64,000 bases of DNA. Source: Wenzhouxiangella sp. AB-CW3 (GTDB taxonomy: Bacteria; Pseudomonadota; Gammaproteobacteria; Xanthomonadales; Wenzhouxiangellaceae). The stretch lies in contig NZ_CP061368.1 in NCBI RefSeq assembly GCF_014725735.1, forward strand, positions 2,991,225-3,055,224, given 5' to 3'. A program made the translations under genes and the position numbers. Positions 1 to 64,000 of this stretch are shown in pieces (position 1 is the stretch's first letter; every line of letters begins with the position of its first letter). The notes below the pieces were generated by a model. That model was not told the origin of the DNA. It saw only the letters and a program-made list of their open reading frames with translations, and ran no database searches.

Positions 1-3000
1 GGACGCTGACCACTGATCGTCGCCTGATCGTTGCTTCCGAGACCGGCGTGGTTGACTTGGACACCCGGGAGGTCAAGGCCCGCGGGCGCCTCGGGCCGGG
101 ACAACTGCTGGTCGCCGACATCGAATCGGGCGAACTGCTCGACCATCGCGGGGTCGACGAGCAACTCAAGAACCTGCATCCCTGGCAGGAGTGGCTGAAA
201 TCGGGCGTCAAGTACCTCGATTCCGAACTGGTCGACGTGCACATGGCCGCCGAACCGTTCGACAAGGACACGCTGGCCACCTACCAGAAGATGTTCAACC
301 TGTCGCGCGAAGAACGTCGCGAAGTGGTCCAGGTGCTGGCGCGCACCCAGTCCGAGGCGGTGGGTTCCATGGGCGACGACACGCCCATGCCGGTGCTTTC
401 GACCCGGGTCCGGTCCATTTATGACTGCTTCCGTCAGCAGTTTGCCCAGGTCACCAACCCGCCCATCGACAGCCTGCGCGAACGTATCGTCATGTCGCTG
501 GAAACCGGCATCGGCCGCAAGGGCAACGTGTTCACCCCCGGCCCGGAGCTGGCCGAACGCGTGGTGCTCAACTCGCCAGTAATGAGCCAGCGCAAGCTAA
601 GGCAGCTGATCAACACCCCGCAGCTGGGCGTGCCATCGGAGTTCATCGACCTGAACTACCCGGAAGACCTGCCGCTGGAGCAGGCCATCGACGATCTTTG
701 CCAAAAGGCCAGTGCGGCGGTGGACGACGGCAAGCTGATCCTGCTGATCTCCGATCGCTACCTCAAGCCCGGCCACCTGCCGGTGCATGCCCTGCTGGCC
801 ACCGGCGCGATCCATCACCACCTGCTCGAGACCGGCCAGCGCCCGCAGTGCAACCTCATCATCGAGACCGGCACCGCCCGCGACCCGCATCACTTCGCCT
901 GCCTGATCGGTTTCGGCGCCACCGCCGTCTACCCCTATCTCGTCTACCAGAGCCTGCACGCCATGGTTGAGGCCGGGGAAATCGAGAGCCCGGAGAACCG
1001 GGTGCTGGAGCTGGGTCGCAACTTCCGTCGCGGCATCCGCAAGGGGCTCTACAAGATCCTGTCGAAGATGGGCATTTCCACCATTGGCTCGTACCGCGGC
1101 GCTCAGCTGTTCGAGATCATCGGCATGGCCGACGAAGTGGTCGACAAATGCTTTCCGGGCGCGGTCAGTCGCATCCAGGGCGTGGACTTCTCCGACTTGC
1201 AATCCGACCAGCAATCGCTCGCGCGCTGGGCCTGGAACAAGACCGTGCCGATCGAACACGGCGGACTGTACCGCTACGTACACGGCGCCGAGTACCATGC
1301 CTGGAACCCGGACGTCACCAAAGCGCTGCAACATGCGGCACAGACCGGCAGCGAAGACAGCTATCGCGAGTTCGCCCGGCTGGTCAACGAGCGTGAGCCG
1401 GCCACGCTGCGCGACCTGCTCGATTTCACTTCACCGCACGCACCCATCGACATCGACCAGGTCGAAGCGGCCGAAGACATCGTCAAGCGATTCGATTCGG
1501 CCGGCATGAGCCTGGGAGCCCTTTCACCCGAAGCACACGAGGCGCTGGCCATTGCCATGAACCGGCTCGGCGCGCGCTCGAACTCCGGCGAGGGCGGCGA
1601 GGACCCGGCCCGCTACGGCACCGAGAAGCGCTCCAAGATCAAGCAGATCGCATCGGGCCGATTTGGCGTGACCCCGGAGTACCTGATCAATGCCGAGGTC
1701 ATTCAGATCAAGATCGCCCAGGGCGCCAAACCCGGCGAGGGCGGCCAGTTGCCCGGCCACAAGGTCGACAAGCTGATCGCCCGGCTGCGCTTCGCCACGC
1801 CCGGTGTCGGCCTGATCTCGCCGCCGCCGCACCACGACATTTATTCCATCGAAGACCTGGCGCAGCTCATTTTCGACCTCAAGCAGGTCAACCCGGATGC
1901 ACTGGTCTCGGTCAAGCTGGTGGCCGAACCCGGCATCGGCACGATTGCTGCCGGCGTGGTCAAGGCCTATGCCGACCTGATCACCGTGTCGGGTTACGAC
2001 GGCGGCACCGGCGCCAGCCCGCTGACCTCGGTCAAGTACGCCGGCGCACCCTGGGAGCTGGGCCTGAGCGAGGTCCGCCAGGTGCTGATGGCCAATGACC
2101 TCAGGGGCCAGGTGCGTATTCAGGCCGACGGCGGACTCAAGACCGGCAAGGACGTGGTCAAGGCCGCCATTCTCGGCGCCGAAAGCTTCGGTTTCGGCAC
2201 CGCGCCCATGGTGGCGCTGGGCTGCAAGTACCTGCGCATCTGCCACCTCAACAACTGCGCCACCGGAGTGGCCACGCAGAACGACATTCTGCGCAAGAAA
2301 CACTTCATCGGGCTGCCCGAGATGGTGATCAACTACCTGATGTTTGTCGCCCGGGAAGTGCGCGAGATCCTGGCGCAACTGGGTGTGGCCCGGATCGAGG
2401 ATCTGATCGGCCGCACCGAGTACCTCAAGCGCATCGAAGGCCTGACCCTGCGCCAGAACAAGCTTGATCTCTCGCCGCTGCTGGCCACATCCGGCCTCAG
2501 TCCGGACACCGCCCACTACTGCCTGGCCGAGCGCAACCCACCGCACGATACCGCCGAATTGGCCGGAGACATCCAGGCCGACACCACCGAAGCCGTGAAG
2601 AATGGCCGTGGCGGCCGGTTTGCATATCCGATCCGCAACAGCGACCGCTCCATCGGCGCGCGGCTATCGGGCGAGATCGCCACGCACTGGGGCAACCAGG
2701 GCATGGCCGAGCATCCCATCGACATCGAATTTACCGGCACGGCCGGGCAGAGTTTCGGCGCCTTCAATGCCGGCGGCCTGCACCTGAAACTCACCGGCGA
2801 GGCCAACGACTACGTCGGCAAGGGCATGGCCGGCGGTCGCATCGTGCTCACTCCACCCGAGGGCATCGGCTACCCGGCCCGCACCACGCCCATCATGGGC
2901 AACACCTGCCTGTACGGGGCGACCGGCGGCGAGCTTTTTGCCCAGGGCACGGCCGGCGAGCGCTTTGCCGTACGCAACTCCGGTGCCATTGCCGTGATCG

Positions 3001-3365
3001 AGGGCGCCGGCGATCACTGCTGCGAGTACATGACCGGCGGGGTCGTTGTCGTGCTCGGCCGCACCGGCATCAACTTCGGTGCCGGCATGACCGGCGGCTT
3101 CGCCTACGTGCTCGACCTCGATCGCGGCTTCGTCGACCGCTATAACCACGAGCTGATCGACATCCGCCATATCGAACCTGACAGCATGGAGAACCACGTC
3201 CATCACCTCAGGGGACTGATCATGCGGCATATCGAACTGACCGGCAGCGAGCAGGCCGCGTGGGTGCTCGACGACATGCGCCGGCTACTGCCCAAGTTCT
3301 GGCTGGTCAAACCCAAGGCCGCCGAACTCGACGACCTGATTTCCGCCCTGCGCGATGCGGCCTGA
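1..3365 (+). CDS. gltB: Glutamate synthase (NADPH) large subunit, 5' truncated by window edge
   Basis: Makes two glutamates from glutamine and 2-oxoglutarate in ammonium assimilation, in the cytoplasm with GltD. The reading frame is already open at base 3, so the N-terminal glutaminase domain with its catalytic Cys lies mostly outside; about 1120 residues of the usual 1500 are here. Visible in order: end of the amidotransferase domain, central domain, FMN-binding synthase barrel (GEGGEDP near base 1590, GYDGGTGASP near 2000), and the C-terminal GXGXG beta-helix. The 3Fe-4S ligands follow the family pattern C-X5-C-X4-C, with Cys codons at 2223, 2241 and 2256. The partner gltD lies 731 bp downstream, separated by a toxin-antitoxin pair. 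Confidence 0.97.
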   Translation, partial: TLTTDRRLIVASETGVVDLDTREVKARGRLGPGQLLVADIESGELLDHRGVDEQLKNLHPWQEWLKSGVKYLDSELVDVHMAAEPFDKDTLATYQKMFNLSREERREVVQVLARTQSEAVGSMGDDTPMPVLSTRVRSIYDCFRQQFAQVTNPPIDSLRERIVMSLETGIGRKGNVFTPGPELAERVVLNSPVMSQRKLRQLINTPQLGVPSEFIDLNYPEDLPLEQAIDDLCQKASAAVDDGKLILLISDRYLKPGHLPVHALLATGAIHHHLLETGQRPQCNLIIETGTARDPHHFACLIGFGATAVYPYLVYQSLHAMVEAGEIESPENRVLELGRNFRRGIRKGLYKILSKMGISTIGSYRGAQLFEIIGMADEVVDKCFPGAVSRIQGVDFSDLQSDQQSLARWAWNKTVPIEHGGLYRYVHGAEYHAWNPDVTKALQHAAQTGSEDSYREFARLVNEREPATLRDLLDFTSPHAPIDIDQVEAAEDIVKRFDSAGMSLGALSPEAHEALAIAMNRLGARSNSGEGGEDPARYGTEKRSKIKQIASGRFGVTPEYLINAEVIQIKIAQGAKPGEGGQLPGHKVDKLIARLRFATPGVGLISPPPHHDIYSIEDLAQLIFDLKQVNPDALVSVKLVAEPGIGTIAAGVVKAYADLITVSGYDGGTGASPLTSVKYAGAPWELGLSEVRQVLMANDLRGQVRIQADGGLKTGKDVVKAAILGAESFGFGTAPMVALGCKYLRICHLNNCATGVATQNDILRKKHFIGLPEMVINYLMFVAREVREILAQLGVARIEDLIGRTEYLKRIEGLTLRQNKLDLSPLLATSGLSPDTAHYCLAERNPPHDTAELAGDIQADTTEAVKNGRGGRFAYPIRNSDRSIGARLSGEIATHWGNQGMAEHPIDIEFTGTAGQSFGAFNAGGLHLKLTGEANDYVGKGMAGGRIVLTPPEGIGYPARTTPIMGNTCLYGATGGELFAQGTAGERFAVRNSGAIAVIEGAGDHCCEYMTGGVVVVLGRTGINFGAGMTGGFAYVLDLDRGFVDRYNHELIDIRHIEPDSMENHVHHLRGLIMRHIELTGSEQAAWVLDDMRRLLPKFWLVKPKAAELDDLISALRDAA

Positions 3366-3380
3366 TCCGGGAACGGAATG

Positions 3381-3397
3381 GTACACTTTATGTGTGC
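3381..3397. promoter_or_regulatory. Candidate autoregulatory operator of the toxin-antitoxin pair
   Basis: Inverted repeat GTACAC-TTTAT-GTGTGC (5 of 6 arm positions pair) 17 bp before the antitoxin ATG. Phd/YefM antitoxins usually repress their own promoter at such dyads. The assignment rests on position and symmetry only. Confidence 0.4.
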
Positions 3398-3413
3398 ACA
3401 TGGAGACATCAGC

Positions 3414-3653
3414 ATGAACACGACCAACGTTCGCGAAGCACGCAAGAGACTATCGGCCCTGCTCGACCAGGTCGAGCGTGGAGAGAGCGTGGTGATCAGT
3501 CGACGCGGCAAGCCCGTGGCCAGACTGGTTGCCGCCCACACAGAAGAGCCGGTTCGCTTCCCCTCGCGCGCCAAACTCCGGCAATCCCTGCCACCGGCGA
3601 AGGAATCTTCGGCCGGAACCATTCGGGCGCTGCGGGAAGAGGAGCGATTCTGA
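3414..3653 (+). CDS. Phd/YefM-family antitoxin
   Basis: 79-residue antitoxin whose N-terminal half has the Phd/YefM pattern: an EARKRLS helix, a DQVERGE segment and VVISRRGKPVARLV. This half normally folds, dimerises and binds DNA, while the loose charged C-terminal tail wraps the toxin. The start at 3414 is preferred over an upstream ATG at 3378 because GGAG lies 8 bp before it and it begins at the conserved segment. It ends directly against the toxin start, so the two are translated together. It sits 48 bp after gltB, probably co-transcribed with it or driven from the dyad at 3381. Confidence 0.85.
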   Translation: MNTTNVREARKRLSALLDQVERGESVVISRRGKPVARLVAAHTEEPVRFPSRAKLRQSLPPAKESSAGTIRALREEERF

Positions 3654-4091
3654 TTGCTGTACTTCGACACCAGCGCCGTGCTGCCCTACTACCGCCAGGA
3701 AGCCGCCAGCGAAGCCGTGGAGTCTTTGCTGCAGGCGCAGAGCACGCCCGTGCTGATCAGTGACCTCGTTGAAGTCGAGTTCGCTTCGGCCTTGGCGCGC
3801 TGGGTGCGTTGCGGGGAACTGGACGAACCGCAGGCCCATCGCATTGAAGCCACTTTTCGCGAGGACCTCAATGCCGGGCGCTTTTCCAGGGCACCGGTGA
3901 CGGGTCGTCATTTCGAGCAGGCCCGGGAGTGGCTGAGTCGTCGCAAGACCGCCTTGCGCACACTCGACGCTCTGCACCTGGCCTGCGCCCAGGATTGTTC
4001 AGCCAGGCTGGTCACCCTTGATGCAGCCCTGGCCAAAGCAGCAGACTTCTGGGGCCTGGATGTTCAAAACCCCAGCTCCGGCTGGCAATGA
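3654..4091 (+). CDS. PIN-domain toxin, VapC type ribonuclease
   Basis: 145 residues, the normal VapC size. The acidic metal-binding set of the PIN fold is complete: Asp5 in YFDTSA, Glu42 in VEVEF, Asp105 in TLDALHLA and Asp123 in VTLDAAL, so the enzyme looks intact. VapC toxins are Mg-dependent endoribonucleases that usually cut tRNA or rRNA; the target here cannot be read. The start is TTG immediately after the antitoxin stop (TGA-TTG), which implies coupled and possibly weak translation. The stop is 5 bp before gltD, so gltD translation probably depends on ribosomes leaving this gene. Confidence 0.88.
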   Translation: MLYFDTSAVLPYYRQEAASEAVESLLQAQSTPVLISDLVEVEFASALARWVRCGELDEPQAHRIEATFREDLNAGRFSRAPVTGRHFEQAREWLSRRKTALRTLDALHLACAQDCSARLVTLDAALAKAADFWGLDVQNPSSGWQ

Positions 4092-4096
4092 ATTGA

Positions 4097-5530
<1,434 letters not shown>

Positions 5531-5545
<15 letters not shown>

Positions 5546-8275
5546 TTCGGCGAACGCCGCCCGGGCTTCGTCCAGAGACTCGTCCTCATTGTCCAGCACG
5601 GCAGTCAGCCAGTCGACCAGCGAGCCGGACGTGCCGTTTCGCAGCGCCAGCAGTTCCACGGCGTTCATGATCAGTTCGCTTTCCAGCGTTTCGCCGTGAT
5701 CGGCAACCGCGGCGTGAATACGCTCGCGCCACTCGCGCTCAGCTTTTCGATCATCAGCTTCAGCGTGTACATCCGCCAGCAACAGTGCCGTACCCAGCGT
5801 CAGTTCGTGATCATCCCCCAGGACTTCCACCCGTTGTCGATAGGCTCGCAACGCAAGCTCTCCAGCCTGATCGAGCTGCCCCAGCGCCAGATGGGCGCGG
5901 GCAGCGTGATGCTGCGCCTGAAGTGTGTCGGGATGGTCCGCGGTCAGCAGATGCTCACGCCACGTTGCTACCTCCGCCAGGTCTTCCAATGCCTCCTCGT
6001 TCATTTCCTTGCGCAGATGTAACAGGCCCAGGCTGAGGCGGAAGTTCAGCGTGGTCAGGTGGTTGCGCCCATAGGTCTGGCGTGCCAGCGAAACCAGCTG
6101 CCGGAGCTCCGATGCCGCGTCTTCCAGCCGCCCCATCTCCATCAGGGTCATCGCCCGGTTGTTCATGACGTTCAGGGTAGAGCGATTGCGTCGGCCATAG
6201 CGCTCGGCCAGGATGTCGTAGACCTCGTTTTCGATCTCCAGCGCCTCTTCCAGACGCCCCAGCATTCCCAGTGCCGCACCCACGTTGAGCATGGCACTGT
6301 AGTAATTTCCACTGCCCGACTCGAGGTGATCCCGGGCGCGGTCAGCGCTGTCGCGGAAATGCACAAGTGCCGATTCGATATCCCCCGACAGAGCGTGTAC
6401 ATAACCCAATGTATTCACTGCCCGAATGGTGTATTCATGATGAGGCCCAAGCTCGGCTTCGGCCCGTTTGATGTTCTCGGTAGCCACCCGCATGGCTTCA
6501 TCGTTCTGCCCCGTATCGACCAGGAGATTGGCCCGCGAATCCCAGGCATTGTGCCGCAGGCTCAACTGATCAGGAGCTGCTTCGTGCATGCGATCAAGCA
6601 CCTGGTCAAGCACCTCGCCAGCACGTTCATGCTCGCTGTTTCGGGAAAGCAGGCGATAGTGGCGCTGAAGTGCAGTCAGAGTGCGTGCGTCATCCGGTCC
6701 CAACTCATCCTCACGCAATTGGACAACCCGCTCGGCCAGTGGCAATGCAAGGTCGATCATCCCGGCGTCGGTATAGACATCACGCACGGTTTCGTAAAGA
6801 TCGGCCTGTAGCAAGGGTTCATCGGCAAAGTCGCTTTCGATGGAATCAATCGCCCGCCTGAGCATGAACTCATCGATCAGGTCCTGCGCCAGATCGGTCG
6901 GGTTGATTCGTCCCACAGCGATCTCGAAGGCCTCAATGCCGGCCTTGACAGCCTCGTGATCAGCTTCATCGGTAAAGGATTGGGCGTACTGCTGCCGCAG
7001 TCGTTCGACAAACCCTTCGCCAAGCAAATGAGGCTCCAGATCCCCCAGCATGGACTGCTGAAAGCCAATCATCTTTTCCAGTTCAAGCTGCCGGTCTTCC
7101 GCGATCCTGCGCTGCTGCTGAGCTTCCGTCATGGCCAGGAGCGCGGCGCTCAAACCGACAGCAAGAGAAATCATGATCGTCGTCACGCCGGTTGCAGCCA
7201 GGGCATTGCGGCGCAGAAAACAACGAATCCGGTAGGCCCGGGAATCGCCCATGGCCCGCACTGGCTGACCCGAAAGGAAACGGCGCAACTCCTCGGCCAG
7301 TTCGGAGGCGCTCTCGTAGCGCTGGTCCGGATCAGGGTCCACTGCCCGGTGGGCAATTGCACTCAACTCTCCACGCAGGCTGCGCACCAGACCGCGTACC
7401 GTCGTCTGCCGGCATCGGGCAGTCTCTGCGAGTTGCCGCCCCCCACCCGCCAGCAAACCGGTCAGGGGTTCGGGGGTTCTTCCAGCCAGGCGATGCCGGA
7501 TCGTTTCGGTGTCGGCACCCCGAAACAGATGCTGCTCAAAGGGACGCTGATCGCTCAGCAGTTCATACAGGATCACTCCCAGTGAATAGACATCGCTGCG
7601 CACATCGATGGCCGCCTCTTCATCGAACTGCTCGGGGCTCATGTACAGAGGCGTTCCAGCCGAACTCTGGTCCCGTCGCTCGTGTCGGGACAGGGCCGTT
7701 CCCGCGATACCGAAATCAATGATTTTCGGGCTGGGCACGCCGTCGATCCGGGCGACCAGTATGTTGGCGGGCTTGAGGTCGCGATGAATGATCCCCTTCT
7801 GGTGAGCATGTGCCACACCCTGACAGATGCGGATAAACAGCTCGATCCGATCTTCCAGGGACAGCCGCTGCTCCTGGCAGAACCTGTTCAATGGCAGGCC
7901 GGGAACGTACTCCATGGCAAAGTAGGGATAGCCGTCAGGATTGGTGCCTGACTCGAAGATCTGGGCGATGGCGGGGTGGCGCATCTGCGCCAGGGCCTGA
8001 CGCTCTACAAGGAACCGGACTTCGCTGGCCGGGCCGAGAATCTTCTTCCGAATCAGCTTGACGGCCACTTCGCGTTCGACCGGCTCGAGCTGCCTGGCCA
8101 GGAAGACCTGTCCCATGCCGCCGGCTCCCAGTGGACGAATGACCTGGTATCCGGGCAGATTCAGAGACTCGCCAGCAGCCCCCGTCTCGTCGGCGGGCTC
8201 CTCCTGAAAGACATGGGTTGCCTCGTCTTCACCTTCGCCGCCGGCTTGATCCTGATCGTACCTGTCTTTGCTCAT
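5531..8275 (-). CDS. Membrane Ser/Thr protein kinase with C-terminal TPR repeats
   Basis: 914 residues from ATG 8275; longer upstream starts would run into rlmKL. After an acidic 40-residue head the Hanks kinase domain is complete: glycine loop GAGGMG 50-55, Lys73, HRDLKPAN from 164, DFG 187-189 and SPEQ in the activation segment. One transmembrane helix (about 358-381) follows, then a coiled segment and roughly ten tetratricopeptide-type helical pairs (about 500-850) that would lie outside the membrane. This architecture fits a sensor kinase that binds a protein through its TPR part. The substrate is unknown. It lies 31 bp downstream of rlmKL, probably one transcript. Confidence 0.9.
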
Positions 8276-8306
8276 TTCAAACCCGGGCAGCAATTGACCA
8301 CGCCGA

Positions 8307-10448
8307 TTATGCCCGTGTGGCACTGCTGTCGCCAGTTGGGCGCAGGAACCAGCATTGGTGGATCTTCCGATTGCGTGCGAAGTCCTGGGGAATGGACCAC
8401 TTCGAACGGTCTTCCAGATCGAACTCCGATGCCAGCGCGCTATCCAGCCTGAAAGCACGCAGATTGGTCGAGAAGATCAGGGTGCCGTCGGCACTCAGGT
8501 GGGCCGCGGCGGCACGGATCAGTTCGGCGTGATCGCGCTGGATGTCCAGGGTGCCGTCCATGCGCTTTGAGTTGGAAAAACTGGGCGGGTCGAGAAAGAT
8601 CAGGTCAAAGCGCTCCTGGTTGCGTGCCAGCCATTCACGGCAGTCGGCGGGCACGATGCGGTGGCGCTCGTCCAGGCAGTTGTTGAGCGCCAGGTTGCGC
8701 TTGAGCCACTCCAGGTAAGTGTTGGACAGATCGACGCTGGTGGTATGCGCCGCCCCGCCCACGGCGGCGTGCACGGTGGCCGCACCGGTGTAGCAGAACA
8801 GGTTGAGCAAGCGCTTGCCTTTTGCGTGCTCGGCCAGCCACAGGCGCACCGGGCGGTGGTCCAGAAACAGCCCGGTGTCGAGGTAGTCGGTCAGGTTGAC
8901 TTCCAGCCGGCAGCGGCCCTCGGCCACGGTCAATGTCTTTGACTGCCGGCTCTGGCGAGTGTATTGCTCGCTGCCGCGCTGACGACGACGCACCTTGAAC
9001 ACCATGCGTTCGGGCGGCACACCCAGCACGCCCGGCAGCGCGGTGAGTGCGGCCTGCAGGCGGGCGCGGGCCTTCGCCGCATCGACGGTAGCCGGCGGCT
9101 CGTATTCCTGCACGTGCAGCCAGTCACCCTCCTCTCCGCGGTAAACATCCACCGCCAGCGCATACTCCGGAATATCGGCATCGTAGATGCGGTAGCACCG
9201 GATGTTCTCGCGTTCCAGCCAGCGCCTGAGCTGGCGGCGGTTCTTGGCTATCCTGTTGACCAGGTCCTTGGCTGGTTGCGCTGTTGATTCACCCGCATCC
9301 ATGCCGATCTCGAATCGTTCCAGGCTGCACTCGATCGGCCCGTTCCTGACCTGCCAGGTGCGCTCGGGCTTCAGCCCGATACGGCAACCGGCACCATTGA
9401 GCACCATGGCCCGCCAACCCGGGAAGTGCCGGCGCAGGGTCTCGCCCAGCCTGAGATAGAGCGGCATCAGCTCGTGCTGCTCGCCGATGCGCTCGCCGTA
9501 GGGAGGGTTGACCGCCACCAGGCCGGTCTTCACCTTCGCCGGGGGGGCGGCATCGGCCACATCGCGCCGCTCGACATGCACCCGTCCGGCCAGTCCTGCG
9601 CGTTCGAGATGCTGGCGCGTCAGGTAGACGGCACGGCGGTCATGATCAAAAGCCGCCATGGGCGGCAGTTTTTCCAGGCCGGCCTCCTGGCGCTCCAGGG
9701 CCTCGTCGATCAATGCCTTCCAGACCTCGTCGTCGTGGCCGCGCCAATGCTGGAATCCAAAGCGCGTGCGCAACAGTCCCGGCGCCACGTCGGCTGCCAT
9801 CCAGGCCGCTTCGATAACGAGCGTGCCCGAACCGCACATGGGGTCGACGAAACCGCCACCGGCGGCGGCCATCTCGGGCCAGTCGGCGCGCAGCAGCATG
9901 GCCGCGGCCAGGTTTTCCTTCAACGGGGCCTGGTTGCCGGCCTCGCGCACACCCCGCTTGTGCAGGCTGTCTCCCGACAAGTCCAGGGACACACTGCCCT
10001 GGTCGCCGTGCATGTGCACATGGATGCGCAGATCGGGCTGGCTGAGGTCGACCGAGGGCCGCTTCCCTGTCTGTTCCCGCATCTGATCAACGATGGCATC
10101 CTTGATGCGCTGGGCGGCAAAGCGGCCGTGACCGACACTGGCCCGGATCCCGGTGAAGGCCACGGCCAGGGTCTGGTCCGGTCCCAGATGGTCGCGCCAC
10201 TCAATCTTTCGCGCACCGGCATACAAGGCCTCATCGTCGGCAGCGGTGAACTGGGTCAGCGGCAGCAAGATCCGGTTGGCCACGCGCGACCACAGGCAGG
10301 CGCGGTAGGCGCCACCCAGATCAGCCTGGAAACGCACTCCGCCGCGCCCGGCCTGGACCCCGGCGAGACCGATGCCGGCCAGCTCGACCGCCAGCAGGTC
10401 TTCCAGGCCCTGGGGGGCAGTGGCAAAAAGGGAATGGATGGTGGACAT
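8307..10448 (-). CDS. rlmL: Bifunctional 23S rRNA methyltransferase RlmKL (m2G2445 / m7G2069)
   Basis: 713 residues, near the 702 of E. coli RlmL, with the same fused layout. An N-terminal ferredoxin-like/THUMP region is followed by the RlmL methyltransferase (GSGTLVIEAA, then NPPYGERIG) and the RlmK methyltransferase (LFCYTGAATVHAA, then DPPSFSNSKRM). It methylates G2445 and G2069 of 23S rRNA in the large-subunit peptidyl-transferase region using S-adenosylmethionine. The start at 10448 is chosen because HSLFATAPQGLE is where family members begin; an upstream ATG would add 16 residues. The fused form is typical of gammaproteobacteria. Confidence 0.96.
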   Translation of the reverse strand: MSTIHSLFATAPQGLEDLLAVELAGIGLAGVQAGRGGVRFQADLGGAYRACLWSRVANRILLPLTQFTAADDEALYAGARKIEWRDHLGPDQTLAVAFTGIRASVGHGRFAAQRIKDAIVDQMREQTGKRPSVDLSQPDLRIHVHMHGDQGSVSLDLSGDSLHKRGVREAGNQAPLKENLAAAMLLRADWPEMAAAGGGFVDPMCGSGTLVIEAAWMAADVAPGLLRTRFGFQHWRGHDDEVWKALIDEALERQEAGLEKLPPMAAFDHDRRAVYLTRQHLERAGLAGRVHVERRDVADAAPPAKVKTGLVAVNPPYGERIGEQHELMPLYLRLGETLRRHFPGWRAMVLNGAGCRIGLKPERTWQVRNGPIECSLERFEIGMDAGESTAQPAKDLVNRIAKNRRQLRRWLERENIRCYRIYDADIPEYALAVDVYRGEEGDWLHVQEYEPPATVDAAKARARLQAALTALPGVLGVPPERMVFKVRRRQRGSEQYTRQSRQSKTLTVAEGRCRLEVNLTDYLDTGLFLDHRPVRLWLAEHAKGKRLLNLFCYTGAATVHAAVGGAAHTTSVDLSNTYLEWLKRNLALNNCLDERHRIVPADCREWLARNQERFDLIFLDPPSFSNSKRMDGTLDIQRDHAELIRAAAAHLSADGTLIFSTNLRAFRLDSALASEFDLEDRSKWSIPQDFARNRKIHQCWFLRPTGDSSATRA

Positions 10449-10516
10449 GACGGGTTTCGTGATCGCGGGTACTTCATGATAAACCGCGTCGCGCACCGGT
10501 CACCCGCTTTCTCCGC

Positions 10517-11785
10517 TCAGCCGGCGACCACCTGTCCGGCCGGTCCGAGAGGGTCGCGGATCAGGCGCGATACCACAGCCTCGGCCGATTGCACGCCGGT
10601 CTCCAGCAGGGGCACGCCGGGGCAGGCCCAGGACCCGCAGTAGAATAGCCGACGCCCGGGCTGGTCGTGCCACCGCGCCAACTGCTCGAGAATACCGGCA
10701 TTGCCCTGGTTGACCACGGCCCGCTGCATGGGAAAGCCGGCAATGACGTGCTCATCGCGCGGTTCGAACAACGGGTTCCAGGTCTGGAAGACCGGCGCTC
10801 GTCCGGCCAGGGTGGGTTCGACGGCATTGACCCAGACCGTGAACATGCTGTTCTCCAGCCCCCGGTCCATCAGGAAATTCAGGGCGGTCCATTCACGCCG
10901 GCGGCGCGGCATGAACCGCGGATCACGATGAACCACAAGCTCGCCACTGGCATACGGGATACCGGCCAGCAGCTGGCGTTCGGCACCGAACGCATCGTCA
11001 TCGAGAAAGTCGAGCTGATTGGCCTGCGTGGCGACAATGACCCGGTCATAGACACCACCATCGCCACGGGCATTGCGTACAGCCAGCGCCTCTCCATCGG
11101 GCTTTACCGTATGCACCGGACTGCCCACATGGGCAGGAATATCGGCAGCCAGGGCGCGGGCAAAAGGTGCAGCGCCTCCCTTCAGGCGCAACAATTCGCC
11201 GGAATGCACGATATCGTCAAGCAGAGCAAGCAGCTGACGGGCCGGCCAGTCGTTCAGGCGCCGCTCGCTGCAGGTGCAGATAGTCGAGAGCATGGGCAGA
11301 ATCAACCCGCGCCAGAACAGCCGGTCGGGAACATACCGCCAGGCGAATTCATCCAGCCGCATGTCGTCGTTTCCTTGCAGCAGGTCTCGCGTCCGACGCG
11401 CCAGTCGCCACAGGCCGAGCCCGAGACGCAGTCCCCGCAGACCCAGATGGCGCAGCGAGCCGAACATGGGCCATCCGGTCAGTGGCATCTGCCCACTGCG
11501 AAACCAGGTACGCTGATCCATCCAGCTGCAACTGACCTGCACATCGGCCGGAAAGGTCTCCATACCCACCCGCCGGGCCAGTTCAAGGGTCCTGTCCCAT
11601 CGCCCCTCGCCCATGACCCTGAGTGGCACGTCAACGATTCCGCCGTCGACCTCCAGGGCCTGCGATGCCATGCCCAGTTCCTCGCGGGCCTCGAACAGCC
11701 TGACCGCAGAACCGGCATCCCGGCAGGCCCGGGCTGCCGCCAACCCGGCAATACCGCTTCCGATCACCGCCACGTTCAGGCTCAT
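10517..11785 (-). CDS. FAD-dependent NAD(P)-binding oxidoreductase (amine oxidase / desaturase-like)
   Basis: 422 residues. An N-terminal Rossmann motif GSGIAG (9-14) is followed by a Glu-ending beta-alpha-beta unit (LFEARE). The C-terminal FAD motif has the form FYCGSWACPGVPLLETGVQSAE. This is the layout of flavin amine oxidases and carotenoid/squalene desaturase-like proteins, close to the group often annotated as NAD/FAD-binding protein COG2907. The substrate is not visible; no desaturase partner, cyclopropane synthase or carotenoid gene lies nearby. Divergent from the esterase-like gene, with 44 bp between the two starts. Confidence 0.75.
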   Translation of the reverse strand: MSLNVAVIGSGIAGLAAARACRDAGSAVRLFEAREELGMASQALEVDGGIVDVPLRVMGEGRWDRTLELARRVGMETFPADVQVSCSWMDQRTWFRSGQMPLTGWPMFGSLRHLGLRGLRLGLGLWRLARRTRDLLQGNDDMRLDEFAWRYVPDRLFWRGLILPMLSTICTCSERRLNDWPARQLLALLDDIVHSGELLRLKGGAAPFARALAADIPAHVGSPVHTVKPDGEALAVRNARGDGGVYDRVIVATQANQLDFLDDDAFGAERQLLAGIPYASGELVVHRDPRFMPRRRREWTALNFLMDRGLENSMFTVWVNAVEPTLAGRAPVFQTWNPLFEPRDEHVIAGFPMQRAVVNQGNAGILEQLARWHDQPGRRLFYCGSWACPGVPLLETGVQSAEAVVSRLIRDPLGPAGQVVAG

Positions 11786-11829
11786 ACACTGCTACCATCA
11801 GTTTAGATCAACACAGACTCTAAGACCGA

Positions 11830-13167
11830 ATGTCCTTTAGCTGCAATCAAAGCGTCATCCGACGCCTGGTATGCCTGACAGCCCTGATCCTGCTCGCTGC
11901 CAGCGCGTCCGCGGAATCCGAGCCGGATAGCGCCGAACGCTACGGTGAACTGATCGCCGAACATGCCACCAAGCTCGAGAACGAAGATCACCTAGAGCCT
12001 TTGATCGAGGCCATCGGACAACGTCGGTTCGTGCTGCTGGGCGAAGCATCGCACGGCACGCGTGAGTTCTATGTCTGGCGCGACCGCATCACCCGGCGCC
12101 TGGTGCAGGAGAAAGGCTTCGATTTCATCGCCGTGGAAGGTGACTGGCGGGCCATTGGCCGACTGAATGAGTATGTCACCCTGACCAGGGACCACGACGA
12201 CGGTGCCGGCGGCGTGATGCAGGAGCTGGACCGCTGGCCGCAATGGCTCTGGGCCAACAATGCATTCGCCGATTTCTGCGAGTGGCTGCGCGATCACAAC
12301 AAGTCACTGGATGCCGAAGACCGGATTGGTCTATACGGACTGGACCTGCAGAATCCCGAAGACTCGGTGGACTTCGTCCTGGCATGGTTCGAGACGCATC
12401 AGCCCGATGATCACGACCGCGTCAAGAGCGCCTATAGCCACTTCCTGGACCTCCCGGACTCGTTCGATGGTTATCCGGACCATCTGGTCGCCGGCAACGA
12501 GCGCCTGTCAGATCAGGCCAGGCTGGCACTTGAGATCCTCGACGAGACCAGCGACGAGACGCCGAAACACTGGCAGGCCCGTCAGAACGCCAGGGCCATT
12601 GCCCATTTCGAGCAATATATTCATGGCACGGTCCGGAGAAGTAGCACGGACGGCTGGAACCGCCGGGTGGCCCACTTCCACGACACCCTCGAAGAACTGA
12701 CCCGACACCACGGCGATCAGGCTCGCGGAGTGCTCTGGGCACACAACACCCATGTCGGCGATGCCCGGGCCACGCCCATGCATGGCCAGGGCCAGGTCAG
12801 CATCGGCCAGCTCCTGCGCCAGGACAAGGGCGAGGATCAGGTATTCACCGTCGGTTTCTCGACCCACTCGGGCGAGGTCATGGCCGCACGGACTGATGGC
12901 GCGTCACAGGAGGTCTTCGAATTGGAGGAGGCTCAGGCCGGCAGCGTCGAGGCCCTGTTGGAGGCGCACGCACCGGAGCAGGCACTGGTCTTGTTTGGAT
13001 CGGCGTTCCGGCAGCAGGACCACGCTGTTGCACTGGACCACCGCGCCATCGGCGTCGTCTTCGATCCGGCCCAGCCCGCCGCCTACGTACCGACCCTGCT
13101 GCCCTGGCGTTATGACGCATTGATTTTCATCAGTCGCACGTCGGCACTCAATCCGTTGCACCCATGA
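11830..13167 (+). CDS. Exported erythromycin-esterase family protein
   Basis: 445 residues with a cleavable signal peptide (hydrophobic 14-27, cut near ASASA-E). Conserved family blocks are present: GEASHGT at 71-77, VEGDW near 102, and WAHNTHVGD in the C-terminal half. These carry the Glu/His residues proposed for catalysis in EreA/EreB/succinoglycan-biosynthesis relatives. Clinical Ere enzymes open the macrolide lactone, but most chromosomal homologues have no known substrate, so macrolide resistance must not be assumed. The export signal is notable because EreA and EreB are cytoplasmic. It ends beside a strong hairpin facing a convergent gene. Confidence 0.82.
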   Translation: MSFSCNQSVIRRLVCLTALILLAASASAESEPDSAERYGELIAEHATKLENEDHLEPLIEAIGQRRFVLLGEASHGTREFYVWRDRITRRLVQEKGFDFIAVEGDWRAIGRLNEYVTLTRDHDDGAGGVMQELDRWPQWLWANNAFADFCEWLRDHNKSLDAEDRIGLYGLDLQNPEDSVDFVLAWFETHQPDDHDRVKSAYSHFLDLPDSFDGYPDHLVAGNERLSDQARLALEILDETSDETPKHWQARQNARAIAHFEQYIHGTVRRSSTDGWNRRVAHFHDTLEELTRHHGDQARGVLWAHNTHVGDARATPMHGQGQVSIGQLLRQDKGEDQVFTVGFSTHSGEVMAARTDGASQEVFELEEAQAGSVEALLEAHAPEQALVLFGSAFRQQDHAVALDHRAIGVVFDPAQPAAYVPTLLPWRYDALIFISRTSALNPLHP

Positions 13168-13170
13168 ACG

Positions 13171-13219
13171 ATTATTATCCCGGCACGAATGTCGATCACA
13201 TTCGTGCCGGGATAATAGT
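13171..13219. repeat. 22-bp-arm palindrome, bidirectional terminator or REP-like element
   Basis: Arms 13171-13192 and 13198-13219 pair along 22 positions with one G-T, around the loop CGATC. It starts 4 bp after one stop and ends 6 bp before the convergent stop, so it fits a shared transcription terminator. The arm core CCCGGCACGAATGT plus GATC recurs at 39177, which suggests a dispersed repeat element. Confidence 0.7.
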
Positions 13220-13225
13220 CACCCA

Positions 13226-14422
13226 TCAGGCTCCATCGAGGTCTTCCGTTTCCCCGTTGTCGGAGTCCTCGTCATTCTCGTCATTGTCTTCGTCTTCCAG
13301 CACGGGGTCATCGGCCCGTTCCTCCCCTGGCGCCTCGACGGGAATCGGCTCGAGATGCCATTCCTGCAGCTCTTCCTGCTCGCCCGCATAGCGCCTCAGG
13401 CGTTCCCGTCGGGCCCGCCGGTTCTCGAACTGCACTTCCAGGGTAAAGGTCAGGCGCCAGTCGTTGCGGCGCGACTCGCCGGTTTCAAAATCACGCGGCC
13501 AGGCATGCTCGGGCTGGATCTCGTAGAACAGCCAATGACGCAGGAACTGGCGCCTGAACCGCAGGGCGACAAAATACTCCTCGACTTCGAAACGCGGATG
13601 GGTAAAGCCGAAAGCCCCCAGCTCTCCGCGCAGGGCGGTGCTGGCGTCAAGCTGCCGGAAACCGACCAGCGAACTACGCCAGTCCACCCCGTCGGATGCC
13701 TCCGACCAGGTTCCCTGACCGGTCCAGCGCACCAGGCGGTCGCGGTCTGGCAACCACTCCCAGTCAACGCGTGAGGTGGTACCGACACCTTCCTCCCGCT
13801 CCCAGAACAGCGACTGGGTCAGGCGGGTCAGGGTGTGGGTGGTCAACCCCTGCACATGGCGATAGCGACCGCGTACCCGTGGGTTGAGCTCGGTGCCACT
13901 GACCCGCACCGTGCCATCGATATCAAATCGGGTACGGGCCCGGTCGCTGGCCAGAAATCGCAGGCCGAGACGTGTCCGATCGTCCGGGTCGCCCACCGGC
14001 GGCCCATCGCCAAACTCGCTGCTGAGATCTTCATCACGACTGACCAGCAAGCGAACCCGTTCGGAGATTCGCGGCAGCATGATGTTGGCCCGCACCTGCA
14101 TGCCCGGACTGGTGCCTTCGGTCTGATCCCATTTGACCGAATTGCGAAATCGAAAAAAGGTGCCTACCGGGGTTTCTTCCAGGGCCCGCTCATCGCCGAA
14201 GAAGCCATCGAACCAGGCGGCCGGCTCGCACAGGCGCTGACCCAGATAGGAATGTGAGCGGTCGAGCCAGCTTTCCGGCCGGTCCAGGTCGTCGCGACAA
14301 GACAGGTCCTGAAGCTCCTGTTGCTGGCGCTTGCGCTCCTCGCGCTCCTGATCGTCATCTCCCCAGGCAGTATTCAGGCAGGCTGCACAGGCCAGGACTA
14401 CAGCGAATTGATGCAGTTTCAT
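13226..14422 (-). CDS. Putative outer-membrane beta-barrel protein with acidic C-terminal tail
   Basis: 398 residues. A signal peptide (cut near TAWG-DD) precedes a highly charged segment. The rest alternates polar and hydrophobic residues with many Arg, Trp and Phe in short strand-like runs (for example VRVSGTELNPRVRGRYRHV), as in outer-membrane barrels. The last 40 residues are almost all Asp, Glu and Asn. No enzyme motif is seen and I do not recognise the family. A tail this acidic after the barrel could bind cations or cell-surface sugar. It is divergent from srkA and convergent with the esterase-like gene. Confidence 0.6.
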   Translation of the reverse strand: MKLHQFAVVLACAACLNTAWGDDDQEREERKRQQQELQDLSCRDDLDRPESWLDRSHSYLGQRLCEPAAWFDGFFGDERALEETPVGTFFRFRNSVKWDQTEGTSPGMQVRANIMLPRISERVRLLVSRDEDLSSEFGDGPPVGDPDDRTRLGLRFLASDRARTRFDIDGTVRVSGTELNPRVRGRYRHVQGLTTHTLTRLTQSLFWEREEGVGTTSRVDWEWLPDRDRLVRWTGQGTWSEASDGVDWRSSLVGFRQLDASTALRGELGAFGFTHPRFEVEEYFVALRFRRQFLRHWLFYEIQPEHAWPRDFETGESRRNDWRLTFTLEVQFENRRARRERLRRYAGEQEELQEWHLEPIPVEAPGEERADDPVLEDEDNDENDEDSDNGETEDLDGA

Positions 14423-14553
14423 GCCACAATACTCCCGAAATGACTGCCAGGGTCAACGCGAATGGGCCACCAGATCGATATTGGCCGGCATGAATAGATC
14501 ATAAGCCAACAGGTGGCATCTGCAAGACGCAGATCACTCACGGAGTCCGAACC

Positions 14554-15561
14554 TTGTCCGACCCTGCCCCCAAGACACGCCCATTCGCCGGTCTCGACCC
14601 CGGAAACGTGCTGGATGCCATCGAACAGCTTGGCCTGGTGCCGGATGGCCGGCTGCTGGCGCTGGGTAGCTACGAAAACCGCGTCTGGCAGGTGGGCCTG
14701 GAAGACAAAGAACCGGTGGTGGTCAAGTTCTACCGACCGGAGCGCTGGTCTGACTCGGCCATCGAGGAAGAGCACCAGTTTGCCGCCGAACTGGCCGAAC
14801 ATGACCTGCCGGTTGTGGCGCCCACGACCATTGACGGACGCACCCTGCACCACTGCAAGGGCTTTCGCCTCGCCGTATTCCCGCGCCGTGGCGGCCATGC
14901 GCCGGAACCGGCCCACGAACCCACCCTGCGTCACCTGGGACGGGTGCTCGGTCGCATGCACGCTGTCGGGGCCACCCGCGACTTTCAGCACCGCGAACGA
15001 CTCGACATCGAACAGCGCGCGCGGGCGCCCGTGCGCTGGCTGTTGGACAAGCAGTGGCTGCCCCTGCACCTGGAAAAACCGTTTCAACAACTTGGCGAAC
15101 AACTGCTCGAAGCCATCGAGGCCGGCTGGGAGCGCGCGGGCGATGTCGCCGAACTGCGCTTGCACGGCGACTGTCACCCGGGGAATATCCTGTGGCGGGA
15201 TGATCAGGCGCATTTCGTTGACCTGGATGACTGTCTGACCGGCCCGGCCATACAGGACCTGTGGATGCTGGTGTCGGGCGAGGCCGAACAACGCGGCCAG
15301 CAACTGGGCTGGTTGCTGGAGGAGTATCGTCGTTTTCACGATTTCGATGCTCGTCAATTGCACCTGATCGAGCCGCTGAGAACGATGCGCATGATCTATT
15401 ATCAGTTCTGGCTGGCGCGCCGCTGGGATGATCCGGCCTTTCCCGCCGCCTTCCCCTGGTTCGGAGAAGACCGGCACTGGGAAAACGTGATCCAGCAACT
15501 CAAGGAACAATTGGGAGAAATGTCGGAACCGCCGCCACTCTTGCCGGAGCGCATGACGTGA
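14554..15561 (+). CDS. srkA: Stress response kinase SrkA (YihE)
   Basis: 335 residues (E. coli 328). A choline-kinase-like protein kinase that in E. coli protects against envelope and oxidative stress by dampening MazEF-type death. The catalytic loop LHGDCHPGNILW and metal-binding VDLDDCLTGP are intact, and GSYENRVWQV forms the nucleotide-binding turn. The start is TTG 14554 with CGGAG 8 bp upstream. The last codons overlap the next gene by 4 bp (GTGA), indicating translational coupling. A toxin-antitoxin pair lies 10 kb away, but no link can be shown. Confidence 0.93.
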   Translation: MSDPAPKTRPFAGLDPGNVLDAIEQLGLVPDGRLLALGSYENRVWQVGLEDKEPVVVKFYRPERWSDSAIEEEHQFAAELAEHDLPVVAPTTIDGRTLHHCKGFRLAVFPRRGGHAPEPAHEPTLRHLGRVLGRMHAVGATRDFQHRERLDIEQRARAPVRWLLDKQWLPLHLEKPFQQLGEQLLEAIEAGWERAGDVAELRLHGDCHPGNILWRDDQAHFVDLDDCLTGPAIQDLWMLVSGEAEQRGQQLGWLLEEYRRFHDFDARQLHLIEPLRTMRMIYYQFWLARRWDDPAFPAAFPWFGEDRHWENVIQQLKEQLGEMSEPPPLLPERMT

Positions 15562-16202
15562 GCAATATTGTCTCGGCCTGTGACATCCTGTCAGCGACCA
15601 ATGCCCTGCGACGCGTGGGTTGGTGGTCGGGCGACAACATGGTCTGCGGCGACCTGCTGCCCGACCTGCGTTCGGAACTGATCGAACTGGCCCGCGAAGA
15701 GCGGCTGGAACAGGCCGGTGTCGGCCGAGAATCCGACTTCCACATCGACCACGATGTGCGCGGCGATCGCATCTTCTGGTTGACCCGGCAACGTTCCGTG
15801 CAACGCCGTCTGCTCGACCGCCTGGAGGAGCTGCGCCTGGATCTCAACCGCGAGTTGTTCCTGGGGCTGTTCGAGTTCGAGGGCCACCTGGCCCACTTCC
15901 CCCCGGGCACCTTCTACCGTCGACACCTCGACAGCTTCCGGGGCGCGGCCAACCGGATCGTTTCGGTGACCATCTATCTGAATGAAAACTGGCAACTCGG
16001 CGACGGCGGGGAACTGGTTCTCTATCGTCCCGACAGCGATATAGAGATGGCCCGCATCGAGCCGCGCGCCGGTACCATCGCCCTGTTCCTGAGCGAAGAG
16101 ATCCCGCACGAGGTCCTGCCCTCGCGCATCCATCGTGCCAGTATTGCCGGGTGGTTTCGGCTCAACAACACCACGGCCAGCTACATCGACCCGCCACGAT
16201 AG
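15558..16202 (+). CDS. 2-oxoglutarate / Fe(II)-dependent oxygenase (PKHD type)
   Basis: 214 residues beginning at GTG 15558 inside the srkA stop. The iron-binding facial triad is visible as HLD (His123, Asp125) and His184 in EIPHEVLPS; Arg193 is the expected 2-oxoglutarate anchor (HRASIAGWFR). This matches PKHD-type or prolyl-4-hydroxylase-like oxygenases often found beside or within small stress operons. The substrate is unknown. A protein-hydroxylating role is possible but not indicated beyond the family. It ends 17 bp from the convergent RND pump gene. Confidence 0.85.
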   Translation: MSNIVSACDILSATNALRRVGWWSGDNMVCGDLLPDLRSELIELAREERLEQAGVGRESDFHIDHDVRGDRIFWLTRQRSVQRRLLDRLEELRLDLNRELFLGLFEFEGHLAHFPPGTFYRRHLDSFRGAANRIVSVTIYLNENWQLGDGGELVLYRPDSDIEMARIEPRAGTIALFLSEEIPHEVLPSRIHRASIAGWFRLNNTTASYIDPPR

Positions 16203-16219
16203 CGGTCGGGCCAAATGTA

Positions 16220-19200
16220 TCAGCCCGGTTGAGTTTCAGCTCCGCCAAGGGTCGGATCCGGCCGCTTGCCGGTCAGCTTTTCGACCAGCCAGTCGCTGGC
16301 ATTCTGCACGATCACGTACAGGCAGGGGATCAGGAACAGCGTCAGCAGCATGGCCACCAGCAAACCGCCGATCACGGCCACGGCCAGCGGCTGCATCAGG
16401 TTTGCGCCAGAACCCATGCCAATGGCCAGCGGGGTCATACCGGCGACCGTCGTCAGCGTGGTCATGAGAATCGGCCGCAAGCGAATGCCGCCGGCCTCGA
16501 CCACCGCTTCCGCCGTGGTCAGTCCGCGCCGCCGACCGCGCTCGATGTATTCGACCAGCAAAATGGCGTTGTTGACCACGATGCCGATCAGCAGAATCAC
16601 GCCGAGGAAAGCCGGTGCCGACAAGGGTGTGCCGGTGATCGCCAGCATGCTGACCACACCGATCAGGCTCAGGGGGGCAGCGGCCATGATGACCAGCGGA
16701 TTGGACAGCCGGTCGTACTGAACGGCCAGCACCACGAAGACCAGAAACAGGGCGAGCAGGATGACGGTCAGCATTTCCCGGTCCGTTTCCTCGGCGGTCT
16801 CGAACTGGCCGGCAAAAATCAGCCCGTACTGGTCTGGGATGGCCATGGCCTCGACCCGTTCGCGAATCTCATCCATGATCGAGCCGGCATCGTTGAGCGC
16901 GGTATTGAAGTTCCCGGTCACGCGTTGCACGCGCACCTGGTTTTCCCGCTCGATGTGGGCCGGGCCCTCTCCCATGTTGAAGCGGGCGACATCGGCCAGC
17001 TGAATCACGCGCCCGTTGCCCGAGGACACGATGAGCTGGCCAAGCTGCTGCTCGTCGCCGGTGACCTCTCGCGGCAGGCGCACGCGCACGTCATACTCAT
17101 TGGCACCGGTGGAATAGCGAGTGGGCACGGACCCGGTGACCGCATCGCGCAATGAGCGGCCGACCTCGCCGACATTCAACCCCAGCGCGGCGGCACGCTC
17201 GCGGTCGACATCGATGCTTAGCAGCGGCGTGCGGTCGTCGCGCGCCATTTCGATATCGTCCAGGCCGGTCAGGCCATCGAGCCGGTCGACCATTTCCATC
17301 GCCAGATTCTCAAGGGTGTCGAGATCCTCGCCGACGATCATCACGTCCATGTCGGTGCCACGCGCACCGAAATTAAGCCCCGGAATACGCGGGGGGCGAA
17401 TCCAGGTGCGGGCGTTTGGAATATCGAGTTCACGCAGACGGTCCTGCGCCTCGGCCACCCAGAGTCCGGCCGGCAGTTCGGGGCGTTCAGCGGCATCGGT
17501 CAGCACCACGTCCATGCGCGCGGTCCCCGGTCTTTCAGACACCACGCCGCCATGCAGATGGCCGCCGACAATGGCGAACACGCTCTCCACATGCGGCATG
17601 TTGCGGATTTCGTTCTCCACCATGCGCGCGGCTTCATCGGTCTGCTCCGGCGTGGTGCCCGGCGGCAGATGGATACGAACGTTGACCTGACCGTCATCAA
17701 GCTGCGGCAGAAACTCGTTGCCCAGCCGTCCCATGCCCAGCACCGCAACCACGAACAGCCCGAGCGAAACGACCACCACGCCCCAGCGCCAGCGCAGAAC
17801 AGGACGCAGGATGGCCCGATAGCGTACGATCAGCCACTCGATGAAGGCATCGAAACCGCGATAGATGGCCGTGCGATTGAGGCCGGACCGGTACTGCACC
17901 TTGCCAAACTGGGCCGACAGCATGGGCACCAGGGTCAGCGCCACGGCCAGCGAGGCGACCACGGCAAAGGAAATGGTGAGGATCAGCTCCTGAAACACCA
18001 GCGCGGCCATGCCCGTAATGAGCAAGAACGGCACCACCGCGGCCAGGTTGGTCAAAGTACCGGCGGTAATCGCCGAAATCACTTCCTGGGCCCCATCGTG
18101 GGCCGCATCCTGTGAGGATTTCTTGAGCTTGTCACGGTGGCGCGAAATGTTCTCCAGCATGACGATGGCGTTGTCGAGCAGCAAGCCGACCCCCAGCGCC
18201 AGGCCACCGAGGCTGATCACGTTGAGTGTCTGTCCGCCCAGACCCATGAGCACGAAGGTGAACAGCACGGCCAGCGGGATCGACAGACCGATGACGAAAC
18301 TCTTTCGCAACGACCCCAGGAAAGCCAGCACCACGACCATGGCCAGCACTGCGCCCAAAATGGCCGCAGTGGCGACTGCGTCGACCGAACCGCGCACGAA
18401 ATAGGCGCCATCGCGGGTCGCCTCCCAGTGAACGTCGGGCGGCATGAAGCCCGACTCATCGAGCTGGGCCATGCGCTCGTTGATGGCGTCGACCACCTGC
18501 ACCACGTTGGCCTCGGGCAACTTGTAGATCGAAAGCTGCGTGGCCGGGGTGCCGTTAAGACGCACGAACAGGCGTTGCTCGGCAAAGCCGTCGCGCACAT
18601 CGGCAATCTCGTGCAGGCGAATCCGCCGCTCAGTCCCCGGCACGGTCAGCAGGATATCGCCGATGTCATCCGGGCTGGCGAAGCGCCCATCGGTACGCGC
18701 CATCACATCGAAGTTGGGCGAGGTGATGTTGCCCGCGGCAATATTGACGTTTTGCTGGGCGAGCTGGTCGGCGACATCCGACAGCGTCAGGCGGTAGTAG
18801 CGCAGGCGGTCCTGATCAAGCACCACCTCGATTTCCCGGACCTGGCCACCGGCCGCCTCCACGGAGGCCACGCCGCTGATGGACTGCAACTGCGGCACCA
18901 GGCGCTGTTCCACCCAGTCGCGAACCTCGCGTGGTTCACGCGTGGGCGAGGAGAAGCCCGCCCGCCAGATGGCCCACTCCCCCGGATCCCACTTGCGCAG
19001 GCGCGGCGGCTGGATATCGGAGGGCAACTGCTGGCGCGCCACCTCAAGCTGGCGCGCGGCATTCTGCATGGCGATATCGAGATCGACACCATGCTCGAAG
19101 GTCAGGTTAACGTTGGTGCGCCCTTCCGAGGCGCGCGAGGATATTCCGGCGAGATTCTCCACCGACGACAGGTTGCGCTCGAGTACGCGTGTGACCTGCT

Positions 19201-19447
19201 CTTCCATCACCTCCGGGGCCACGCCGGGATAATTGACGGTGATGCGCACCAGCGGGAATTCGACTTCGGGCAGCAGGTTGACCGGTAACCGATCGACAAA
19301 AAACAGGCCCAGCACCAGCACTACCGAGGCAATGGCCAGCGTGCCCACCGGCCGGCGGATGGCCGAGTGGGTCAGGCCGCTGTAGTACTTCGTCCCGCGG
19401 GCGGGATCAACTTGTTCGGATTCGGGTCGTTCGTGCTTCTCGGTCAT
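16220..19447 (-). CDS. RND efflux permease (HAE1-like)
   Basis: 1075 residues, a full-length RND pump with the duplicated 6-TM plus periplasmic-loop plan. Helix 1 lies near residues 37-55. The TM2-TM6 block contains GVGLLLDNAIVMLEN, in which the usual AcrB Asp-Asp pair is Asp-Asn, as in many non-AcrB HAE1 pumps. A second such block holds VVNNAILLVEYIERGRRRG. It moves drugs, detergents or metabolites from periplasm or membrane to an outer channel using proton motive force. Its adaptor gene lies 7 bp upstream. No outer-membrane channel gene is nearby, so TolC from elsewhere is probably used. Confidence 0.93.
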   Translation of the reverse strand: MTEKHERPESEQVDPARGTKYYSGLTHSAIRRPVGTLAIASVVLVLGLFFVDRLPVNLLPEVEFPLVRITVNYPGVAPEVMEEQVTRVLERNLSSVENLAGISSRASEGRTNVNLTFEHGVDLDIAMQNAARQLEVARQQLPSDIQPPRLRKWDPGEWAIWRAGFSSPTREPREVRDWVEQRLVPQLQSISGVASVEAAGGQVREIEVVLDQDRLRYYRLTLSDVADQLAQQNVNIAAGNITSPNFDVMARTDGRFASPDDIGDILLTVPGTERRIRLHEIADVRDGFAEQRLFVRLNGTPATQLSIYKLPEANVVQVVDAINERMAQLDESGFMPPDVHWEATRDGAYFVRGSVDAVATAAILGAVLAMVVVLAFLGSLRKSFVIGLSIPLAVLFTFVLMGLGGQTLNVISLGGLALGVGLLLDNAIVMLENISRHRDKLKKSSQDAAHDGAQEVISAITAGTLTNLAAVVPFLLITGMAALVFQELILTISFAVVASLAVALTLVPMLSAQFGKVQYRSGLNRTAIYRGFDAFIEWLIVRYRAILRPVLRWRWGVVVVSLGLFVVAVLGMGRLGNEFLPQLDDGQVNVRIHLPPGTTPEQTDEAARMVENEIRNMPHVESVFAIVGGHLHGGVVSERPGTARMDVVLTDAAERPELPAGLWVAEAQDRLRELDIPNARTWIRPPRIPGLNFGARGTDMDVMIVGEDLDTLENLAMEMVDRLDGLTGLDDIEMARDDRTPLLSIDVDRERAAALGLNVGEVGRSLRDAVTGSVPTRYSTGANEYDVRVRLPREVTGDEQQLGQLIVSSGNGRVIQLADVARFNMGEGPAHIERENQVRVQRVTGNFNTALNDAGSIMDEIRERVEAMAIPDQYGLIFAGQFETAEETDREMLTVILLALFLVFVVLAVQYDRLSNPLVIMAAAPLSLIGVVSMLAITGTPLSAPAFLGVILLIGIVVNNAILLVEYIERGRRRGLTTAEAVVEAGGIRLRPILMTTLTTVAGMTPLAIGMGSGANLMQPLAVAVIGGLLVAMLLTLFLIPCLYVIVQNASDWLVEKLTGKRPDPTLGGAETQPG

Positions 19448-19454
19448 GATTCAT

Positions 19455-20525
19455 TCACTCCACCCGGTCGACGATGCGCACCAGCTCGCCGGCATTCATC
19501 TCCAGCGGATTGGCGGCAACCACTTTCTCGCCAGCCTCCAGCCCGCCAATCACCTCGCGCCAGGCACCCCGGATCACCCCCGCCTCGATCTCGCGTCGCT
19601 CCAGTCGATCATCGCCATTGATCAGCATGACAAAGTGCTGGCCTCGTTCTTCTCCGACCGCAACCGAAGGCACGGCCAGCACATCGGGCCGACTGTCGAC
19701 CAGCAGTCGCGCGCGAGCCAGAAAGCCCGGTCGCAAACCCAGCTCAAGCGCCTCGGGCAGTTCCACTTCCACGGTAATCAGGCGGCTGGTTTCGTCGGCG
19801 GCGGGAAAGATGCGCCGAATCACACCGCCAACCGGATTGCCGTCAGCGACGGCATCGACCTGGACAACCACGCTATCGCCCACCCGCAGACCACAGACAT
19901 CGAGCTCCGACACGCCCAGCCGAGCCACCAGGCTGGACAGATCGGCGATGGCAAACAGCGGCTCGTGACGCGAGATCGCCTCGCCGGGCTCGATATAGCG
20001 CTCCACCACGGTGCCGTCGATGGTCGACGTCACGGTGCCGAAATCCACCCGGGTCTGCCACAACTCCAGGTCGGAACGGGCAATCTCCAGCTCCGCGCGC
20101 GCGGTCTCGTACTGCGCGGCATCGACGTAGTCGCGCTCGCGCAACTGTTCCATGCGCTGGAAATTCGCTTCCTTTTCGGCCAGCCTCGCCCGCGCCCGCG
20201 ACAACTCCGCGCGCTGTTCGCGCACATCAATACTGGCCAGCACCTCGCCGGCCTCGACCCGGTCACCCTCTTCGACCCGAACATCGGTGACCACACCATC
20301 AGTGCGAGCCGCCAGCCGAATGGTCCGCATGGGTTCAACCGGCGCCGAAAGCCGAACGATGCGCGACAAGTCACGCGAACCCGTCTCCGCGGCACGCACC
20401 GGCAGAGAGCGCTCCTGACGCTCCCCATCGGATGCTTGCTCAACAACACCGTCATCACCACTACAGGCGGCCAGCAACAAAACGCCCGTAACCAGGGCAA
20501 CAGGAATCCGAAAACCAAATCTCAT
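19455..20525 (-). CDS. RND periplasmic adaptor lipoprotein
   Basis: 356 residues from ATG 20525. An N-terminal lipoprotein signal ends in LLLAAC with Cys21 for acylation. Then come a lipoyl-like half, a coiled hairpin (about 95-150, rich in Glu, Arg and Ala), the second lipoyl half and a beta-barrel domain, as in AcrA/MexA adaptors. It joins the pump downstream to an outer channel. Upstream starts would add a Gly/Trp-rich stretch coded by the G-rich intergenic tract and are not credible. It is divergent from tetR, and the operator between them may control both sides. Confidence 0.92.
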   Translation of the reverse strand: MRFGFRIPVALVTGVLLLAACSGDDGVVEQASDGERQERSLPVRAAETGSRDLSRIVRLSAPVEPMRTIRLAARTDGVVTDVRVEEGDRVEAGEVLASIDVREQRAELSRARARLAEKEANFQRMEQLRERDYVDAAQYETARAELEIARSDLELWQTRVDFGTVTSTIDGTVVERYIEPGEAISRHEPLFAIADLSSLVARLGVSELDVCGLRVGDSVVVQVDAVADGNPVGGVIRRIFPAADETSRLITVEVELPEALELGLRPGFLARARLLVDSRPDVLAVPSVAVGEERGQHFVMLINGDDRLERREIEAGVIRGAWREVIGGLEAGEKVVAANPLEMNAGELVRIVDRVE

Positions 20526-20612
20526 CGCGTTGTTCGATAGCACAAGACTACAAACGTTCAATGATATTCCCATTTCCGCAACAAACCATGAACACACCTT
20601 GAACAAACCCTT

Positions 20613-20705
20613 AACCAGACCCACCCATCCACCCCACCCCACCATCTACCACCCCCCCCACTTCACACTTCACACTTAACACCCAACACTTAACACCATC
20701 CCCTC
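20613..20705 (-). other. C-rich, nearly G-free tract with G-quadruplex potential on the minus strand
   Basis: On the + strand, G occurs at most once or twice across this stretch, with C-runs at 20620-22, 20624-26, 20632-35, 20637-40 and an eight-C run at 20652-59. Read on the minus strand, the four runs at 20620-20640 have loops of 1, 5 and 1 bases, which meets the usual quadruplex rule. Short CACTTMACAC-type direct repeats follow. It lies in the leader of the adaptor gene on the minus strand. Confidence 0.55.
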
Positions 20706-20725
20706 AATTGACCGGCCGACCAGTT
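20706..20725. promoter_or_regulatory. TetR operator, site 1
   Basis: Near-palindrome AATTGACCGGCCGACCAGTT ending 18 bp before the tetR ATG and lying between the two divergent efflux units. It matches site 2 (21408) at 18 of 20 bases. Binding by the adjacent TetR would autoregulate it and could also silence the minus-strand pump. Confidence 0.75.
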
Positions 20726-20743
20726 AGCGATACAATCCCCCCC

Positions 20744-21343
20744 ATGACCGAACCCGCCACCCGCGACGCCGAACAAACCCGCGCCCGCATACTCCAGGCG
20801 GCCTTCGAGCTGTTTGTCGACCAGGGTTTTGCGGCGGTGACCATGCGCGAGCTGGCCGAGCGATCGGGCGTGACCAAGAGCCTGATCCATCACCATTTCG
20901 GCAACAAGGAAGCGTTGTGGGACGCGGTCAAGGAACTGGCCTTTTCGCGTTACTACGAGAGCCAGAAGCAGGAACTGGAGCAAGCCGGAGTGCCGGACGC
21001 CGATCTGCTCAGAAACGGCGTGGTGCGCTATTTCCGGTTTCTTGCCGACAACCCGCAGGTGGTGCGACTGTTTACCTGGGCGCACCTGGAAGGCGACTCG
21101 AGCTGCGTGCACATGGATGCCGAGCTCGTCGGTCTCGGGGCCGAGCGGGTGCGTCAAGCCCAGGAGGCCGGCCTGTTGCGCGACGACGTCAATCCCACGC
21201 ACGTGGTCACGACCTTCATCAACGCCTGCACGCAATGGTTCGCCACCTGCGAACACCATGCCGACTGGCCCGGCATGGGGAACGACGAGCAGTATCTCGA
21301 CGACTTTCTGAAAATCTTCATGCGCGGACTGCAACCGGACTAG
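20744..21343 (+). CDS. TetR-family transcriptional repressor of the efflux genes
   Basis: 199 residues. An N-terminal helix-turn-helix of the TetR type spans 32-53 (VTMRELAERSGVTKSLIHHHF, conserved YYHF-like end). The C-terminal helical ligand domain starts with KELAFSRYYESQ. The start 20744 is preferred over TTG 20708 because the latter lies inside the operator and would add residues before the normal beginning. The adaptor gene follows after 23 bp and the pump overlaps it, so regulator and pump form one operon. Typical ligands are the pump's own substrates, such as lipophilic cations or bile-type detergents; here the ligand is unknown. Confidence 0.92.
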   Translation: MTEPATRDAEQTRARILQAAFELFVDQGFAAVTMRELAERSGVTKSLIHHHFGNKEALWDAVKELAFSRYYESQKQELEQAGVPDADLLRNGVVRYFRFLADNPQVVRLFTWAHLEGDSSCVHMDAELVGLGAERVRQAQEAGLLRDDVNPTHVVTTFINACTQWFATCEHHADWPGMGNDEQYLDDFLKIFMRGLQPD

Positions 21344-21366
21344 GCGCCGGTCGGAGAGGATGACTC

Positions 21367-22503
21367 ATGAATACCCGGATCCCAATTTCGAATTCCCTTG
21401 CCCAGATAACTGACCGGCCGGCCAGTTTACGATGGCGATGGGCCTTCACGGCGGCTGTTTTCGTTTTCGCTCTTGCCCTCAGCGGATGCCAGCGCAATGC
21501 GGATCCGCAGCCACTGACCGATGAGCTGTCTCGCCAGCCGGTACGCACGGCAGCAGTGGAGTCCGCCGACGATGCCACCACGCTGCGCCTGCCTGGCGTG
21601 ACCCGGGCCATTCAGCGCGCCGAGCTGGCCTTTCTGCAGGGCGGACACCTGGCCGAGCGCCGCGTTCGCCGCGGCGAACAGGTCAGTGCCGGTGATGTGG
21701 TGGCGGTGCTGCACAATCCGGCGCTGATGCCCGGGGTCGAGTCGGCCCAGGCCAGGGTGCGCGAGATCGACCGCCAGATTGAACAACTGGAACGGGAGAC
21801 ACAGCGTCTGGAGCGGCTGCATGAGCGTGGCCTGGTGGCCACCGACGATCTGGACCGCACCCGTTCGCGCCGCGATGCGCTGAGCGAGTCCCGCCAGGCC
21901 GCCGCATCGGCCCTGGACGAGGCCCGCGACCAGCTCAAGGAAGGCAGTCTTCGAGCCCCGTTTTCGGGGCAGGTCGTCGCCCTTTTGGCCGAACCGGGCC
22001 AGCATGTGGCGGCCGGACAGCCCATCGTGTCGATGGTCTCAACCGATCGGCTGGAAGTGGCTGTCAATGTGCCGGCGCGGCTGGCCGGCATGTTGAGCGA
22101 AGGGCACCCGGTCACGGTGCAACAGGCCGACCAGGCCGCCACACTCACCGCCGAAATCACGGAAGTCGGTCCGGCGGGCGCCGGTCATCCGGCCGAGGTT
22201 ATCGTCAGTCTGCCGGCCGAACCGGCGCCGAACTGGCGCACGGGGTTGCCGGTACAGGTCACGATCACGTTCGATGGCGACACCCTGCTGAGCGTGCCGA
22301 TGGCTGCCGTCATCCGCCCGGCTTCCGGCTCACCGCGCGTGTTTCGCATCAACGGGGACACGGCCGAACGCATCGAAGTCATTCCGGGTTCGCTGCGCGA
22401 TGGTCGCGTAACGGTCAACGGCAGACTGGAGGCCGGCGATGAAGTCGTTGTTGCCGGTCACGGGCGCCTGCTTGACGGTGATCCGGTTCGGGTACTGCCA
22501 TGA
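21367..22503 (+). CDS. RND periplasmic adaptor lipoprotein (second system)
   Basis: 378 residues with a lipobox ALSGC (Cys41) after an unusually long 25-residue N-region. The coiled hairpin (about 125-190: IDRQIEQLERETQRLERLHERG) and flanking lipoyl halves are clear, followed by a beta-barrel domain. ATG 21367 has a strong GGAGAGGA 5 bp upstream, so translation from there is likely. No nearer ATG, GTG or TTG is in frame before the hydrophobic stretch. TetR operator 2 lies within codons 14-21. It overlaps the pump gene by 4 bp (ATGA). Confidence 0.9.
   Translation: MNTRIPISNSLAQITDRPASLRWRWAFTAAVFVFALALSGCQRNADPQPLTDELSRQPVRTAAVESADDATTLRLPGVTRAIQRAELAFLQGGHLAERRVRRGEQVSAGDVVAVLHNPALMPGVESAQARVREIDRQIEQLERETQRLERLHERGLVATDDLDRTRSRRDALSESRQAAASALDEARDQLKEGSLRAPFSGQVVALLAEPGQHVAAGQPIVSMVSTDRLEVAVNVPARLAGMLSEGHPVTVQQADQAATLTAEITEVGPAGAGHPAEVIVSLPAEPAPNWRTGLPVQVTITFDGDTLLSVPMAAVIRPASGSPRVFRINGDTAERIEVIPGSLRDGRVTVNGRLEAGDEVVVAGHGRLLDGDPVRVLP
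21408..21427. promoter_or_regulatory. TetR operator, site 2, inside the adaptor coding region
   Basis: AACTGACCGGCCGGCCAGTT, palindromic at 18 of 20 positions (one mismatched base pair), matches site 1 at 18 of 20. Because it is intragenic, it may act as a roadblock, enable a loop with site 1 about 700 bp away, or mark an internal promoter. Confidence 0.7.
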
Positions 22504-25500
22504 ACCTGATTGTCTCGGCTTTCGAACGCAAGCGCCTGGTCCTGGCGGCTGTCGGCCTGCTGTCGGTCATCGGCCTGGCCGCCTGGCTGGGCATGGACCG
22601 CCAGGAAGATCCATTCTTTCCCTACCGCTACGGTCACGTACTGGTTCATTGGCCCGGCGCCGAAGCCGAACGCATGGAGCGCCTGGTGCTCAACGTGCTC
22701 GAAGAAGAGGTTGCCTCGGTCGACGAAATCAACGAGATCAACGGAACAGCACGGCTCGGCTTTGCCCACGTGATAGTCGGCATGGAGCAGCACGTCTATG
22801 ACACCGACACGGTCTGGGACCGGATTCGCGTGGCCGTGGACGAGGCGGCACGCCGTTTTCCCGATGGCGTGACCGACATCGAGATCCGAGACCGAACCAT
22901 GGATACCCACGGCGTGGTGCTGGCCGTGACCGGCAGCGATGACCTGCTCGAACTCCTCGAGGCGGCCCGACAGCTCAGACGCGACCTGTTCCGGGTGCCG
23001 GGCATCGGCCGCATCGACCTGCTGGGCGATCCCGGCGAGCAGTTGCTGGTCACCCTGGATGATGCACGTGCAGCCGAACTGGGCCTGACCCACGATCAGG
23101 TGGCCGCACAACTGGCCGAACGAAACCTCGTCGCCCCCGGCGGCACGCTGGCCGCCGGGGATCGCTACCTGGTCCTGCGTCCACTGACCGACTTCGATGC
23201 GGTCGAGCAACTGGCCGACACCCCCATCGCCACAGCCAATGGCGACCAGGTCCGGCTCGGTTCGTTCACCGACATTCGCCTCGGCCCCAGCGAACCGGCC
23301 GCCCCGCGCGTGTGGCATGACGGTCGCCCGGCAGTCACCCTGGGCATCGTCATACCGGAAAGCCGCACCAACGCAGTGCGATTCGGACAGCAACTGCGAG
23401 AACACCTTGACGATTTCAGACCCGGCTACGAACCACTGCAGATCGAAGAAATGTTCTACCAGCCGCAGTGGGTGGAAAAACGCATTGCCGAGCTGGGCCG
23501 GTCGCTGCTGATCGGGGTGATCATCGTGGCCAGCCTGTTGCTGGCCGCCATGGGCCTGAGACTGGGCCTGGTCGTGGCCGGATTGCTACCGCTGGTCACC
23601 ATGAGCGCGCTGGCCATCTACGCCATCGGTGGCGGCGTACTGCACCAGATGGCCATTGCCGGCATGGTCATTGCTCTGGGCATGCTGGTCGACAATGCCA
23701 TTGTCATGGTCGAGAACCTGCAGTGGCACCTGGACCGCGGCAAACAACGCGCCCAGGCCGCACAGGCTGCGGTGCGTGAACTGGCCGGTCCGCTGGCCGC
23801 AGCAACGGGCACCACGCTGGCCGCCTTCACCCCGCTTCTGCTCGCCTCTGGCGATACCGCCGACTTTACCCGGGCCATTCCCATCATGGTCATGCTGACC
23901 CTGGCCACCAGCTACCTGTATGCGATATTCGTGACGCCGACCCTGGCCGCCCCGCTGCTCAAACCCGGAGCCGGGCAGCATTCGGCGCGGATCGAGACCG
24001 TCGGCCGGCGGCTCGGCCATCTGGCCGTGGTCCGGCCGGTGCCGATACTCATCGCCGCGATCGCCATCGTTGGCATTGCCGTCGCAATGAGCGGTCTGAT
24101 GCAACGCGACTTTTTCCCCAGCACCGATCGCAACGAATTCATCATCGACCTGAGCTTCAGTGAAGGCACTCGCGTCGAGGCCACCGCACTGAAGGGCAAT
24201 GAACTGGCCACGCTGATACGAGACCTCGAGGGCGTCGAAGCCGTGCATGTGTTCGCCGGATTCGGAGGCCCCCGCTTCTACTACAACCTGATCGACACAC
24301 CGAACTCTCCGCACCTGGCTCGCCTGGTCGTGATCACCGACGACGAGTCACGCATCGCCGGGCTGCTGCGCTGGACCCGACGGCACGCATCGGAACTGGC
24401 GCCGGAAGCCCAGATCGTGGCCCGCCGTCTGGGCCAGGGCCCACCGATCGACGCACCCATCGAGGTGCGTCTATTCGGAGACGATCTCGGCAAGCTGGCA
24501 ACCGCCAGCGAACAGGTTATGACCGCCGTTCGCAACACGCCCGGCGCGGTCGATGTTCGCCACAGGTTGGGCGAAGGCATTCCCACGCTGTCGTTTGAAA
24601 TCGACGATTCCGAGGCGGCTCGCCACGGCATCAGCCGACGCCAGATTGCCGATACCCTGGCAGGGGCTTCGATGGGTCGAGAATTTTCGACCTGGCGAGC
24701 CGGACGCGAACCCGTGCCCATGCGCCTGCGCAGCCCCGAGGGCGAACAACTGCCGCTGCCGGCACTCGACGGCCTGCAAGTCGAAGGCAACAACGGCAAC
24801 GTGCCGCTGGCGCAACTGGTCCGCACCCGCCTGAGCCTGGAACCGGCCGTAATCGAGCATCGCGACCTGCAACGCAAGACCGCGGTGCTGGCCGAAACCG
24901 CCGAAGGTGTGACCTACGGTCAGGTCATCGACCGCCTGATGCGGCAACTCGATGAACTGTCTCTGCCCGATGACGTGCGCATCGAACTCGGCGGGGCCGC
25001 CGCCGAAGCCGACACCGCCAATACCGCGCTGTTTTCCACGCTACCGATCGGGGTATTGCTGCTGCTGGTGTTTCTGCTGTGGCAATTCAATTCCTTCCGG
25101 CTGGTTTCGCTGGTGCTGCTGACTGTCCCCCTGGCGGCCGCCGGCGTCATCCCCGGCCTGATTCTGGCCGGTCAACCCTTCAGCTTTACCGCCACGCTGG
25201 GCGTGGTGGCCCTGATCGGCATCGTGGTCAACAACGCCATCGTGCTGCTGGATGTCATCGGTCGGCACCGTGCACAGGGCCTGACCATGGACCAGGCCAT
25301 CAGCCACGCCGTGGGGCGACGCATCCGGCCCATCCTGCTGACCACCGCCACCACCGTCGCCGGCCTGCTGCCCCTGACCTTCACCCAGTCCACGCTCTGG
25401 CCACCCCTGGCCTGGGCCATCATCTCCGGCCTGCTGGCCGCCACCGTGCTGACCCTGCTGGTCATCCCGGCCGCCTACCGACTGCTGATGAAAGGGTCCG

Positions 25501-25520
25501 TGCCCGGAGCGCGCCTCTGA
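22500..25520 (+). CDS. RND efflux permease (second system)
   Basis: 1006 residues, complete RND plan: helix 1 at 15-32, large periplasmic loop, TM2-6, second half starting near 510. The intramembrane block reads ALGMLVDNAIVMVENLQWH, again Asp-Asn. It differs enough from the pump at 16220 that this is not a recent duplicate, and it belongs to the shorter adaptor/pump branch often annotated as AcrB/AcrD/AcrF-like. The start codon overlaps the adaptor stop. The substrate is unknown. No outer channel is encoded. Confidence 0.92.
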   Translation: MNLIVSAFERKRLVLAAVGLLSVIGLAAWLGMDRQEDPFFPYRYGHVLVHWPGAEAERMERLVLNVLEEEVASVDEINEINGTARLGFAHVIVGMEQHVYDTDTVWDRIRVAVDEAARRFPDGVTDIEIRDRTMDTHGVVLAVTGSDDLLELLEAARQLRRDLFRVPGIGRIDLLGDPGEQLLVTLDDARAAELGLTHDQVAAQLAERNLVAPGGTLAAGDRYLVLRPLTDFDAVEQLADTPIATANGDQVRLGSFTDIRLGPSEPAAPRVWHDGRPAVTLGIVIPESRTNAVRFGQQLREHLDDFRPGYEPLQIEEMFYQPQWVEKRIAELGRSLLIGVIIVASLLLAAMGLRLGLVVAGLLPLVTMSALAIYAIGGGVLHQMAIAGMVIALGMLVDNAIVMVENLQWHLDRGKQRAQAAQAAVRELAGPLAAATGTTLAAFTPLLLASGDTADFTRAIPIMVMLTLATSYLYAIFVTPTLAAPLLKPGAGQHSARIETVGRRLGHLAVVRPVPILIAAIAIVGIAVAMSGLMQRDFFPSTDRNEFIIDLSFSEGTRVEATALKGNELATLIRDLEGVEAVHVFAGFGGPRFYYNLIDTPNSPHLARLVVITDDESRIAGLLRWTRRHASELAPEAQIVARRLGQGPPIDAPIEVRLFGDDLGKLATASEQVMTAVRNTPGAVDVRHRLGEGIPTLSFEIDDSEAARHGISRRQIADTLAGASMGREFSTWRAGREPVPMRLRSPEGEQLPLPALDGLQVEGNNGNVPLAQLVRTRLSLEPAVIEHRDLQRKTAVLAETAEGVTYGQVIDRLMRQLDELSLPDDVRIELGGAAAEADTANTALFSTLPIGVLLLLVFLLWQFNSFRLVSLVLLTVPLAAAGVIPGLILAGQPFSFTATLGVVALIGIVVNNAIVLLDVIGRHRAQGLTMDQAISHAVGRRIRPILLTTATTVAGLLPLTFTQSTLWPPLAWAIISGLLAATVLTLLVIPAAYRLLMKGSVPGARL

Positions 25521-25533
25521 TCAAAGTCATCAC

Positions 25534-25551
25534 CTGTCATCGGGCAGTCAT
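25534..25551 (+). promoter_or_regulatory. Candidate Pho box (PhoB site) upstream of ppk1
   Basis: CTGTCAT-CGGG-CAGTCAT: two 7-bp direct repeats with 4-bp spacing, as in the PhoB consensus, 10 bp before a TAGCGT hexamer that could be the -10. Regulation of ppk by phosphate starvation is known in several gammaproteobacteria. Seen by eye only. Confidence 0.5.
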
Positions 25552-25596
25552 CAAAGTGCAATAGCGTGAGGTTTTGCATTACAAAGCCAGACCATC

Positions 25597-27723
25597 ATGT
25601 CGCGTTCTTCACGCTCTATTATTATGGGACAGCCCACTGGCGACCCGACCAGCTGGGAGCAGGATGACCTGCACGACTCACGCCTGCTGTTCAACCGGGA
25701 AATCAGCCTGCTCACCTTCACCCGGCGTGTGCTGGAGCTGGCCCGCGACGAACAGATTCCGCTGCTCGAGCGCCTGCGATTCCTGTGCATCTCCTGCACC
25801 AATCTCGATGAGTTTTTTGAAGTGCGCGTGGCCTCAATCCGACAGCGCATGCAGTACGGCGCCACTCAGCCCGGACCCGACGGGCTGACACCGCAGGACA
25901 CGCTCGCCGCCATCCGCAAGACCGTACTGGAATTGATCGAGACCCAGTACCGGGTCCTCAACAAGGAACTGATGCCAGCACTGGCCGACCAGGGCATTCA
26001 CGTGGTCCGCCGCGATGAATGGACCAAGCGTCAGAACCGCTGGCTGCACCATCACTTTCGCCGCCAGATCATGCCGGTACTCAGTCCACTGGGACTGGAC
26101 CCCGCGCATCCATTCCCGCGCATCCTCAACAAGAGCCTCAATTTCGCCGTCACCCTGGAAGGGCGCGATGCATTCGGGCGCGACTGCGGCATCGCCCTGG
26201 TGCGTGCACCGCGTTCACTTCCCCGCATCATCCGTATCCCGCGCAGCTACTCCCGCGGGCCCAATGACTTCGTGTTTCTTTCATCCATCATCCACGCCTT
26301 CATCGACGAACTGTTTCCCGGCATGAAAGTTCGCGGCTGCTATCAGTTCCGCGTGACCCGCAACAGCGAACTGTTCGTCGACGAAGAAGAAGTCGAGGAC
26401 CTCGCCAGGGCACTTGAAGGACAACTGTTCGGACGCGGCTTTGCCGAGGCAGTCAGGCTGGAAGTGGCAGACAACTGTCCGGCGGCCACGCTCGAGTACC
26501 TGATGAAACACTTCGACCTGGGGGAGTCCGATACCTATGCCTGCGACGGCCCGGTGAACCTCAACCGAATGATTGCCGTGTGCGATCTGACCGAAAGGCC
26601 GGAACTGAAATACCCGCCCTTTCAGCCACGCACTCCGCCTCAGCTTGAGCGTCATGACCTGTTCACGTCCATTCGGCGACGGGACTGGGTGTTGCACCAC
26701 CCCTATGACAGCTTTCAGCCAGTACTGGACCTGGTTCATCACGCCACATCCGACCCCCAGGTACTGGCCATCAAGCAAACCCTGTATCGGACCGGCACAG
26801 ACTCACCGCTGGTTGCCCTGCTGATCGAGGCTGCGCGCGCCGGCAAGGATGTCACCGTCATCGTCGAGCTGCGCGCCCGTTTCGATGAGGAAGCCAACAT
26901 CTCCCTGGCCACGCGTCTCCAGGAAGCCGGCGTACAGGTTGTCTATGGAGTCGTCGGGCACAAGGCCCACGCCAAGATGATGTTGATCGTGCGCCGCGAG
27001 GGCAATCAGCTTCGACGCTACGCCCATTTGGGCACGGGCAACTATCATCATGGCACCGCCAGGGCGTACACTGACTGGAGTCTGATTACGGCAAACAGCG
27101 AAGTCTGTCAGGATGTCCATCGCGTGTTTCAGCAAATGACCGGACTGGGCAAGGTGCAGGCGCTCAAGCACATCGTCCAGTCTCCGTTTGCCCTGCATGA
27201 TTTCCTGCTCAAACGCATCGAGCGCGAGGCCAGGAATGCCCGCGAGGGCAAGCCGGCCCTGATCGCGGCAAAAATGAATTCACTGACAGAGCGCAACATC
27301 ATCCGTGCCCTGTACCGTGCCTCGCGCGCCGGCGTGACAGTGCGGCTGGTCGTGCGTGGCATCTGCTGTCTGCGGCCGGGCGTGTCCGGCCTGTCGGAAA
27401 CCATTCGGGTCCGTTCCATCCTCGGCCGCTTCCTGGAACATAGCCGCATCTTTCACTTTGCCAACGACGGCGCTCCGGAAACCTTTGCTGCCAGCGCCGA
27501 CTGGATGGAGCGCAATCTATTCCAGCGCGTGGAAACCTGCTTTCCGATTCTTGACGCCGAAGCGGCGGAGCGAGTGCGGGCCGAAAGCATCGACCTGGCC
27601 TTCGATGACCGCGTCGTGGCCTTGGAACTGCAACCCGACGGGACCTATCACCGTGTGGGCCCGAAGAAGAAATCAGCCGAGGATGCGCAGGAGCTCCTGA
27701 TCAGGAAAATCTGCCATGCCTGA
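25597..27723 (+). CDS. ppk1: Polyphosphate kinase 1
   Basis: 708 residues, family length about 690. Reversibly polymerises the ATP gamma-phosphate into inorganic polyphosphate. All four domains are visible: the N domain with NREISLLTFTRRVLELA and NLDEFFEVRVASIRQ, a head domain, and C1/C2 phospholipase-D-like domains. GHKAHAKM contains the expected phosphohistidine (His458), followed by GTGNYHHGTARAYTDWSLIT and a late TVRLVVRGICCLRPGV. ATG 25597 has a poor ribosome site; ATG 25624 (MGQPTG) is an alternative closer to the E. coli start. It overlaps ppx by 8 bp. Confidence 0.96.
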   Translation: MSRSSRSIIMGQPTGDPTSWEQDDLHDSRLLFNREISLLTFTRRVLELARDEQIPLLERLRFLCISCTNLDEFFEVRVASIRQRMQYGATQPGPDGLTPQDTLAAIRKTVLELIETQYRVLNKELMPALADQGIHVVRRDEWTKRQNRWLHHHFRRQIMPVLSPLGLDPAHPFPRILNKSLNFAVTLEGRDAFGRDCGIALVRAPRSLPRIIRIPRSYSRGPNDFVFLSSIIHAFIDELFPGMKVRGCYQFRVTRNSELFVDEEEVEDLARALEGQLFGRGFAEAVRLEVADNCPAATLEYLMKHFDLGESDTYACDGPVNLNRMIAVCDLTERPELKYPPFQPRTPPQLERHDLFTSIRRRDWVLHHPYDSFQPVLDLVHHATSDPQVLAIKQTLYRTGTDSPLVALLIEAARAGKDVTVIVELRARFDEEANISLATRLQEAGVQVVYGVVGHKAHAKMMLIVRREGNQLRRYAHLGTGNYHHGTARAYTDWSLITANSEVCQDVHRVFQQMTGLGKVQALKHIVQSPFALHDFLLKRIEREARNAREGKPALIAAKMNSLTERNIIRALYRASRAGVTVRLVVRGICCLRPGVSGLSETIRVRSILGRFLEHSRIFHFANDGAPETFAASADWMERNLFQRVETCFPILDAEAAERVRAESIDLAFDDRVVALELQPDGTYHRVGPKKKSAEDAQELLIRKICHA

Positions 27724-29245
27724 TCCCGGACTGTTCGCCGCCATCGACCTGGGCAGCAACAGCTTTCACATGCTGGTAGCGCGTCGTGAACATGGCGAAC
27801 TGCGTGTCATCGATCGTCTCAAGGACATGATCCGCCTGGCCGGTGGCGTTGACGACCAGGGTCACCTCAATGCCGAAACGCATCACAAGGCGCTGGCCAG
27901 CCTGGCGCGCTTCGGGCAGCGGATCGCAGACATTCCCAGACACCAGGTCCGGGCCGTGGGCACGCAGGCCTTCCGCCAGCTCGACAACCTGCATGGTTTT
28001 CTCGTGGTCGCCGAAACCGCACTGGGATGTCCGATCGATATCATCAGCGGTCGCGAGGAAGCACGGCTGGTGTACCTGGGCGTCTGTCAGGCCACACCCG
28101 ACCCCGGCCGCCGCCTGGTGATCGATATCGGCGGTGGATCCACCGAGCTGGTCATCGGAGAAGGTCCAGAGCCATTGGCTGCCGAAAGCATTCCCTTCGG
28201 TTGCGTGGGGATGATGCAACACCTGTTTGCCGACGGGCGACTGACCCGAAAACGCTGGAAGCAGGCAAGGCAACTCGTGCAGACCGAACTGCTCGATATC
28301 GAGAAGACATATCGCGAGCTGGGCTGGCAACAGGCAATCGGCAGTTCCGGCACGCTGCGGGCACTGGAATCAATGAGTGCAAGTCAGTCCGGCGAGGCTA
28401 GCAGATCTTTCGCTCAGTCGGATATCGAACAGCTTCGAGAATTGATACTGAAAGCCGGACATGTCGATGCGCTGGACCTGCCAGGCCTGTCGGTGCGGCG
28501 GCGTCCGGTCATCGCCGGTGGCATGGTCATCATCGAGGCCATCATGCAGCACTTCGATATCGAGTCACTGGCGATCTCGCCCCATGCACTGCGCGAAGGC
28601 GTGCTGCATGACCTGCTCGGCCGCCTGTCGGAACAGGACCCTCGACTGCGCTCGATTGAGGCCATGGCCCTGCGATACCAGTGCGACCGGGACCAGGCCG
28701 AGCGTGTGCGTGACTGGGCAATGCAGGCCGCCGAACAGATCACCGGCGACTCCGCCCTGCACCGGACCCAACTGGAATATCTCGACTGGTCGGCCCGGCT
28801 TCACGAACTGGGGCTGGCGATTGCCCATGATCGCCACCACCTGCATGGCGCCTACATCGTCAAGCATGCCGACCTGCCGGGCTTCAGTCACCAGGAGCAG
28901 CAGTTCATGGCCACGCTGATCGGCTGCCACCGTGGCAAGCTCGATCCTTCACTGATCGAACAACAAGCACCCCGACACCAGCAGGCTCTGCGCCTGCTGA
29001 TCGCCGCGCTCAGACTGGCGGTCACGGTTTGTCGCGCCCGGCGCGACGCCGATCTGCCGGATTTCGGGCTGGCACTCAATGATCGGACGCTGACGTTGCG
29101 CATGCCGTCCGGCTGGCTGGAATCCCATCCCCTGACGATGCAAGGTCTGCTTCAGGAGAAACGACAACTTGGCAAGTTGGGCTTCGATCTTGAGTTGCGC
29201 GACCTGCCCAAGCATCAGATGCCTACTGACCAAACTCAGACATAA
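27716..29245 (+). CDS. ppx: Exopolyphosphatase, Ppx/GppA family
   Basis: 509 residues (E. coli Ppx 513). Degrades polyphosphate from the ends; GppA paralogues also act on pppGpp. The ASKHA-fold phosphate loops are present: AAIDLGSNSFHMLV near the start, RAVGTQAFRQ, and VIDIGGGSTELVIGEG. The C-terminal half has an HD-like helical domain (LDWSARLHELGLAIAHDRHH). It overlaps ppk1 by 8 bp, the classical polyphosphate operon. Single copy here, so Ppx is preferred over GppA. Convergent with the next gene, with 17 bp between the stops. Confidence 0.93.
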   Translation: MPDPGLFAAIDLGSNSFHMLVARREHGELRVIDRLKDMIRLAGGVDDQGHLNAETHHKALASLARFGQRIADIPRHQVRAVGTQAFRQLDNLHGFLVVAETALGCPIDIISGREEARLVYLGVCQATPDPGRRLVIDIGGGSTELVIGEGPEPLAAESIPFGCVGMMQHLFADGRLTRKRWKQARQLVQTELLDIEKTYRELGWQQAIGSSGTLRALESMSASQSGEASRSFAQSDIEQLRELILKAGHVDALDLPGLSVRRRPVIAGGMVIIEAIMQHFDIESLAISPHALREGVLHDLLGRLSEQDPRLRSIEAMALRYQCDRDQAERVRDWAMQAAEQITGDSALHRTQLEYLDWSARLHELGLAIAHDRHHLHGAYIVKHADLPGFSHQEQQFMATLIGCHRGKLDPSLIEQQAPRHQQALRLLIAALRLAVTVCRARRDADLPDFGLALNDRTLTLRMPSGWLESHPLTMQGLLQEKRQLGKLGFDLELRDLPKHQMPTDQTQT

Positions 29246-29262
29246 ACGTCCCCGAAGGAAAC

Positions 29263-30279
29263 CTACTGACCTCGCCGGTAAGAGACAAGCAGACTGACCA
29301 CCTGGTCGTAAAGTGCGGTAAACGCCATGTACTCCACCGGCGTAGTGGTCTGATAGATGGCATCGAGCAAATCGGTAGGCCGGTAACAGCCCGTATTGCG
29401 TGGCGGGCCCAGTGAACACTGCCGCAGAACCAGTGGGTGCTGCTCACCATGGCAGCCCCCGGCCTCCCGGCAGATCAACGCAGCCGCGGCCAGAAAGCTG
29501 GCGTCGAAGTAAAAATGGTAGCTACCCTCGTCTCCCGGAATCGGAGGTTCTATCAACTCGGCGCCACGCAAATACAGCTTCGACAACGCCGAGGCAACAA
29601 GACCCTCGTCCAGCACACTCAAGGCCTGATCCAGTTGTTCGATGATCTGTTCACGCGCCTGATCCTGGGCGCCGACACGGTGCAACTCCTCTATGTTCTC
29701 CCATTGCAGCTGCCATTGGGGTCGAATGCCCGGCGCCTCATGCTGCGCTGACTCATCAAGCAGAAGAAGCGACTCTTGCTCAAGATCAGCACCCACCTCA
29801 TCGATGAACTCGCGGCACAACTGGGAAAACACCGCCCGGGATTCCATTCCGGGCATCTTCTCTCGAATCCGGTCGAAATCCACTTCGCGCTCACCCGATG
29901 CCGGCCCCACTTCCTCGCACCACTGTTGCCACTGCGTCTTGTTGGCATACACCCGACGCTCACTCCAGCCGTAGATCAGCGCGGCCTCCCGCAATACATC
30001 CGCAATGGACTTCCCCTCCGAATACGGATCGGGTGCCGGTTGCTCCCGAACAACGCGCTGATCCGGTGAGACTGCTCTTCTCGCGGGAAAGCCATGCGAA
30101 TCATCAGAGGCCCTGGCAGGTGGCTCCTTGCCCCCATCATCCACACTCTCAGCGGCAAACGACTCATCCTCAAGCTGGACGCCATCCGACTCCTCCGCCG
30201 GCCCGTGCAGCCGCCACCACACCACTGCAATGACGACAAGAATCGCCACGGAAACGCCTGTAACCGGTCTCCAAGCCAT
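29263..30279 (-). CDS. Conserved-looking hypothetical protein with N-terminal membrane anchor
   Basis: 338 residues from ATG 30279, which has GGGGAG 6 bp upstream; an earlier start at 30303 lacks one. One hydrophobic helix at about 8-23 is followed by an acidic, low-complexity linker and a soluble, mostly helical domain. Four or more Cys lie near the C terminus (CREAGGCHGE, QCSLGPPRNTGCY), which suggests disulfides in the periplasm. No known motif is recognised. It stands alone between the polyphosphate operon and a hydrolase. Confidence 0.6.
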   Translation of the reverse strand: MAWRPVTGVSVAILVVIAVVWWRLHGPAEESDGVQLEDESFAAESVDDGGKEPPARASDDSHGFPARRAVSPDQRVVREQPAPDPYSEGKSIADVLREAALIYGWSERRVYANKTQWQQWCEEVGPASGEREVDFDRIREKMPGMESRAVFSQLCREFIDEVGADLEQESLLLLDESAQHEAPGIRPQWQLQWENIEELHRVGAQDQAREQIIEQLDQALSVLDEGLVASALSKLYLRGAELIEPPIPGDEGSYHFYFDASFLAAAALICREAGGCHGEQHPLVLRQCSLGPPRNTGCYRPTDLLDAIYQTTTPVEYMAFTALYDQVVSLLVSYRRGQ

Positions 30280-30347
30280 GCTTTCTCCCCGTGAGGTCAC
30301 CAATACACCCCCTCGATTCCTGCTACTGTTATTAACCCGGCAGGTTC

Positions 30348-31163
30348 CTACTGATCAAGTTCGGAGATGAAGCGATTCAGCCCGTCTCGATAGGTATCAC
30401 CCGAAGCGAGAAAACCGGTGTTGTGATCGCCGCGGATCTCCAGCAGCGTGCCGCGCTCGCCGGCAGCCTCGTAAAGCCGTTGTCCGTGTTCGAAGGGAAT
30501 GATCTCGTCATCCGGGCTGTGGACGACCAGTACCGGCATCGCCGCCTCGGCGACGGCCTCGCGGGCGTTGAAATCCAGCCTTGCCAGCAACCGTACCGGC
30601 AACCACCAGTAGAGCTCGGCGCCGATATCGGGCACCGAGGTGAAGGTTGACTCCGTAATCAGGCCCGCGGCTTCCACTTCGCTGGCCAGGCGGGCGGCCA
30701 CGGCACCACCCATTGATCGCCCGAAAAGGATCACCTGGTCAGCTTCAGCCCCCTGCTCTTCGAGCAACCAGCGCCAGGCCGCACGGGCATCTTCATACAA
30801 GCCGGCCTCGGACGGGCTGCCGGTGGACTGGCCATAACCCCGGTAGTCGAAGATCAGCACTTCCAGACCCAGATCGTGGAATATCTGCAGGCTGTCCAGG
30901 CGATGCGAAATGTTGCCGGCGTTGCCGTGATGGAACAACAAGGTCGCGCGCGCATCGGCATGCGGCAACCACCATCCGTGCAGGGTTTCGCCATCGGCTG
31001 TTTCGAAGTTTAGCTCGCGGTATTCAAGACCGATGTGCTCGGGCGTGGCCACCAGGTCACGTCCCGGCACACCGGGCAGAAACAACAGCCGCGGCTGGAA
31101 CAGATACAGCAGCAACAGGAGCGCCCCGTAGGCCAGCGCCAGCATCAGCAGAAATCTCAACAT
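30348..31163 (-). CDS. Alpha/beta hydrolase, membrane-anchored (BEM46/ABHD13-like)
   Basis: 271 residues with an N-terminal anchor helix (4-22). The fold signatures are complete: oxyanion HHGNAGN near 78, FDYRGYGQS near 105, nucleophile elbow GRSMGG with Ser150, Asp218 in HSPDDEIIP and His246 in GDHNTGF. Relatives are serine hydrolases of uncertain substrate (acyl-protein or lipid thioesters have been proposed). No operon partner: DUF885 starts 52 bp upstream in the same direction and may share transcription. Confidence 0.85.
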   Translation of the reverse strand: MLRFLLMLALAYGALLLLLYLFQPRLLFLPGVPGRDLVATPEHIGLEYRELNFETADGETLHGWWLPHADARATLLFHHGNAGNISHRLDSLQIFHDLGLEVLIFDYRGYGQSTGSPSEAGLYEDARAAWRWLLEEQGAEADQVILFGRSMGGAVAARLASEVEAAGLITESTFTSVPDIGAELYWWLPVRLLARLDFNAREAVAEAAMPVLVVHSPDDEIIPFEHGQRLYEAAGERGTLLEIRGDHNTGFLASGDTYRDGLNRFISELDQ

Positions 31164-31215
31164 GGCCAGACTCCGTTGCCGCGATGATTACCCTTGCAAG
31201 TCAGCCAACCTGTCC

Positions 31216-32970
31216 TCAGCCCTCGAGCTTGGCACTCTGCTTGTCAATCCAGTCCTTCATGCGCTGTTCAAGCGCACTCAGCGGCATGGGGCCCTGGCTG
31301 AGAATATGGTCGTGGAAGTCGCGCAGGTCAAAATCCTCGCCCAGCTCGTCCTCGGCCTGTTCGCGCAATTCGCGAATCAGCAGCTCACCGGTCTTGTAGG
31401 CCAGTGCCTGGCCCGGCCAGGAGATGTAGCGCTCGACCTCGGTGCGTACGTTGTGGGTCGAGAGCGCCGAATTCTCCAGCAGACAGGCCTCGGCGTCGGC
31501 CTGGCTCCAGCCGAAGTAGTGCAGACCGGTATCCACCACCAGGCGACAGGCACGCCACATTTCATAGGTCAGCCGCCCAAAATCCTCGTAGGGCGTTTCA
31601 TAAATGCCCATCTCGATCGCCAGGTGCTCGGTATACAGTGCCCAGCCCTCGGAAAAGGCCGTGATGCCGGAGTTGCGCCGGAAATCCGGTACATCGTCCA
31701 GCTCCTGGGCCAGCGCGATCTGGTGATGGTGGCCGGGCACACCCTCGTGCACCGTCAACGCCGGCAATTCATAGAGCGGCCGCTGATCGAGGCGGTAGGT
31801 ATTGACCATGTAGCCACCGGCCACGCCGGCTTCCAGATTGCCCGACCAGTACCTTCCGGTGGTGTAATTGGGCGCAATGCTTTCCGGCACCGGCCGCACC
31901 CCGTAGGGCAGACGCGGCAGATTGCGGAAAAAGCGCGGCATCTCGTCATCGGCCCGCTTGGCGATCCACGCCGCATGCATCAGCAACTCGCGTTCGGTCT
32001 CGGCGTAGAAGCGCGGATCCGTGCGCAGGTAGTGCAGGAACTCCTCGAAACTGCCCTCGAACCCGGCCTGCTCGATCACCTCTTCCATTTCGGCACGAAT
32101 GCGCGCGACCTCTTCCTTGCCGCGTTCGTGAATTTCCTCGGGCGTCGTGTCCAGGGTGGTGTGATGGCGAACCAGCGCACGGTAATACTCGCGTCCTTCG
32201 GGTACGGCGGAAATGCCCACGGACTCGCGTGGCTCGGCCAGATACTCCTCGCGGAAGAACCGCAGCAGCTCCCGGTAAGCCGGCGCGACCTTGTCCTCGA
32301 TGGCCTGGCGCATGGCCGACTCCACTCGTTCGCGTTCGCCGGCGTCAACCCGACTCGGCAAGGCCTCAAGCGGCAGCAGCAGCGTGTGATCCTCCACATC
32401 CTCAGCAGCCAGCGACTCCAGTTGTTCGACCACCCGTTCAGCCACCAGTCCGGGCTGCACAAAATCGCTCTCGATCCCGCGCTTGAGCCACGCGGTCCGC
32501 TCGGCCAGAAAATCCGGCAGCGCTTCGAGCCGACGCAGCCAGGCCTCGGCCTCGGCAATCGATGAAGGGCGCGTGCTGCGTGCAAGATTGAACGGCTGAC
32601 TGAAAAAGCCGGAGTCGTTGGTAAACGAAACCCGCTGCGGCTCAAACTCGGCCAGCGACAGGCGCGAGGTCAGCAGGTGCTCCATCAGGGCGTAGGTAAT
32701 ACCATCGCTTTCGTCGAGCTCGTCGACGCTGATGGCTTCCAGCCGCTCCAGAAACTCCGCCTCGCGCTCCAGCTTGGCCGCCAGGGTTTCGGGCGAATGA
32801 TCCGGCCAGCGACCGGCCGCATCCAAGTCCCCCTGCTCGCCGGCACGGATCGGATTGTGCTCCAGCTCGTGCGCCTCGAACTCTTCAACCAGGCGATCAA
32901 AAGCATCCTCGTCGGCAAGCGCCGGGGCCAGAAACATCGTCATTAACAAAATGCCGCTCAGCAAGCGCAT
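31216..32970 (-). CDS. DUF885 family exported putative metallopeptidase
   Basis: 584 residues with a signal peptide cut after PALA-D. DUF885 proteins resemble M32/M3-like zinc peptidases. The zinc-site analogue HEGVPGHH lies at 408-415, with a downstream Glu in ITAFSEGWALY (Glu441). Family members are usually about 600 residues and exported; substrates are poorly known, and some degrade peptides or help at the envelope. It is the first gene of a minus-strand pair with the alpha/beta hydrolase. Nothing in the region ties it to the collagen genes. Confidence 0.87.
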   Translation of the reverse strand: MRLLSGILLMTMFLAPALADEDAFDRLVEEFEAHELEHNPIRAGEQGDLDAAGRWPDHSPETLAAKLEREAEFLERLEAISVDELDESDGITYALMEHLLTSRLSLAEFEPQRVSFTNDSGFFSQPFNLARSTRPSSIAEAEAWLRRLEALPDFLAERTAWLKRGIESDFVQPGLVAERVVEQLESLAAEDVEDHTLLLPLEALPSRVDAGERERVESAMRQAIEDKVAPAYRELLRFFREEYLAEPRESVGISAVPEGREYYRALVRHHTTLDTTPEEIHERGKEEVARIRAEMEEVIEQAGFEGSFEEFLHYLRTDPRFYAETERELLMHAAWIAKRADDEMPRFFRNLPRLPYGVRPVPESIAPNYTTGRYWSGNLEAGVAGGYMVNTYRLDQRPLYELPALTVHEGVPGHHHQIALAQELDDVPDFRRNSGITAFSEGWALYTEHLAIEMGIYETPYEDFGRLTYEMWRACRLVVDTGLHYFGWSQADAEACLLENSALSTHNVRTEVERYISWPGQALAYKTGELLIRELREQAEDELGEDFDLRDFHDHILSQGPMPLSALEQRMKDWIDKQSAKLEG

Positions 32971-33138
32971 GAAAAACTCCAGTCAGAAAATACAGATGCC
33001 AAAGGATACGCGATTGCGATAGCGGGCCGAAAGTACCGGCAGGCACCGTCACCCGCGCAATACACCAGCCGATATTTGCCAGATGCCGCATTTGCCACTA
33101 TCATAGTGCGGCTCGGGACTACCCCGAACCACTACAGT

Positions 33139-33213
33139 GGGCGATTAGCTCAGCGGGAGAGCACTGTCTTCACACGGCAGGGGTCGCTGGTTCGAACCCA
33201 GCATCGCCCACCA
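33139..33213 (+). tRNA. tRNA-Val (anticodon CAC)
   Basis: 75 bases folding as a complete cloverleaf: acceptor GGGCGAT/ATCGCCC, D arm GCTC/GAGC with 7-base loop, anticodon stem CTGTC/GGCAG (one T-G) around TTCACAC with anticodon CAC at 33171-33173, and T arm GCTGG/CCAGC with TTCGAAC. The 3' CCA is encoded. It reads GUG codons. No integrase or duplicated 3' end is seen near it. Confidence 0.96.
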
Positions 33214-33296
33214 CTTCCCCCCTCTTTTTCTCCTCGGATTCAGGGCCTGTTCGGCCATAATGTAAGCTGTTTCCGCCCCCAGTAAGCAGGCACGGC

Positions 33297-33776
33297 ATGT
33301 GGACGACTCCCGACTTGTGTGACGCGCACGCCGAGGAAATCGACGTGGTCACCGGAATTGGCTGGCAACACTTTGGGGCCGTTCGTCGCTTTGGCGGCCC
33401 GGCGGCCACGGTCAGGTGTTTCGAGGACAACTCCCGGGTCAAGGAAGCGCTGGCAGAGCCCGGCAAGGGTCAGGTGCTGGTGGTTGACGGCGGAGGTTCG
33501 GTGCGGCACGCGCTGATCGGCGACATGATTGCCGCCAGGGCGGCGGAAATGGGCTGGGCCGGTGTGATCATTCACGGCGCCTGTCGCGACGTGGAGGTAC
33601 TGGCCGGCATAGAAATCGGCATCATGGCACTGGGCTCGGTACCGGTCCGGAGCGTGCGGCGTGGCGAGGGGCAGTTCGGAATCGTGGTGAGTCTTGGTGG
33701 CGTGCGCTTTTATCCCGGCGACCACGTCTACGCCGACGAAAATGGCATCATCCGCGCCAGCCGGGCCCTGGTCTGA
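33297..33776 (+). CDS. rraA: Regulator of RNase E activity RraA
   Basis: 159 residues (E. coli 161), aligned by eye along its whole length: TPDLCDAH at the start, VRRFGGPAATVRCFEDNS, VLVVDGGGSVRHALIGD, WAGVIIHGACRDVEVL and FYPGDHVYADENGII. Trimers bind RNase E and inhibit mRNA decay. The same fold includes HMG/oxaloacetate aldolases, but the full-length match and the gammaproteobacterial context favour RraA. It lies 83 bp after tRNA-Val; whether it is transcribed with it is unclear. Confidence 0.93.
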   Translation: MWTTPDLCDAHAEEIDVVTGIGWQHFGAVRRFGGPAATVRCFEDNSRVKEALAEPGKGQVLVVDGGGSVRHALIGDMIAARAAEMGWAGVIIHGACRDVEVLAGIEIGIMALGSVPVRSVRRGEGQFGIVVSLGGVRFYPGDHVYADENGIIRASRALV

Positions 33777-33883
33777 TTCATGATTTCCTTCAGTTCTTGC
33801 TGATCCCGTTTGATCCGGTCATCCGGGGTCTACCCGCCCGTGGCATAAATCTGGACTCGCGGGCTTGCCAGACGAACCCGATA

Positions 33884-34738
33884 TTACCGCTCCACTGATC
33901 GCTTAGCCGGCCGAAGGGTGACCAGCGCGATGCCGATGAGAATGGCCAGGCCAGAAAGCAGCAGGCGCAGGGTGACGGGCTCGGCCAGCAGCAGCACGCC
34001 GAAGATGGCGGTAATGACCGGTACGCTGAGTTGGCTGACCGCGGCAGTACTGGTTTTCAAGTATTTCAGGGCGGCATACCAGATGACATAACCCAGCCCC
34101 GATGCCAGGGCACCCGAAGCCACGGCAAGCACGGCGCCGGCCAAGTCGATGCGCGCCCAGTTCAGAAATGCGGCCGAAATCAGGATCGCCGGCAGGCTGG
34201 CCCGGAGAAAATTGGTTGCCGTGGTCTGGACCGGATCGCCCGTCCCCCGGGCCAATAACGTGTAAATCCCCCAGGCGATGCCGGCCGCGATCATCAATGC
34301 GGCACCGCCCGGCGGGGGAGCGGCCAGGCCCGGCAACAACAGCCACACCAGTCCCGCGGTGGCCAGCACGAAGCCGGTCCACTGGCGCAATGAAAGCGGC
34401 TCACCCCGAAAAAGCGCCCATCCGATCATGGTGATCTGCACCGCACCGAACAGGATCAGTGCGCCGGTGGCTGCAGTCAGGCTCAGGTAGGCCAGCGAAA
34501 AGGCCAGTGCGTAGACCAGCAAGGCCAGGCCTGGTGGCCAGCCGCCAGTGGACTCGGCGGCTCGCACTCTCAGGCGCAGAATCAACCACAGGACGCAGGC
34601 ACCGGACACAATCCGCAATGTTGTGAACGACACCGGGTCGATCGCGGTTTCGGTCAGCGCCAGGCGCGCCAGAATGGAATTGGCCGCAAAAGCGGTCAGC
34701 GCCAGCGCCGTCAGTACTGGAACATGAAATGCTTTCAC
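33884..34738 (-). CDS. EamA/DMT-family transporter
   Basis: 284 residues, ten predicted membrane helices in two EamA repeats, the layout of drug/metabolite exporters such as RhaT- or YdcZ-like proteins. The substrate is not identifiable. The start is GTG 34738 inside the stop of the upstream DUF3820 gene (GTGA), so it is the last gene of a four-gene overlapping operon headed by the XRE regulator at 35607. Confidence 0.85.
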   Translation of the reverse strand: MKAFHVPVLTALALTAFAANSILARLALTETAIDPVSFTTLRIVSGACVLWLILRLRVRAAESTGGWPPGLALLVYALAFSLAYLSLTAATGALILFGAVQITMIGWALFRGEPLSLRQWTGFVLATAGLVWLLLPGLAAPPPGGAALMIAAGIAWGIYTLLARGTGDPVQTTATNFLRASLPAILISAAFLNWARIDLAGAVLAVASGALASGLGYVIWYAALKYLKTSTAAVSQLSVPVITAIFGVLLLAEPVTLRLLLSGLAILIGIALVTLRPAKRSVER

Positions 34739-34965
34739 CGCGATACCGCCTCGCGCAGCATGCCCTCCAGTCCGTTGAGCTTGACCTCGTACATCAAGGC
34801 CAGCTGCCGACCGAGCTTGCTGTCGGGAAACCCCTGGCGATGAAACCAGGCCAGGTAGGGCTCGGGCAGGTCCAGCAGACGCCGGCCCTTGTATCGCCCG
34901 AACGGCATGGTCTGGTTCATCGCCTCCAGCAGGTCCTGCTGAGTCATGGTCTCGCTGCTAGTCAT
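34735..34965 (-). CDS. DUF3820 family small protein
   Basis: 76 residues from ATG 34965 (another ATG at 34947; a TTG at 34977 is less likely). The core PFGRYKGRRLLDLPEPYLAWF matches the DUF3820 pattern, an all-alpha fold described as quorum-sensing-regulated virulence factor in Pseudomonas and possibly nucleic-acid binding. The start overlaps the stop of the membrane-protein gene by 8 bp. The role here is unknown. Confidence 0.8.
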   Translation of the reverse strand: MTSSETMTQQDLLEAMNQTMPFGRYKGRRLLDLPEPYLAWFHRQGFPDSKLGRQLALMYEVKLNGLEGMLREAVSR

Positions 34966-35410
34966 ACTGTCGTGCAAACCAGGCCAGGGCGATACCCCGT
35001 CCGATCTCGGCCAGGACGATCAGTAGCACCAATGCATCCAGCGGAACCGTGTCAAATGCCGCCCATATGACAACGACAATGGACCACAGGGTCATGGCGC
35101 AGGCGTAGGCAACTGCCATGGCCTTGAGCTGGATCAGTTGGCGCAGCTCGTCCAATCCCTTCAGGTAGTGCGCGTGAGCCCAGGCTGTGGCCATCACCGA
35201 CAACGGAACCGCCACGATCCACACGAAGCGCGGAATGACAATGTCAGGCTCGGCACGAATCATGATGACCGAGACGATGAGCACGCCCAGGGCGGTGTGG
35301 GTCTGCCAGACCAGTCGCCTGCCAGCCGATTCGCCCATGCCATAGAAACCCAGAAACAGCAGTGTCTTGTAGGGCCAGGACGCCTTGTCCTCGGAGTCGT
35401 GGTTGTTCAT
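34958..35410 (-). CDS. Small four-helix membrane protein, partner of the XRE regulator
   Basis: 150 residues with four hydrophobic segments (about 37-50, 60-78, 95-115, 120-140) and a charged loop GLDELRQLIQLKAMA between helices 2 and 3. Proteins of this size and loop type are commonly coded next to short XRE regulators (DUF2178-like groups), possibly as membrane sensors or immunity-type proteins. I cannot name the family with certainty. Starts by ATGA overlap with the regulator stop. Confidence 0.65.
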   Translation of the reverse strand: MNNHDSEDKASWPYKTLLFLGFYGMGESAGRRLVWQTHTALGVLIVSVIMIRAEPDIVIPRFVWIVAVPLSVMATAWAHAHYLKGLDELRQLIQLKAMAVAYACAMTLWSIVVVIWAAFDTVPLDALVLLIVLAEIGRGIALAWFARQYD

Positions 35411-35607
35411 GACTCATCCTCGTACTGAAAAATGTCCTCGATCCGGCAATCGAACAGGAGCGCCAGCCGGAATGCCGTGGGCAGGGCCGGATCGTATTTT
35501 CCCTTCTCGATGGCGTTGATCGTCTGGCGCGACACTCCGAGCCTCTCGGCCAGCGCCTGTTGGGTCCAGTCCCGCTCCGCGCGCAGGACCTTGAGTCGAT
35601 TCTTCAT
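35407..35607 (-). CDS. Short XRE-family (Cro/C1-type) transcriptional regulator
   Basis: 66 residues, a single helix-turn-helix domain: LRAERDWTQQALAERLGVSRQTINAIEKGKYDPALPTAFRLA, then a short tail ending IFQYEDES. This is the YozG/HipB-like minimal repressor. Start 35607 is favoured over an upstream start at 35733, which would read through the operator region. It overlaps the membrane-protein gene by 4 bp. The two 17-bp dyads upstream are its most likely operators and would control both divergent transcripts. Confidence 0.9.
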   Translation of the reverse strand: MKNRLKVLRAERDWTQQALAERLGVSRQTINAIEKGKYDPALPTAFRLALLFDCRIEDIFQYEDES

Positions 35608-35717
35608 TGAACGTCTTGCAACCCCAGTCGTAACACGCGCCCCGGCCAGCCAGCAGGACACGCGGACCGTGGCGGCAACCGGCATCTCCGGGGAACAGGC
35701 TACTTTTGTATAGCACG

Positions 35718-35734
35718 CTTGACATTTAGTCAAG
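35718..35734. promoter_or_regulatory. XRE operator, site 1 (perfect dyad)
   Basis: CTTGAC-ATTTA-GTCAAG, perfectly palindromic. It covers the -35 element of the promoter facing the peptidase gene and, on the other strand, a TTGACT that could be the -35 for the regulator operon. Confidence 0.75.
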
Positions 35735-35746
35735 TTCGACTATCCT
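35719..35746 (+). promoter_or_regulatory. Promoter for the peptidase/ABC operon
   Basis: TTGACA (35719) and TATCCT (35741) with 16 bp between, 72 bp before the peptidase ATG. The -35 is buried in operator site 1. Confidence 0.55.
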
Positions 35747-35761
35747 GATGTGTAAAGCATA

Positions 35762-35778
35762 CTTGATATTTAGTCGAG
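35762..35778. promoter_or_regulatory. XRE operator, site 2 (imperfect dyad)
   Basis: CTTGAT-ATTTA-GTCGAG, the same spacer ATTTA as site 1 and 44 bp from it, about four helical turns, so two dimers would bind the same DNA face. It lies just downstream of the + strand -10. Confidence 0.65.
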
Positions 35779-35817
35779 GGTATTTGATATGAAACTCATC
35801 AATTCAGGTCAACGGCC

Positions 35818-37278
35818 ATGATCGGCGGATGGATGCTGGTGATCGGTCTGGCCGTAGCAGGCGGGCCTGCGAACAGCCCCGCACTCGAGCCCTGTCACGT
35901 CACCGACCTGCCGGCCAGGGCGCTCTGTGGAAGCTACGCGGTGTCGTCGAACAGTGCAGACGATGCCCGAGTGGAGCTGGCCTTTACGGTGGTTCCGGCC
36001 CGGCCCGACCGGCGCAGCGAGGATGCGGTGCTGATACTGGCGGGTGGGCCGGGGCAGGCAGCCCGGGACCTGGCTGGGCCGACGGGAAGATTGCTGGCGA
36101 AGACGGGCAAGCGACGCGATCTGGTCTTCGTCGACCAGCGCGGCACCGGCGAATCCATGCCCCTGGACTGCCCTGACTTTCCGACCGAGACCAGCGTCCA
36201 GGCGCAAAAGGCTTGGGCCGGGCGATGCCTGGACACAATCGACTTTGCCGCCGCGGACTTCAGGCCTCGGGATTTCTCCACGCTGCGTTTCATCAAGGAT
36301 CTGGAATCGGTGCGCCTGGCCCTGGGATACGAGCAATGGAACCTGTTCGCGGGCTCCTATGGAACCCGCGTGGGCCAGCTTTACATGCGTGAGCATGCTG
36401 GCGCCATCCGCAGCGCCGTGCTCGACGGACTTGCCCCCATGGGCATGGTGGTGGGTGCCAGCATGGGTGCGGATGCACAACCGGTACTCGGTGCCCTGTT
36501 CCAACGCTGCCAGGCGCAGGCGGGCTGTCGAACCGCCTTTCCGAATCTGGAATCACGCTTTCGATCCCTGATCGAGGAACTAGAACGAAGCCCGGTGAAG
36601 GTGACATTCGATCACCCGGACACCGGTAAGGCAATGGAGCGTGAACTGGATCGGGACGGCCTGGTCACGGTACTGCGCGGTCTGCTGTACCAGCCATCCA
36701 TGCAGCGGCTACTGCCGCTCATGCTGCACCAGGCTACAGAAGGGGATTTCCGGTCGCTGATGGCGCTGACAGAACAGTTCGAGGTGCGCTACGACGAACA
36801 GATGTCGTTCGGGCTGACGGCCACGGTTCTTTGCAGTGAAGACATTGGACGTTTCGGGCGCGAGGCCGTACCGATGACCGAACATGAATCCTTCGTGGGC
36901 AGCGCCCAGGTCGATTTCTGGATGGCAGTGTGCGAGCAGTGGCCGCGTTACCAGGTGCCCGATGACTTCGATAACCCAGTCACGGGCGATATTCCCAGCC
37001 TGCTGATCTCAGGCGAACTCGACCCGGTCACACCGCCGCGCTACGGCGAAGACGTGATGGCTGGACTGGACAATGCCCGCCACCTGGTCATACCCGGGGG
37101 CGGACACACGGTGGCCTTTGCAGGTGGGCGCTGCATGCGAACCCTGCTCAACGAGTTCTTTAACGATCCGCGCCCGAAAGCACTGGATGCCGAATGCAAG
37201 AAGCGCCAGCAGGCAGCACCGCTGTTGACTCACCGGACCGGCTACCTGTCGGGCAACAAGAGCAAAAATCATGATTGA
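35818..37278 (+). CDS. Exported TAP-like alpha/beta hydrolase (tripeptidyl aminopeptidase type)
   Basis: 486 residues with a short N-terminal signal (6-16). Serine hydrolase triad: nucleophile Ser180 in AGSYGTRVG, Asp402 in GELDPVTPP, His430 in GGGHTVAF; the oxyanion region ILAGGPGQ is at 73-80. The C-terminal TAP-like region marks the SCO/tripeptidyl-aminopeptidase group, which removes short peptides from N termini outside the cytoplasm. It overlaps the ABC ATPase gene by 8 bp, so peptidase and exporter are made together. Control is probably by the divergent XRE regulator. Confidence 0.85.
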   Translation: MIGGWMLVIGLAVAGGPANSPALEPCHVTDLPARALCGSYAVSSNSADDARVELAFTVVPARPDRRSEDAVLILAGGPGQAARDLAGPTGRLLAKTGKRRDLVFVDQRGTGESMPLDCPDFPTETSVQAQKAWAGRCLDTIDFAAADFRPRDFSTLRFIKDLESVRLALGYEQWNLFAGSYGTRVGQLYMREHAGAIRSAVLDGLAPMGMVVGASMGADAQPVLGALFQRCQAQAGCRTAFPNLESRFRSLIEELERSPVKVTFDHPDTGKAMERELDRDGLVTVLRGLLYQPSMQRLLPLMLHQATEGDFRSLMALTEQFEVRYDEQMSFGLTATVLCSEDIGRFGREAVPMTEHESFVGSAQVDFWMAVCEQWPRYQVPDDFDNPVTGDIPSLLISGELDPVTPPRYGEDVMAGLDNARHLVIPGGGHTVAFAGGRCMRTLLNEFFNDPRPKALDAECKKRQQAAPLLTHRTGYLSGNKSKNHD

Positions 37279-38002
37279 GATGAAAGCCGTAGAGAAACGA
37301 TATGGTGCAACCTCAGCTCTGGCGGGGTTCGATTTTCGTGCCGAAGACGGCATGATCACCGGCCTGCTCGGCCCCAACGGGGCGGGTAAAACCACAGCAC
37401 TTCACTGCCTGTGCGGCCTGGTCCGGCCCGATGCCGGGCAGATTGGCGTTGATGGCATGAATCCGGCAACCGATCCGGTCGATGTTCGTCGCCACCTCGG
37501 CCTGGTGCCCGACCGCGCCGGCAACTATCCACGCCTGAGCGTCAGGGAACATCTCGAGTACTTCGGTGGCCTGCAGGGCCTGACGCCGTCCGATCGCGCG
37601 GCAGCCATCGATCGGGTAGTCGCCGAGCTGGAGCTCGGCAGCATTATTGATCGACGGGCCGAGGGCTTTTCGCAGGGCCAGCGGGTCAAGCTCAATCTTG
37701 CCATTGCCCTGCTGCATCGCCCGCGCAACCTGGTGCTCGACGAACCCGGTCTCGGACTTGATGTCATGAGCACCCGGGCCCTGAGGCAGGTGCTCATGGG
37801 TCTGCGTGAACACGGGCATTGCATCCTGTTTTCCAGTCACGTCATGCAGGAGGTAGCCGCGCTGTGCGACCGAATCGTGGTACAGGTGGCCGGTCGCAAC
37901 GTGGCCACGGGCTCACCAGAAGAGCTGTGCGATCTGGCGGGTGAGCCCCTGCTGGAAGATGCTTTCGTAAGACTGGCCGGCGAGGAGGGCATCGCGGCAT
38001 GA
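37271..38002 (+). CDS. ABC exporter ATP-binding protein (NatA-like)
   Basis: 243 residues: Walker A GPNGAGKTT (34-42), signature FSQGQRVKLNLA, Walker B NLVLDEPG, and switch His in FSSHVMQEV. It belongs to the daunorubicin/Na+-exporter group (NatA, CcmA-like) whose partner is an ABC-2 permease, here overlapping by 4 bp. The exported substance is unknown; peptides or cations are typical. Confidence 0.93.
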   Translation: MIEMKAVEKRYGATSALAGFDFRAEDGMITGLLGPNGAGKTTALHCLCGLVRPDAGQIGVDGMNPATDPVDVRRHLGLVPDRAGNYPRLSVREHLEYFGGLQGLTPSDRAAAIDRVVAELELGSIIDRRAEGFSQGQRVKLNLAIALLHRPRNLVLDEPGLGLDVMSTRALRQVLMGLREHGHCILFSSHVMQEVAALCDRIVVQVAGRNVATGSPEELCDLAGEPLLEDAFVRLAGEEGIAA

Positions 38003-39156
38003 ACCATTCAATCATTGAAGTGGTGCGCAAGGAACTCAAGGACGGCCTGCGTGATCGTCGCTCCATGACCGGCGTTGTCGGCTATGCACTTCTTGTGCCC
38101 CTGCTCCTGGCCATGATGCTCAATGCCGCCGAACAACAGCAGGCGGAAGGCCCCGGCGAGGTCAAGATCGTGAACAAGTCGGCAGCACCGGGACTGATGG
38201 CCCACCTGCGAGCCGAAGGCTACGAACTGGTCGATGCACAGGGCGAGCCGGGCTCGGACGTGCGCCCGGAAAGGCAACGCCCGGCCTTGCGGGTCGATCC
38301 CGAGTTCGGCGCCCGGATGGAACAGGGCCGGCCGGCACGGGTGTTCCTGATGGTAGACAGCCCCCGCGATGAGTCGGCAGCCGACCGCCTGGACGAGACC
38401 ATCGGTGCCTATGCTGCCGAGCTGGCTCAACTGCGCCTGCAGTCACGTGGTGTATCGCCGGAGTTGATACGTCCTGTGGATATCCAGCGCCAGGACTTCT
38501 CGACACCGGCACAGCGTGCCGCGCAGCTGCTGGGCATACTCGTATTCTTCTTGCTGATGGCGCCATTCGCTGCCAGCATGAGCCTGGCCATCGACATGCT
38601 GGCCGGAGAACGCGAACGGCGTTCGATGGAATTACTGCTGGTACAGCCTGTTGCTCCCTGGCACCTGGCCACCGGCAAATGGCTGACGGCCGCACTCTTC
38701 GGCCTGGCAGGTACAGCCCTCATACTGGTGGCTTCGGGCCTGATCCTGCCCCGTGTTGATGTCAGCAGCCTGGGCACGATTCTTGACCTGCCCCTGGAAC
38801 AGCGCTTGCTGCTCGGCGTGGCCATCGCCCCACTGGCCTTTCTTGCCGCAGGGCTACAATCCCTGCTCTCCCTGTTCGCGCGCAGCTACAAGGAAGCGCA
38901 GTTCTACCTGTCCGGCCTGATGTTCCTACCGATGATGGTCTTGTTCGGACTGGACTTCCTCGGCATCGAGGAGGGCAACTGGCAATCCCTGACGCCCGTC
39001 GTCGCGCAGCATGAACTGGCCATGGAAGTGTTGCGCGGTACTGTACCGACGACCATCAGTTTTGTTGCAGCCGCCGTGCCGACTCTTGTGCTGGCAATCC
39101 TGCTGACCGGGCTGGCCGCCCAAATGCTCAAGCGGGAACGGGCAGTGTCGGCATAG
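37999..39156 (+). CDS. ABC-2 type exporter permease (NatB-like)
   Basis: 385 residues: an N-terminal helix (about 24-42), a large extracytoplasmic domain to about 170, then five C-terminal helices, the ABC-2 permease layout of NatB/CcmB-like proteins. GERERRSMELLLVQPVAPWHL is the conserved cytoplasmic coupling segment. With the ATPase it forms an exporter, the peptidase gene being first in the operon. A 117-bp gap then leads to bioB. Confidence 0.9.
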   Translation: MNHSIIEVVRKELKDGLRDRRSMTGVVGYALLVPLLLAMMLNAAEQQQAEGPGEVKIVNKSAAPGLMAHLRAEGYELVDAQGEPGSDVRPERQRPALRVDPEFGARMEQGRPARVFLMVDSPRDESAADRLDETIGAYAAELAQLRLQSRGVSPELIRPVDIQRQDFSTPAQRAAQLLGILVFFLLMAPFAASMSLAIDMLAGERERRSMELLLVQPVAPWHLATGKWLTAALFGLAGTALILVASGLILPRVDVSSLGTILDLPLEQRLLLGVAIAPLAFLAAGLQSLLSLFARSYKEAQFYLSGLMFLPMMVLFGLDFLGIEEGNWQSLTPVVAQHELAMEVLRGTVPTTISFVAAAVPTLVLAILLTGLAAQMLKRERAVSA

Positions 39157-39176
39157 GGCGCTCCTGTTGCTATTGA

Positions 39177-39195
39177 CCCGGCACGAATGTGGATC
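39177..39195. repeat. Second copy of the 14-bp palindrome core
   Basis: CCCGGCACGAATGT followed by one base and GATC, identical to one arm of the palindrome at 13171. Here the second arm has decayed (only CTGGG remains opposite CCCGG). It lies between the ABC permease and bioB. Confidence 0.55.
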
Positions 39196-39213
39196 GCATC
39201 CTGGGCAGACTTG

Positions 39214-39247
39214 CTGTAAACTCCATTCTACTTACCTTGGTTTACGG
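39214..39247. promoter_or_regulatory. BirA biotin operator upstream of bioB
   Basis: CTGTAAACT and GGTTTACGG separated by 16 bp, matching the E. coli bio operator halves TTGTAAACC / GGTTTACAA at 7 of 9 bases each, with the same 16-bp spacing. It lies 26 bp before the bioB ATG, where bound BirA-biotinyl-AMP would block transcription when biotin is plentiful. Confidence 0.8.
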
Positions 39248-39273
39248 AACTGCGCCTGCACGGGACCCGCATC

Positions 39274-40266
39274 ATGTCTTCGCCCCATCCAGCCGCAACC
39301 GGACATGGCCCGGTACGCAACGACTGGCAGCACGACGAGGTTCACGCCTTGTTTGCCCTGCCCTTCAACGACTTGCTGTTCGAGGCACAGCGGGTTCATC
39401 GCATGCATTTTTCGCCCAGCGAGGTGCAGATTGCCACGCTGCTTTCGATCAAGACCGGTGCCTGCCCCGAAGACTGCGCCTATTGCCCGCAAAGCATTCG
39501 CTACCACACCGGCCTGGAACCCGAGCGCCTGATGCCGGTGCAGGATGTCGTTGCACAGGCAGAAGCCGCCCGTGATGCCGGGGCAACGCGATTCTGCATG
39601 GGTGCCGCCTATCGCAGCCCGAAAGACCGCGACCTCGAAACCATCATCGAGATGATTCGCGAGGTCAAGGCGCTGGGCATGGAAACCTGCGCCACGCTGG
39701 GCATGCTCAAGCCCGAGCAGGCATCACGCCTGTCGGACGCAGGCCTGGACTACTACAACCACAACATCGACACCTCGCCCCGGCACTACAAGGACATCAT
39801 CGGCACACGCACCTTTGGTGACCGGATGGAGACTCTGCACAACGTGCGGACTGCCGGCATCAATGTCTGCTGTGGCGGCATCGTCGGAATGGGCGAGACC
39901 CTTGGCGACCGGGTCGAGATGCTGCGCATTCTGGCCAATTTGCCCGAACACCCGCAGTCGGTACCCATCAATCAGCTGATCCGGGTACCCGGCACGCCGC
40001 TGGAAGATGCCGAGCCGGTCGATCCCTTCGACTTCGTACGCACGATAGCCGTTGCCCGCATCCTGATGCCCCACTCCCACGTGCGACTGTCTGCCGGTCG
40101 CACCGAGATGAGCGACGAGATGCAGGCCCTTTGCTTTCTTGCCGGCGCAAACTCCGTGTTCTACGGCGACAAGCTACTGACCACAGACAACCCGGACGAG
40201 CACCACGACCACAGACTGTTCAAACGCCTGGGGATCCGACCCGAGCCCGTCCATCATTCCACCTAG
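39274..40266 (+). CDS. bioB: Biotin synthase
   Basis: 330 residues. Radical-SAM enzyme that inserts sulfur into dethiobiotin. The 4Fe-4S motif is Cys64-X3-Cys68-X2-Cys71 ([13 protein letters not shown]); 2Fe-2S ligands are Cys108 (RFCMGA), Cys139 (METCATLG) and Cys199 (NVCCGG), and the Arg ligand lies in [11 protein letters not shown]. No other bio gene adjoins it, unlike the usual bioBFHCD cluster, but it retains its own BirA operator. It ends before a 13-bp perfect hairpin. Confidence 0.97.
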
Positions 40267-40301
40267 CAAGCCCCTTGCCCGGAATCTCAACACCGAGAAA
40301 T

Positions 40302-40330
40302 GACAACGGCCACCCGTGGTGGCCGTTGTC
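40302..40330. terminator. Bidirectional hairpin terminator between bioB and a receptor gene
   Basis: Perfect 13-bp stem GACAACGGCCACC / GGTGGCCGTTGTC with loop CGT between two convergent genes. No long T-run follows on either strand. Confidence 0.65.
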
Positions 40331-40355
40331 GAAGTGCATGCCTGATGTCAGATGC

Positions 40356-43300
40356 TTAGAAGCGCTTGCTGAGACTCAGGAATGCCCGGCGTCCGATCAG
40401 GTCGTGGCCGGACTGCACCACGATGTTCATGCGGGCCGGTCCCGTGCCCTGGCCAATCAGGGGCGGGGCCTTGTCCAGCACATTGACCACGCCCAGCGTC
40501 ATCGTCCAGTCATCACGGTCGTAGGACACCGAGAGATCGTGCTGGATGTAGCTGCCGATAAAGTCGATCTCACGACAGCGCACACCATCCGGCGCACCCA
40601 GGATGCCGCAGGCATTGGCCGGGCTCGGATCGGCGAAATCAGGCGTGTCCAGCTGCTGACCGCCGCCGATGTAGCGCATGCGCCACAGGCCGGTCCACGG
40701 ACCCGTCTCCAGCGAGGTCGCCAGATTGCCGCGCCATTCCGGCGTGCCGATGGTGCCGGCGTAGTCGACAGTGGGCGAATCGGGGGTGACCTGTTCCTTC
40801 TGCTCGAGCAGATGGGTGACCGTGGCCGTGACGTTCAGGCTGGCACCATTGAGGAAGTCGCCAAGATCCGTGCGGAAGCGGCTGTTGAAGTCAAACCCGC
40901 GCGAGGTCAGCTTGCCGATATTGATAAAGGCCGCATCGACGTTGGTGATGACCGCCGTGGCCGGATCACCCGAAGCACGCCGAATGCGCTCGCAGTTGGG
41001 GTCGGCCAGATCCGGGGCACCGCCATAGCACTGACTCAGGATCGCTGACGGGCTGCTTTCACGCAGGGTGTCATTGATCTCGATATCAAAGTAAGTGGCC
41101 GAGAACTGCCAGTCATACCGGGTCGACCAAGGCTGCGAGAAGACCAGCCCAAGAGTGAACGAGTCCGAAGTTTCGGCATTGGCATCCGGGTTGCCACCCG
41201 TGGTGGTCGGAATACCGGTGGTGGCCAAAAGGCCCAGCTGGGTCGGGTCCACGCCATCGGCAACACAGTTGGCCAGCAACTCGCTAGTCCGGTTGTCCAG
41301 CGCCGGATCGTAGTTGCCATCACTGTCGCGGGCATCGTTTGGCACACGGCACGGGTCAAGCGTACCGGCAATGGTACCGGCCTGACCGGCCAGGAACTGC
41401 TCTCGCAGGTTGGGGGCGCGGAAGGTGGTGCCGTAAGTGCTGCGGAAGCGCAAGCTGTCTGTCGGCTGATAGTCGGCCTTGATGCTGTAGGTGAACTCCG
41501 AGCCGAAGTTCTCTTCGGAGGTGTAACGACCCGACAGGTTGAGGGCGAAGGTATCGTGCAGCGGAATTTCGGTTTCTGCGAACATTTCCCACAGCGAAGT
41601 CCTGCCGATGGTATCCCCTTCCACATCCGGCACTTCGGATGAAGCAAGGCCCTGGCCGCGCACGACATCCGTTTCCGAGGCAATGCGCTGTTCACGGAAC
41701 TCGGCACCCAGCACAAGACCGACCGTGCCGGTGGGGATATCGAACAGGTCACCGGTCACAACGGCCGAGGCCATGGACTGCTCAAGCTTGGTCTGGGTGA
41801 TCGAATTGCCGAACAGGAAATCGGCTTCTTCCTGTGTCGCAAACGTGCCGTCACCGCCGGCTGCGGTAAACAGTGTAGGCGAGAAGAAGTTGGCCACGAC
41901 ACAGCCCGGCGAGTTCGGGAAGCCGAAGTTCAGGGTATCGTCATCGCGGATACCACAGACGAGTTCGCCATCGGCATCCATGCGCATGGTGTAAATGGAC
42001 TCACGCAGGTGCGGATCGATCATGACACGCTGCTTGGAGGTACCAAAGCTGCGATCGTAGGATACCCAGGCGTCATAAACCCAGTTACGCTCACCCAGCC
42101 CGCCGAAGTCCAGGTCGCCTTCCATGCCGCCGACGAAACGGAAGTTGGAGACCTCCGAACCGCGACGCTGGTCCAGGTCCTGGATGCGCAGTACCGGCAG
42201 GGCGTCCTCTCCGAACGGATTGAGCGGATTCTCGACCAGGACTGGAGCTCCGGACTCATCAACTATGATGTTGCCGTTCTCGTCCTCCTGGGGAATGAAT
42301 CCCGGAATACCCGGAAACACCTGCTCGCGAGGAAACACACCTTCGGAGTTGCGTGATGCGTAGGAGGCTTCGAAATACAGCGTGTCGCGACTAAAAAGGT
42401 CGACATCCTGATGACCGGTCGTGAAGATATTGAAACGCTCCAGCTCTTCAAGGAGGTTGCCTTCGCGCTCGGAAAGCTGCAAGGTGTATTCATCGGTGGT
42501 GCGGAAGTTAATGCCTTCGTCGAGCAGATCGCCACCGGTAATCCAGTTGTCGGGCAAGCCCGGGCTGTTCATTCCCGGCGCGTAAAACACGAATCCTCCC
42601 GCACTGCCCACAAAGGCGGAATTGGCCGGCCGATTGTCACGGCAGGCAGAATAGACGTTGCCGTCGTCACCAATCTGATGGCTGCGCAGGCAATCGTTGT
42701 AGTTGGGACGGTTGCCGACAATGACAGAACTGCGATCGAAATACTCCAGCGCAACGGTAAAGTTGCCCCGATCGTTGGAGGAGCCGCCAACCAGTCCGAT
42801 CTGGGTAATGTCACCACCAGAACGCTCTGGAGCAGTTCCAAATGCGGTCAACTCCAATCCATCCATATCACTGCGCAGAATCACATTGGCCACGCCGGCC
42901 ACCGCATCGGCACCATAGATCGAGGATGCACCATCGGTCAGAACCTCCACCCGCTCAATCAGCGAACCGGGAATCAGGTTAAGGTCCGGCGCAACGGGTG
43001 CACCTCTGACACCGGCGGGTGCCAGGCGACGACCGTTGACCATCAACAGCGTCCGCTCGGCCCCCAGGCCGCGTAAAGCCACGGCTTGTCCACCCAGACC
43101 GGTGGATGAAATACCTTCAACCGCGGCGGTGGGTGAACCTGCCGTGACCGATCCATCGAGCTGTTCGCCGGAAACCACCGTCGCGTCTGAAATGATCGAA
43201 CCGGCATCAACCAGCCCCAACTGCCGGGCTTCACCGGCATCGATGACTTGCAGCGGAGAAATCGAGGTGTATTCGTCTCGTCGCAACCTTGAGCCGGTTA

Positions 43301-43448
43301 CCACCACACGATCTTCAGTCTCATGTTCGTCGTCCTGCTCGGCGACCGCCTCGTCCACCTGGGCCCAGGTTGGCGATGCCGGCATCAACGCACCACCGGC
43401 CAGGGCCAGTGATGACGCCACAAGGGTATATAAGGTTTTATGTTTCAC
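40356..43448 (-). CDS. TonB-dependent receptor 1
   Basis: 1030 residues from GTG 43448, which has a strong GGGAGGAG; a longer upstream ATG start would precede the signal peptide. After the signal (about 5-28, cut after SPTWAQ), the plug begins with VVVTGSRLRR and contains ALRGLGAERTLLMVNGRR and IYGADAVAGVANVILRS, typical of large CarO/Oar-like receptors that import peptides or sugars. The barrel ends in an aromatic SLSKRF. It lies alone after the collagen locus, same strand. A ligand cannot be read from sequence. Confidence 0.9.
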   Translation of the reverse strand: MKHKTLYTLVASSLALAGGALMPASPTWAQVDEAVAEQDDEHETEDRVVVTGSRLRRDEYTSISPLQVIDAGEARQLGLVDAGSIISDATVVSGEQLDGSVTAGSPTAAVEGISSTGLGGQAVALRGLGAERTLLMVNGRRLAPAGVRGAPVAPDLNLIPGSLIERVEVLTDGASSIYGADAVAGVANVILRSDMDGLELTAFGTAPERSGGDITQIGLVGGSSNDRGNFTVALEYFDRSSVIVGNRPNYNDCLRSHQIGDDGNVYSACRDNRPANSAFVGSAGGFVFYAPGMNSPGLPDNWITGGDLLDEGINFRTTDEYTLQLSEREGNLLEELERFNIFTTGHQDVDLFSRDTLYFEASYASRNSEGVFPREQVFPGIPGFIPQEDENGNIIVDESGAPVLVENPLNPFGEDALPVLRIQDLDQRRGSEVSNFRFVGGMEGDLDFGGLGERNWVYDAWVSYDRSFGTSKQRVMIDPHLRESIYTMRMDADGELVCGIRDDDTLNFGFPNSPGCVVANFFSPTLFTAAGGDGTFATQEEADFLFGNSITQTKLEQSMASAVVTGDLFDIPTGTVGLVLGAEFREQRIASETDVVRGQGLASSEVPDVEGDTIGRTSLWEMFAETEIPLHDTFALNLSGRYTSEENFGSEFTYSIKADYQPTDSLRFRSTYGTTFRAPNLREQFLAGQAGTIAGTLDPCRVPNDARDSDGNYDPALDNRTSELLANCVADGVDPTQLGLLATTGIPTTTGGNPDANAETSDSFTLGLVFSQPWSTRYDWQFSATYFDIEINDTLRESSPSAILSQCYGGAPDLADPNCERIRRASGDPATAVITNVDAAFINIGKLTSRGFDFNSRFRTDLGDFLNGASLNVTATVTHLLEQKEQVTPDSPTVDYAGTIGTPEWRGNLATSLETGPWTGLWRMRYIGGGQQLDTPDFADPSPANACGILGAPDGVRCREIDFIGSYIQHDLSVSYDRDDWTMTLGVVNVLDKAPPLIGQGTGPARMNIVVQSGHDLIGRRAFLSLSKRF

Positions 43449-43984
43449 GGTTCTCCTCCCGTTGGGTTGGTGCAATATCCGCACAGCAGTGACCAGTTGT
43501 GAGGCCAACCGGCTGTCGCGGCAGGATTGACTGGCAAGCAATGGGGCAGGTTTTCTTGTTCTAGTTTGTGAAGACACGCCCGAAAATGGACGTGTATTCC
43601 GACTTCAGCTCCCCTCACAAAGTGAACCCGGCTACACAGGAAAACAATGACGCATCCCCATCAAAGTGCTGCAAAATCAGACACTTAACAGGACCCTACG
43701 CCCTTACCTTCCATCGTACCTAAGGGTAATTGATCCGTTATTCTTGTATTCAGTTTATGTTAACCGGGGCAGTGTCGCAAGCGCATGGCATCTGCCGAAG
43801 GCAGGAGCAGCCAACCGGTGACAACGAATGCAAATCAGGCAAGGGGCCTCGATCGAGGTCGAAGCTGAATCAGATTCTGTCTATTGGGGGGCGATTGCCA
43901 ACACGAATCCGCGCCAGGCTTCAATCAACCGGTGGTGTGTGTCGGTTGCGACTCAATTCCTGACTTGATGTTGTGCGAAATCGC
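43449..43984. other. 536-bp gene-free stretch upstream of receptor 1
   Basis: No credible gene: a 77-codon open frame at 43730-43963 on the + strand lacks a ribosome site and resembles no protein. It should hold the promoter and leader of receptor 1, though I see no convincing -35/-10. A 12-bp perfect palindrome CCTCGATCGAGG lies at 43847. A 15-base GTGC...GCAC dyad next to the start (43470-43484, spacing 7) resembles the motif upstream of receptors 2 and 3 but is one base shorter. Confidence 0.5.
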
Positions 43985-44042
43985 AAAAAAAGCTGCCCGG
44001 ACTCCCTGATTGCCACACTGGGCAAAACAGGGAGCCGCGGGC
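43985..44042 (-). terminator. Rho-independent terminator of receptor 2
   Basis: An interrupted hairpin with three paired blocks (GCCCG/CGGGC, CTCCCTG/CAGGGAG, TTGCC/GGCAA) from 43995 to 44042. On the minus strand it is followed by seven T (43985-43991). Confidence 0.8.
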
Positions 44043-44075
44043 ACAATCGACTCGATATTCAGAGTCACTTGATGG

Positions 44076-46877
44076 TCAGAGTCTGTATCCGACGGTAAGA
44101 AAGTACTCTCTGCCGACCGGGTTGTACTTCCTGATGTCGGCGTAGGGCCACCAGGCTTCCGTTTCGTGTCGGGGAGGTGTCTTGTCAAAGAGGTTGACCA
44201 CATTGACGCCAAAGTACAGCGAATCCGATACCTGATAGTTGGTCGTCAGATTGACGGTCGTCCAGGGAGAATGTCTTTCGTACTCTTCTGCATACCGAAC
44301 AGGTGATGAACCCAGTCGATTGATGTGCATGAACGTCCCCAGCTTCCCTCCAGACCAGCCCAGGGTGACATTGGTCCGGGTCCGGAACTCGGTGTTCCAC
44401 AGTCGATCCCGAATATCCTCGATGTCGTCTTCCGGAAGGAACCGATCCAGCGTTCTGAGGATATGGGTATAGGACACGTTCAGAGAGAAGCGGCCGAGAT
44501 TTTCCGTATTGAAATTCGAACGCCAGGTAGCATCGACACCATCCTGCTGCCGAAGCCCGGTATTGAAGGGACTCGTAATGACCGATGAAACTTCATCATT
44601 CGGACCACCCCGGGTGACCCTGTCGAGCATCGCCTGGCACCTCGGGGAAGACGCATCGCTATCGCGACCTTCTTCATCAAAGCCCAGCATGCATTCGGCA
44701 TAGTATCTCAACACGGTATTGGCACCAATCAGGCCGATCTGATCTTCAAGCTTGATGCGGAAGTAGTCGACGGTAAAGGAATGGTTGTTTCCGATATCAC
44801 CCACCATGCCAATGTTGACATTGGTGCCGCTTTCCTCGCGCAAGGACGGATCACCCTCCGAGAACTGACGAATGGAGCCCGTACCATAGAGCTCACCACA
44901 GCCCTGCCAGCTCTCGCCCCGGGTCAGACCCTCTTCGTTGACACACTGGAGATAGTCGACGCCTGAGGTGAATGATGAGCTGCGCTCGGCAAACATGACA
45001 TGCATGTCCGGCGCACGAAACGACGTGGCACGCGAAGCCCGGAACATGAGGCTGTCTGTCGGCCGCCAGCTCACGCCGGCCTGGTAGGTCATGGCGCCAC
45101 CCACATCCGATGCATCATCATAGTAATCGTATCGGGCCGCGAGCTTCATGTCCCACTGTCCGATCCGGGAATCCCGCTCAAGCAACGGCACGGCCAGCTC
45201 ACCCCCGATGGCATAGCGATTTCGACTGCCGCTGCCGCGGATACCACTCCAGCCCCAGATCTCTCCATCAACGGTAGGCTGATCGGTAATGAAACGATAG
45301 GTGTCTCGACTGGCTTCGGCAACAGCAGCGAAATGGACGTCTCCCGCAGGCAGGCTGAAAGCGGCACCTGTCAGGTCTGCACTCAAAGACTGGGTCGTCG
45401 AACGCCCATCACCGCTGGATTCGTGCAAGGCTTCGGAGAACATCTCGGGAGTGAGCTCGCCAAACAGATCGAATCGGGTCGGCAGCAAATCCTGGCTCAA
45501 CTGTTGTTCACCAACCCGAACCCAACGACTGCCCTCCCAGGGATGGAACCAGTCTTCACCTTTCTGCCCAAAGAGAAGGCTCAACATGGCCTCGTCATTG
45601 AATCGACCTACGCTGTCCTTGTACTGATAGCGACCTGCAGTATAGTTCAGTCCGTAATCATACTCGCCAATGAACCCCTGAATGCCCAGCGACAGCACGA
45701 GATTGGTCTCACTGAACTCTTGCTGGCTGGTGGGAACTTCATGATCCCTGAAGGATCGCCAGACATGTCGCCAGCCAACCGTCTGGGGCGCTTCGGCATC
45801 GATATCGTCGACCACTTGATAGTCGACACCAAAGCTGTAGCGATACAGGCCTGCATCAGCTTCAGAACGGGTGGCCAGCAGATCCGCATACACTTCATGC
45901 ATGCCCATCTCGTGCGACAGGCTGGCAAATCCGAACAGACGGTCGCGCGCATTCCTCACGGTGTATGTCCCGAAGATATTGTCACCGCAGTACTGTTCCG
46001 GCCCCTCCCCCGCCCAGCCGGGACGAACCGACGAATAGCCCAGTGGCTCGCACATGTCGCCGATATCCAGAAGGTCCCAATCGGCTGTGCGATCCCAATA
46101 TGACATGACCTGCGAAAGCTCGCGCTGTTCCGGATCGGGCGACAGCTCGGGACGATCGAACCAGTCGCGTTGATCACCTCTTATGGGCCGTCTCCTGTCA
46201 ACCTCCAGCCCATAGGTGAACCGCGTTGTGTCATTGCCCAGACCGGACACCAGCGAAAAGCGGTGGGATTGCCCTCCGCCATGCCAGTTATCGCCATACC
46301 TGTAGGTCAGCTCCATGCCGTCAACATTGTCCTTCAGGATGATATTGACCACCCCGGCAACTGCGTCTGAGCCATAGATTGCAGAAGCACCACTGCTGAG
46401 CACCTCCACCCGCTCGATGGCCGTGGACGGGATCATGGCCAGGTTAACGACATTGCCTGACACGGTTCCGGCCGGCTTGGGCAATACGGGGATACGTCGC
46501 CCGTTGAGAAGAACCAGGGTGTAGCCCGGGCCAAAGCCACGAAGATTGAGTGACTGGGCATTGGCCAGGAAGTTGTTCGTCACTTCCTCGCCGATGAACA
46601 TTCCGGTATTGATGCTCAGGTTGCTGAGAACATCGAAGGCGTTGGCGAAACCCTGTCGATCAATCTCTTCGGAGGAGAGCACATAAACGGGGTCGACGGT
46701 TTCCTGATCGATACGCTGAATCCTTGACCCGGTCACCACCATGCGCTCAAGCGCATCCTCCTCGTCGTAATCATCCTCGGTTTCCGTTTCGGCATGCAGA
46801 TTGCCAACCACCATCATTGATGGCAGCAAAATTCCGCATATCACTTTCAAAGCTGCATTGAAATAGAATTCCTGCAT
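44076..46877 (-). CDS. TonB-dependent receptor 2
   Basis: 933 residues, signal peptide at 8-29. Plug start MVVTGSRIQRIDQETVDPVYV; SLNLRGFGPGYTLVLLNGRR and IYGSDAVAGVVNIILKD follow; the barrel ends PVGREYFLTVGYRL. GGAGG lies 8-13 bp before ATG 46877. Its promoter shares about 85 bp with that of receptor 3, including the 16-bp motif and -10. A decayed S9 peptidase end lies directly upstream. The base composition is visibly lower in GC than the core genes. Probably takes up a collagen-derived product, by context. Confidence 0.9.
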   Translation of the reverse strand: MQEFYFNAALKVICGILLPSMMVVGNLHAETETEDDYDEEDALERMVVTGSRIQRIDQETVDPVYVLSSEEIDRQGFANAFDVLSNLSINTGMFIGEEVTNNFLANAQSLNLRGFGPGYTLVLLNGRRIPVLPKPAGTVSGNVVNLAMIPSTAIERVEVLSSGASAIYGSDAVAGVVNIILKDNVDGMELTYRYGDNWHGGGQSHRFSLVSGLGNDTTRFTYGLEVDRRRPIRGDQRDWFDRPELSPDPEQRELSQVMSYWDRTADWDLLDIGDMCEPLGYSSVRPGWAGEGPEQYCGDNIFGTYTVRNARDRLFGFASLSHEMGMHEVYADLLATRSEADAGLYRYSFGVDYQVVDDIDAEAPQTVGWRHVWRSFRDHEVPTSQQEFSETNLVLSLGIQGFIGEYDYGLNYTAGRYQYKDSVGRFNDEAMLSLLFGQKGEDWFHPWEGSRWVRVGEQQLSQDLLPTRFDLFGELTPEMFSEALHESSGDGRSTTQSLSADLTGAAFSLPAGDVHFAAVAEASRDTYRFITDQPTVDGEIWGWSGIRGSGSRNRYAIGGELAVPLLERDSRIGQWDMKLAARYDYYDDASDVGGAMTYQAGVSWRPTDSLMFRASRATSFRAPDMHVMFAERSSSFTSGVDYLQCVNEEGLTRGESWQGCGELYGTGSIRQFSEGDPSLREESGTNVNIGMVGDIGNNHSFTVDYFRIKLEDQIGLIGANTVLRYYAECMLGFDEEGRDSDASSPRCQAMLDRVTRGGPNDEVSSVITSPFNTGLRQQDGVDATWRSNFNTENLGRFSLNVSYTHILRTLDRFLPEDDIEDIRDRLWNTEFRTRTNVTLGWSGGKLGTFMHINRLGSSPVRYAEEYERHSPWTTVNLTTNYQVSDSLYFGVNVVNLFDKTPPRHETEAWWPYADIRKYNPVGREYFLTVGYRL

Positions 46878-46954
46878 TGCTTATCCCTCCTCCCTGTTCG
46901 TTGAGATGAAAATTGCTTGTCTTACAACTCATACTAGGGAGGAACATTCCGGCC

Positions 46955-46997
46955 GCTATAGCATTCATTGAATCAATTTGATGCGGAATCCGGCACA
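46955..46997 (-). promoter_or_regulatory. Receptor 2 promoter with shared 16-bp activator-like motif (site A)
   Basis: Motif TGCGGAATCCGGCACA at 46982-46997 (plus strand), then 18 bp, then an extended -10 TGCTATAGC on the minus strand (46955-46963). No good -35, consistent with need for an activator. Start codon about 70 bp further. Confidence 0.65.
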
Positions 46998-47125
46998 AGC
47001 TTGCGATCTCCCTTCGGCACGATCGCACCCTGCAAGTGCTGGACAAGGAAGTCGAACTTTTCTCTTTGAACAGACTTGACGGGGCCGTTCGATCTGCCCG
47101 CCGCATGTCGCATCGATCCCAAAAA
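46973..47125 (-). pseudogene. Remnant 3' end of a second S9 prolyl-type peptidase gene
   Basis: The minus-strand frame (stop at 46973-46975) gives about 50 codons containing LGSMRHAAGRSNGPVK, QREKFDFLVQHLQ. This matches the C terminus of the intact peptidase at 50331 (GEGHGVGRSNGPIDYV, RRKFDFFVTHLL). It holds the catalytic His region but no start. The rest of the gene is gone, replaced by the receptor 3 terminator. The match is continuous in frame over about 25 residues, so it is a true relic rather than chance. Confidence 0.7.
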
Positions 47126-47138
47126 GGGGTGCGGGAAA

Positions 47139-47163
47139 GAGGGCCACCTGCGGAGTGGCCCTC
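47139..47163 (-). terminator. Hairpin terminator of receptor 3
   Basis: 9-bp perfect stem GAGGGCCAC / GTGGCCCTC with 7-base loop, 21 bp after the stop. The T-run is short (CTTTCCC on the minus strand). Confidence 0.6.
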
Positions 47164-47184
47164 AGTGCGTGTCACAGTGCTTTC

Positions 47185-50097
47185 CTAGAAACGGGCTCGG
47201 ACGCCTGCAAATACAAAACGGCCAATCAGATTGTCATGAACTTGATTGCCACGAGCCGTAAACGGATGGCCGCGGGGACCGGTGTCGAAGACATTATTCA
47301 CCCCGCCATAAACCCGGAGATCATCAGTTAGGTTATAGCCGGCGGAAAGGTCATGATACCAAATGGACGGAATGTTGAACCATTCGCCAACGTCCTCTTG
47401 AGGGTTCTCAACTATATTGCTGGTGACGGTACCGCCCACATATCGGCTTTGCCAGGTCAGGTTGAACCTTCTGAACTCATAGCCGATATTAGCAATGAAC
47501 TGAAACTCAGGATTCCCTGATAGTCCGGCGTTTTCGAAGGGTGTCTCCTCTCCACTGACCAGGTCACGCTCAATGAAGCGGTTTTTCATGAGATAGGAGG
47601 AGATACCCCTGAGGTTGAAGCTCCCTACTTCACGGTCGACTCTGAAAAGATCTGCACCGTCAAACTGATAGGACACTTCCATGTCTACGCCCTCGACCTC
47701 AAATGCTGACGCATTGATGTAGCTGTCGCGCACTTCTCCGATATTCCCATCTGGCTGGCGAGTAACAAAGTCGCAAAACTGATTGTCAAGGCTCGGCAGA
47801 TCCACGCAGTTGTTGAGAATCTGCTGGGCTCCGACACGGGCGATGCCGCCGCCGAGATCGATGCTGTACCAATCTGCTGAGATACTCAGCCCCGGAGCAA
47901 AGCGAGGCTGCGCGACCGCGCCGATGGTCCATGTGTCACCGACCTCCACATCGAGGTCGGGATTCCCGGTGGTGAACACCAGTGTTGTGACCCTGCGGGT
48001 GTCAGGATTGAAGGTGTCGGGATCAAGCCCCAGGGCTGCACAATTCGAGCGCCGTGATTCAGATCCGCTATCGAGAAGCAGCGGATCGCATGGGTCGCTC
48101 AACCCGGCAGCACCCCGGCTACCGGGATCGAAAAGCTCTCCCAAGGACGGAGCGCGCACTGCTCGCGCCCGGGTAACCCGGAAGCGGACATCATCCACCG
48201 GCGCCCATGAACCGGCCAACTTCCAGGAGTCAACTCCGCCAGCACGCTGGTAGTCAGAACGTCTGTAAGCCCCTTCAACCTCCAGGGCTTGAATCAGCGG
48301 ACGATCAACTACCAACGGCACAAGAACTTCAGCAAACGCTTCTCTAACGTCATTCGATTCTCTGACCGGCGAAAACTGGCTCGCGAAGAAGCCTTGGGCT
48401 CCTTTCCATACGGATGACGGCCTGAAATCCAAGGCGTCTTTTCGATATTCAAGACCAGCGGAGAGTTGGGCAGCACCGGCGGGCACCTCGAACAACTCCC
48501 CTGCAACCAGAGTCTGAAAGACATTCTGTGTAGTTTCAGTGGTGGTGGTGTGATCCACGCGGATGTAGTCAACTGCTTCCTGTGAAATTGTTCCCTCGCC
48601 AAAGATATTGACAGGGACGCAACCGCGGGCCCGCGCTTTAGCGCTACGACACACAATCTTGTTTGTATCAGGGTCTCGAATGGCGTCCGACGCCTCAAAC
48701 CACCGCTCATCGATTCGGTCGTTCAAGTTGCGGTTCGTTGTGTTGGATTGCCCAAATTCGTAAGCAGCCGACCAAGTCCAGTCGTCAACCACTGAACCTT
48801 CAAAGCCAACAGCCACGCTATAGTATTTACGGTTGATATCAGCCCCGCGCATGCCGAATTCGTCGTGCTGTCGTGCGTACGAGAATTCGTCCAACCCCTC
48901 CGCCAGAAGGCCTTCACGGACCTGTTCAGGCATGTATGGGTTATCGACACTGACGAACGTGCTGAAGGAGTCAAAGACCGGGCCGATACGATCCTCAGCG
49001 CTGCTATCGCTGAAAGTGCCCTCGGCAAAGAAGTCCAGATTGGGCCGCAACTCATAGTTCGCCGATCCGAAGATCGTTGTCCGCTCAAGCGGAGCGACCA
49101 GGGTATCCGGGCCTTGGGTGCCACCTTCTACTTGAGAGTAGGATCCGTCGATCACGCCTCTTGGGCCCGCCTCTATCGGACGAAACGTCTGCAGGCTGCT
49201 ATCGAAGATGACGTCAGTGAACTCACCATCAGAACCGAACGGCAGGAACGCCGTCGGCGTTGGAATACCGAAGTATGCGAACCTCAGGTCCCGTAGAGGG
49301 ATTCTGGCGGGAATGCCGTCGTCCGGCCCGGTGTTCTCGGGATTGGAAACGAATGCGAAGCTTGCCCCTAGATCGCGGTCAGCTCTGGTGAGGCGGTCAT
49401 TCTCTGATCGGCTGACGTGAAAGACGGCATTGCCACGGTCGTAGTTGGCGCCCGCGGTCAGCCCGAACATTGATGTATCGTAATCGCCGGCTCCGGTTAT
49501 CCCGTATTGACCGAATGTCTCCAAACCTTCGAAGTCGTCACGGAGGATAATGTTGACGACCCCCGCGACAGCATCGGCACCGTACACGGCAGATGTGCCG
49601 CCGGTCTGCACTTCAACTCGCTCGATAAGCGCCGTTGGAATGTTGCTCAAATCAAACGCCAGAAAGTTGGAGTCGTCCGGCGTTCCCGCCCTGCGACGAC
49701 CATTCACCAGCGTTAGGGTTCTCCGCACTCCCAGGTTGCGCAAGTTGACCTGATTGAGCCCAATGTTTCCAAAACTAAAACTTGTATTCTCGTTGGAGAA
49801 GCCAGTAGCAATCTGTGGAAGTTCATTAATGATATCGGCCACGTTCACGATACCCGCCGCCTCGATTTCTTCTGCTTCGACCGATATCGTAGGAGTTGGA
49901 GCATCGAATCCCGTTCGACGGAGCCGCGAACCGGTAACAACAATGGTTTCCAGGGCTTCGGGCGCACTCTCCGACTCCCGAGGCTCGTCTTCCCCTGCCT
50001 CCTGAGCAGACATGTTTACGTTGGCAAAGACTGCCAGTGCGACCCCACACATCAGTTGCATGCGAACTGCGCTGCTTAGTCTGTCTGAACCCTTCAT
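47185..50097 (-). CDS. TonB-dependent receptor 3
   Basis: 970 residues. Signal peptide near 12-30 (cut after NMSA-Q), plug motif IVVTGSRLRRTGFDAPTPTI, then VNLRNLGVRRTLTLVNGRRR and VYGADAVAGVVNIILRDDF; the barrel closes with FVFAGVRARF. GGGAGGAAAC lies 4-13 bp before ATG 50097. It follows the hydroxyproline operon directly but has its own promoter. A peptide or amino-acid ligand would fit the neighbours; this is inference from position. Confidence 0.9.
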   Translation of the reverse strand: MKGSDRLSSAVRMQLMCGVALAVFANVNMSAQEAGEDEPRESESAPEALETIVVTGSRLRRTGFDAPTPTISVEAEEIEAAGIVNVADIINELPQIATGFSNENTSFSFGNIGLNQVNLRNLGVRRTLTLVNGRRRAGTPDDSNFLAFDLSNIPTALIERVEVQTGGTSAVYGADAVAGVVNIILRDDFEGLETFGQYGITGAGDYDTSMFGLTAGANYDRGNAVFHVSRSENDRLTRADRDLGASFAFVSNPENTGPDDGIPARIPLRDLRFAYFGIPTPTAFLPFGSDGEFTDVIFDSSLQTFRPIEAGPRGVIDGSYSQVEGGTQGPDTLVAPLERTTIFGSANYELRPNLDFFAEGTFSDSSAEDRIGPVFDSFSTFVSVDNPYMPEQVREGLLAEGLDEFSYARQHDEFGMRGADINRKYYSVAVGFEGSVVDDWTWSAAYEFGQSNTTNRNLNDRIDERWFEASDAIRDPDTNKIVCRSAKARARGCVPVNIFGEGTISQEAVDYIRVDHTTTTETTQNVFQTLVAGELFEVPAGAAQLSAGLEYRKDALDFRPSSVWKGAQGFFASQFSPVRESNDVREAFAEVLVPLVVDRPLIQALEVEGAYRRSDYQRAGGVDSWKLAGSWAPVDDVRFRVTRARAVRAPSLGELFDPGSRGAAGLSDPCDPLLLDSGSESRRSNCAALGLDPDTFNPDTRRVTTLVFTTGNPDLDVEVGDTWTIGAVAQPRFAPGLSISADWYSIDLGGGIARVGAQQILNNCVDLPSLDNQFCDFVTRQPDGNIGEVRDSYINASAFEVEGVDMEVSYQFDGADLFRVDREVGSFNLRGISSYLMKNRFIERDLVSGEETPFENAGLSGNPEFQFIANIGYEFRRFNLTWQSRYVGGTVTSNIVENPQEDVGEWFNIPSIWYHDLSAGYNLTDDLRVYGGVNNVFDTGPRGHPFTARGNQVHDNLIGRFVFAGVRARF

Positions 50098-50194
50098 ACG
50101 TTTCCTCCCTCTCGGAGTTTTTCAGATTGAATCTTGCTGCTCCTGTGCGGAGTCTCGGCATTTACAGGTCAATCTTAGGAAGAGACGCATGTGT

Positions 50195-50237
50195 TCTATA
50201 GCACGGATGAATCCCAATTGGTGCGGAAGTCGGCACA
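50195..50237 (-). promoter_or_regulatory. Receptor 3 promoter with shared 16-bp motif (site B)
   Basis: TGCGGAAGTCGGCACA at 50222-50237, 18 bp, then extended -10 TGCTATAGA on the minus strand (50195-50203). With one flanking base it is the dyad GTGC-N8-GCAC. Confidence 0.65.
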
Positions 50238-50330
50238 TTGCAAGCAGTACCGAGAAACCTCTCACGTCACTGCTCCGCACCACCACCGGGATTGCCGGAG
50301 CAAACTTTCAGCCTGCCCGGCGAGTGGCAC

Positions 50331-52640
50331 TCAGGGAGTAGTCTGTCTATTCCACTCCGGCGTGGACTGCTCAAGCAGGTGAGTTACGAAGAAGTCGAAT
50401 TTTCTTCGATTAACATAATCGATGGGGCCGTTCGATCTTCCCACTCCGTGCCCTTCACCGGGAAGCGCCAGCAGATCGAAATCCTTGTTCGCCTGGATGA
50501 GTGCATCGACCACCTGCCAGGTCGATGCCGGGTCGACATTGCTGTCCTGCTCACCGAGGATCAACAGCAGGCGGCCCTGCAGACGATGAGCCTGATCCAC
50601 TCCCGAGGACTGGCTATAGCTTTCATCCACGGGCCATCCCATCCACTGCTCGTTCCAGCTGATCTTGTCCATGCGGTTGTCATAGCAGCCGTTATAGGCC
50701 ACCGCAACGGTGTAAAAGTCCGAATGGAACAACAAGGCACCCAACGCACTCTGACCACCCGCCGAAGCCCCGTAGATCCCCACGCCTCGCTCGATGTCGT
50801 AGGAAGGGTCGGCTTCGGCCAACGCACGGTGCCAGGCAATGCGGTCCGGGAAACCGGAATCGCCGAGATTCTTCCACGCGACATCATGAAATGCCTTGGA
50901 CCGATTCATGGTGCCCATGCCGTCAATCTGCACGACAATGAAGCCGAGATCGGCCAGGGCCTGCATGCCGATTACCTTGTCGCCTGCTGCATGGCGTCCA
51001 AATGGCCAGAACGTCTTGGGCACAAAGGAATCATGCGGGCCTGCGTAGATGTTCTCGATGACCGGATAGCGCTGTTCCGGGTCATAGTCGGTGGGCCTGA
51101 CGATCAGTCCGTGGATCGGTGTTTCGCCATCTCGCCCCGGCGCGACGAAGGGTTCCGGGTAGCGGAACCCGGCTTCTTTCAAGGTCTCGACGTCACCTTC
51201 TTCAAGCGTGGCCAGCAACTCGCCGCTGCGGGCATCTCGCAGCTCGCTGACCGTGGGATGATCAACCCGCGACCAGGTGTTCACGTAGTAGTCCAGATCG
51301 GGGGACAGACTGACATCGTGCCAGGCATCGTGCGGGGTCATGTGGCGCAGATTGCGCCCATCGAAGTCGATGCGGTAGACATGCTGGAAATAGGGATCGC
51401 CGGGTTCCCGGCCACTGGCGGCAAACCAGATCTCGCGACGCTGTTCGTCCACCTCCAGCACCCGGCGAACGACCCACTCTCCTTCGGTCAGCTGCCGGGC
51501 CCTGCCAGTCTTTCCATCGTACAAGTAAAGGTGGTTCCAGCCATCTCTTTCCGACATCCACAGGATTTCGCGCCCGAGCTGCTTGACATCGTGGAAGAAA
51601 CCACGGTGCCACCAGTCGTTGACGAAAGTCTCGCTGGTTTCATCAATGACCACCCGGGCCTCGCCGCTTTCTGTATCCACTTCAATGAGTCGCACCCGCT
51701 GATGCCCGCGCTCGACAAAGCGAAAGGCCAGCGACTTTCCGTCGTCGCGGAACTGCATGGCCGACATGCGGAAGGGGTTGGCGAACAGGTCCGTGGAGAC
51801 ATTGAGCTGGCGGGACTCGTCGACCTGAAAGATTACCGGGCTTTCGATATCCACCGGATCTCCCGGCTTGGGATAAAGCTGGGATTGCAGGCGCGGTTGA
51901 AGCTGATCCCCGGGTGCGGTTTCCACGCGCTTGACCTGGCGCGGATAACCGGGCCGGACCCGGTAGATGGCCAGGCGGCTGGAATCCGGCGACCAGACCA
52001 GGCTTTCGGGATCATAGAAGTGGCCTTCGGTGCCGTCCTGGCTGAGCTGGCGGACTTCACCGTCTTCGGTGCTGCGCAGCATCACATTGTGATCACGCAC
52101 GAAAGCCTCGTAACGACCATCCGGTGAAGGTCTGGGCGTGTTGTCGGCCGGGACCGACAGGTCCCTGACCACACCGAAGGCTCGTGGACGGGATTCCGGT
52201 CCGTCGCGTGTCACGGTTTGGCATGCGTATTCGTCTTCTATGTCGCAGCGGAGTTCGTCTCCGTGTGCCCGGAAACGAACGGCTCGCCGGTCATCGCGGA
52301 AGGAGAACGAGCTGAATGGCAGCCTCAGTGCCTGTTGCTCGCGGCCGGTTGCATCGGCCAGCGCATCAGCCAGTTTCTGGTGATCGAAGGCTGGCCGTGC
52401 CTCGCCGTCTTCTACATGACGCAACATGAACTCGAAACCACCGGCTGTTGTGCGGCGATAGTAGAAATGCTGCTCATCGGCCCATCGAGCGGGCTCGGCA
52501 ATATCCCGAGTCAGGTACATCCACTGATCCCGCAGGTTCAGAGAACGCTCGTAATCGTTCACTGCCGGTGCCGCCACGACTGTGGTGACACCAAGGCAGT
52601 AGAGCAGCAGGAACAATACGCCAGCATGTCTGTTTTGCAT
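50331..52640 (-). CDS. Exported S9-family dipeptidyl/prolyl peptidase
   Basis: 769 residues from ATG 52640, which has GGAG 7 bp upstream; an ATG three bases earlier is an alternative. Signal peptide at 8-24 (cut near VVAA-P). A beta-propeller of DPP-IV type (WSPDSSRLAIYRV, WMSERDGWNHLYLYD) occupies the middle. The C-terminal hydrolase holds Ser626 in YGASAGGQ, Asp699 in GEQDSNVDP and His731 in GEGHGVGR. DPP-IV-type enzymes remove X-Pro dipeptides; collagen fragments, rich in Pro and Hyp, are natural substrates. It starts 16 bp after the ALDH gene, the last gene of the Hyp operon. Confidence 0.9.
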   Translation of the reverse strand: MQNRHAGVLFLLLYCLGVTTVVAAPAVNDYERSLNLRDQWMYLTRDIAEPARWADEQHFYYRRTTAGGFEFMLRHVEDGEARPAFDHQKLADALADATGREQQALRLPFSSFSFRDDRRAVRFRAHGDELRCDIEDEYACQTVTRDGPESRPRAFGVVRDLSVPADNTPRPSPDGRYEAFVRDHNVMLRSTEDGEVRQLSQDGTEGHFYDPESLVWSPDSSRLAIYRVRPGYPRQVKRVETAPGDQLQPRLQSQLYPKPGDPVDIESPVIFQVDESRQLNVSTDLFANPFRMSAMQFRDDGKSLAFRFVERGHQRVRLIEVDTESGEARVVIDETSETFVNDWWHRGFFHDVKQLGREILWMSERDGWNHLYLYDGKTGRARQLTEGEWVVRRVLEVDEQRREIWFAASGREPGDPYFQHVYRIDFDGRNLRHMTPHDAWHDVSLSPDLDYYVNTWSRVDHPTVSELRDARSGELLATLEEGDVETLKEAGFRYPEPFVAPGRDGETPIHGLIVRPTDYDPEQRYPVIENIYAGPHDSFVPKTFWPFGRHAAGDKVIGMQALADLGFIVVQIDGMGTMNRSKAFHDVAWKNLGDSGFPDRIAWHRALAEADPSYDIERGVGIYGASAGGQSALGALLFHSDFYTVAVAYNGCYDNRMDKISWNEQWMGWPVDESYSQSSGVDQAHRLQGRLLLILGEQDSNVDPASTWQVVDALIQANKDFDLLALPGEGHGVGRSNGPIDYVNRRKFDFFVTHLLEQSTPEWNRQTTP

Positions 52641-52656
52641 CATGTCTCTCCAGGGT

Positions 52657-54249
52657 TCAGCGCCGAGGTTCGATGTCGGCGGTTGTCCAGTGACCGTCAA
52701 TCAGGCGCTGTACACCACCAGGATTGCGATCTCGCAGCTCGACGGGCAACAGATCGTCGGCAACATCGTCGTAGCAGTGCAGTGCGGCAAAGCGGGTAAT
52801 CGCCGCCGGCATGCCCACAGCAGTATGATGGACGCTGGTCGTGCTTGGATACGGCCCGCCATGGTTCTGTGCCGCACTGACAGCCACGCCGGTGGGCATG
52901 TGACTGTTGATCAGGCGCCCGACGCGCGGCCGCAGGCGGGCTGCCAGTTTCTTCCAGTGATCATCGTCTGCACCGTCGCCGCCGCGGTAGATGGCTGCCG
53001 TCAGATTACCTTCCAGCACTTCTGCTATTGCCAGCGCCTGCTCCATGTCGCTGACCCGAACAAGCAAGCTGACCGGCCCGAATGCTTCGGCCTGCAACTG
53101 TTCACTGTCAGCCAGAAAGCGCTCGCCATCGACGCTCATCAGCGTGGGAACAAAACGATATCCGGGTGTACCGGAGTGGCCACCACAGATCAGGCTGGCG
53201 CCGGCGGCACGCAACTGCTCAACGGATGCTTCCAGCTCGTCGAGGACACCGCGCGAGAACAGCACCATCGGATCGGCCTGCCCGAACAACTGACTGGCCT
53301 GGTCGACGAAGTCATCGCCATGACGGCCACGGGGCGCGACAACCAGCCCCGGATTGGTGCAGAACTGTCCGCTGCCCAGCATGCAGGAGCTGGCGAACTC
53401 GTTGGCAATGTCCCCACCCCGCTCAGCCAGCGCGCCCGGCAGGAGGAATACCGGGTTCAGGCTGGAGAGCTCGGCAAACACGGGGACGCCGGCCGGGTCG
53501 GCTGCTGCCTTGAGTGCCAGTCCGGCCTGACGACTACCGGTAAAGGCAATGGCCCCGAGTCGTCGGTCGGCGGCCACTCGCTGGCCCAGTGCATGGTCGA
53601 AGTGATAGAGCAACTGCAGCGTGCCAGCAGGCAGCCCGGCCGTGGCCAGCGCATGATGCGCCAGTTCGGCCATGCGTCGGGTCGTGGCCGGGTGCGACGG
53701 ATGCCCCTTGGCAATGACCGGATTGCGCGCCGCGATGGCGGAGGCAAAATCACTGCCGGCCACTGCATTGAAGGCAAACGGAAAGTTGTTGGGCCCCATC
53801 ACCAAAACGGGTTTACCCAGCGGCGCCAGGTGTGAGCGCAGACCGGCCTCGGTATCGATGACCGGATGAGTCCAGCTGCATGCCCGCACGGCCTGTGCCG
53901 CCTCGCGCAACTGACCGACCGTGCGTGGCAACTCCACCTGCACAAGGCGTGGCGTTTTTGGCAAGGCAGTTTCCGCATGGGCCAAATTGGACAGAGTCTC
54001 CGCATCACCGGCCAGAGCATCGGCATAGGTGGCAAGAAAATCGGCCACCTGGGCCGGACTCGCCGCCGACAACTCTGCTGCAGCCTCCTGGCCGGCGGCC
54101 AGGGCCGCCTCCAGATCGATCTGGCCACTGACCGGAAACTCCGGCCCGATGGCCACACCTTGTTGCGGATCCTCGGCACGAAAAACATTGGTCGCATCCA
54201 TGCTGGGTTGCCAGCACCCGGCAAGCAATAGCGGCTGATCACTACTCAT
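52657..54249 (-). CDS. 2-oxoglutarate semialdehyde (2,5-dioxovalerate) dehydrogenase
   Basis: 530 residues from ATG 54249; a GTG three bases earlier also fits. Aldehyde dehydrogenase with catalytic Cys297 (SGQFCTNPGL), general base Glu260 (VFAELSSLNP) and substrate-loop Asn in GPNNFPF. The FCTNPG and SSLNP blocks identify the ketoglutarate-semialdehyde group rather than general ALDH. It oxidises the semialdehyde made by the deaminase to 2-oxoglutarate with NADP or NAD, the last step of hydroxyproline use. The start overlaps the deaminase stop by one base (TGATG). Confidence 0.92.
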   Translation of the reverse strand: MSSDQPLLLAGCWQPSMDATNVFRAEDPQQGVAIGPEFPVSGQIDLEAALAAGQEAAAELSAASPAQVADFLATYADALAGDAETLSNLAHAETALPKTPRLVQVELPRTVGQLREAAQAVRACSWTHPVIDTEAGLRSHLAPLGKPVLVMGPNNFPFAFNAVAGSDFASAIAARNPVIAKGHPSHPATTRRMAELAHHALATAGLPAGTLQLLYHFDHALGQRVAADRRLGAIAFTGSRQAGLALKAAADPAGVPVFAELSSLNPVFLLPGALAERGGDIANEFASSCMLGSGQFCTNPGLVVAPRGRHGDDFVDQASQLFGQADPMVLFSRGVLDELEASVEQLRAAGASLICGGHSGTPGYRFVPTLMSVDGERFLADSEQLQAEAFGPVSLLVRVSDMEQALAIAEVLEGNLTAAIYRGGDGADDDHWKKLAARLRPRVGRLINSHMPTGVAVSAAQNHGGPYPSTTSVHHTAVGMPAAITRFAALHCYDDVADDLLPVELRDRNPGGVQRLIDGHWTTADIEPRR

Positions 54250-55154
54250 CACGCGGCCTTTCGCACTGCAATGGCCTGATCGATCACCGCCAGGGCCTGG
54301 CGCTGCTCTTCCTCGGACAGGGGCAGTCTCGGTGCGCGCACCGTGGCCTGGCCCAGTCCGACCCGCTCCTGCATCAGCTTGATCAACTGAACGAACTTCG
54401 GCACGGTATCCATGCGCAGCAACGGCAACGCCCAGTCGTACAACTCTCGCGCCGCCTCGTAGCCACCATCACGCGCCAGCTCGAACAAGCGAACCGACTC
54501 TTCCGGAAAGGCATTGACGACACCGGCAATCCAGCCTTCCGCCCCCATGCTGACACCTTCGACCAACAGGTCATCCATGCCAACCAGCAGGGTCAACCGA
54601 TCACCTACAAGCTCCTTGATGGCGGCAAAGCGACGGATATCGCCTGAAGATTCCTTGACCGCCTGCATGTGCGGAAACTCATTGGCCAGTTCCGCAATCT
54701 GCTCTGGCGTAAAGTCCACCCTGTAGGCCAGAGGGTTGTTATAGAAGATGACCGGCAGTTCGGTGGCTTGCATGACTGCACGCATGTGAGCACCCATTTC
54801 ATGCCAGTCGCTCTTGTAGACATAGGGCGGCAATACCATCAGGCCACCGCAGCCCTCGTCCTTGGCCACGCGTGCCAGCTCCACGGCCTCATCGGTCGTC
54901 AGTGCGGCAATACCTGGGGCCACCGGCACACGATCACCCACTGCGGCAACAACCGTCCGGATGATTTCGGCCTTTTCCTCGAATGAAAGCGTGGCGCCTT
55001 CGCCCAGGGAACCGATGGGAATGATGGCGCGACATCCGGCATCGACCAGGTGACGCGAATGCCGGGCGAGAAACTCGTGATCAACGTCTCCGGCTTGCGT
55101 GAACGGTGTGGTGATGGCCGGCAGTACGCCGTGCCACATCGAATGTGTACTCAT
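54249..55154 (-). CDS. 1-pyrroline-4-hydroxy-2-carboxylate deaminase (DHDPS family)
   Basis: 301 residues, DapA/NAL superfamily barrel: Schiff-base Lys167 (AVKESSGD), Tyr138 in FYNNPLAY, and GSLGEG (48-53) in place of the GTTGE of DapA. Between the dehydrogenase and semialdehyde dehydrogenase genes the role is clear: it deaminates and dehydrates Pyr4H2C to 2-oxoglutarate semialdehyde, releasing ammonia. A lysine-synthesis role is unlikely here. Overlaps the flavoprotein gene by 4 bp. Confidence 0.9.
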   Translation of the reverse strand: MSTHSMWHGVLPAITTPFTQAGDVDHEFLARHSRHLVDAGCRAIIPIGSLGEGATLSFEEKAEIIRTVVAAVGDRVPVAPGIAALTTDEAVELARVAKDEGCGGLMVLPPYVYKSDWHEMGAHMRAVMQATELPVIFYNNPLAYRVDFTPEQIAELANEFPHMQAVKESSGDIRRFAAIKELVGDRLTLLVGMDDLLVEGVSMGAEGWIAGVVNAFPEESVRLFELARDGGYEAARELYDWALPLLRMDTVPKFVQLIKLMQERVGLGQATVRAPRLPLSEEEQRQALAVIDQAIAVRKAA

Positions 55155-56461
55155 CTATCAGCACCTCTTGAGTGGGTTGAAAGGGAAGTCAGTGAATCTA
55201 TGGTGGCGGGGACCAGTGGAGGCCGCGGTCGGGCCAACGGCCTGGCATATCCCGGAAACGGCCTGAGCACTCGCAGGGCCGCACCGCAGATCCGTCCCTG
55301 GCAGGCCCCCATGCCGCAACGCGCGGCCAGGCGTGCATCGCGAGCATCGGTGCAATCGCGGAGCGCGTGCAGGGGAACATCCTCGCAGCGGCACACCAGG
55401 GTATGGTCTCCGGCCAGCGCAGCAACACGCTCGTCCAGCCGGAAGCAGTCGTGCAACAGCCCGGCAAAGGCGCGGGCACGCCGTCTTTGCCGGGCCAGGG
55501 CCTGTGCCGGGGCGGCATGGCCGGCGGCCATGTGTCCGGCAATGGCACCTTCAATCAGCGCGCAATCACGTCCACCGATACCGCACACTTCGCCTGCGGC
55601 CAGCACATGGCCGATGCTGGTGTGCTGGCCGTCATCAACCAGCACACAAGGCTGCCCTGCCTCCCGGGTCAGTTGGCAGCCCAGCATCGCGGCCAGTTCG
55701 ACATTCGGTACAAGTCCGTAACCGGTCGCCAGCAAATCGCAGTCGATACGTTGCCGTCGACCATGGTGATCCTCCACGGTCACGGCTTGCAGTCGCTGAT
55801 CGCCGTGCGCACAAGTCACCACGCTGCCAGCCCGGTAAGACACCCCGGCCAGGCGTGTACGCAAAGCCATGGCCTGCAGCAGTCGCTGCGGCCAGCGGGG
55901 CAGGTGAGCGGCAAATCGCCACAGGTTGCGCGGCGCTGTCTGTTCGTGGATCGCTAGTACGCGGGCACCATGCCGGCGCAGCGTGGCGGCCGTGGCCAGC
56001 AGCAGCGGACCACTGCCGGAAACCACCACCGAGCGATCACGCACCGGCCAGCCCTGTTTGGCCAGCGCCTGTGCCCCGCCGGCTCCCATCACGCCCGGCA
56101 GCGTCCAACCGGGAAACGGCAACAGCAGCTCCCGGGCACCGGTGGCCAGCACCAGGCGCCGACACGGCACGCGCACTGTGCCTTTTGCCGTCTCGGCCAA
56201 CAGCTCATCGGGCTGTCCCATCAGGATTTCCGACTGCCCCAACCAGGTCACGCCATGACGGGTCAGCGCGGCCATCATGCGGCGCGCCGGCGGCGGCATT
56301 CCCTGTTTTACATCGGTTCGCCAGACCTGGCCGCCGGCATCGGCCCGGGCATCCATGAGGCCAACACGCTTACCGTGCCGGGAGGCGGCGCGGGCCGCAG
56401 CCAGGCCAGCGGGCCCGGCACCGACAACAAGAACATCAAATTCCCGGCTGACCGATGTCAT
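55151..56461 (-). CDS. D-hydroxyproline dehydrogenase, FAD/[2Fe-2S] subunit (HcnB/LhpE-like)
   Basis: 436 residues from ATG 56461. N-terminal FAD motif GAGPAGLAAA (14-23), a second NAD-type motif near 150, then a BFD-like [2Fe-2S] domain: Cys357 and Cys359 in VCRCED, then Cys382, Cys387 and Cys392 in CGMGACQGRIC. This is the large NAD(FAD)-oxidoreductase subunit in HcnABC and in the three-part hydroxyproline dehydrogenase of Pseudomonas. It carries electrons between subunits. The upstream ATG would add a run encoded in the previous gene. Confidence 0.87.
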   Translation of the reverse strand: MTSVSREFDVLVVGAGPAGLAAARAASRHGKRVGLMDARADAGGQVWRTDVKQGMPPPARRMMAALTRHGVTWLGQSEILMGQPDELLAETAKGTVRVPCRRLVLATGARELLLPFPGWTLPGVMGAGGAQALAKQGWPVRDRSVVVSGSGPLLLATAATLRRHGARVLAIHEQTAPRNLWRFAAHLPRWPQRLLQAMALRTRLAGVSYRAGSVVTCAHGDQRLQAVTVEDHHGRRQRIDCDLLATGYGLVPNVELAAMLGCQLTREAGQPCVLVDDGQHTSIGHVLAAGEVCGIGGRDCALIEGAIAGHMAAGHAAPAQALARQRRRARAFAGLLHDCFRLDERVAALAGDHTLVCRCEDVPLHALRDCTDARDARLAARCGMGACQGRICGAALRVLRPFPGYARPLARPRPPLVPATIDSLTSLSTHSRGADR

Positions 56462-56709
56462 CGCGCATCGACCTCCACGCACATATCGTTGGTGACCGGA
56501 ACCATGCAGGCGCGTTGCCCCGGCCTGCCATTGATTCGCACCCGGCACTCAAAGCAGACTCCCATCCCGCAAAGCGGCATTCGCGTCTGACCCCTCACCG
56601 AGCGCCTGAAACCGAGATCGAGCCGGGCGATAGCCGCGGCCACGCTGGTTCCCGCCGGCACGGAAAGCGGCCGGGAGTTGACGGTCAGATGAATCCACTG
56701 CCTGCTCAT
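56458..56709 (-). CDS. D-hydroxyproline dehydrogenase, [2Fe-2S] subunit (HcnA/LhpF-like)
   Basis: 83 residues, a small plant-type ferredoxin: Cys47-X4-Cys52-X2-Cys55-X12-Cys68 (LCGMGVCFECRVRI). Such proteins are the electron-transfer gamma subunits of HcnABC-type amino acid dehydrogenases. Overlapping by 4 bp with genes on both sides, it sits exactly between its two FAD partners. Confidence 0.9.
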   Translation of the reverse strand: MSRQWIHLTVNSRPLSVPAGTSVAAAIARLDLGFRRSVRGQTRMPLCGMGVCFECRVRINGRPGQRACMVPVTNDMCVEVDAR

Positions 56710-57818
56710 GCGGCCGCACCTCGCACCACGCGTTCCGGCGAGAAACAGTCCAGCGCGAGAGTCGGCGCGCGTCCAAGCACCTGATCAATCAGTACACGTG
56801 CACTGCCCAGCGCCAGGGTCACACCCAGGCCTTCATGGCCGGCCGCCACCCAGACGTCGTCTCGACCGGGCACAGCGCCCAGGTAGGGACGGCCATCCGC
56901 GGTGGTCGGTCGAAAGCCGCTCCAGACCCGAATCACCTGCATCGGGCGCAATGCCGGCAGAAACCCGGTTGCTCGACGAAGCATGCGCGCCAGCATCTCG
57001 GGATCAATGGAGGCATCGGTGTTCCCGGTTTCCCGTGTCGAACCAATCAGAATCTGTCCGCCGGGACGCGGCTGCACATTGAAGGCGACGCTGTCCTCTT
57101 CGGTGGACTTGGCTGAATCCACGTACCCGGCTTCAATCAGTTGATGCTTGATCAAACGGGGATGGCGATCCGTGATGGCCAGGTAGCCCTTGCGCGGGTA
57201 CAGCGGCAGTTCCGGCAAGAACTCGGGCAGTGCAAGACCGCAGGCCAGGAGCACCTGCCCGGTCAGCTCCTCACCATCATCAAGCCGCACCCCGCCGGAC
57301 AGGACCTCGAGCACACGTCGTCCAGAGAACAGTTCGGCACCATTGCAACAGGCCACGTCCATCAGCAGGCGGGCTGCTGCGGGCGGGTAGATGACCATAT
57401 CTCCCGACACCCGCAGGGCACCGACCAGACCCGGTGCCAGTTCGGGTTCAAGCCGGTACAGCATGGTCTGGTTGACCATGTCGGCATTCACACCCGCCTG
57501 GGCCATTCTTTGCTTCTGTTTCGACAGCTCGGCCAGTGCGGCATCATCGGGTGCCAGCCACAACGTTCCGCAACGGTTGAGCTCGATCCCGCTGCTTGCA
57601 GCGAAACGCTGCCACAACTGCTGCGACCAGGCAGCGAACGCCAGTTCTTCCGGTGTGCCATCGAGCGCCACCACGTGTCCCATCGCCGCCGATGTCGTGC
57701 CGCCGCCAATGGTTTCCGATTCCACCACGGCAACCCGCAGCCCTTCACCGGCAGCGGCTTCGGCACAGGCGGCACCGACAATACCGGCACCCACGACAAC
57801 AAGATCAAAGCGAGCCAT
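56706..57818 (-). CDS. D-hydroxyproline dehydrogenase, catalytic FAD subunit (DadA/LhpB-like)
   Basis: 370 residues. N-terminal GAGIVGAA (10-17) and the DAO/glycine-oxidase fold, with PRKGYLAI, WSGFRPTTADGRPYLG and AAGHEGLGVTLA near the C terminus. It oxidises cis-4-hydroxy-D-proline to 1-pyrroline-4-hydroxy-2-carboxylate. DadA-type D-amino acid dehydrogenase or sarcosine oxidase are the family alternatives; the epimerase directly upstream decides for hydroxyproline. One-base overlap with the epimerase stop. Confidence 0.9.
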   Translation of the reverse strand: MARFDLVVVGAGIVGAACAEAAAGEGLRVAVVESETIGGGTTSAAMGHVVALDGTPEELAFAAWSQQLWQRFAASSGIELNRCGTLWLAPDDAALAELSKQKQRMAQAGVNADMVNQTMLYRLEPELAPGLVGALRVSGDMVIYPPAAARLLMDVACCNGAELFSGRRVLEVLSGGVRLDDGEELTGQVLLACGLALPEFLPELPLYPRKGYLAITDRHPRLIKHQLIEAGYVDSAKSTEEDSVAFNVQPRPGGQILIGSTRETGNTDASIDPEMLARMLRRATGFLPALRPMQVIRVWSGFRPTTADGRPYLGAVPGRDDVWVAAGHEGLGVTLALGSARVLIDQVLGRAPTLALDCFSPERVVRGAAA

Positions 57819-58768
57819 CAGGCGGCCGCTTCGTTGGCTATGCCCCAGGCAAAGGGATCGTCCGGGTCGATCAACAGACGGGACCGACCCGTGACATGCG
57901 CCTGGCCGGAAATGCGCGGAATGACTCCCCGCTCACCCCGTCGATAGCTGGCGAGAAACCGGGTTCCCAGAATGCCCTGCTGCACCCACAACTCGCCCTC
58001 GGCCAGTCGCTGATCGGCAGCCAGGCAGGCGACTTTGGCGCTGGTACCGGTGCCACAGGGCGAGCGGTCATACACAAGGCCCGGGCACAGCACGAAGTTG
58101 CGTGCCTGACCACTGCCGTCCGGCGCCCAGCCCTCGATCTTGATGTGATCGATCTCAGCACCTTCCGGCCCAGAAATACCCTGTGAGCGCAGGGCCTTGC
58201 GAATGCTTTCGGCGTACTCGCCAAGCTCACGGGCGTTGGCAATACACATGGAGCAGGGTGGTTGATACGTAATGTAGAACCAGTTGCCACCCCAGGCCAC
58301 ATCGCCACGTACCAGGCCATGTCCGGGCACGGTCAGTTCCACGTCCACCTGGTGGCGATAGCTTTCCACGTTCTCCAGCGAGATGCAGCCATCGGCGGTG
58401 ATGTCGAATGACACCAGGCCCACTGCCGTATCAACCCAATGCCGTCCGTAGCCGATCCTTCCCAGCTCCAGCAAGGTACGGGCCACCCCCATCAGGCCAT
58501 GCCCGCACATGCCCAGGTAACCGACGTTGTTGAAGAAGATGACCCCGGTACAGGCCTGAGCACTGACCGGGGGCACCAGCAGTGCACCAACCAGCACATC
58601 AGACCCGCGCGGTTCACAGACTATGGCGCGCCGCCAGGCATCGTGGCGCTCGGCAAAGCGCTGACGCAGAGTCAGCACGTCACCCTGGCCGAGATCGGGA
58701 AAACCCGACAACACAACCCGGGTCGGCTCACCGGCCGTGTGGGAGTCCATTACTTCAATCCAGTCCAT
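57818..58768 (-). CDS. 4-hydroxyproline 2-epimerase (proline racemase family)
   Basis: 316 residues from ATG 58768; the longer GTG start at 58798 would lie beside or before the transcription start predicted from site C. It interconverts trans-4-hydroxy-L-proline and cis-4-hydroxy-D-proline without cofactor. Both catalytic Cys are present, Cys88 in GMCGHGL and Cys238 in SPCGTGT, so it is an epimerase rather than the Ser/Thr-containing dehydratase. HTAGEPTRVV at 10-19 is the family start. First gene of the seven-gene operon. Confidence 0.94.
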   Translation of the reverse strand: MDWIEVMDSHTAGEPTRVVLSGFPDLGQGDVLTLRQRFAERHDAWRRAIVCEPRGSDVLVGALLVPPVSAQACTGVIFFNNVGYLGMCGHGLMGVARTLLELGRIGYGRHWVDTAVGLVSFDITADGCISLENVESYRHQVDVELTVPGHGLVRGDVAWGGNWFYITYQPPCSMCIANARELGEYAESIRKALRSQGISGPEGAEIDHIKIEGWAPDGSGQARNFVLCPGLVYDRSPCGTGTSAKVACLAADQRLAEGELWVQQGILGTRFLASYRRGERGVIPRISGQAHVTGRSRLLIDPDDPFAWGIANEAAA

Positions 58769-58798
58769 GGAAGCAATGATCCCACTGCCCATCCACAC

Positions 58799-58841
58799 AG
58801 ACTAGTGAGTTTCCGGTTGTCGCTATGCGGAAGTCAGCACA
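58799..58841 (-). promoter_or_regulatory. Hydroxyproline operon promoter with shared 16-bp motif (site C)
   Basis: TGCGGAAGTCAGCACA at 58826-58841, then 18 bp, then CACTAGTCT on the minus strand (58799-58807) at the same position as TGCTATAG in sites A and B. The 20 bases TGCGGAAGTCRGCACAWTGC are common to B and C. Confidence 0.6.
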
Positions 58842-58856
58842 ATGCCAAGGAGCCCG

Positions 58857-61800
58857 CTACTTCTTCTGGGTCCACCGCAATCCGTTCGGGTCATCAGAAC
58901 GTGATACAAGCACTTCCAGCGATCCCTGTTCAATCAGCTCCGGAAGGCGCCGGGATACTTGCTGTAGTTGATCGGTAGACGGTGGCTCCGAACCGCAACG
59001 CACCCCGACCCAGGCATCTCGCCAACTCTGCTTGGCTGCATACAGGCACTGGTCGGCCACATTGACCACCTGCTCCCAGTCGACCCGGTGGGGGCACTGA
59101 GCGAACAGCGGGTACTGGGCGAAGCCCAGGGAGATCGTCAGCCGCAGGCTCTGACCTCCCCCTATATCGAATGGATGAGCAGCAATCGCCTGGCGAAGCC
59201 GTTCGGCCATGCTCTGCGCAAAACCGGCATCAGCAAACCGGCCCACAACCAGAAACTCCTCACCACCCCAGCGAACGATGGTGTCGGCATCACGCACCTG
59301 CTGCCCCAGCACCTGTGCCATCTGTTGCAGAACCCGGTCACCGGCTGCATGTCCGTGTTGGTCATTGACCTCCTTGAAGTGATCGATATCCATCATCATG
59401 AACAGCAGGTCCGCATTGTCAGGACGTTGATTGCGGTAATGCCTGTCGACCATGGCGATATCGGTGGGAATCTGCTCGGAGACAAAGCGCCGATTGCGCA
59501 GCCCGGTCAGCGGGTCGGTCAGACTCTGCTCGGCCAGGGCCCGATTGGCCTCCGACAGTTTCCGGGTACGTTCATTCACCAATTGCCGGAGGATGCGATT
59601 GCGACGGCGCAGCACCGTCGAACGCCATTGGAAAACGCCGGCCACCAGCAATGCCGCGGCGATGACATAAGCGAGATAGGCCCACAAACTGCGATACCAG
59701 GGCGGCAGAATGCGAAACTCCATCGCGGCCTCTTCGCCAGGCACACCGTAGACATTGCGTGACTGCACCCGAAATCGGTATCGGCCTTCACGGATATGGG
59801 TATAGTCGCGGAAGGTCTCGCTGCTCCATGCCGACCAGTCACGATCGAGCCCTTCCAGCTTCACCCGGTACTCGGTGGCATCAAAACGCTCATAGCTGGG
59901 GGCGGCGTACTCGAAGCGCAGGGTATTGTCGGCATACGCCAGCTGCAACGAAGGCAGCGAGCCATAGCCGCCGTAAAGCACCTGACCGGTCTCCCGCTCA
60001 TACACGCCCCGTACCAGCGTCGGGAATGACGGGGGTTCCACTCGCCGATCGGCATCCAGGCGGTACAGCGCGTTGTCGGCGCCCAGCCAGACCACGCCTT
60101 CGTCGTCCGCTTCAATGGCTTGCACCGTCATGCCGAATACCGGTGCTGCCAGCTCATGCTCCAGTTGATACTCGCCGTCGGCTGTCGGTGATGCAACCGC
60201 GGTCTGCTGTATCTCCTGCTCGGGTTCCACGGTATACATCCAGACCCGCCCCTGCCGGTCCTGGGTGAAAGGGAACATCCGGCGAGGCCCCTCCGGAAAC
60301 AGGTTCGCAAAGCGCTGATCGCCGACCAGCCCGCCACGCTCGGCGTCATAGCGCAGTATGCCGCGCCGCGACCCGAAGCGCAGAGCCCCGTCAATCTCAC
60401 CGACCTGGATCAGACCGTACTCCTCCGCCTCGACGATGCCCAGGCGCTGGGGTGATGACATCTGCTGCCAGACATTCTGCCCCGGCTCGGGATCGGTATC
60501 CTGTGCGATTTTCAGTACCCCCCTGTACTGAGTGCCGGCCCACAATACCCCGTCTTCCGTCTCATGAAAGGTTCGAACCTCGTCGTTGACCTCGGGGGAG
60601 CGGCCCTCGTCAACCCAACCGCCAGCTCCATCACTGCGGATGGCGGCCAGCCCGGTGTGTTTGCCGATCCATATTCGGTCCGGGTTGCTGCGCGAACGCA
60701 GCATTGCATAAGACGTCTGGGCCGATGGTCGTATCATCCGGGCCTCACCCTCTCGCCACCGGAAAACGCCTTCCATGGCACTGACCAGCAAGCCATCATC
60801 GGTGGGCAGCAGACCCCAGGTCTGTCCCCGAATCGCCTCGACGGGCTCGAAGCGAGCCGCCCCGTCCGCACCGACCGCCATTCGGTGCAGGCCGTCGGTG
60901 GTGGCGACGAAAATCGTACCCTGGTAGCGGTCAACCGCCAGCACCTCGCCTGCCAGACCCAGACTGCGGTCAAAATGGCTGATCGGGCTGCCTGGCTTCA
61001 GCCAGGCAATGCCGTTATTGAGCGCCATCCACAGGCCACCCTGACGGTCCGCGTGCAAGCGAAACACTGCGCTATCTGGAAGGCCATCCTCGCGGGTCAT
61101 CCGGCGCAGGAGGCGTCCATTCTCGTCGAGCAGACTCAGGCCGCCGCGCAACGTGGCCACGGCCAGATCACCGTTGTCCAGGCGAACGGCGTGATACAGC
61201 AGGTCATCGGGCAGAAACTCGTCAATCCCCGTTTCCCATTGCTCGAGACCATCTCCGTCATGCACATACCAGCCGACCTCCCGGGTGCCGATGAGTATGG
61301 ACCCCTCGGGGTACCCTTCTCGTTCTCCCCAGGGCAACATGACATACACCCGCTTGTCGGCGAAATGATCGCCATCGGGTACGGGCTGCAGTTCATCATC
61401 GATCAGCTCGAAGAGCCCGCGATCCACCTCGCGGACAAAGATCCGTTCAGCCACCTCGAACGCAAGATGAAAACGGGTCTCCGGCTCCCAGACCTGCACG
61501 CCATCATCGGAAATACGGTACAGCCCGGCAAACGTGGAAAAGTAGACGGCATCGTAGGTGGGAAAGATGGCCCAGACATCGGCAAACTCCCGATTCTCCT
61601 CCGGCAACTGATCGCGCAGAGAGACAAAATGTCGACGCCCCTGCTCATCGGGCTCCAGATACCCGAAGTCTCCAACCGTGCCAACATAAATGCGGCCATC
61701 CGCATCGGCTGCCAGCGATCGAATGGTTTCAGTCCCCACGCGGGTGCTCCGCCAGCGCACACCGTCGAAACTCAATACCACGCCGTCCACGTTGCCGACG

Positions 61801-62036
61801 TGCACCATGCCCCGATCATCCTCGGCCAGCGCCCAGTTCTGGCGGGCCGCGCCATAGTCGTCATCGTCGAAGACCTGCAGGGGCGGCAGACCGGTCTCGG
61901 GACCGGCCAGCGCCATCGAGGCCATCAGAACCAAAGAGAACTGGGCCAGCAAGACACTGGCCGGGCGAAGACAAAATGTGACCCTGGGCGCGATGTCGAA
62001 GAAGTCGAAAGACCCACCCCCCTTGACGGAGGTCAC
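58857..62036 (-). CDS. Beta-propeller / Y_Y_Y sensor diguanylate cyclase
   Basis: 1059 residues. An N-terminal signal or anchor (near 24-44) precedes a long periplasmic part of repeated Reg_prop-like blades (GRIYVGTVGDFGYL, GGLWMALNNGIAWL) and a Y_Y_Y domain ending before a membrane helix (785-803). The output is a coiled linker and GGDEF domain with active motif GGEEF (924-928) and inhibitory RDAD (915-918), so it should make cyclic di-GMP and be product-inhibited. Starts with GTG 62036, which lacks a good ribosome site. Between collagenase and Hyp operon, it may sense a polymer or peptide. Confidence 0.9.
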   Translation of the reverse strand: MTSVKGGGSFDFFDIAPRVTFCLRPASVLLAQFSLVLMASMALAGPETGLPPLQVFDDDDYGAARQNWALAEDDRGMVHVGNVDGVVLSFDGVRWRSTRVGTETIRSLAADADGRIYVGTVGDFGYLEPDEQGRRHFVSLRDQLPEENREFADVWAIFPTYDAVYFSTFAGLYRISDDGVQVWEPETRFHLAFEVAERIFVREVDRGLFELIDDELQPVPDGDHFADKRVYVMLPWGEREGYPEGSILIGTREVGWYVHDGDGLEQWETGIDEFLPDDLLYHAVRLDNGDLAVATLRGGLSLLDENGRLLRRMTREDGLPDSAVFRLHADRQGGLWMALNNGIAWLKPGSPISHFDRSLGLAGEVLAVDRYQGTIFVATTDGLHRMAVGADGAARFEPVEAIRGQTWGLLPTDDGLLVSAMEGVFRWREGEARMIRPSAQTSYAMLRSRSNPDRIWIGKHTGLAAIRSDGAGGWVDEGRSPEVNDEVRTFHETEDGVLWAGTQYRGVLKIAQDTDPEPGQNVWQQMSSPQRLGIVEAEEYGLIQVGEIDGALRFGSRRGILRYDAERGGLVGDQRFANLFPEGPRRMFPFTQDRQGRVWMYTVEPEQEIQQTAVASPTADGEYQLEHELAAPVFGMTVQAIEADDEGVVWLGADNALYRLDADRRVEPPSFPTLVRGVYERETGQVLYGGYGSLPSLQLAYADNTLRFEYAAPSYERFDATEYRVKLEGLDRDWSAWSSETFRDYTHIREGRYRFRVQSRNVYGVPGEEAAMEFRILPPWYRSLWAYLAYVIAAALLVAGVFQWRSTVLRRRNRILRQLVNERTRKLSEANRALAEQSLTDPLTGLRNRRFVSEQIPTDIAMVDRHYRNQRPDNADLLFMMMDIDHFKEVNDQHGHAAGDRVLQQMAQVLGQQVRDADTIVRWGGEEFLVVGRFADAGFAQSMAERLRQAIAAHPFDIGGGQSLRLTISLGFAQYPLFAQCPHRVDWEQVVNVADQCLYAAKQSWRDAWVGVRCGSEPPSTDQLQQVSRRLPELIEQGSLEVLVSRSDDPNGLRWTQKK

Positions 62037-62114
62037 GTCTTGAAACTGACTTTGACGAACAAATGCATATAACGCATTAATCTAAGAAGGCGCTAATAGC
62101 ATTCTAATATATTT

Positions 62115-62160
62115 GTGCCGGCCGGCGAGAATCCGGCCACTTTCGGCCGGATCTCGGCAC
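62115..62160 (-). terminator. Hairpin after the collagenase gene
   Basis: ATCCGGCC / GGCCGGAT inner stem with 6-base loop, extended by GAG/CTC and GTGCC/GGCAC around bulges. On the minus strand it is followed by AAATATATTA rather than a pure T-run. Confidence 0.5.
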
Positions 62161-62196
62161 GTTCCCGTCCAAGCCGTACGGGGCCAGACAGACTGT

Positions 62197-64000
62197 CTAT
62201 TCAGTACTCACATGGAGCCTTACGCCATCCACCTCGGACAGTCCATACAGGGATGTGTATAGGTACTCGTTGCCTTCAGGAGATGACACGACGATGGTCT
62301 TCGCGGTGCCCGTGCTCGTGTCGGATTGGTCGTACTCTTCCGTGGTGGCCCATCCGGCCTGACGCACGTACAGACCTACATCGCCGCTGCCTTCGGACAA
62401 CTCGATCCGGATCGAATTCACCCCTTCCGGCACGAAGGTGTAAAAGTATGCAATTTCGCCATCATTGAGGCTGAGATCCTCCAGGTAGCAGTCCGGACCC
62501 ACCTCGCTGTCGGACTCGTGGTCGCACGCCTCCGGATCCGGCTCTGGGGGATCTGGATCAGGAGATTCATCTCCAGCCTCAAATCTCGAGTGGAAGATCT
62601 CGTCGGTTCCCGGCTCCGGCTCGGAGGTATCACAGAGATCCGACGATCCGGCATCATTCAAGCAGTCGATCCACTCATGGAACTGCTGGTCGAGAGATGA
62701 ACCGATCCCGTCCAGGTACTGATGATACTGCGAATACTGACCCACCCGCCAATAGTCCAGCATCTCATCGACCTTCTCTCGGTGAAGTTCGAACATGAAC
62801 CGCGTGGCCAGGTACCCCCATGCATAGACACGGTCGGCATTGTGCTGGTAGGTGTTCTGGAACAGCTCACTCAGCTCATAGGTCTTGTTCGAGCTGATAT
62901 CAAGCGCCCATGGGTTATCGTTTCGCATGGAAATATACTCTGCCAACCCTTCAATCCACCAGATGGTCGGGGCTGAAATGCTTTCCACGAACCCACCGTA
63001 GAGATTGAATCTTCCATCGAGGTAGTGCACATACTCATGCAGGAAGTTCCAGATCACGAAATCGGGCAACAACCACTCAGCCTGGTAGGCAATAAAGCGG
63101 GCCTGGTTGTTGGGGTCGGAGGGATCGCCCTCCAGGTATATTCCACCGTTATTGGTATCGTTGCCGAAAATCACACCGGAATAGGTCTGGTAGCTATTGC
63201 TTGAGTCAAAAACCACCATTTCCAGGGTTTCGTTATAGTCGTCGGGAACAGGGGTGTCCGGCGTCGTGTCAAACTCATCGTGGAACTCCTGCTCCAGTGC
63301 AAGCGCCTGACTGCAACTATCCTCCAACTGGGGCTCGGTCATTTCCTGCGCGCGGATGTAGAGTGTTGCGCTGCATTCGTGTTCAATCGAAAGCACCTGG
63401 TTCTCCAGATCCTCTCGAAAGTTGCAGATTCCGTATTCCTGGCAGTAATCCGGATCGAACCACAACGCGATATCCGCCGTTCCAACCCATATGGAAGCAC
63501 CCGGGCCCATCATGGACCATTCCTGCAGCACGTTCACGACCATCGGCCTGATCGTTGGGCGGAGATCGGCATACTGGAGGAAGCGGGCAAGCTCTCCCCC
63601 GGCGTTGGCAAGCAAGTACTCGCTGTCCGTGCCTTCCAGGTAAGAATTGTCGGACAGGAACCTGTCCAGCGCGCTCAGGATCTCCGAATCGTTCAGCACA
63701 TGACTCAGCACCCCATCAAGCTGATGACTGCGGAACAGCACGACAAACACGCCATTTGCTGCACCACGCCAGTGCCAGATACCATTGCGCTGACTATCGA
63801 AAGCGTCAAGCACGGTAACCAACGTATCGAAATGACTCAGAGCCTGCTCGGCGCTGTCGATCAAGGTTATGAATTCGGAAAGCGTTTCCGCATGAGGTTC
63901 GCTGGCATCAAGAAAATGGGGTGAACCAACGAACTGATCCATGGCGGAACCAATCGCGCTGTTCAGCGAAGCCCCATACTCCGGAATGGAATCCGAATAC
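62197..64000 (-). CDS. Secreted M9 collagenase-like metallopeptidase, 5' end outside the window
   Basis: At least 600 residues; the frame is open to the edge, so no start is seen. The gluzincin zinc site HEYVH with YLDGR (codons 63025-63039) and the third ligand in WWIEGLAEYIS, about 28 residues on, are the Vibrio/Clostridium collagenase signature. Before it lies the helical M9 activator-like part. After the catalytic domain come an Asp/Pro linker (DEIFHSRFEAGDESPDP) and a C-terminal PPC-like beta domain, which in these enzymes binds collagen. Cys pairs suggest an extracytoplasmic protein. GC content is lower than in the core genes. Confidence 0.88.
   Translation of the reverse strand, partial: YSDSIPEYGASLNSAIGSAMDQFVGSPHFLDASEPHAETLSEFITLIDSAEQALSHFDTLVTVLDAFDSQRNGIWHWRGAANGVFVVLFRSHQLDGVLSHVLNDSEILSALDRFLSDNSYLEGTDSEYLLANAGGELARFLQYADLRPTIRPMVVNVLQEWSMMGPGASIWVGTADIALWFDPDYCQEYGICNFREDLENQVLSIEHECSATLYIRAQEMTEPQLEDSCSQALALEQEFHDEFDTTPDTPVPDDYNETLEMVVFDSSNSYQTYSGVIFGNDTNNGGIYLEGDPSDPNNQARFIAYQAEWLLPDFVIWNFLHEYVHYLDGRFNLYGGFVESISAPTIWWIEGLAEYISMRNDNPWALDISSNKTYELSELFQNTYQHNADRVYAWGYLATRFMFELHREKVDEMLDYWRVGQYSQYHQYLDGIGSSLDQQFHEWIDCLNDAGSSDLCDTSEPEPGTDEIFHSRFEAGDESPDPDPPEPDPEACDHESDSEVGPDCYLEDLSLNDGEIAYFYTFVPEGVNSIRIELSEGSGDVGLYVRQAGWATTEEYDQSDTSTGTAKTIVVSSPEGNEYLYTSLYGLSEVDGVRLHVSTE

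Follow-up and report, generated by a model that had tools for sequence, protein, structure and literature searches.

Among described regulators of hydroxyproline genes, LhpR of Pseudomonas aeruginosa (PA1261) and the HypR proteins stand closest to the locus described here. LhpR belongs to the AraC family and is activated on binding L-Hyp, according to an excerpt of PMC6608401 that cites Li et al. 2016, and a table in PMC8694187 places its PAS domain at residues 1-107. HypR, a GntR-type protein, governs hydroxyproline genes in many Proteobacteria (excerpt of PMC5343134), and in Streptomyces it governs an M9 collagenase (excerpt of PMC6608401). Here we describe a candidate operator in Wenzhouxiangella sp. 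AB-CW3 (GCF_014725735.1). The window, meaning the whole 64,000-nt stretch that was analysed, spans positions 2,991,225-3,055,224 of NZ_CP061368.1, and the full genome of 3,844,697 bp was scanned as well. All in-window features named below lie on the minus strand.

A motif with fixed promoter geometry

A sequence-only reading of the window had placed the motif TGCGGAA-n2-CNGCACA at 46982, 50222 and 58826. All three are exact matches, and neither the window nor the genome holds another. Site A (TGTGCCGGATTCCGCA in promoter direction, 46982..46997) lies upstream of TonB-dependent receptor 2 (44076..46877; PF00593, PF07715), site B (TGTGCCGACTTCCGCA, 50222..50237) upstream of TonB-dependent receptor 3 (47185..50097; PF00593, PF07715), and site C (TGTGCTGACTTCCGCA, 58826..58841) upstream of the hydroxyproline epimerase operon. 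At site A, a CTATAG box (46956..46961), which may be -35-like or, as first proposed, a -10, begins 20 bp past the motif. The box is also CTATAG at site B (50196..50201) and is CTAGTC at site C (58800..58805). Each site also has a -10-like hexamer: TAGTAT for A (46931..46936), at a position conserved in relatives, TAAGAT for B (50172..50177), and GATCAT for C (58776..58781), 7 bp before the epimerase ATG.

The sequence of the motif at loose thresholds is a poor guide. Allowing up to three mismatches gave 33 matches in the window against a shuffle mean of 30, and at up to two the genome held 127, compared with 82 when the pattern was reversed; being near background, these scans were dropped as evidence. 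With geometry included and at most one mismatch, motif + N20 + CTA matched three times in the window and never in 100 shuffles, and motif + N21 + TA matched five times in the genome, always inside the collagen/hydroxyproline cluster, with no match to the reversed pattern. It is thus the fixed geometry that makes the motif non-random. The spacing is as constant as had been claimed, but the TA of the box follows the motif at 21 bp; the earlier value of 18 bp is reached if the three preceding bases are joined to the box. Such geometry is most easily read as that of an activator contacting the polymerase.

The two remaining matches lie beyond the window edge, each with one mismatch and with the spacing of sites A-C. 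Site D (C1:3055896-3055911) is the collagenase-promoter site that had been predicted, 139 bp upstream of the start of an M9 collagenase gene whose in-window part occupies 62197..64000 (PF01752, PF08453; start beyond the edge). Site E (C1:3059283-3059298) precedes a PD40/amidohydrolase gene. All five sites serve this single cluster, in which receptor 1 and a GGDEF gene are without a site.

The dyad GTGC-N8-GCAC noted earlier in site B is present, and across the central 14 bp (TGCnGAnnTCnGCA) every one of the five sites has five or six symmetric pairs out of seven. A matrix scan for a second, degenerate operator copy near the sites, as a direct or inverted repeat, gave strongly negative best mean scores.

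Genes of the epimerase operon

The first gene (57818..58768) encodes a 4-hydroxyproline epimerase (PF05544, 318 bits, reaching the cut-off). Its ATG at 58768, taken from orthologues, falls on motif position 74; the longest open reading frame begins at 58798. Against NCBIfam the best match, NF052296, scored 384 bits, under the cut-off of 450, and the operon context supports the function. There follow a DAO-family FAD oxidoreductase, probably an LhpB-like subunit (56706..57818; PF01266), and an open reading frame for an 83-aa protein (56458..56709) with a 2Fe-2S-type cysteine pattern, which had no match in NCBIfam and from its position and sequence would be LhpF-like. Next come an FAD/NAD(P) oxidoreductase that is probably LhpE-like (55151..56461; PF07992; start assigned within a longest frame from 56548), a dihydrodipicolinate-synthase family protein, the putative pathway deaminase (54249..55154; PF00701), and an aldehyde dehydrogenase that would carry out the 2-oxoglutarate semialdehyde step (52657..54252; PF00171). 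A DPP-IV/S9 peptidase gene (50331..52700; PF00930, PF00326) overlaps the gene before it.

The regulator and its operator in relatives

The sequence-only reading held that no such regulator is encoded nearby. This does not stand: a PAS-AraC gene (C1:3059364-3060086; PAS_4 + HTH_18) lies 4.1 kb past the window edge, divergent to and adjoining site E. Its product has a PAS domain (PF08448, 66 bits) N-terminal to an AraC-type DNA-binding domain (PF12833, 78 bits; PF00165, 62 bits), and the DNA-binding half gave profile matches to the structures of AraC, SoxS and MarA.

The geometry tracks this gene across the order. Among 398 genomes, 132 carry the regulator (E of 1e-40 or better); the exact geometry occurs in 79, every one of them a carrier (79/79), at one to three sites per genome and with no match to the reversed control in the scanned rows. 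The other 53 carriers lack it, some of them holding paralogues or variant sites. The relaxed geometry (motif + N21 + TA, one mismatch) also appears in 11 of 124 genomes that do not carry the regulator, in line with reversed-control matches in 24 of 151 genomes. This distribution bears on whether the motif could instead be the operator of a global CRP/Clp-like protein. TGTGC-N6-CCGCA loosely resembles the consensus of a CRP site, and the core is palindromic, but proteins of the CRP/Clp kind occur widely and bind at many places in a genome, whereas the exact geometry is confined to few sites in PAS-AraC carriers, and we consider this explanation very unlikely.

Regulator homologues came from an alignment-based profile search of genome contigs, from which the best 80 of more than 565 candidates were kept; a single-sequence search of the same contigs found no match. 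An epimerase gene lies within 10 kb on either side of the regulator gene at 46 of 80 loci in one set, and at 15 of 29 in another. By the strict pattern, 45 of the 46 have a site within 300 bp upstream of the epimerase, and the last (L130) has one with a single box base changed. Orthologous loci, which had been named as a check, therefore keep operator and geometry at the epimerase beside the regulator, and by this comparison site C is the counterpart of the relatives' epimerase sites. At three loci (L093, L094 and L095; 38-42% identity) both genes, regulator and epimerase, are there and the site is absent. M9 collagenase genes also occur in regulator loci L094, L095, L137 and L209.

In the regulator tree, our protein, on a long branch, groups with L096 and L100 (98/97), which both bear epimerase and site, and falls outside a paralogue clade (100/100, eight rows) without either. 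Site presence is clustered on the tree without forming a single clade (10 changes against a shuffled mean of 19.7). The P. aeruginosa protein, from lhp locus L206, joins those of Acinetobacter and Burkholderia. These stand apart from the Xanthomonadales rows, and it is within the latter that the paralogue clade emerges.

Matrix matches extend to distant loci, judged in each case against the highest of six shuffles. At the P. aeruginosa locus the match ahead of lhpD scored 26.6 bits and the one ahead of the epimerase 15.5 (against 7.8); a Paraburkholderia hydroxyproline locus gave 26.2 (7.9), an Acinetobacter site before the epimerase 22.0 (13.5), a site without an assigned target in Burkholderia locus L208 19.9 (11.8) and a Deinococcus hydroxyproline locus 15.7 and 9.9 (5.1).

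The comparative data refute a chance resemblance spread by promoter duplication inside the cluster. Operator and geometry recur before both orthologous and differing targets across the order, and we regard this explanation, for which the flanking bases common to sites A and B would speak, as practically negligible. Sites A and B themselves may, as first proposed, descend from one duplication: their flanks are similar, but the best BLASTP segment between receptors 2 and 3 is 36% over 212 aa.

A GntR-type regulator of the HypR kind, binding the near-palindrome, deserves thought in view of the HypR regulons described above, collagenase included, and the P. aeruginosa locus does have a GntR gene beside the epimerase. 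Here, family searches of cluster genes, which covered small open reading frames in part, turned up no GntR protein, and it is the PAS-AraC gene that adjoins a site; we rate a GntR regulator as very unlikely, slightly more so than a CRP/Clp-like one. AraC-type sites are seldom near-palindromic, so this unusual operator counts against an AraC-type regulator.

We nevertheless conclude, with high confidence for a reading drawn from sequence, that an LhpR-like PAS-AraC regulator very probably has the motif as its operator and the collagen/hydroxyproline cluster as its regulon. The protein would bind the five sites and activate when hydroxyproline or a catabolite is perceived by its PAS domain. The regulon would take in the M9 collagenase, the PD40/amidohydrolase protein, the epimerase-to-DPP-IV operon and the two TonB-dependent receptors. 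The initial proposal that the promoters of one regulon have a common operator in a fixed geometry is thereby borne out, with the site found at the collagenase and kept at orthologous loci.

Two readings of the promoter

The box had initially been taken as a -10, with no -35 present. That assignment is doubtful: a ?A??AT element lies 17-18 bp on, and a -35 matrix scores best at the box. We consider it somewhat better than even that C[TA]AGAC represents a degenerate -35, with ?A??AT serving as the -10. The operator would then be centred at roughly -64.5, and the epimerase ATG would fall at roughly +1, giving a leaderless mRNA. The ?A??AT element starts at motif position 61 or 62 in 65 of 70 epimerase sites and 28 of 35 other sites. 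After thinning it is present in 36 of 47 sites, compared with an average of 2.0 for 66 offset pairs; the pattern was picked after the alignment had been viewed, and the sites are related by descent. Conservation at positions 62-68 as a Shine-Dalgarno signal alone was rejected, since it is also present at sites whose start codon lies much further on.

With the regulator and regulon unchanged, the box could still be the -10. The operator, centred at -41.5, would then take the place of a -35 (class II activation), and the mRNA of the epimerase would have a leader of about 25 nt. The -10 matrix peaks at position 38 and scores the box above position 61 (-0.59 against -1.85 over 44 sites, a set labelled non-epimerase that still contains several epimerase sites). 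The boxes at A, B and D are TATA-like, with TATAGC, TATAGA and TATATT as the genome's own forms, and 4-16 nt upstream of the epimerase ATG four AGGAGG bases are found in 25 of 70 sites and three in 31. However, other genera have CAAGAC or CTAGAC, a poor -10; ?A??AT recurs at its distance even with the start codon far downstream; 14 of the 70 sites have fewer than three AGGAGG bases; and in 65 of 70 the ATG is fixed at motif positions 73-75, a constancy that one would not expect of a free leader. We therefore hold the -10 assignment as a possible but less favored one.

Outer targets and a possible plant link

The outer targets here would be the collagenase and receptors; in relatives they may be a GH127 beta-L-arabinofuranosidase and other apparently secreted enzymes. 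Some relatives seem to use the switch on plant cell-wall proteins instead. GH127 as a direct target in Xanthomonas was unsupported, the gene lying about 6-20 kb from the site in eight genomes of the genus (g42); the protein encoded directly 3' of the site there has 785 aa and matched no family in Pfam or NCBIfam. According to an excerpt of PMC6085000, hypBA1 of Xanthomonas euvesicatoria rises in plants without a PIP box. A link between the operator and this rise would be speculative, given the 6-20 kb between site and GH127 gene.

More tentatively, and at somewhat less than even probability, PAS-AraC hydroxyproline sensors may keep a single promoter grammar (an operator and a 20-bp spacer, then the C[TA]AGAC box, 17-18 bp, the -10 and, at the epimerase, the start codon as first transcribed base), with operator and box running from Deinococcus to Xanthomonas, outer targets exchanged, and the sensor reading a sign common to animal collagen and plant hydroxyproline-rich glycoproteins. 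The analysis gives these sensors a precise predicted operator and promoter geometry and would connect the sensing of hydroxyproline with an M9 collagenase and with TonB-dependent receptors. Genes whose products strip hydroxyproline-rich glycoproteins of plants thereby gain a candidate second input.

Comparison with known systems

XylS/AraC-type activators bind direct-repeat sites beside the -35 and keep a fixed spacing from operator to core promoter. The fixed spacing is common to both, whereas here no second full operator copy lies nearby in either orientation. The closest solved match to the sensor half is to PAS-LuxR regulators (PDB 6ide, 6ugl and 6kju, which we take to be Vibrio VqmA; E about 3e-9), which differ in their LuxR-type DNA-binding domain. 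The ligand of such regulators is an autoinducer.

HypR regulons have the pathway in common with this one and, in Streptomyces, the M9 collagenase; HypR itself is of another protein family and a repressor, with the Streptomyces motif CTNTGC(A/C)ATGTCAC (excerpt of PMC6608401). A literature search that covered few subscription journals found no account of this operator or of an AraC-type collagenase regulon in the text it reached. The regulon is real, but to call it new in kind, as had been done, is too strong, LhpR being described in the excerpts cited as an AraC-family hydroxyproline activator.

The likeness to LhpR lies, as far as those excerpts go, in the PAS + AraC architecture and in the hydroxyproline catabolic genes nearby. 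Our regulator is 45% identical to the AraC-type protein encoded at the lhp locus of P. aeruginosa, from its place presumably the PA1261 orthologue. That locus has related predicted operators with the spacing seen here, with half-sites TTCGGCA and TTCGTCA against TTCCGCA in Wenzhouxiangella. Judged from these parallels, our regulator probably works like P. aeruginosa LhpR, in a predicted regulon that goes beyond LhpR's by adding the collagenase, amidohydrolase, DPP-IV and TonB receptors.

Putative operator sites and their genes in Wenzhouxiangella sp. AB-CW3

The sequence-only reading had placed the motif TGCGGAA-n2-CNGCACA at three promoters, and an exact match was borne out at each (minus-strand sites A at 46982, B at 50222, and C at 58826). 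A genome scan found these three exact matches only, all within the window. A further eight matches genome-wide carry one mismatch, two of them 0.7 and 4.1 kb past the window end (site D, chromosome positions 3055896-3055911, and site E, 3059283-3059298); the window itself covers chromosome positions 2991225-3055224. Read in promoter direction, the five sites share TGTGC-N6-TCCGCA (or a one-base variant upstream of TCCGCA), then 20 bp and CTA. Allowing up to one mismatch, motif-N21-TA has five matches in this genome, and the reversed pattern used as control has none; motif-N20-CTA with up to three mismatches gave eight extra scattered matches, compared with four for the control.

Sites A and B each lie upstream of a TonB-dependent receptor gene, site D upstream of an M9 collagenase gene, and site E upstream of a gene for a PD40/amidohydrolase protein. 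Site C precedes an operon encoding, in order, an epimerase, a DAO-type oxidoreductase, a protein of 83 aa carrying a 2Fe-2S-type pattern, an FAD oxidoreductase, a DHDPS-family protein, an aldehyde dehydrogenase, and a DPP-IV-type peptidase. With putative steps assigned to its enzymes, this operon is consistent with the pathway that converts trans-4-hydroxyproline to 2-oxoglutarate, as set out in the excerpted part of PMC6608401. The third TonB-dependent receptor gene of the cluster (40356-43577) is without a site, and the GGDEF/propeller gene (58857-62036) has none of its own. The latter gene, whose product has a two-component-type propeller, separates the collagenase gene from the epimerase operon. 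Elsewhere in the chromosome, a 172-bp unit is repeated about 15 times in a head-to-tail array with 97% matches (2775710-2778334; extracted locus L278, 5711-8335).

The probable regulator and the operator in relatives

Divergent to site E, a protein with PAS_4 and an AraC-type HTH is encoded (chromosome positions 3059364-3060086; 241 aa from the chosen start, 304 aa as the longest ORF). At E 1e-20, 27 of 151 genomes carry this probable regulator; outside the strain's own genome, it was not detected in the 29 genus and 13 other family genomes searched, many of them incomplete. A close epimerase was likewise present in this genome only, among 43 genomes of the family, two others having homologues with 30% identity. 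The cluster is thus isolated in the family as sampled, and it was likely acquired by transfer.

Operator and regulator occur together across the order. The exact geometry of operator, spacer, and box was found in 79 of 398 genomes, all within the 132 that carry the regulator at E 1e-40 (hypergeometric value 4e-48, shared descent ignored). In the 151-genome set, the nine exact motif-N21-TA sites fall in seven genomes, regulator carriers only; with up to one mismatch, matches occur in 17/27 carriers vs. 11/124 non-carriers, and the reversed control matches in 24 of the 151.

We then compared 29 of the 30 remaining regulator loci from this set and a further 80 loci (the best 80 of more than 565), two sets that share species, counting an epimerase at tblastn scores above 150 bits and a site as the strict pattern no more than 300 bp upstream of it. 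A strict site was present in 45/46 epimerase-bearing loci among the best 80 and in 10/15 of the 29-locus set. Among the six exceptions, the sites of L130 and L069 differ slightly from the pattern, and L075 has a degenerate one, scoring 18.9 bits with a site matrix vs. a shuffle maximum of 6.7. The remaining three (L093, L094, and L095), whose regulators are the most distant, have an epimerase but no site by strict pattern or matrix. Among epimerase-less loci, a site was found elsewhere in 2/34 (best 80) and 2/14 (29-locus set), leaving 32 and 12, respectively, with none. In most loci, the regulator gene is transcribed divergently from that of the epimerase, an exception being L139, where the two are codirectional.

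Promoter architecture

For the promoter itself, 105 distinct sites were aligned, 70 before an epimerase and 35 other or unassigned (at least one of which, L059, precedes an epimerase). These were picked by a pattern fixing operator and box, so only the free columns are informative. Conserved free columns, numbered so that the epimerase ATG at site C is 74, are -1, 0, 17, 29, 30, 41, 42, and 62-68. A ?A??AT hexamer starts at 61 or 62 in 65/70 epimerase and 28/35 other sites, the median elsewhere being 0; after thinning, it does so in 36 of 47, and the next offset pairs give 19 and 17 (each overlapping the 61/62 pair by one offset), then 8. All five sites of our strain have it (TAGTAT, TAAGAT, GATCAT, GAGAAT, and GATGAT), and the start codon of the epimerase (ATG) falls at 73-75 for 65 of the 70. 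From these alignments we somewhat favor a reading in which the box would be -35-like, the hexamer the -10, and the epimerase leaderless. Alternatively, the box itself may be the -10 element. Three points count against the favored reading: our strain has TATA-like boxes, the hexamer was defined only after the alignment had been inspected, and in 44 sites labelled non-epimerase (several still epimerase), a -10 matrix scored best at the box and second at position 61. In the same sites, a -35 matrix also scored best at the box.

Other targets in relatives

Downstream of sites in relatives are genes for TonB-dependent receptors, a GH127 beta-L-arabinofuranosidase, a 785-aa protein with no family assignment, and a DUF885 protein. 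HypBA1 (GH127) frees arabinose bound to hydroxyproline of plant glycoproteins, according to the portion of PMC6085000 consulted. The GH127 gene directly follows a site in 7/7 genomes checked of one family (f12), whereas in 8/8 checked of the genus Xanthomonas (g42) the distance between gene and site is about 6 to 20 kb; no GH127 gene was found in the genome of our strain. In one relative (G317, C1:1864954-1866064), the GH127 gene that follows the site is split into two parts that lie in different frames, and it is possibly broken. The approximately 785-aa protein, with a twin-arginine-like start, is encoded downstream of the operator or of the GH127 gene (L256, L243, and L274; Xanthomonas- and Dyella-like genomes). 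The one member searched had no match in Pfam or NCBIfam, and we regard the protein as a candidate enzyme acting on hydroxyproline-rich glycoproteins. M9 collagenase genes are also close to the regulator in L094, L095, L137, and L209.

Relation to LhpR

The matrix, built from the 47 sites left after thinning, was applied to 14 loci, each against six shuffles. Scores well above shuffles were obtained in P. aeruginosa (lhp locus, before both lhpD and the epimerase), Paraburkholderia (highest before a transporter gene, with a weaker match before the epimerase), Acinetobacter (before the epimerase), Deinococcus (two sites, one of which precedes the racemase operon), and Burkholderia (L208). At the epimerase, the sites of P. 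aeruginosa and Acinetobacter have the variant TTCGTCA in common. No score exceeded the six shuffles in L077, L090, L093, L094, L095, or L146; L080 has a match at 10.8 bits vs. a shuffle maximum of 4.5, with no C[TA]A box alongside.

In a tree of 58 thinned regulator rows, our regulator groups on a long branch with L096 and L100 (98/97), and those of Pseudomonas, Acinetobacter, and Burkholderia form a separate group (99/94). An eight-row paralogue clade (100/100) arises among Xanthomonadales (L080, L081, L086, L088, L090, L091, L145, and L160, from Stenotrophomonas, Xanthomonas, Dyella, and others), and neither an exact site nor an epimerase was found at its loci. A contig titled Bacillus subtilis SK7B5 (L169) bears a Stenotrophomonas-like regulator and is probably from a mislabelled or contaminated assembly. 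The P. aeruginosa record used here (L206, NZ_CP131792.1) is an 847-kb plasmid, typed conjugative, with a whole lhp hydroxyproline locus.

In the excerpts consulted, LhpR of P. aeruginosa is described as an AraC-family activator of the lhp genes that acts on L-Hyp binding (PMC6608401) and has a PAS domain (PMC8694187). The regulator of our strain is 45% identical to the AraC-type protein of the lhp locus in L206; it probably belongs to the LhpR group, and we would file it as working like LhpR.
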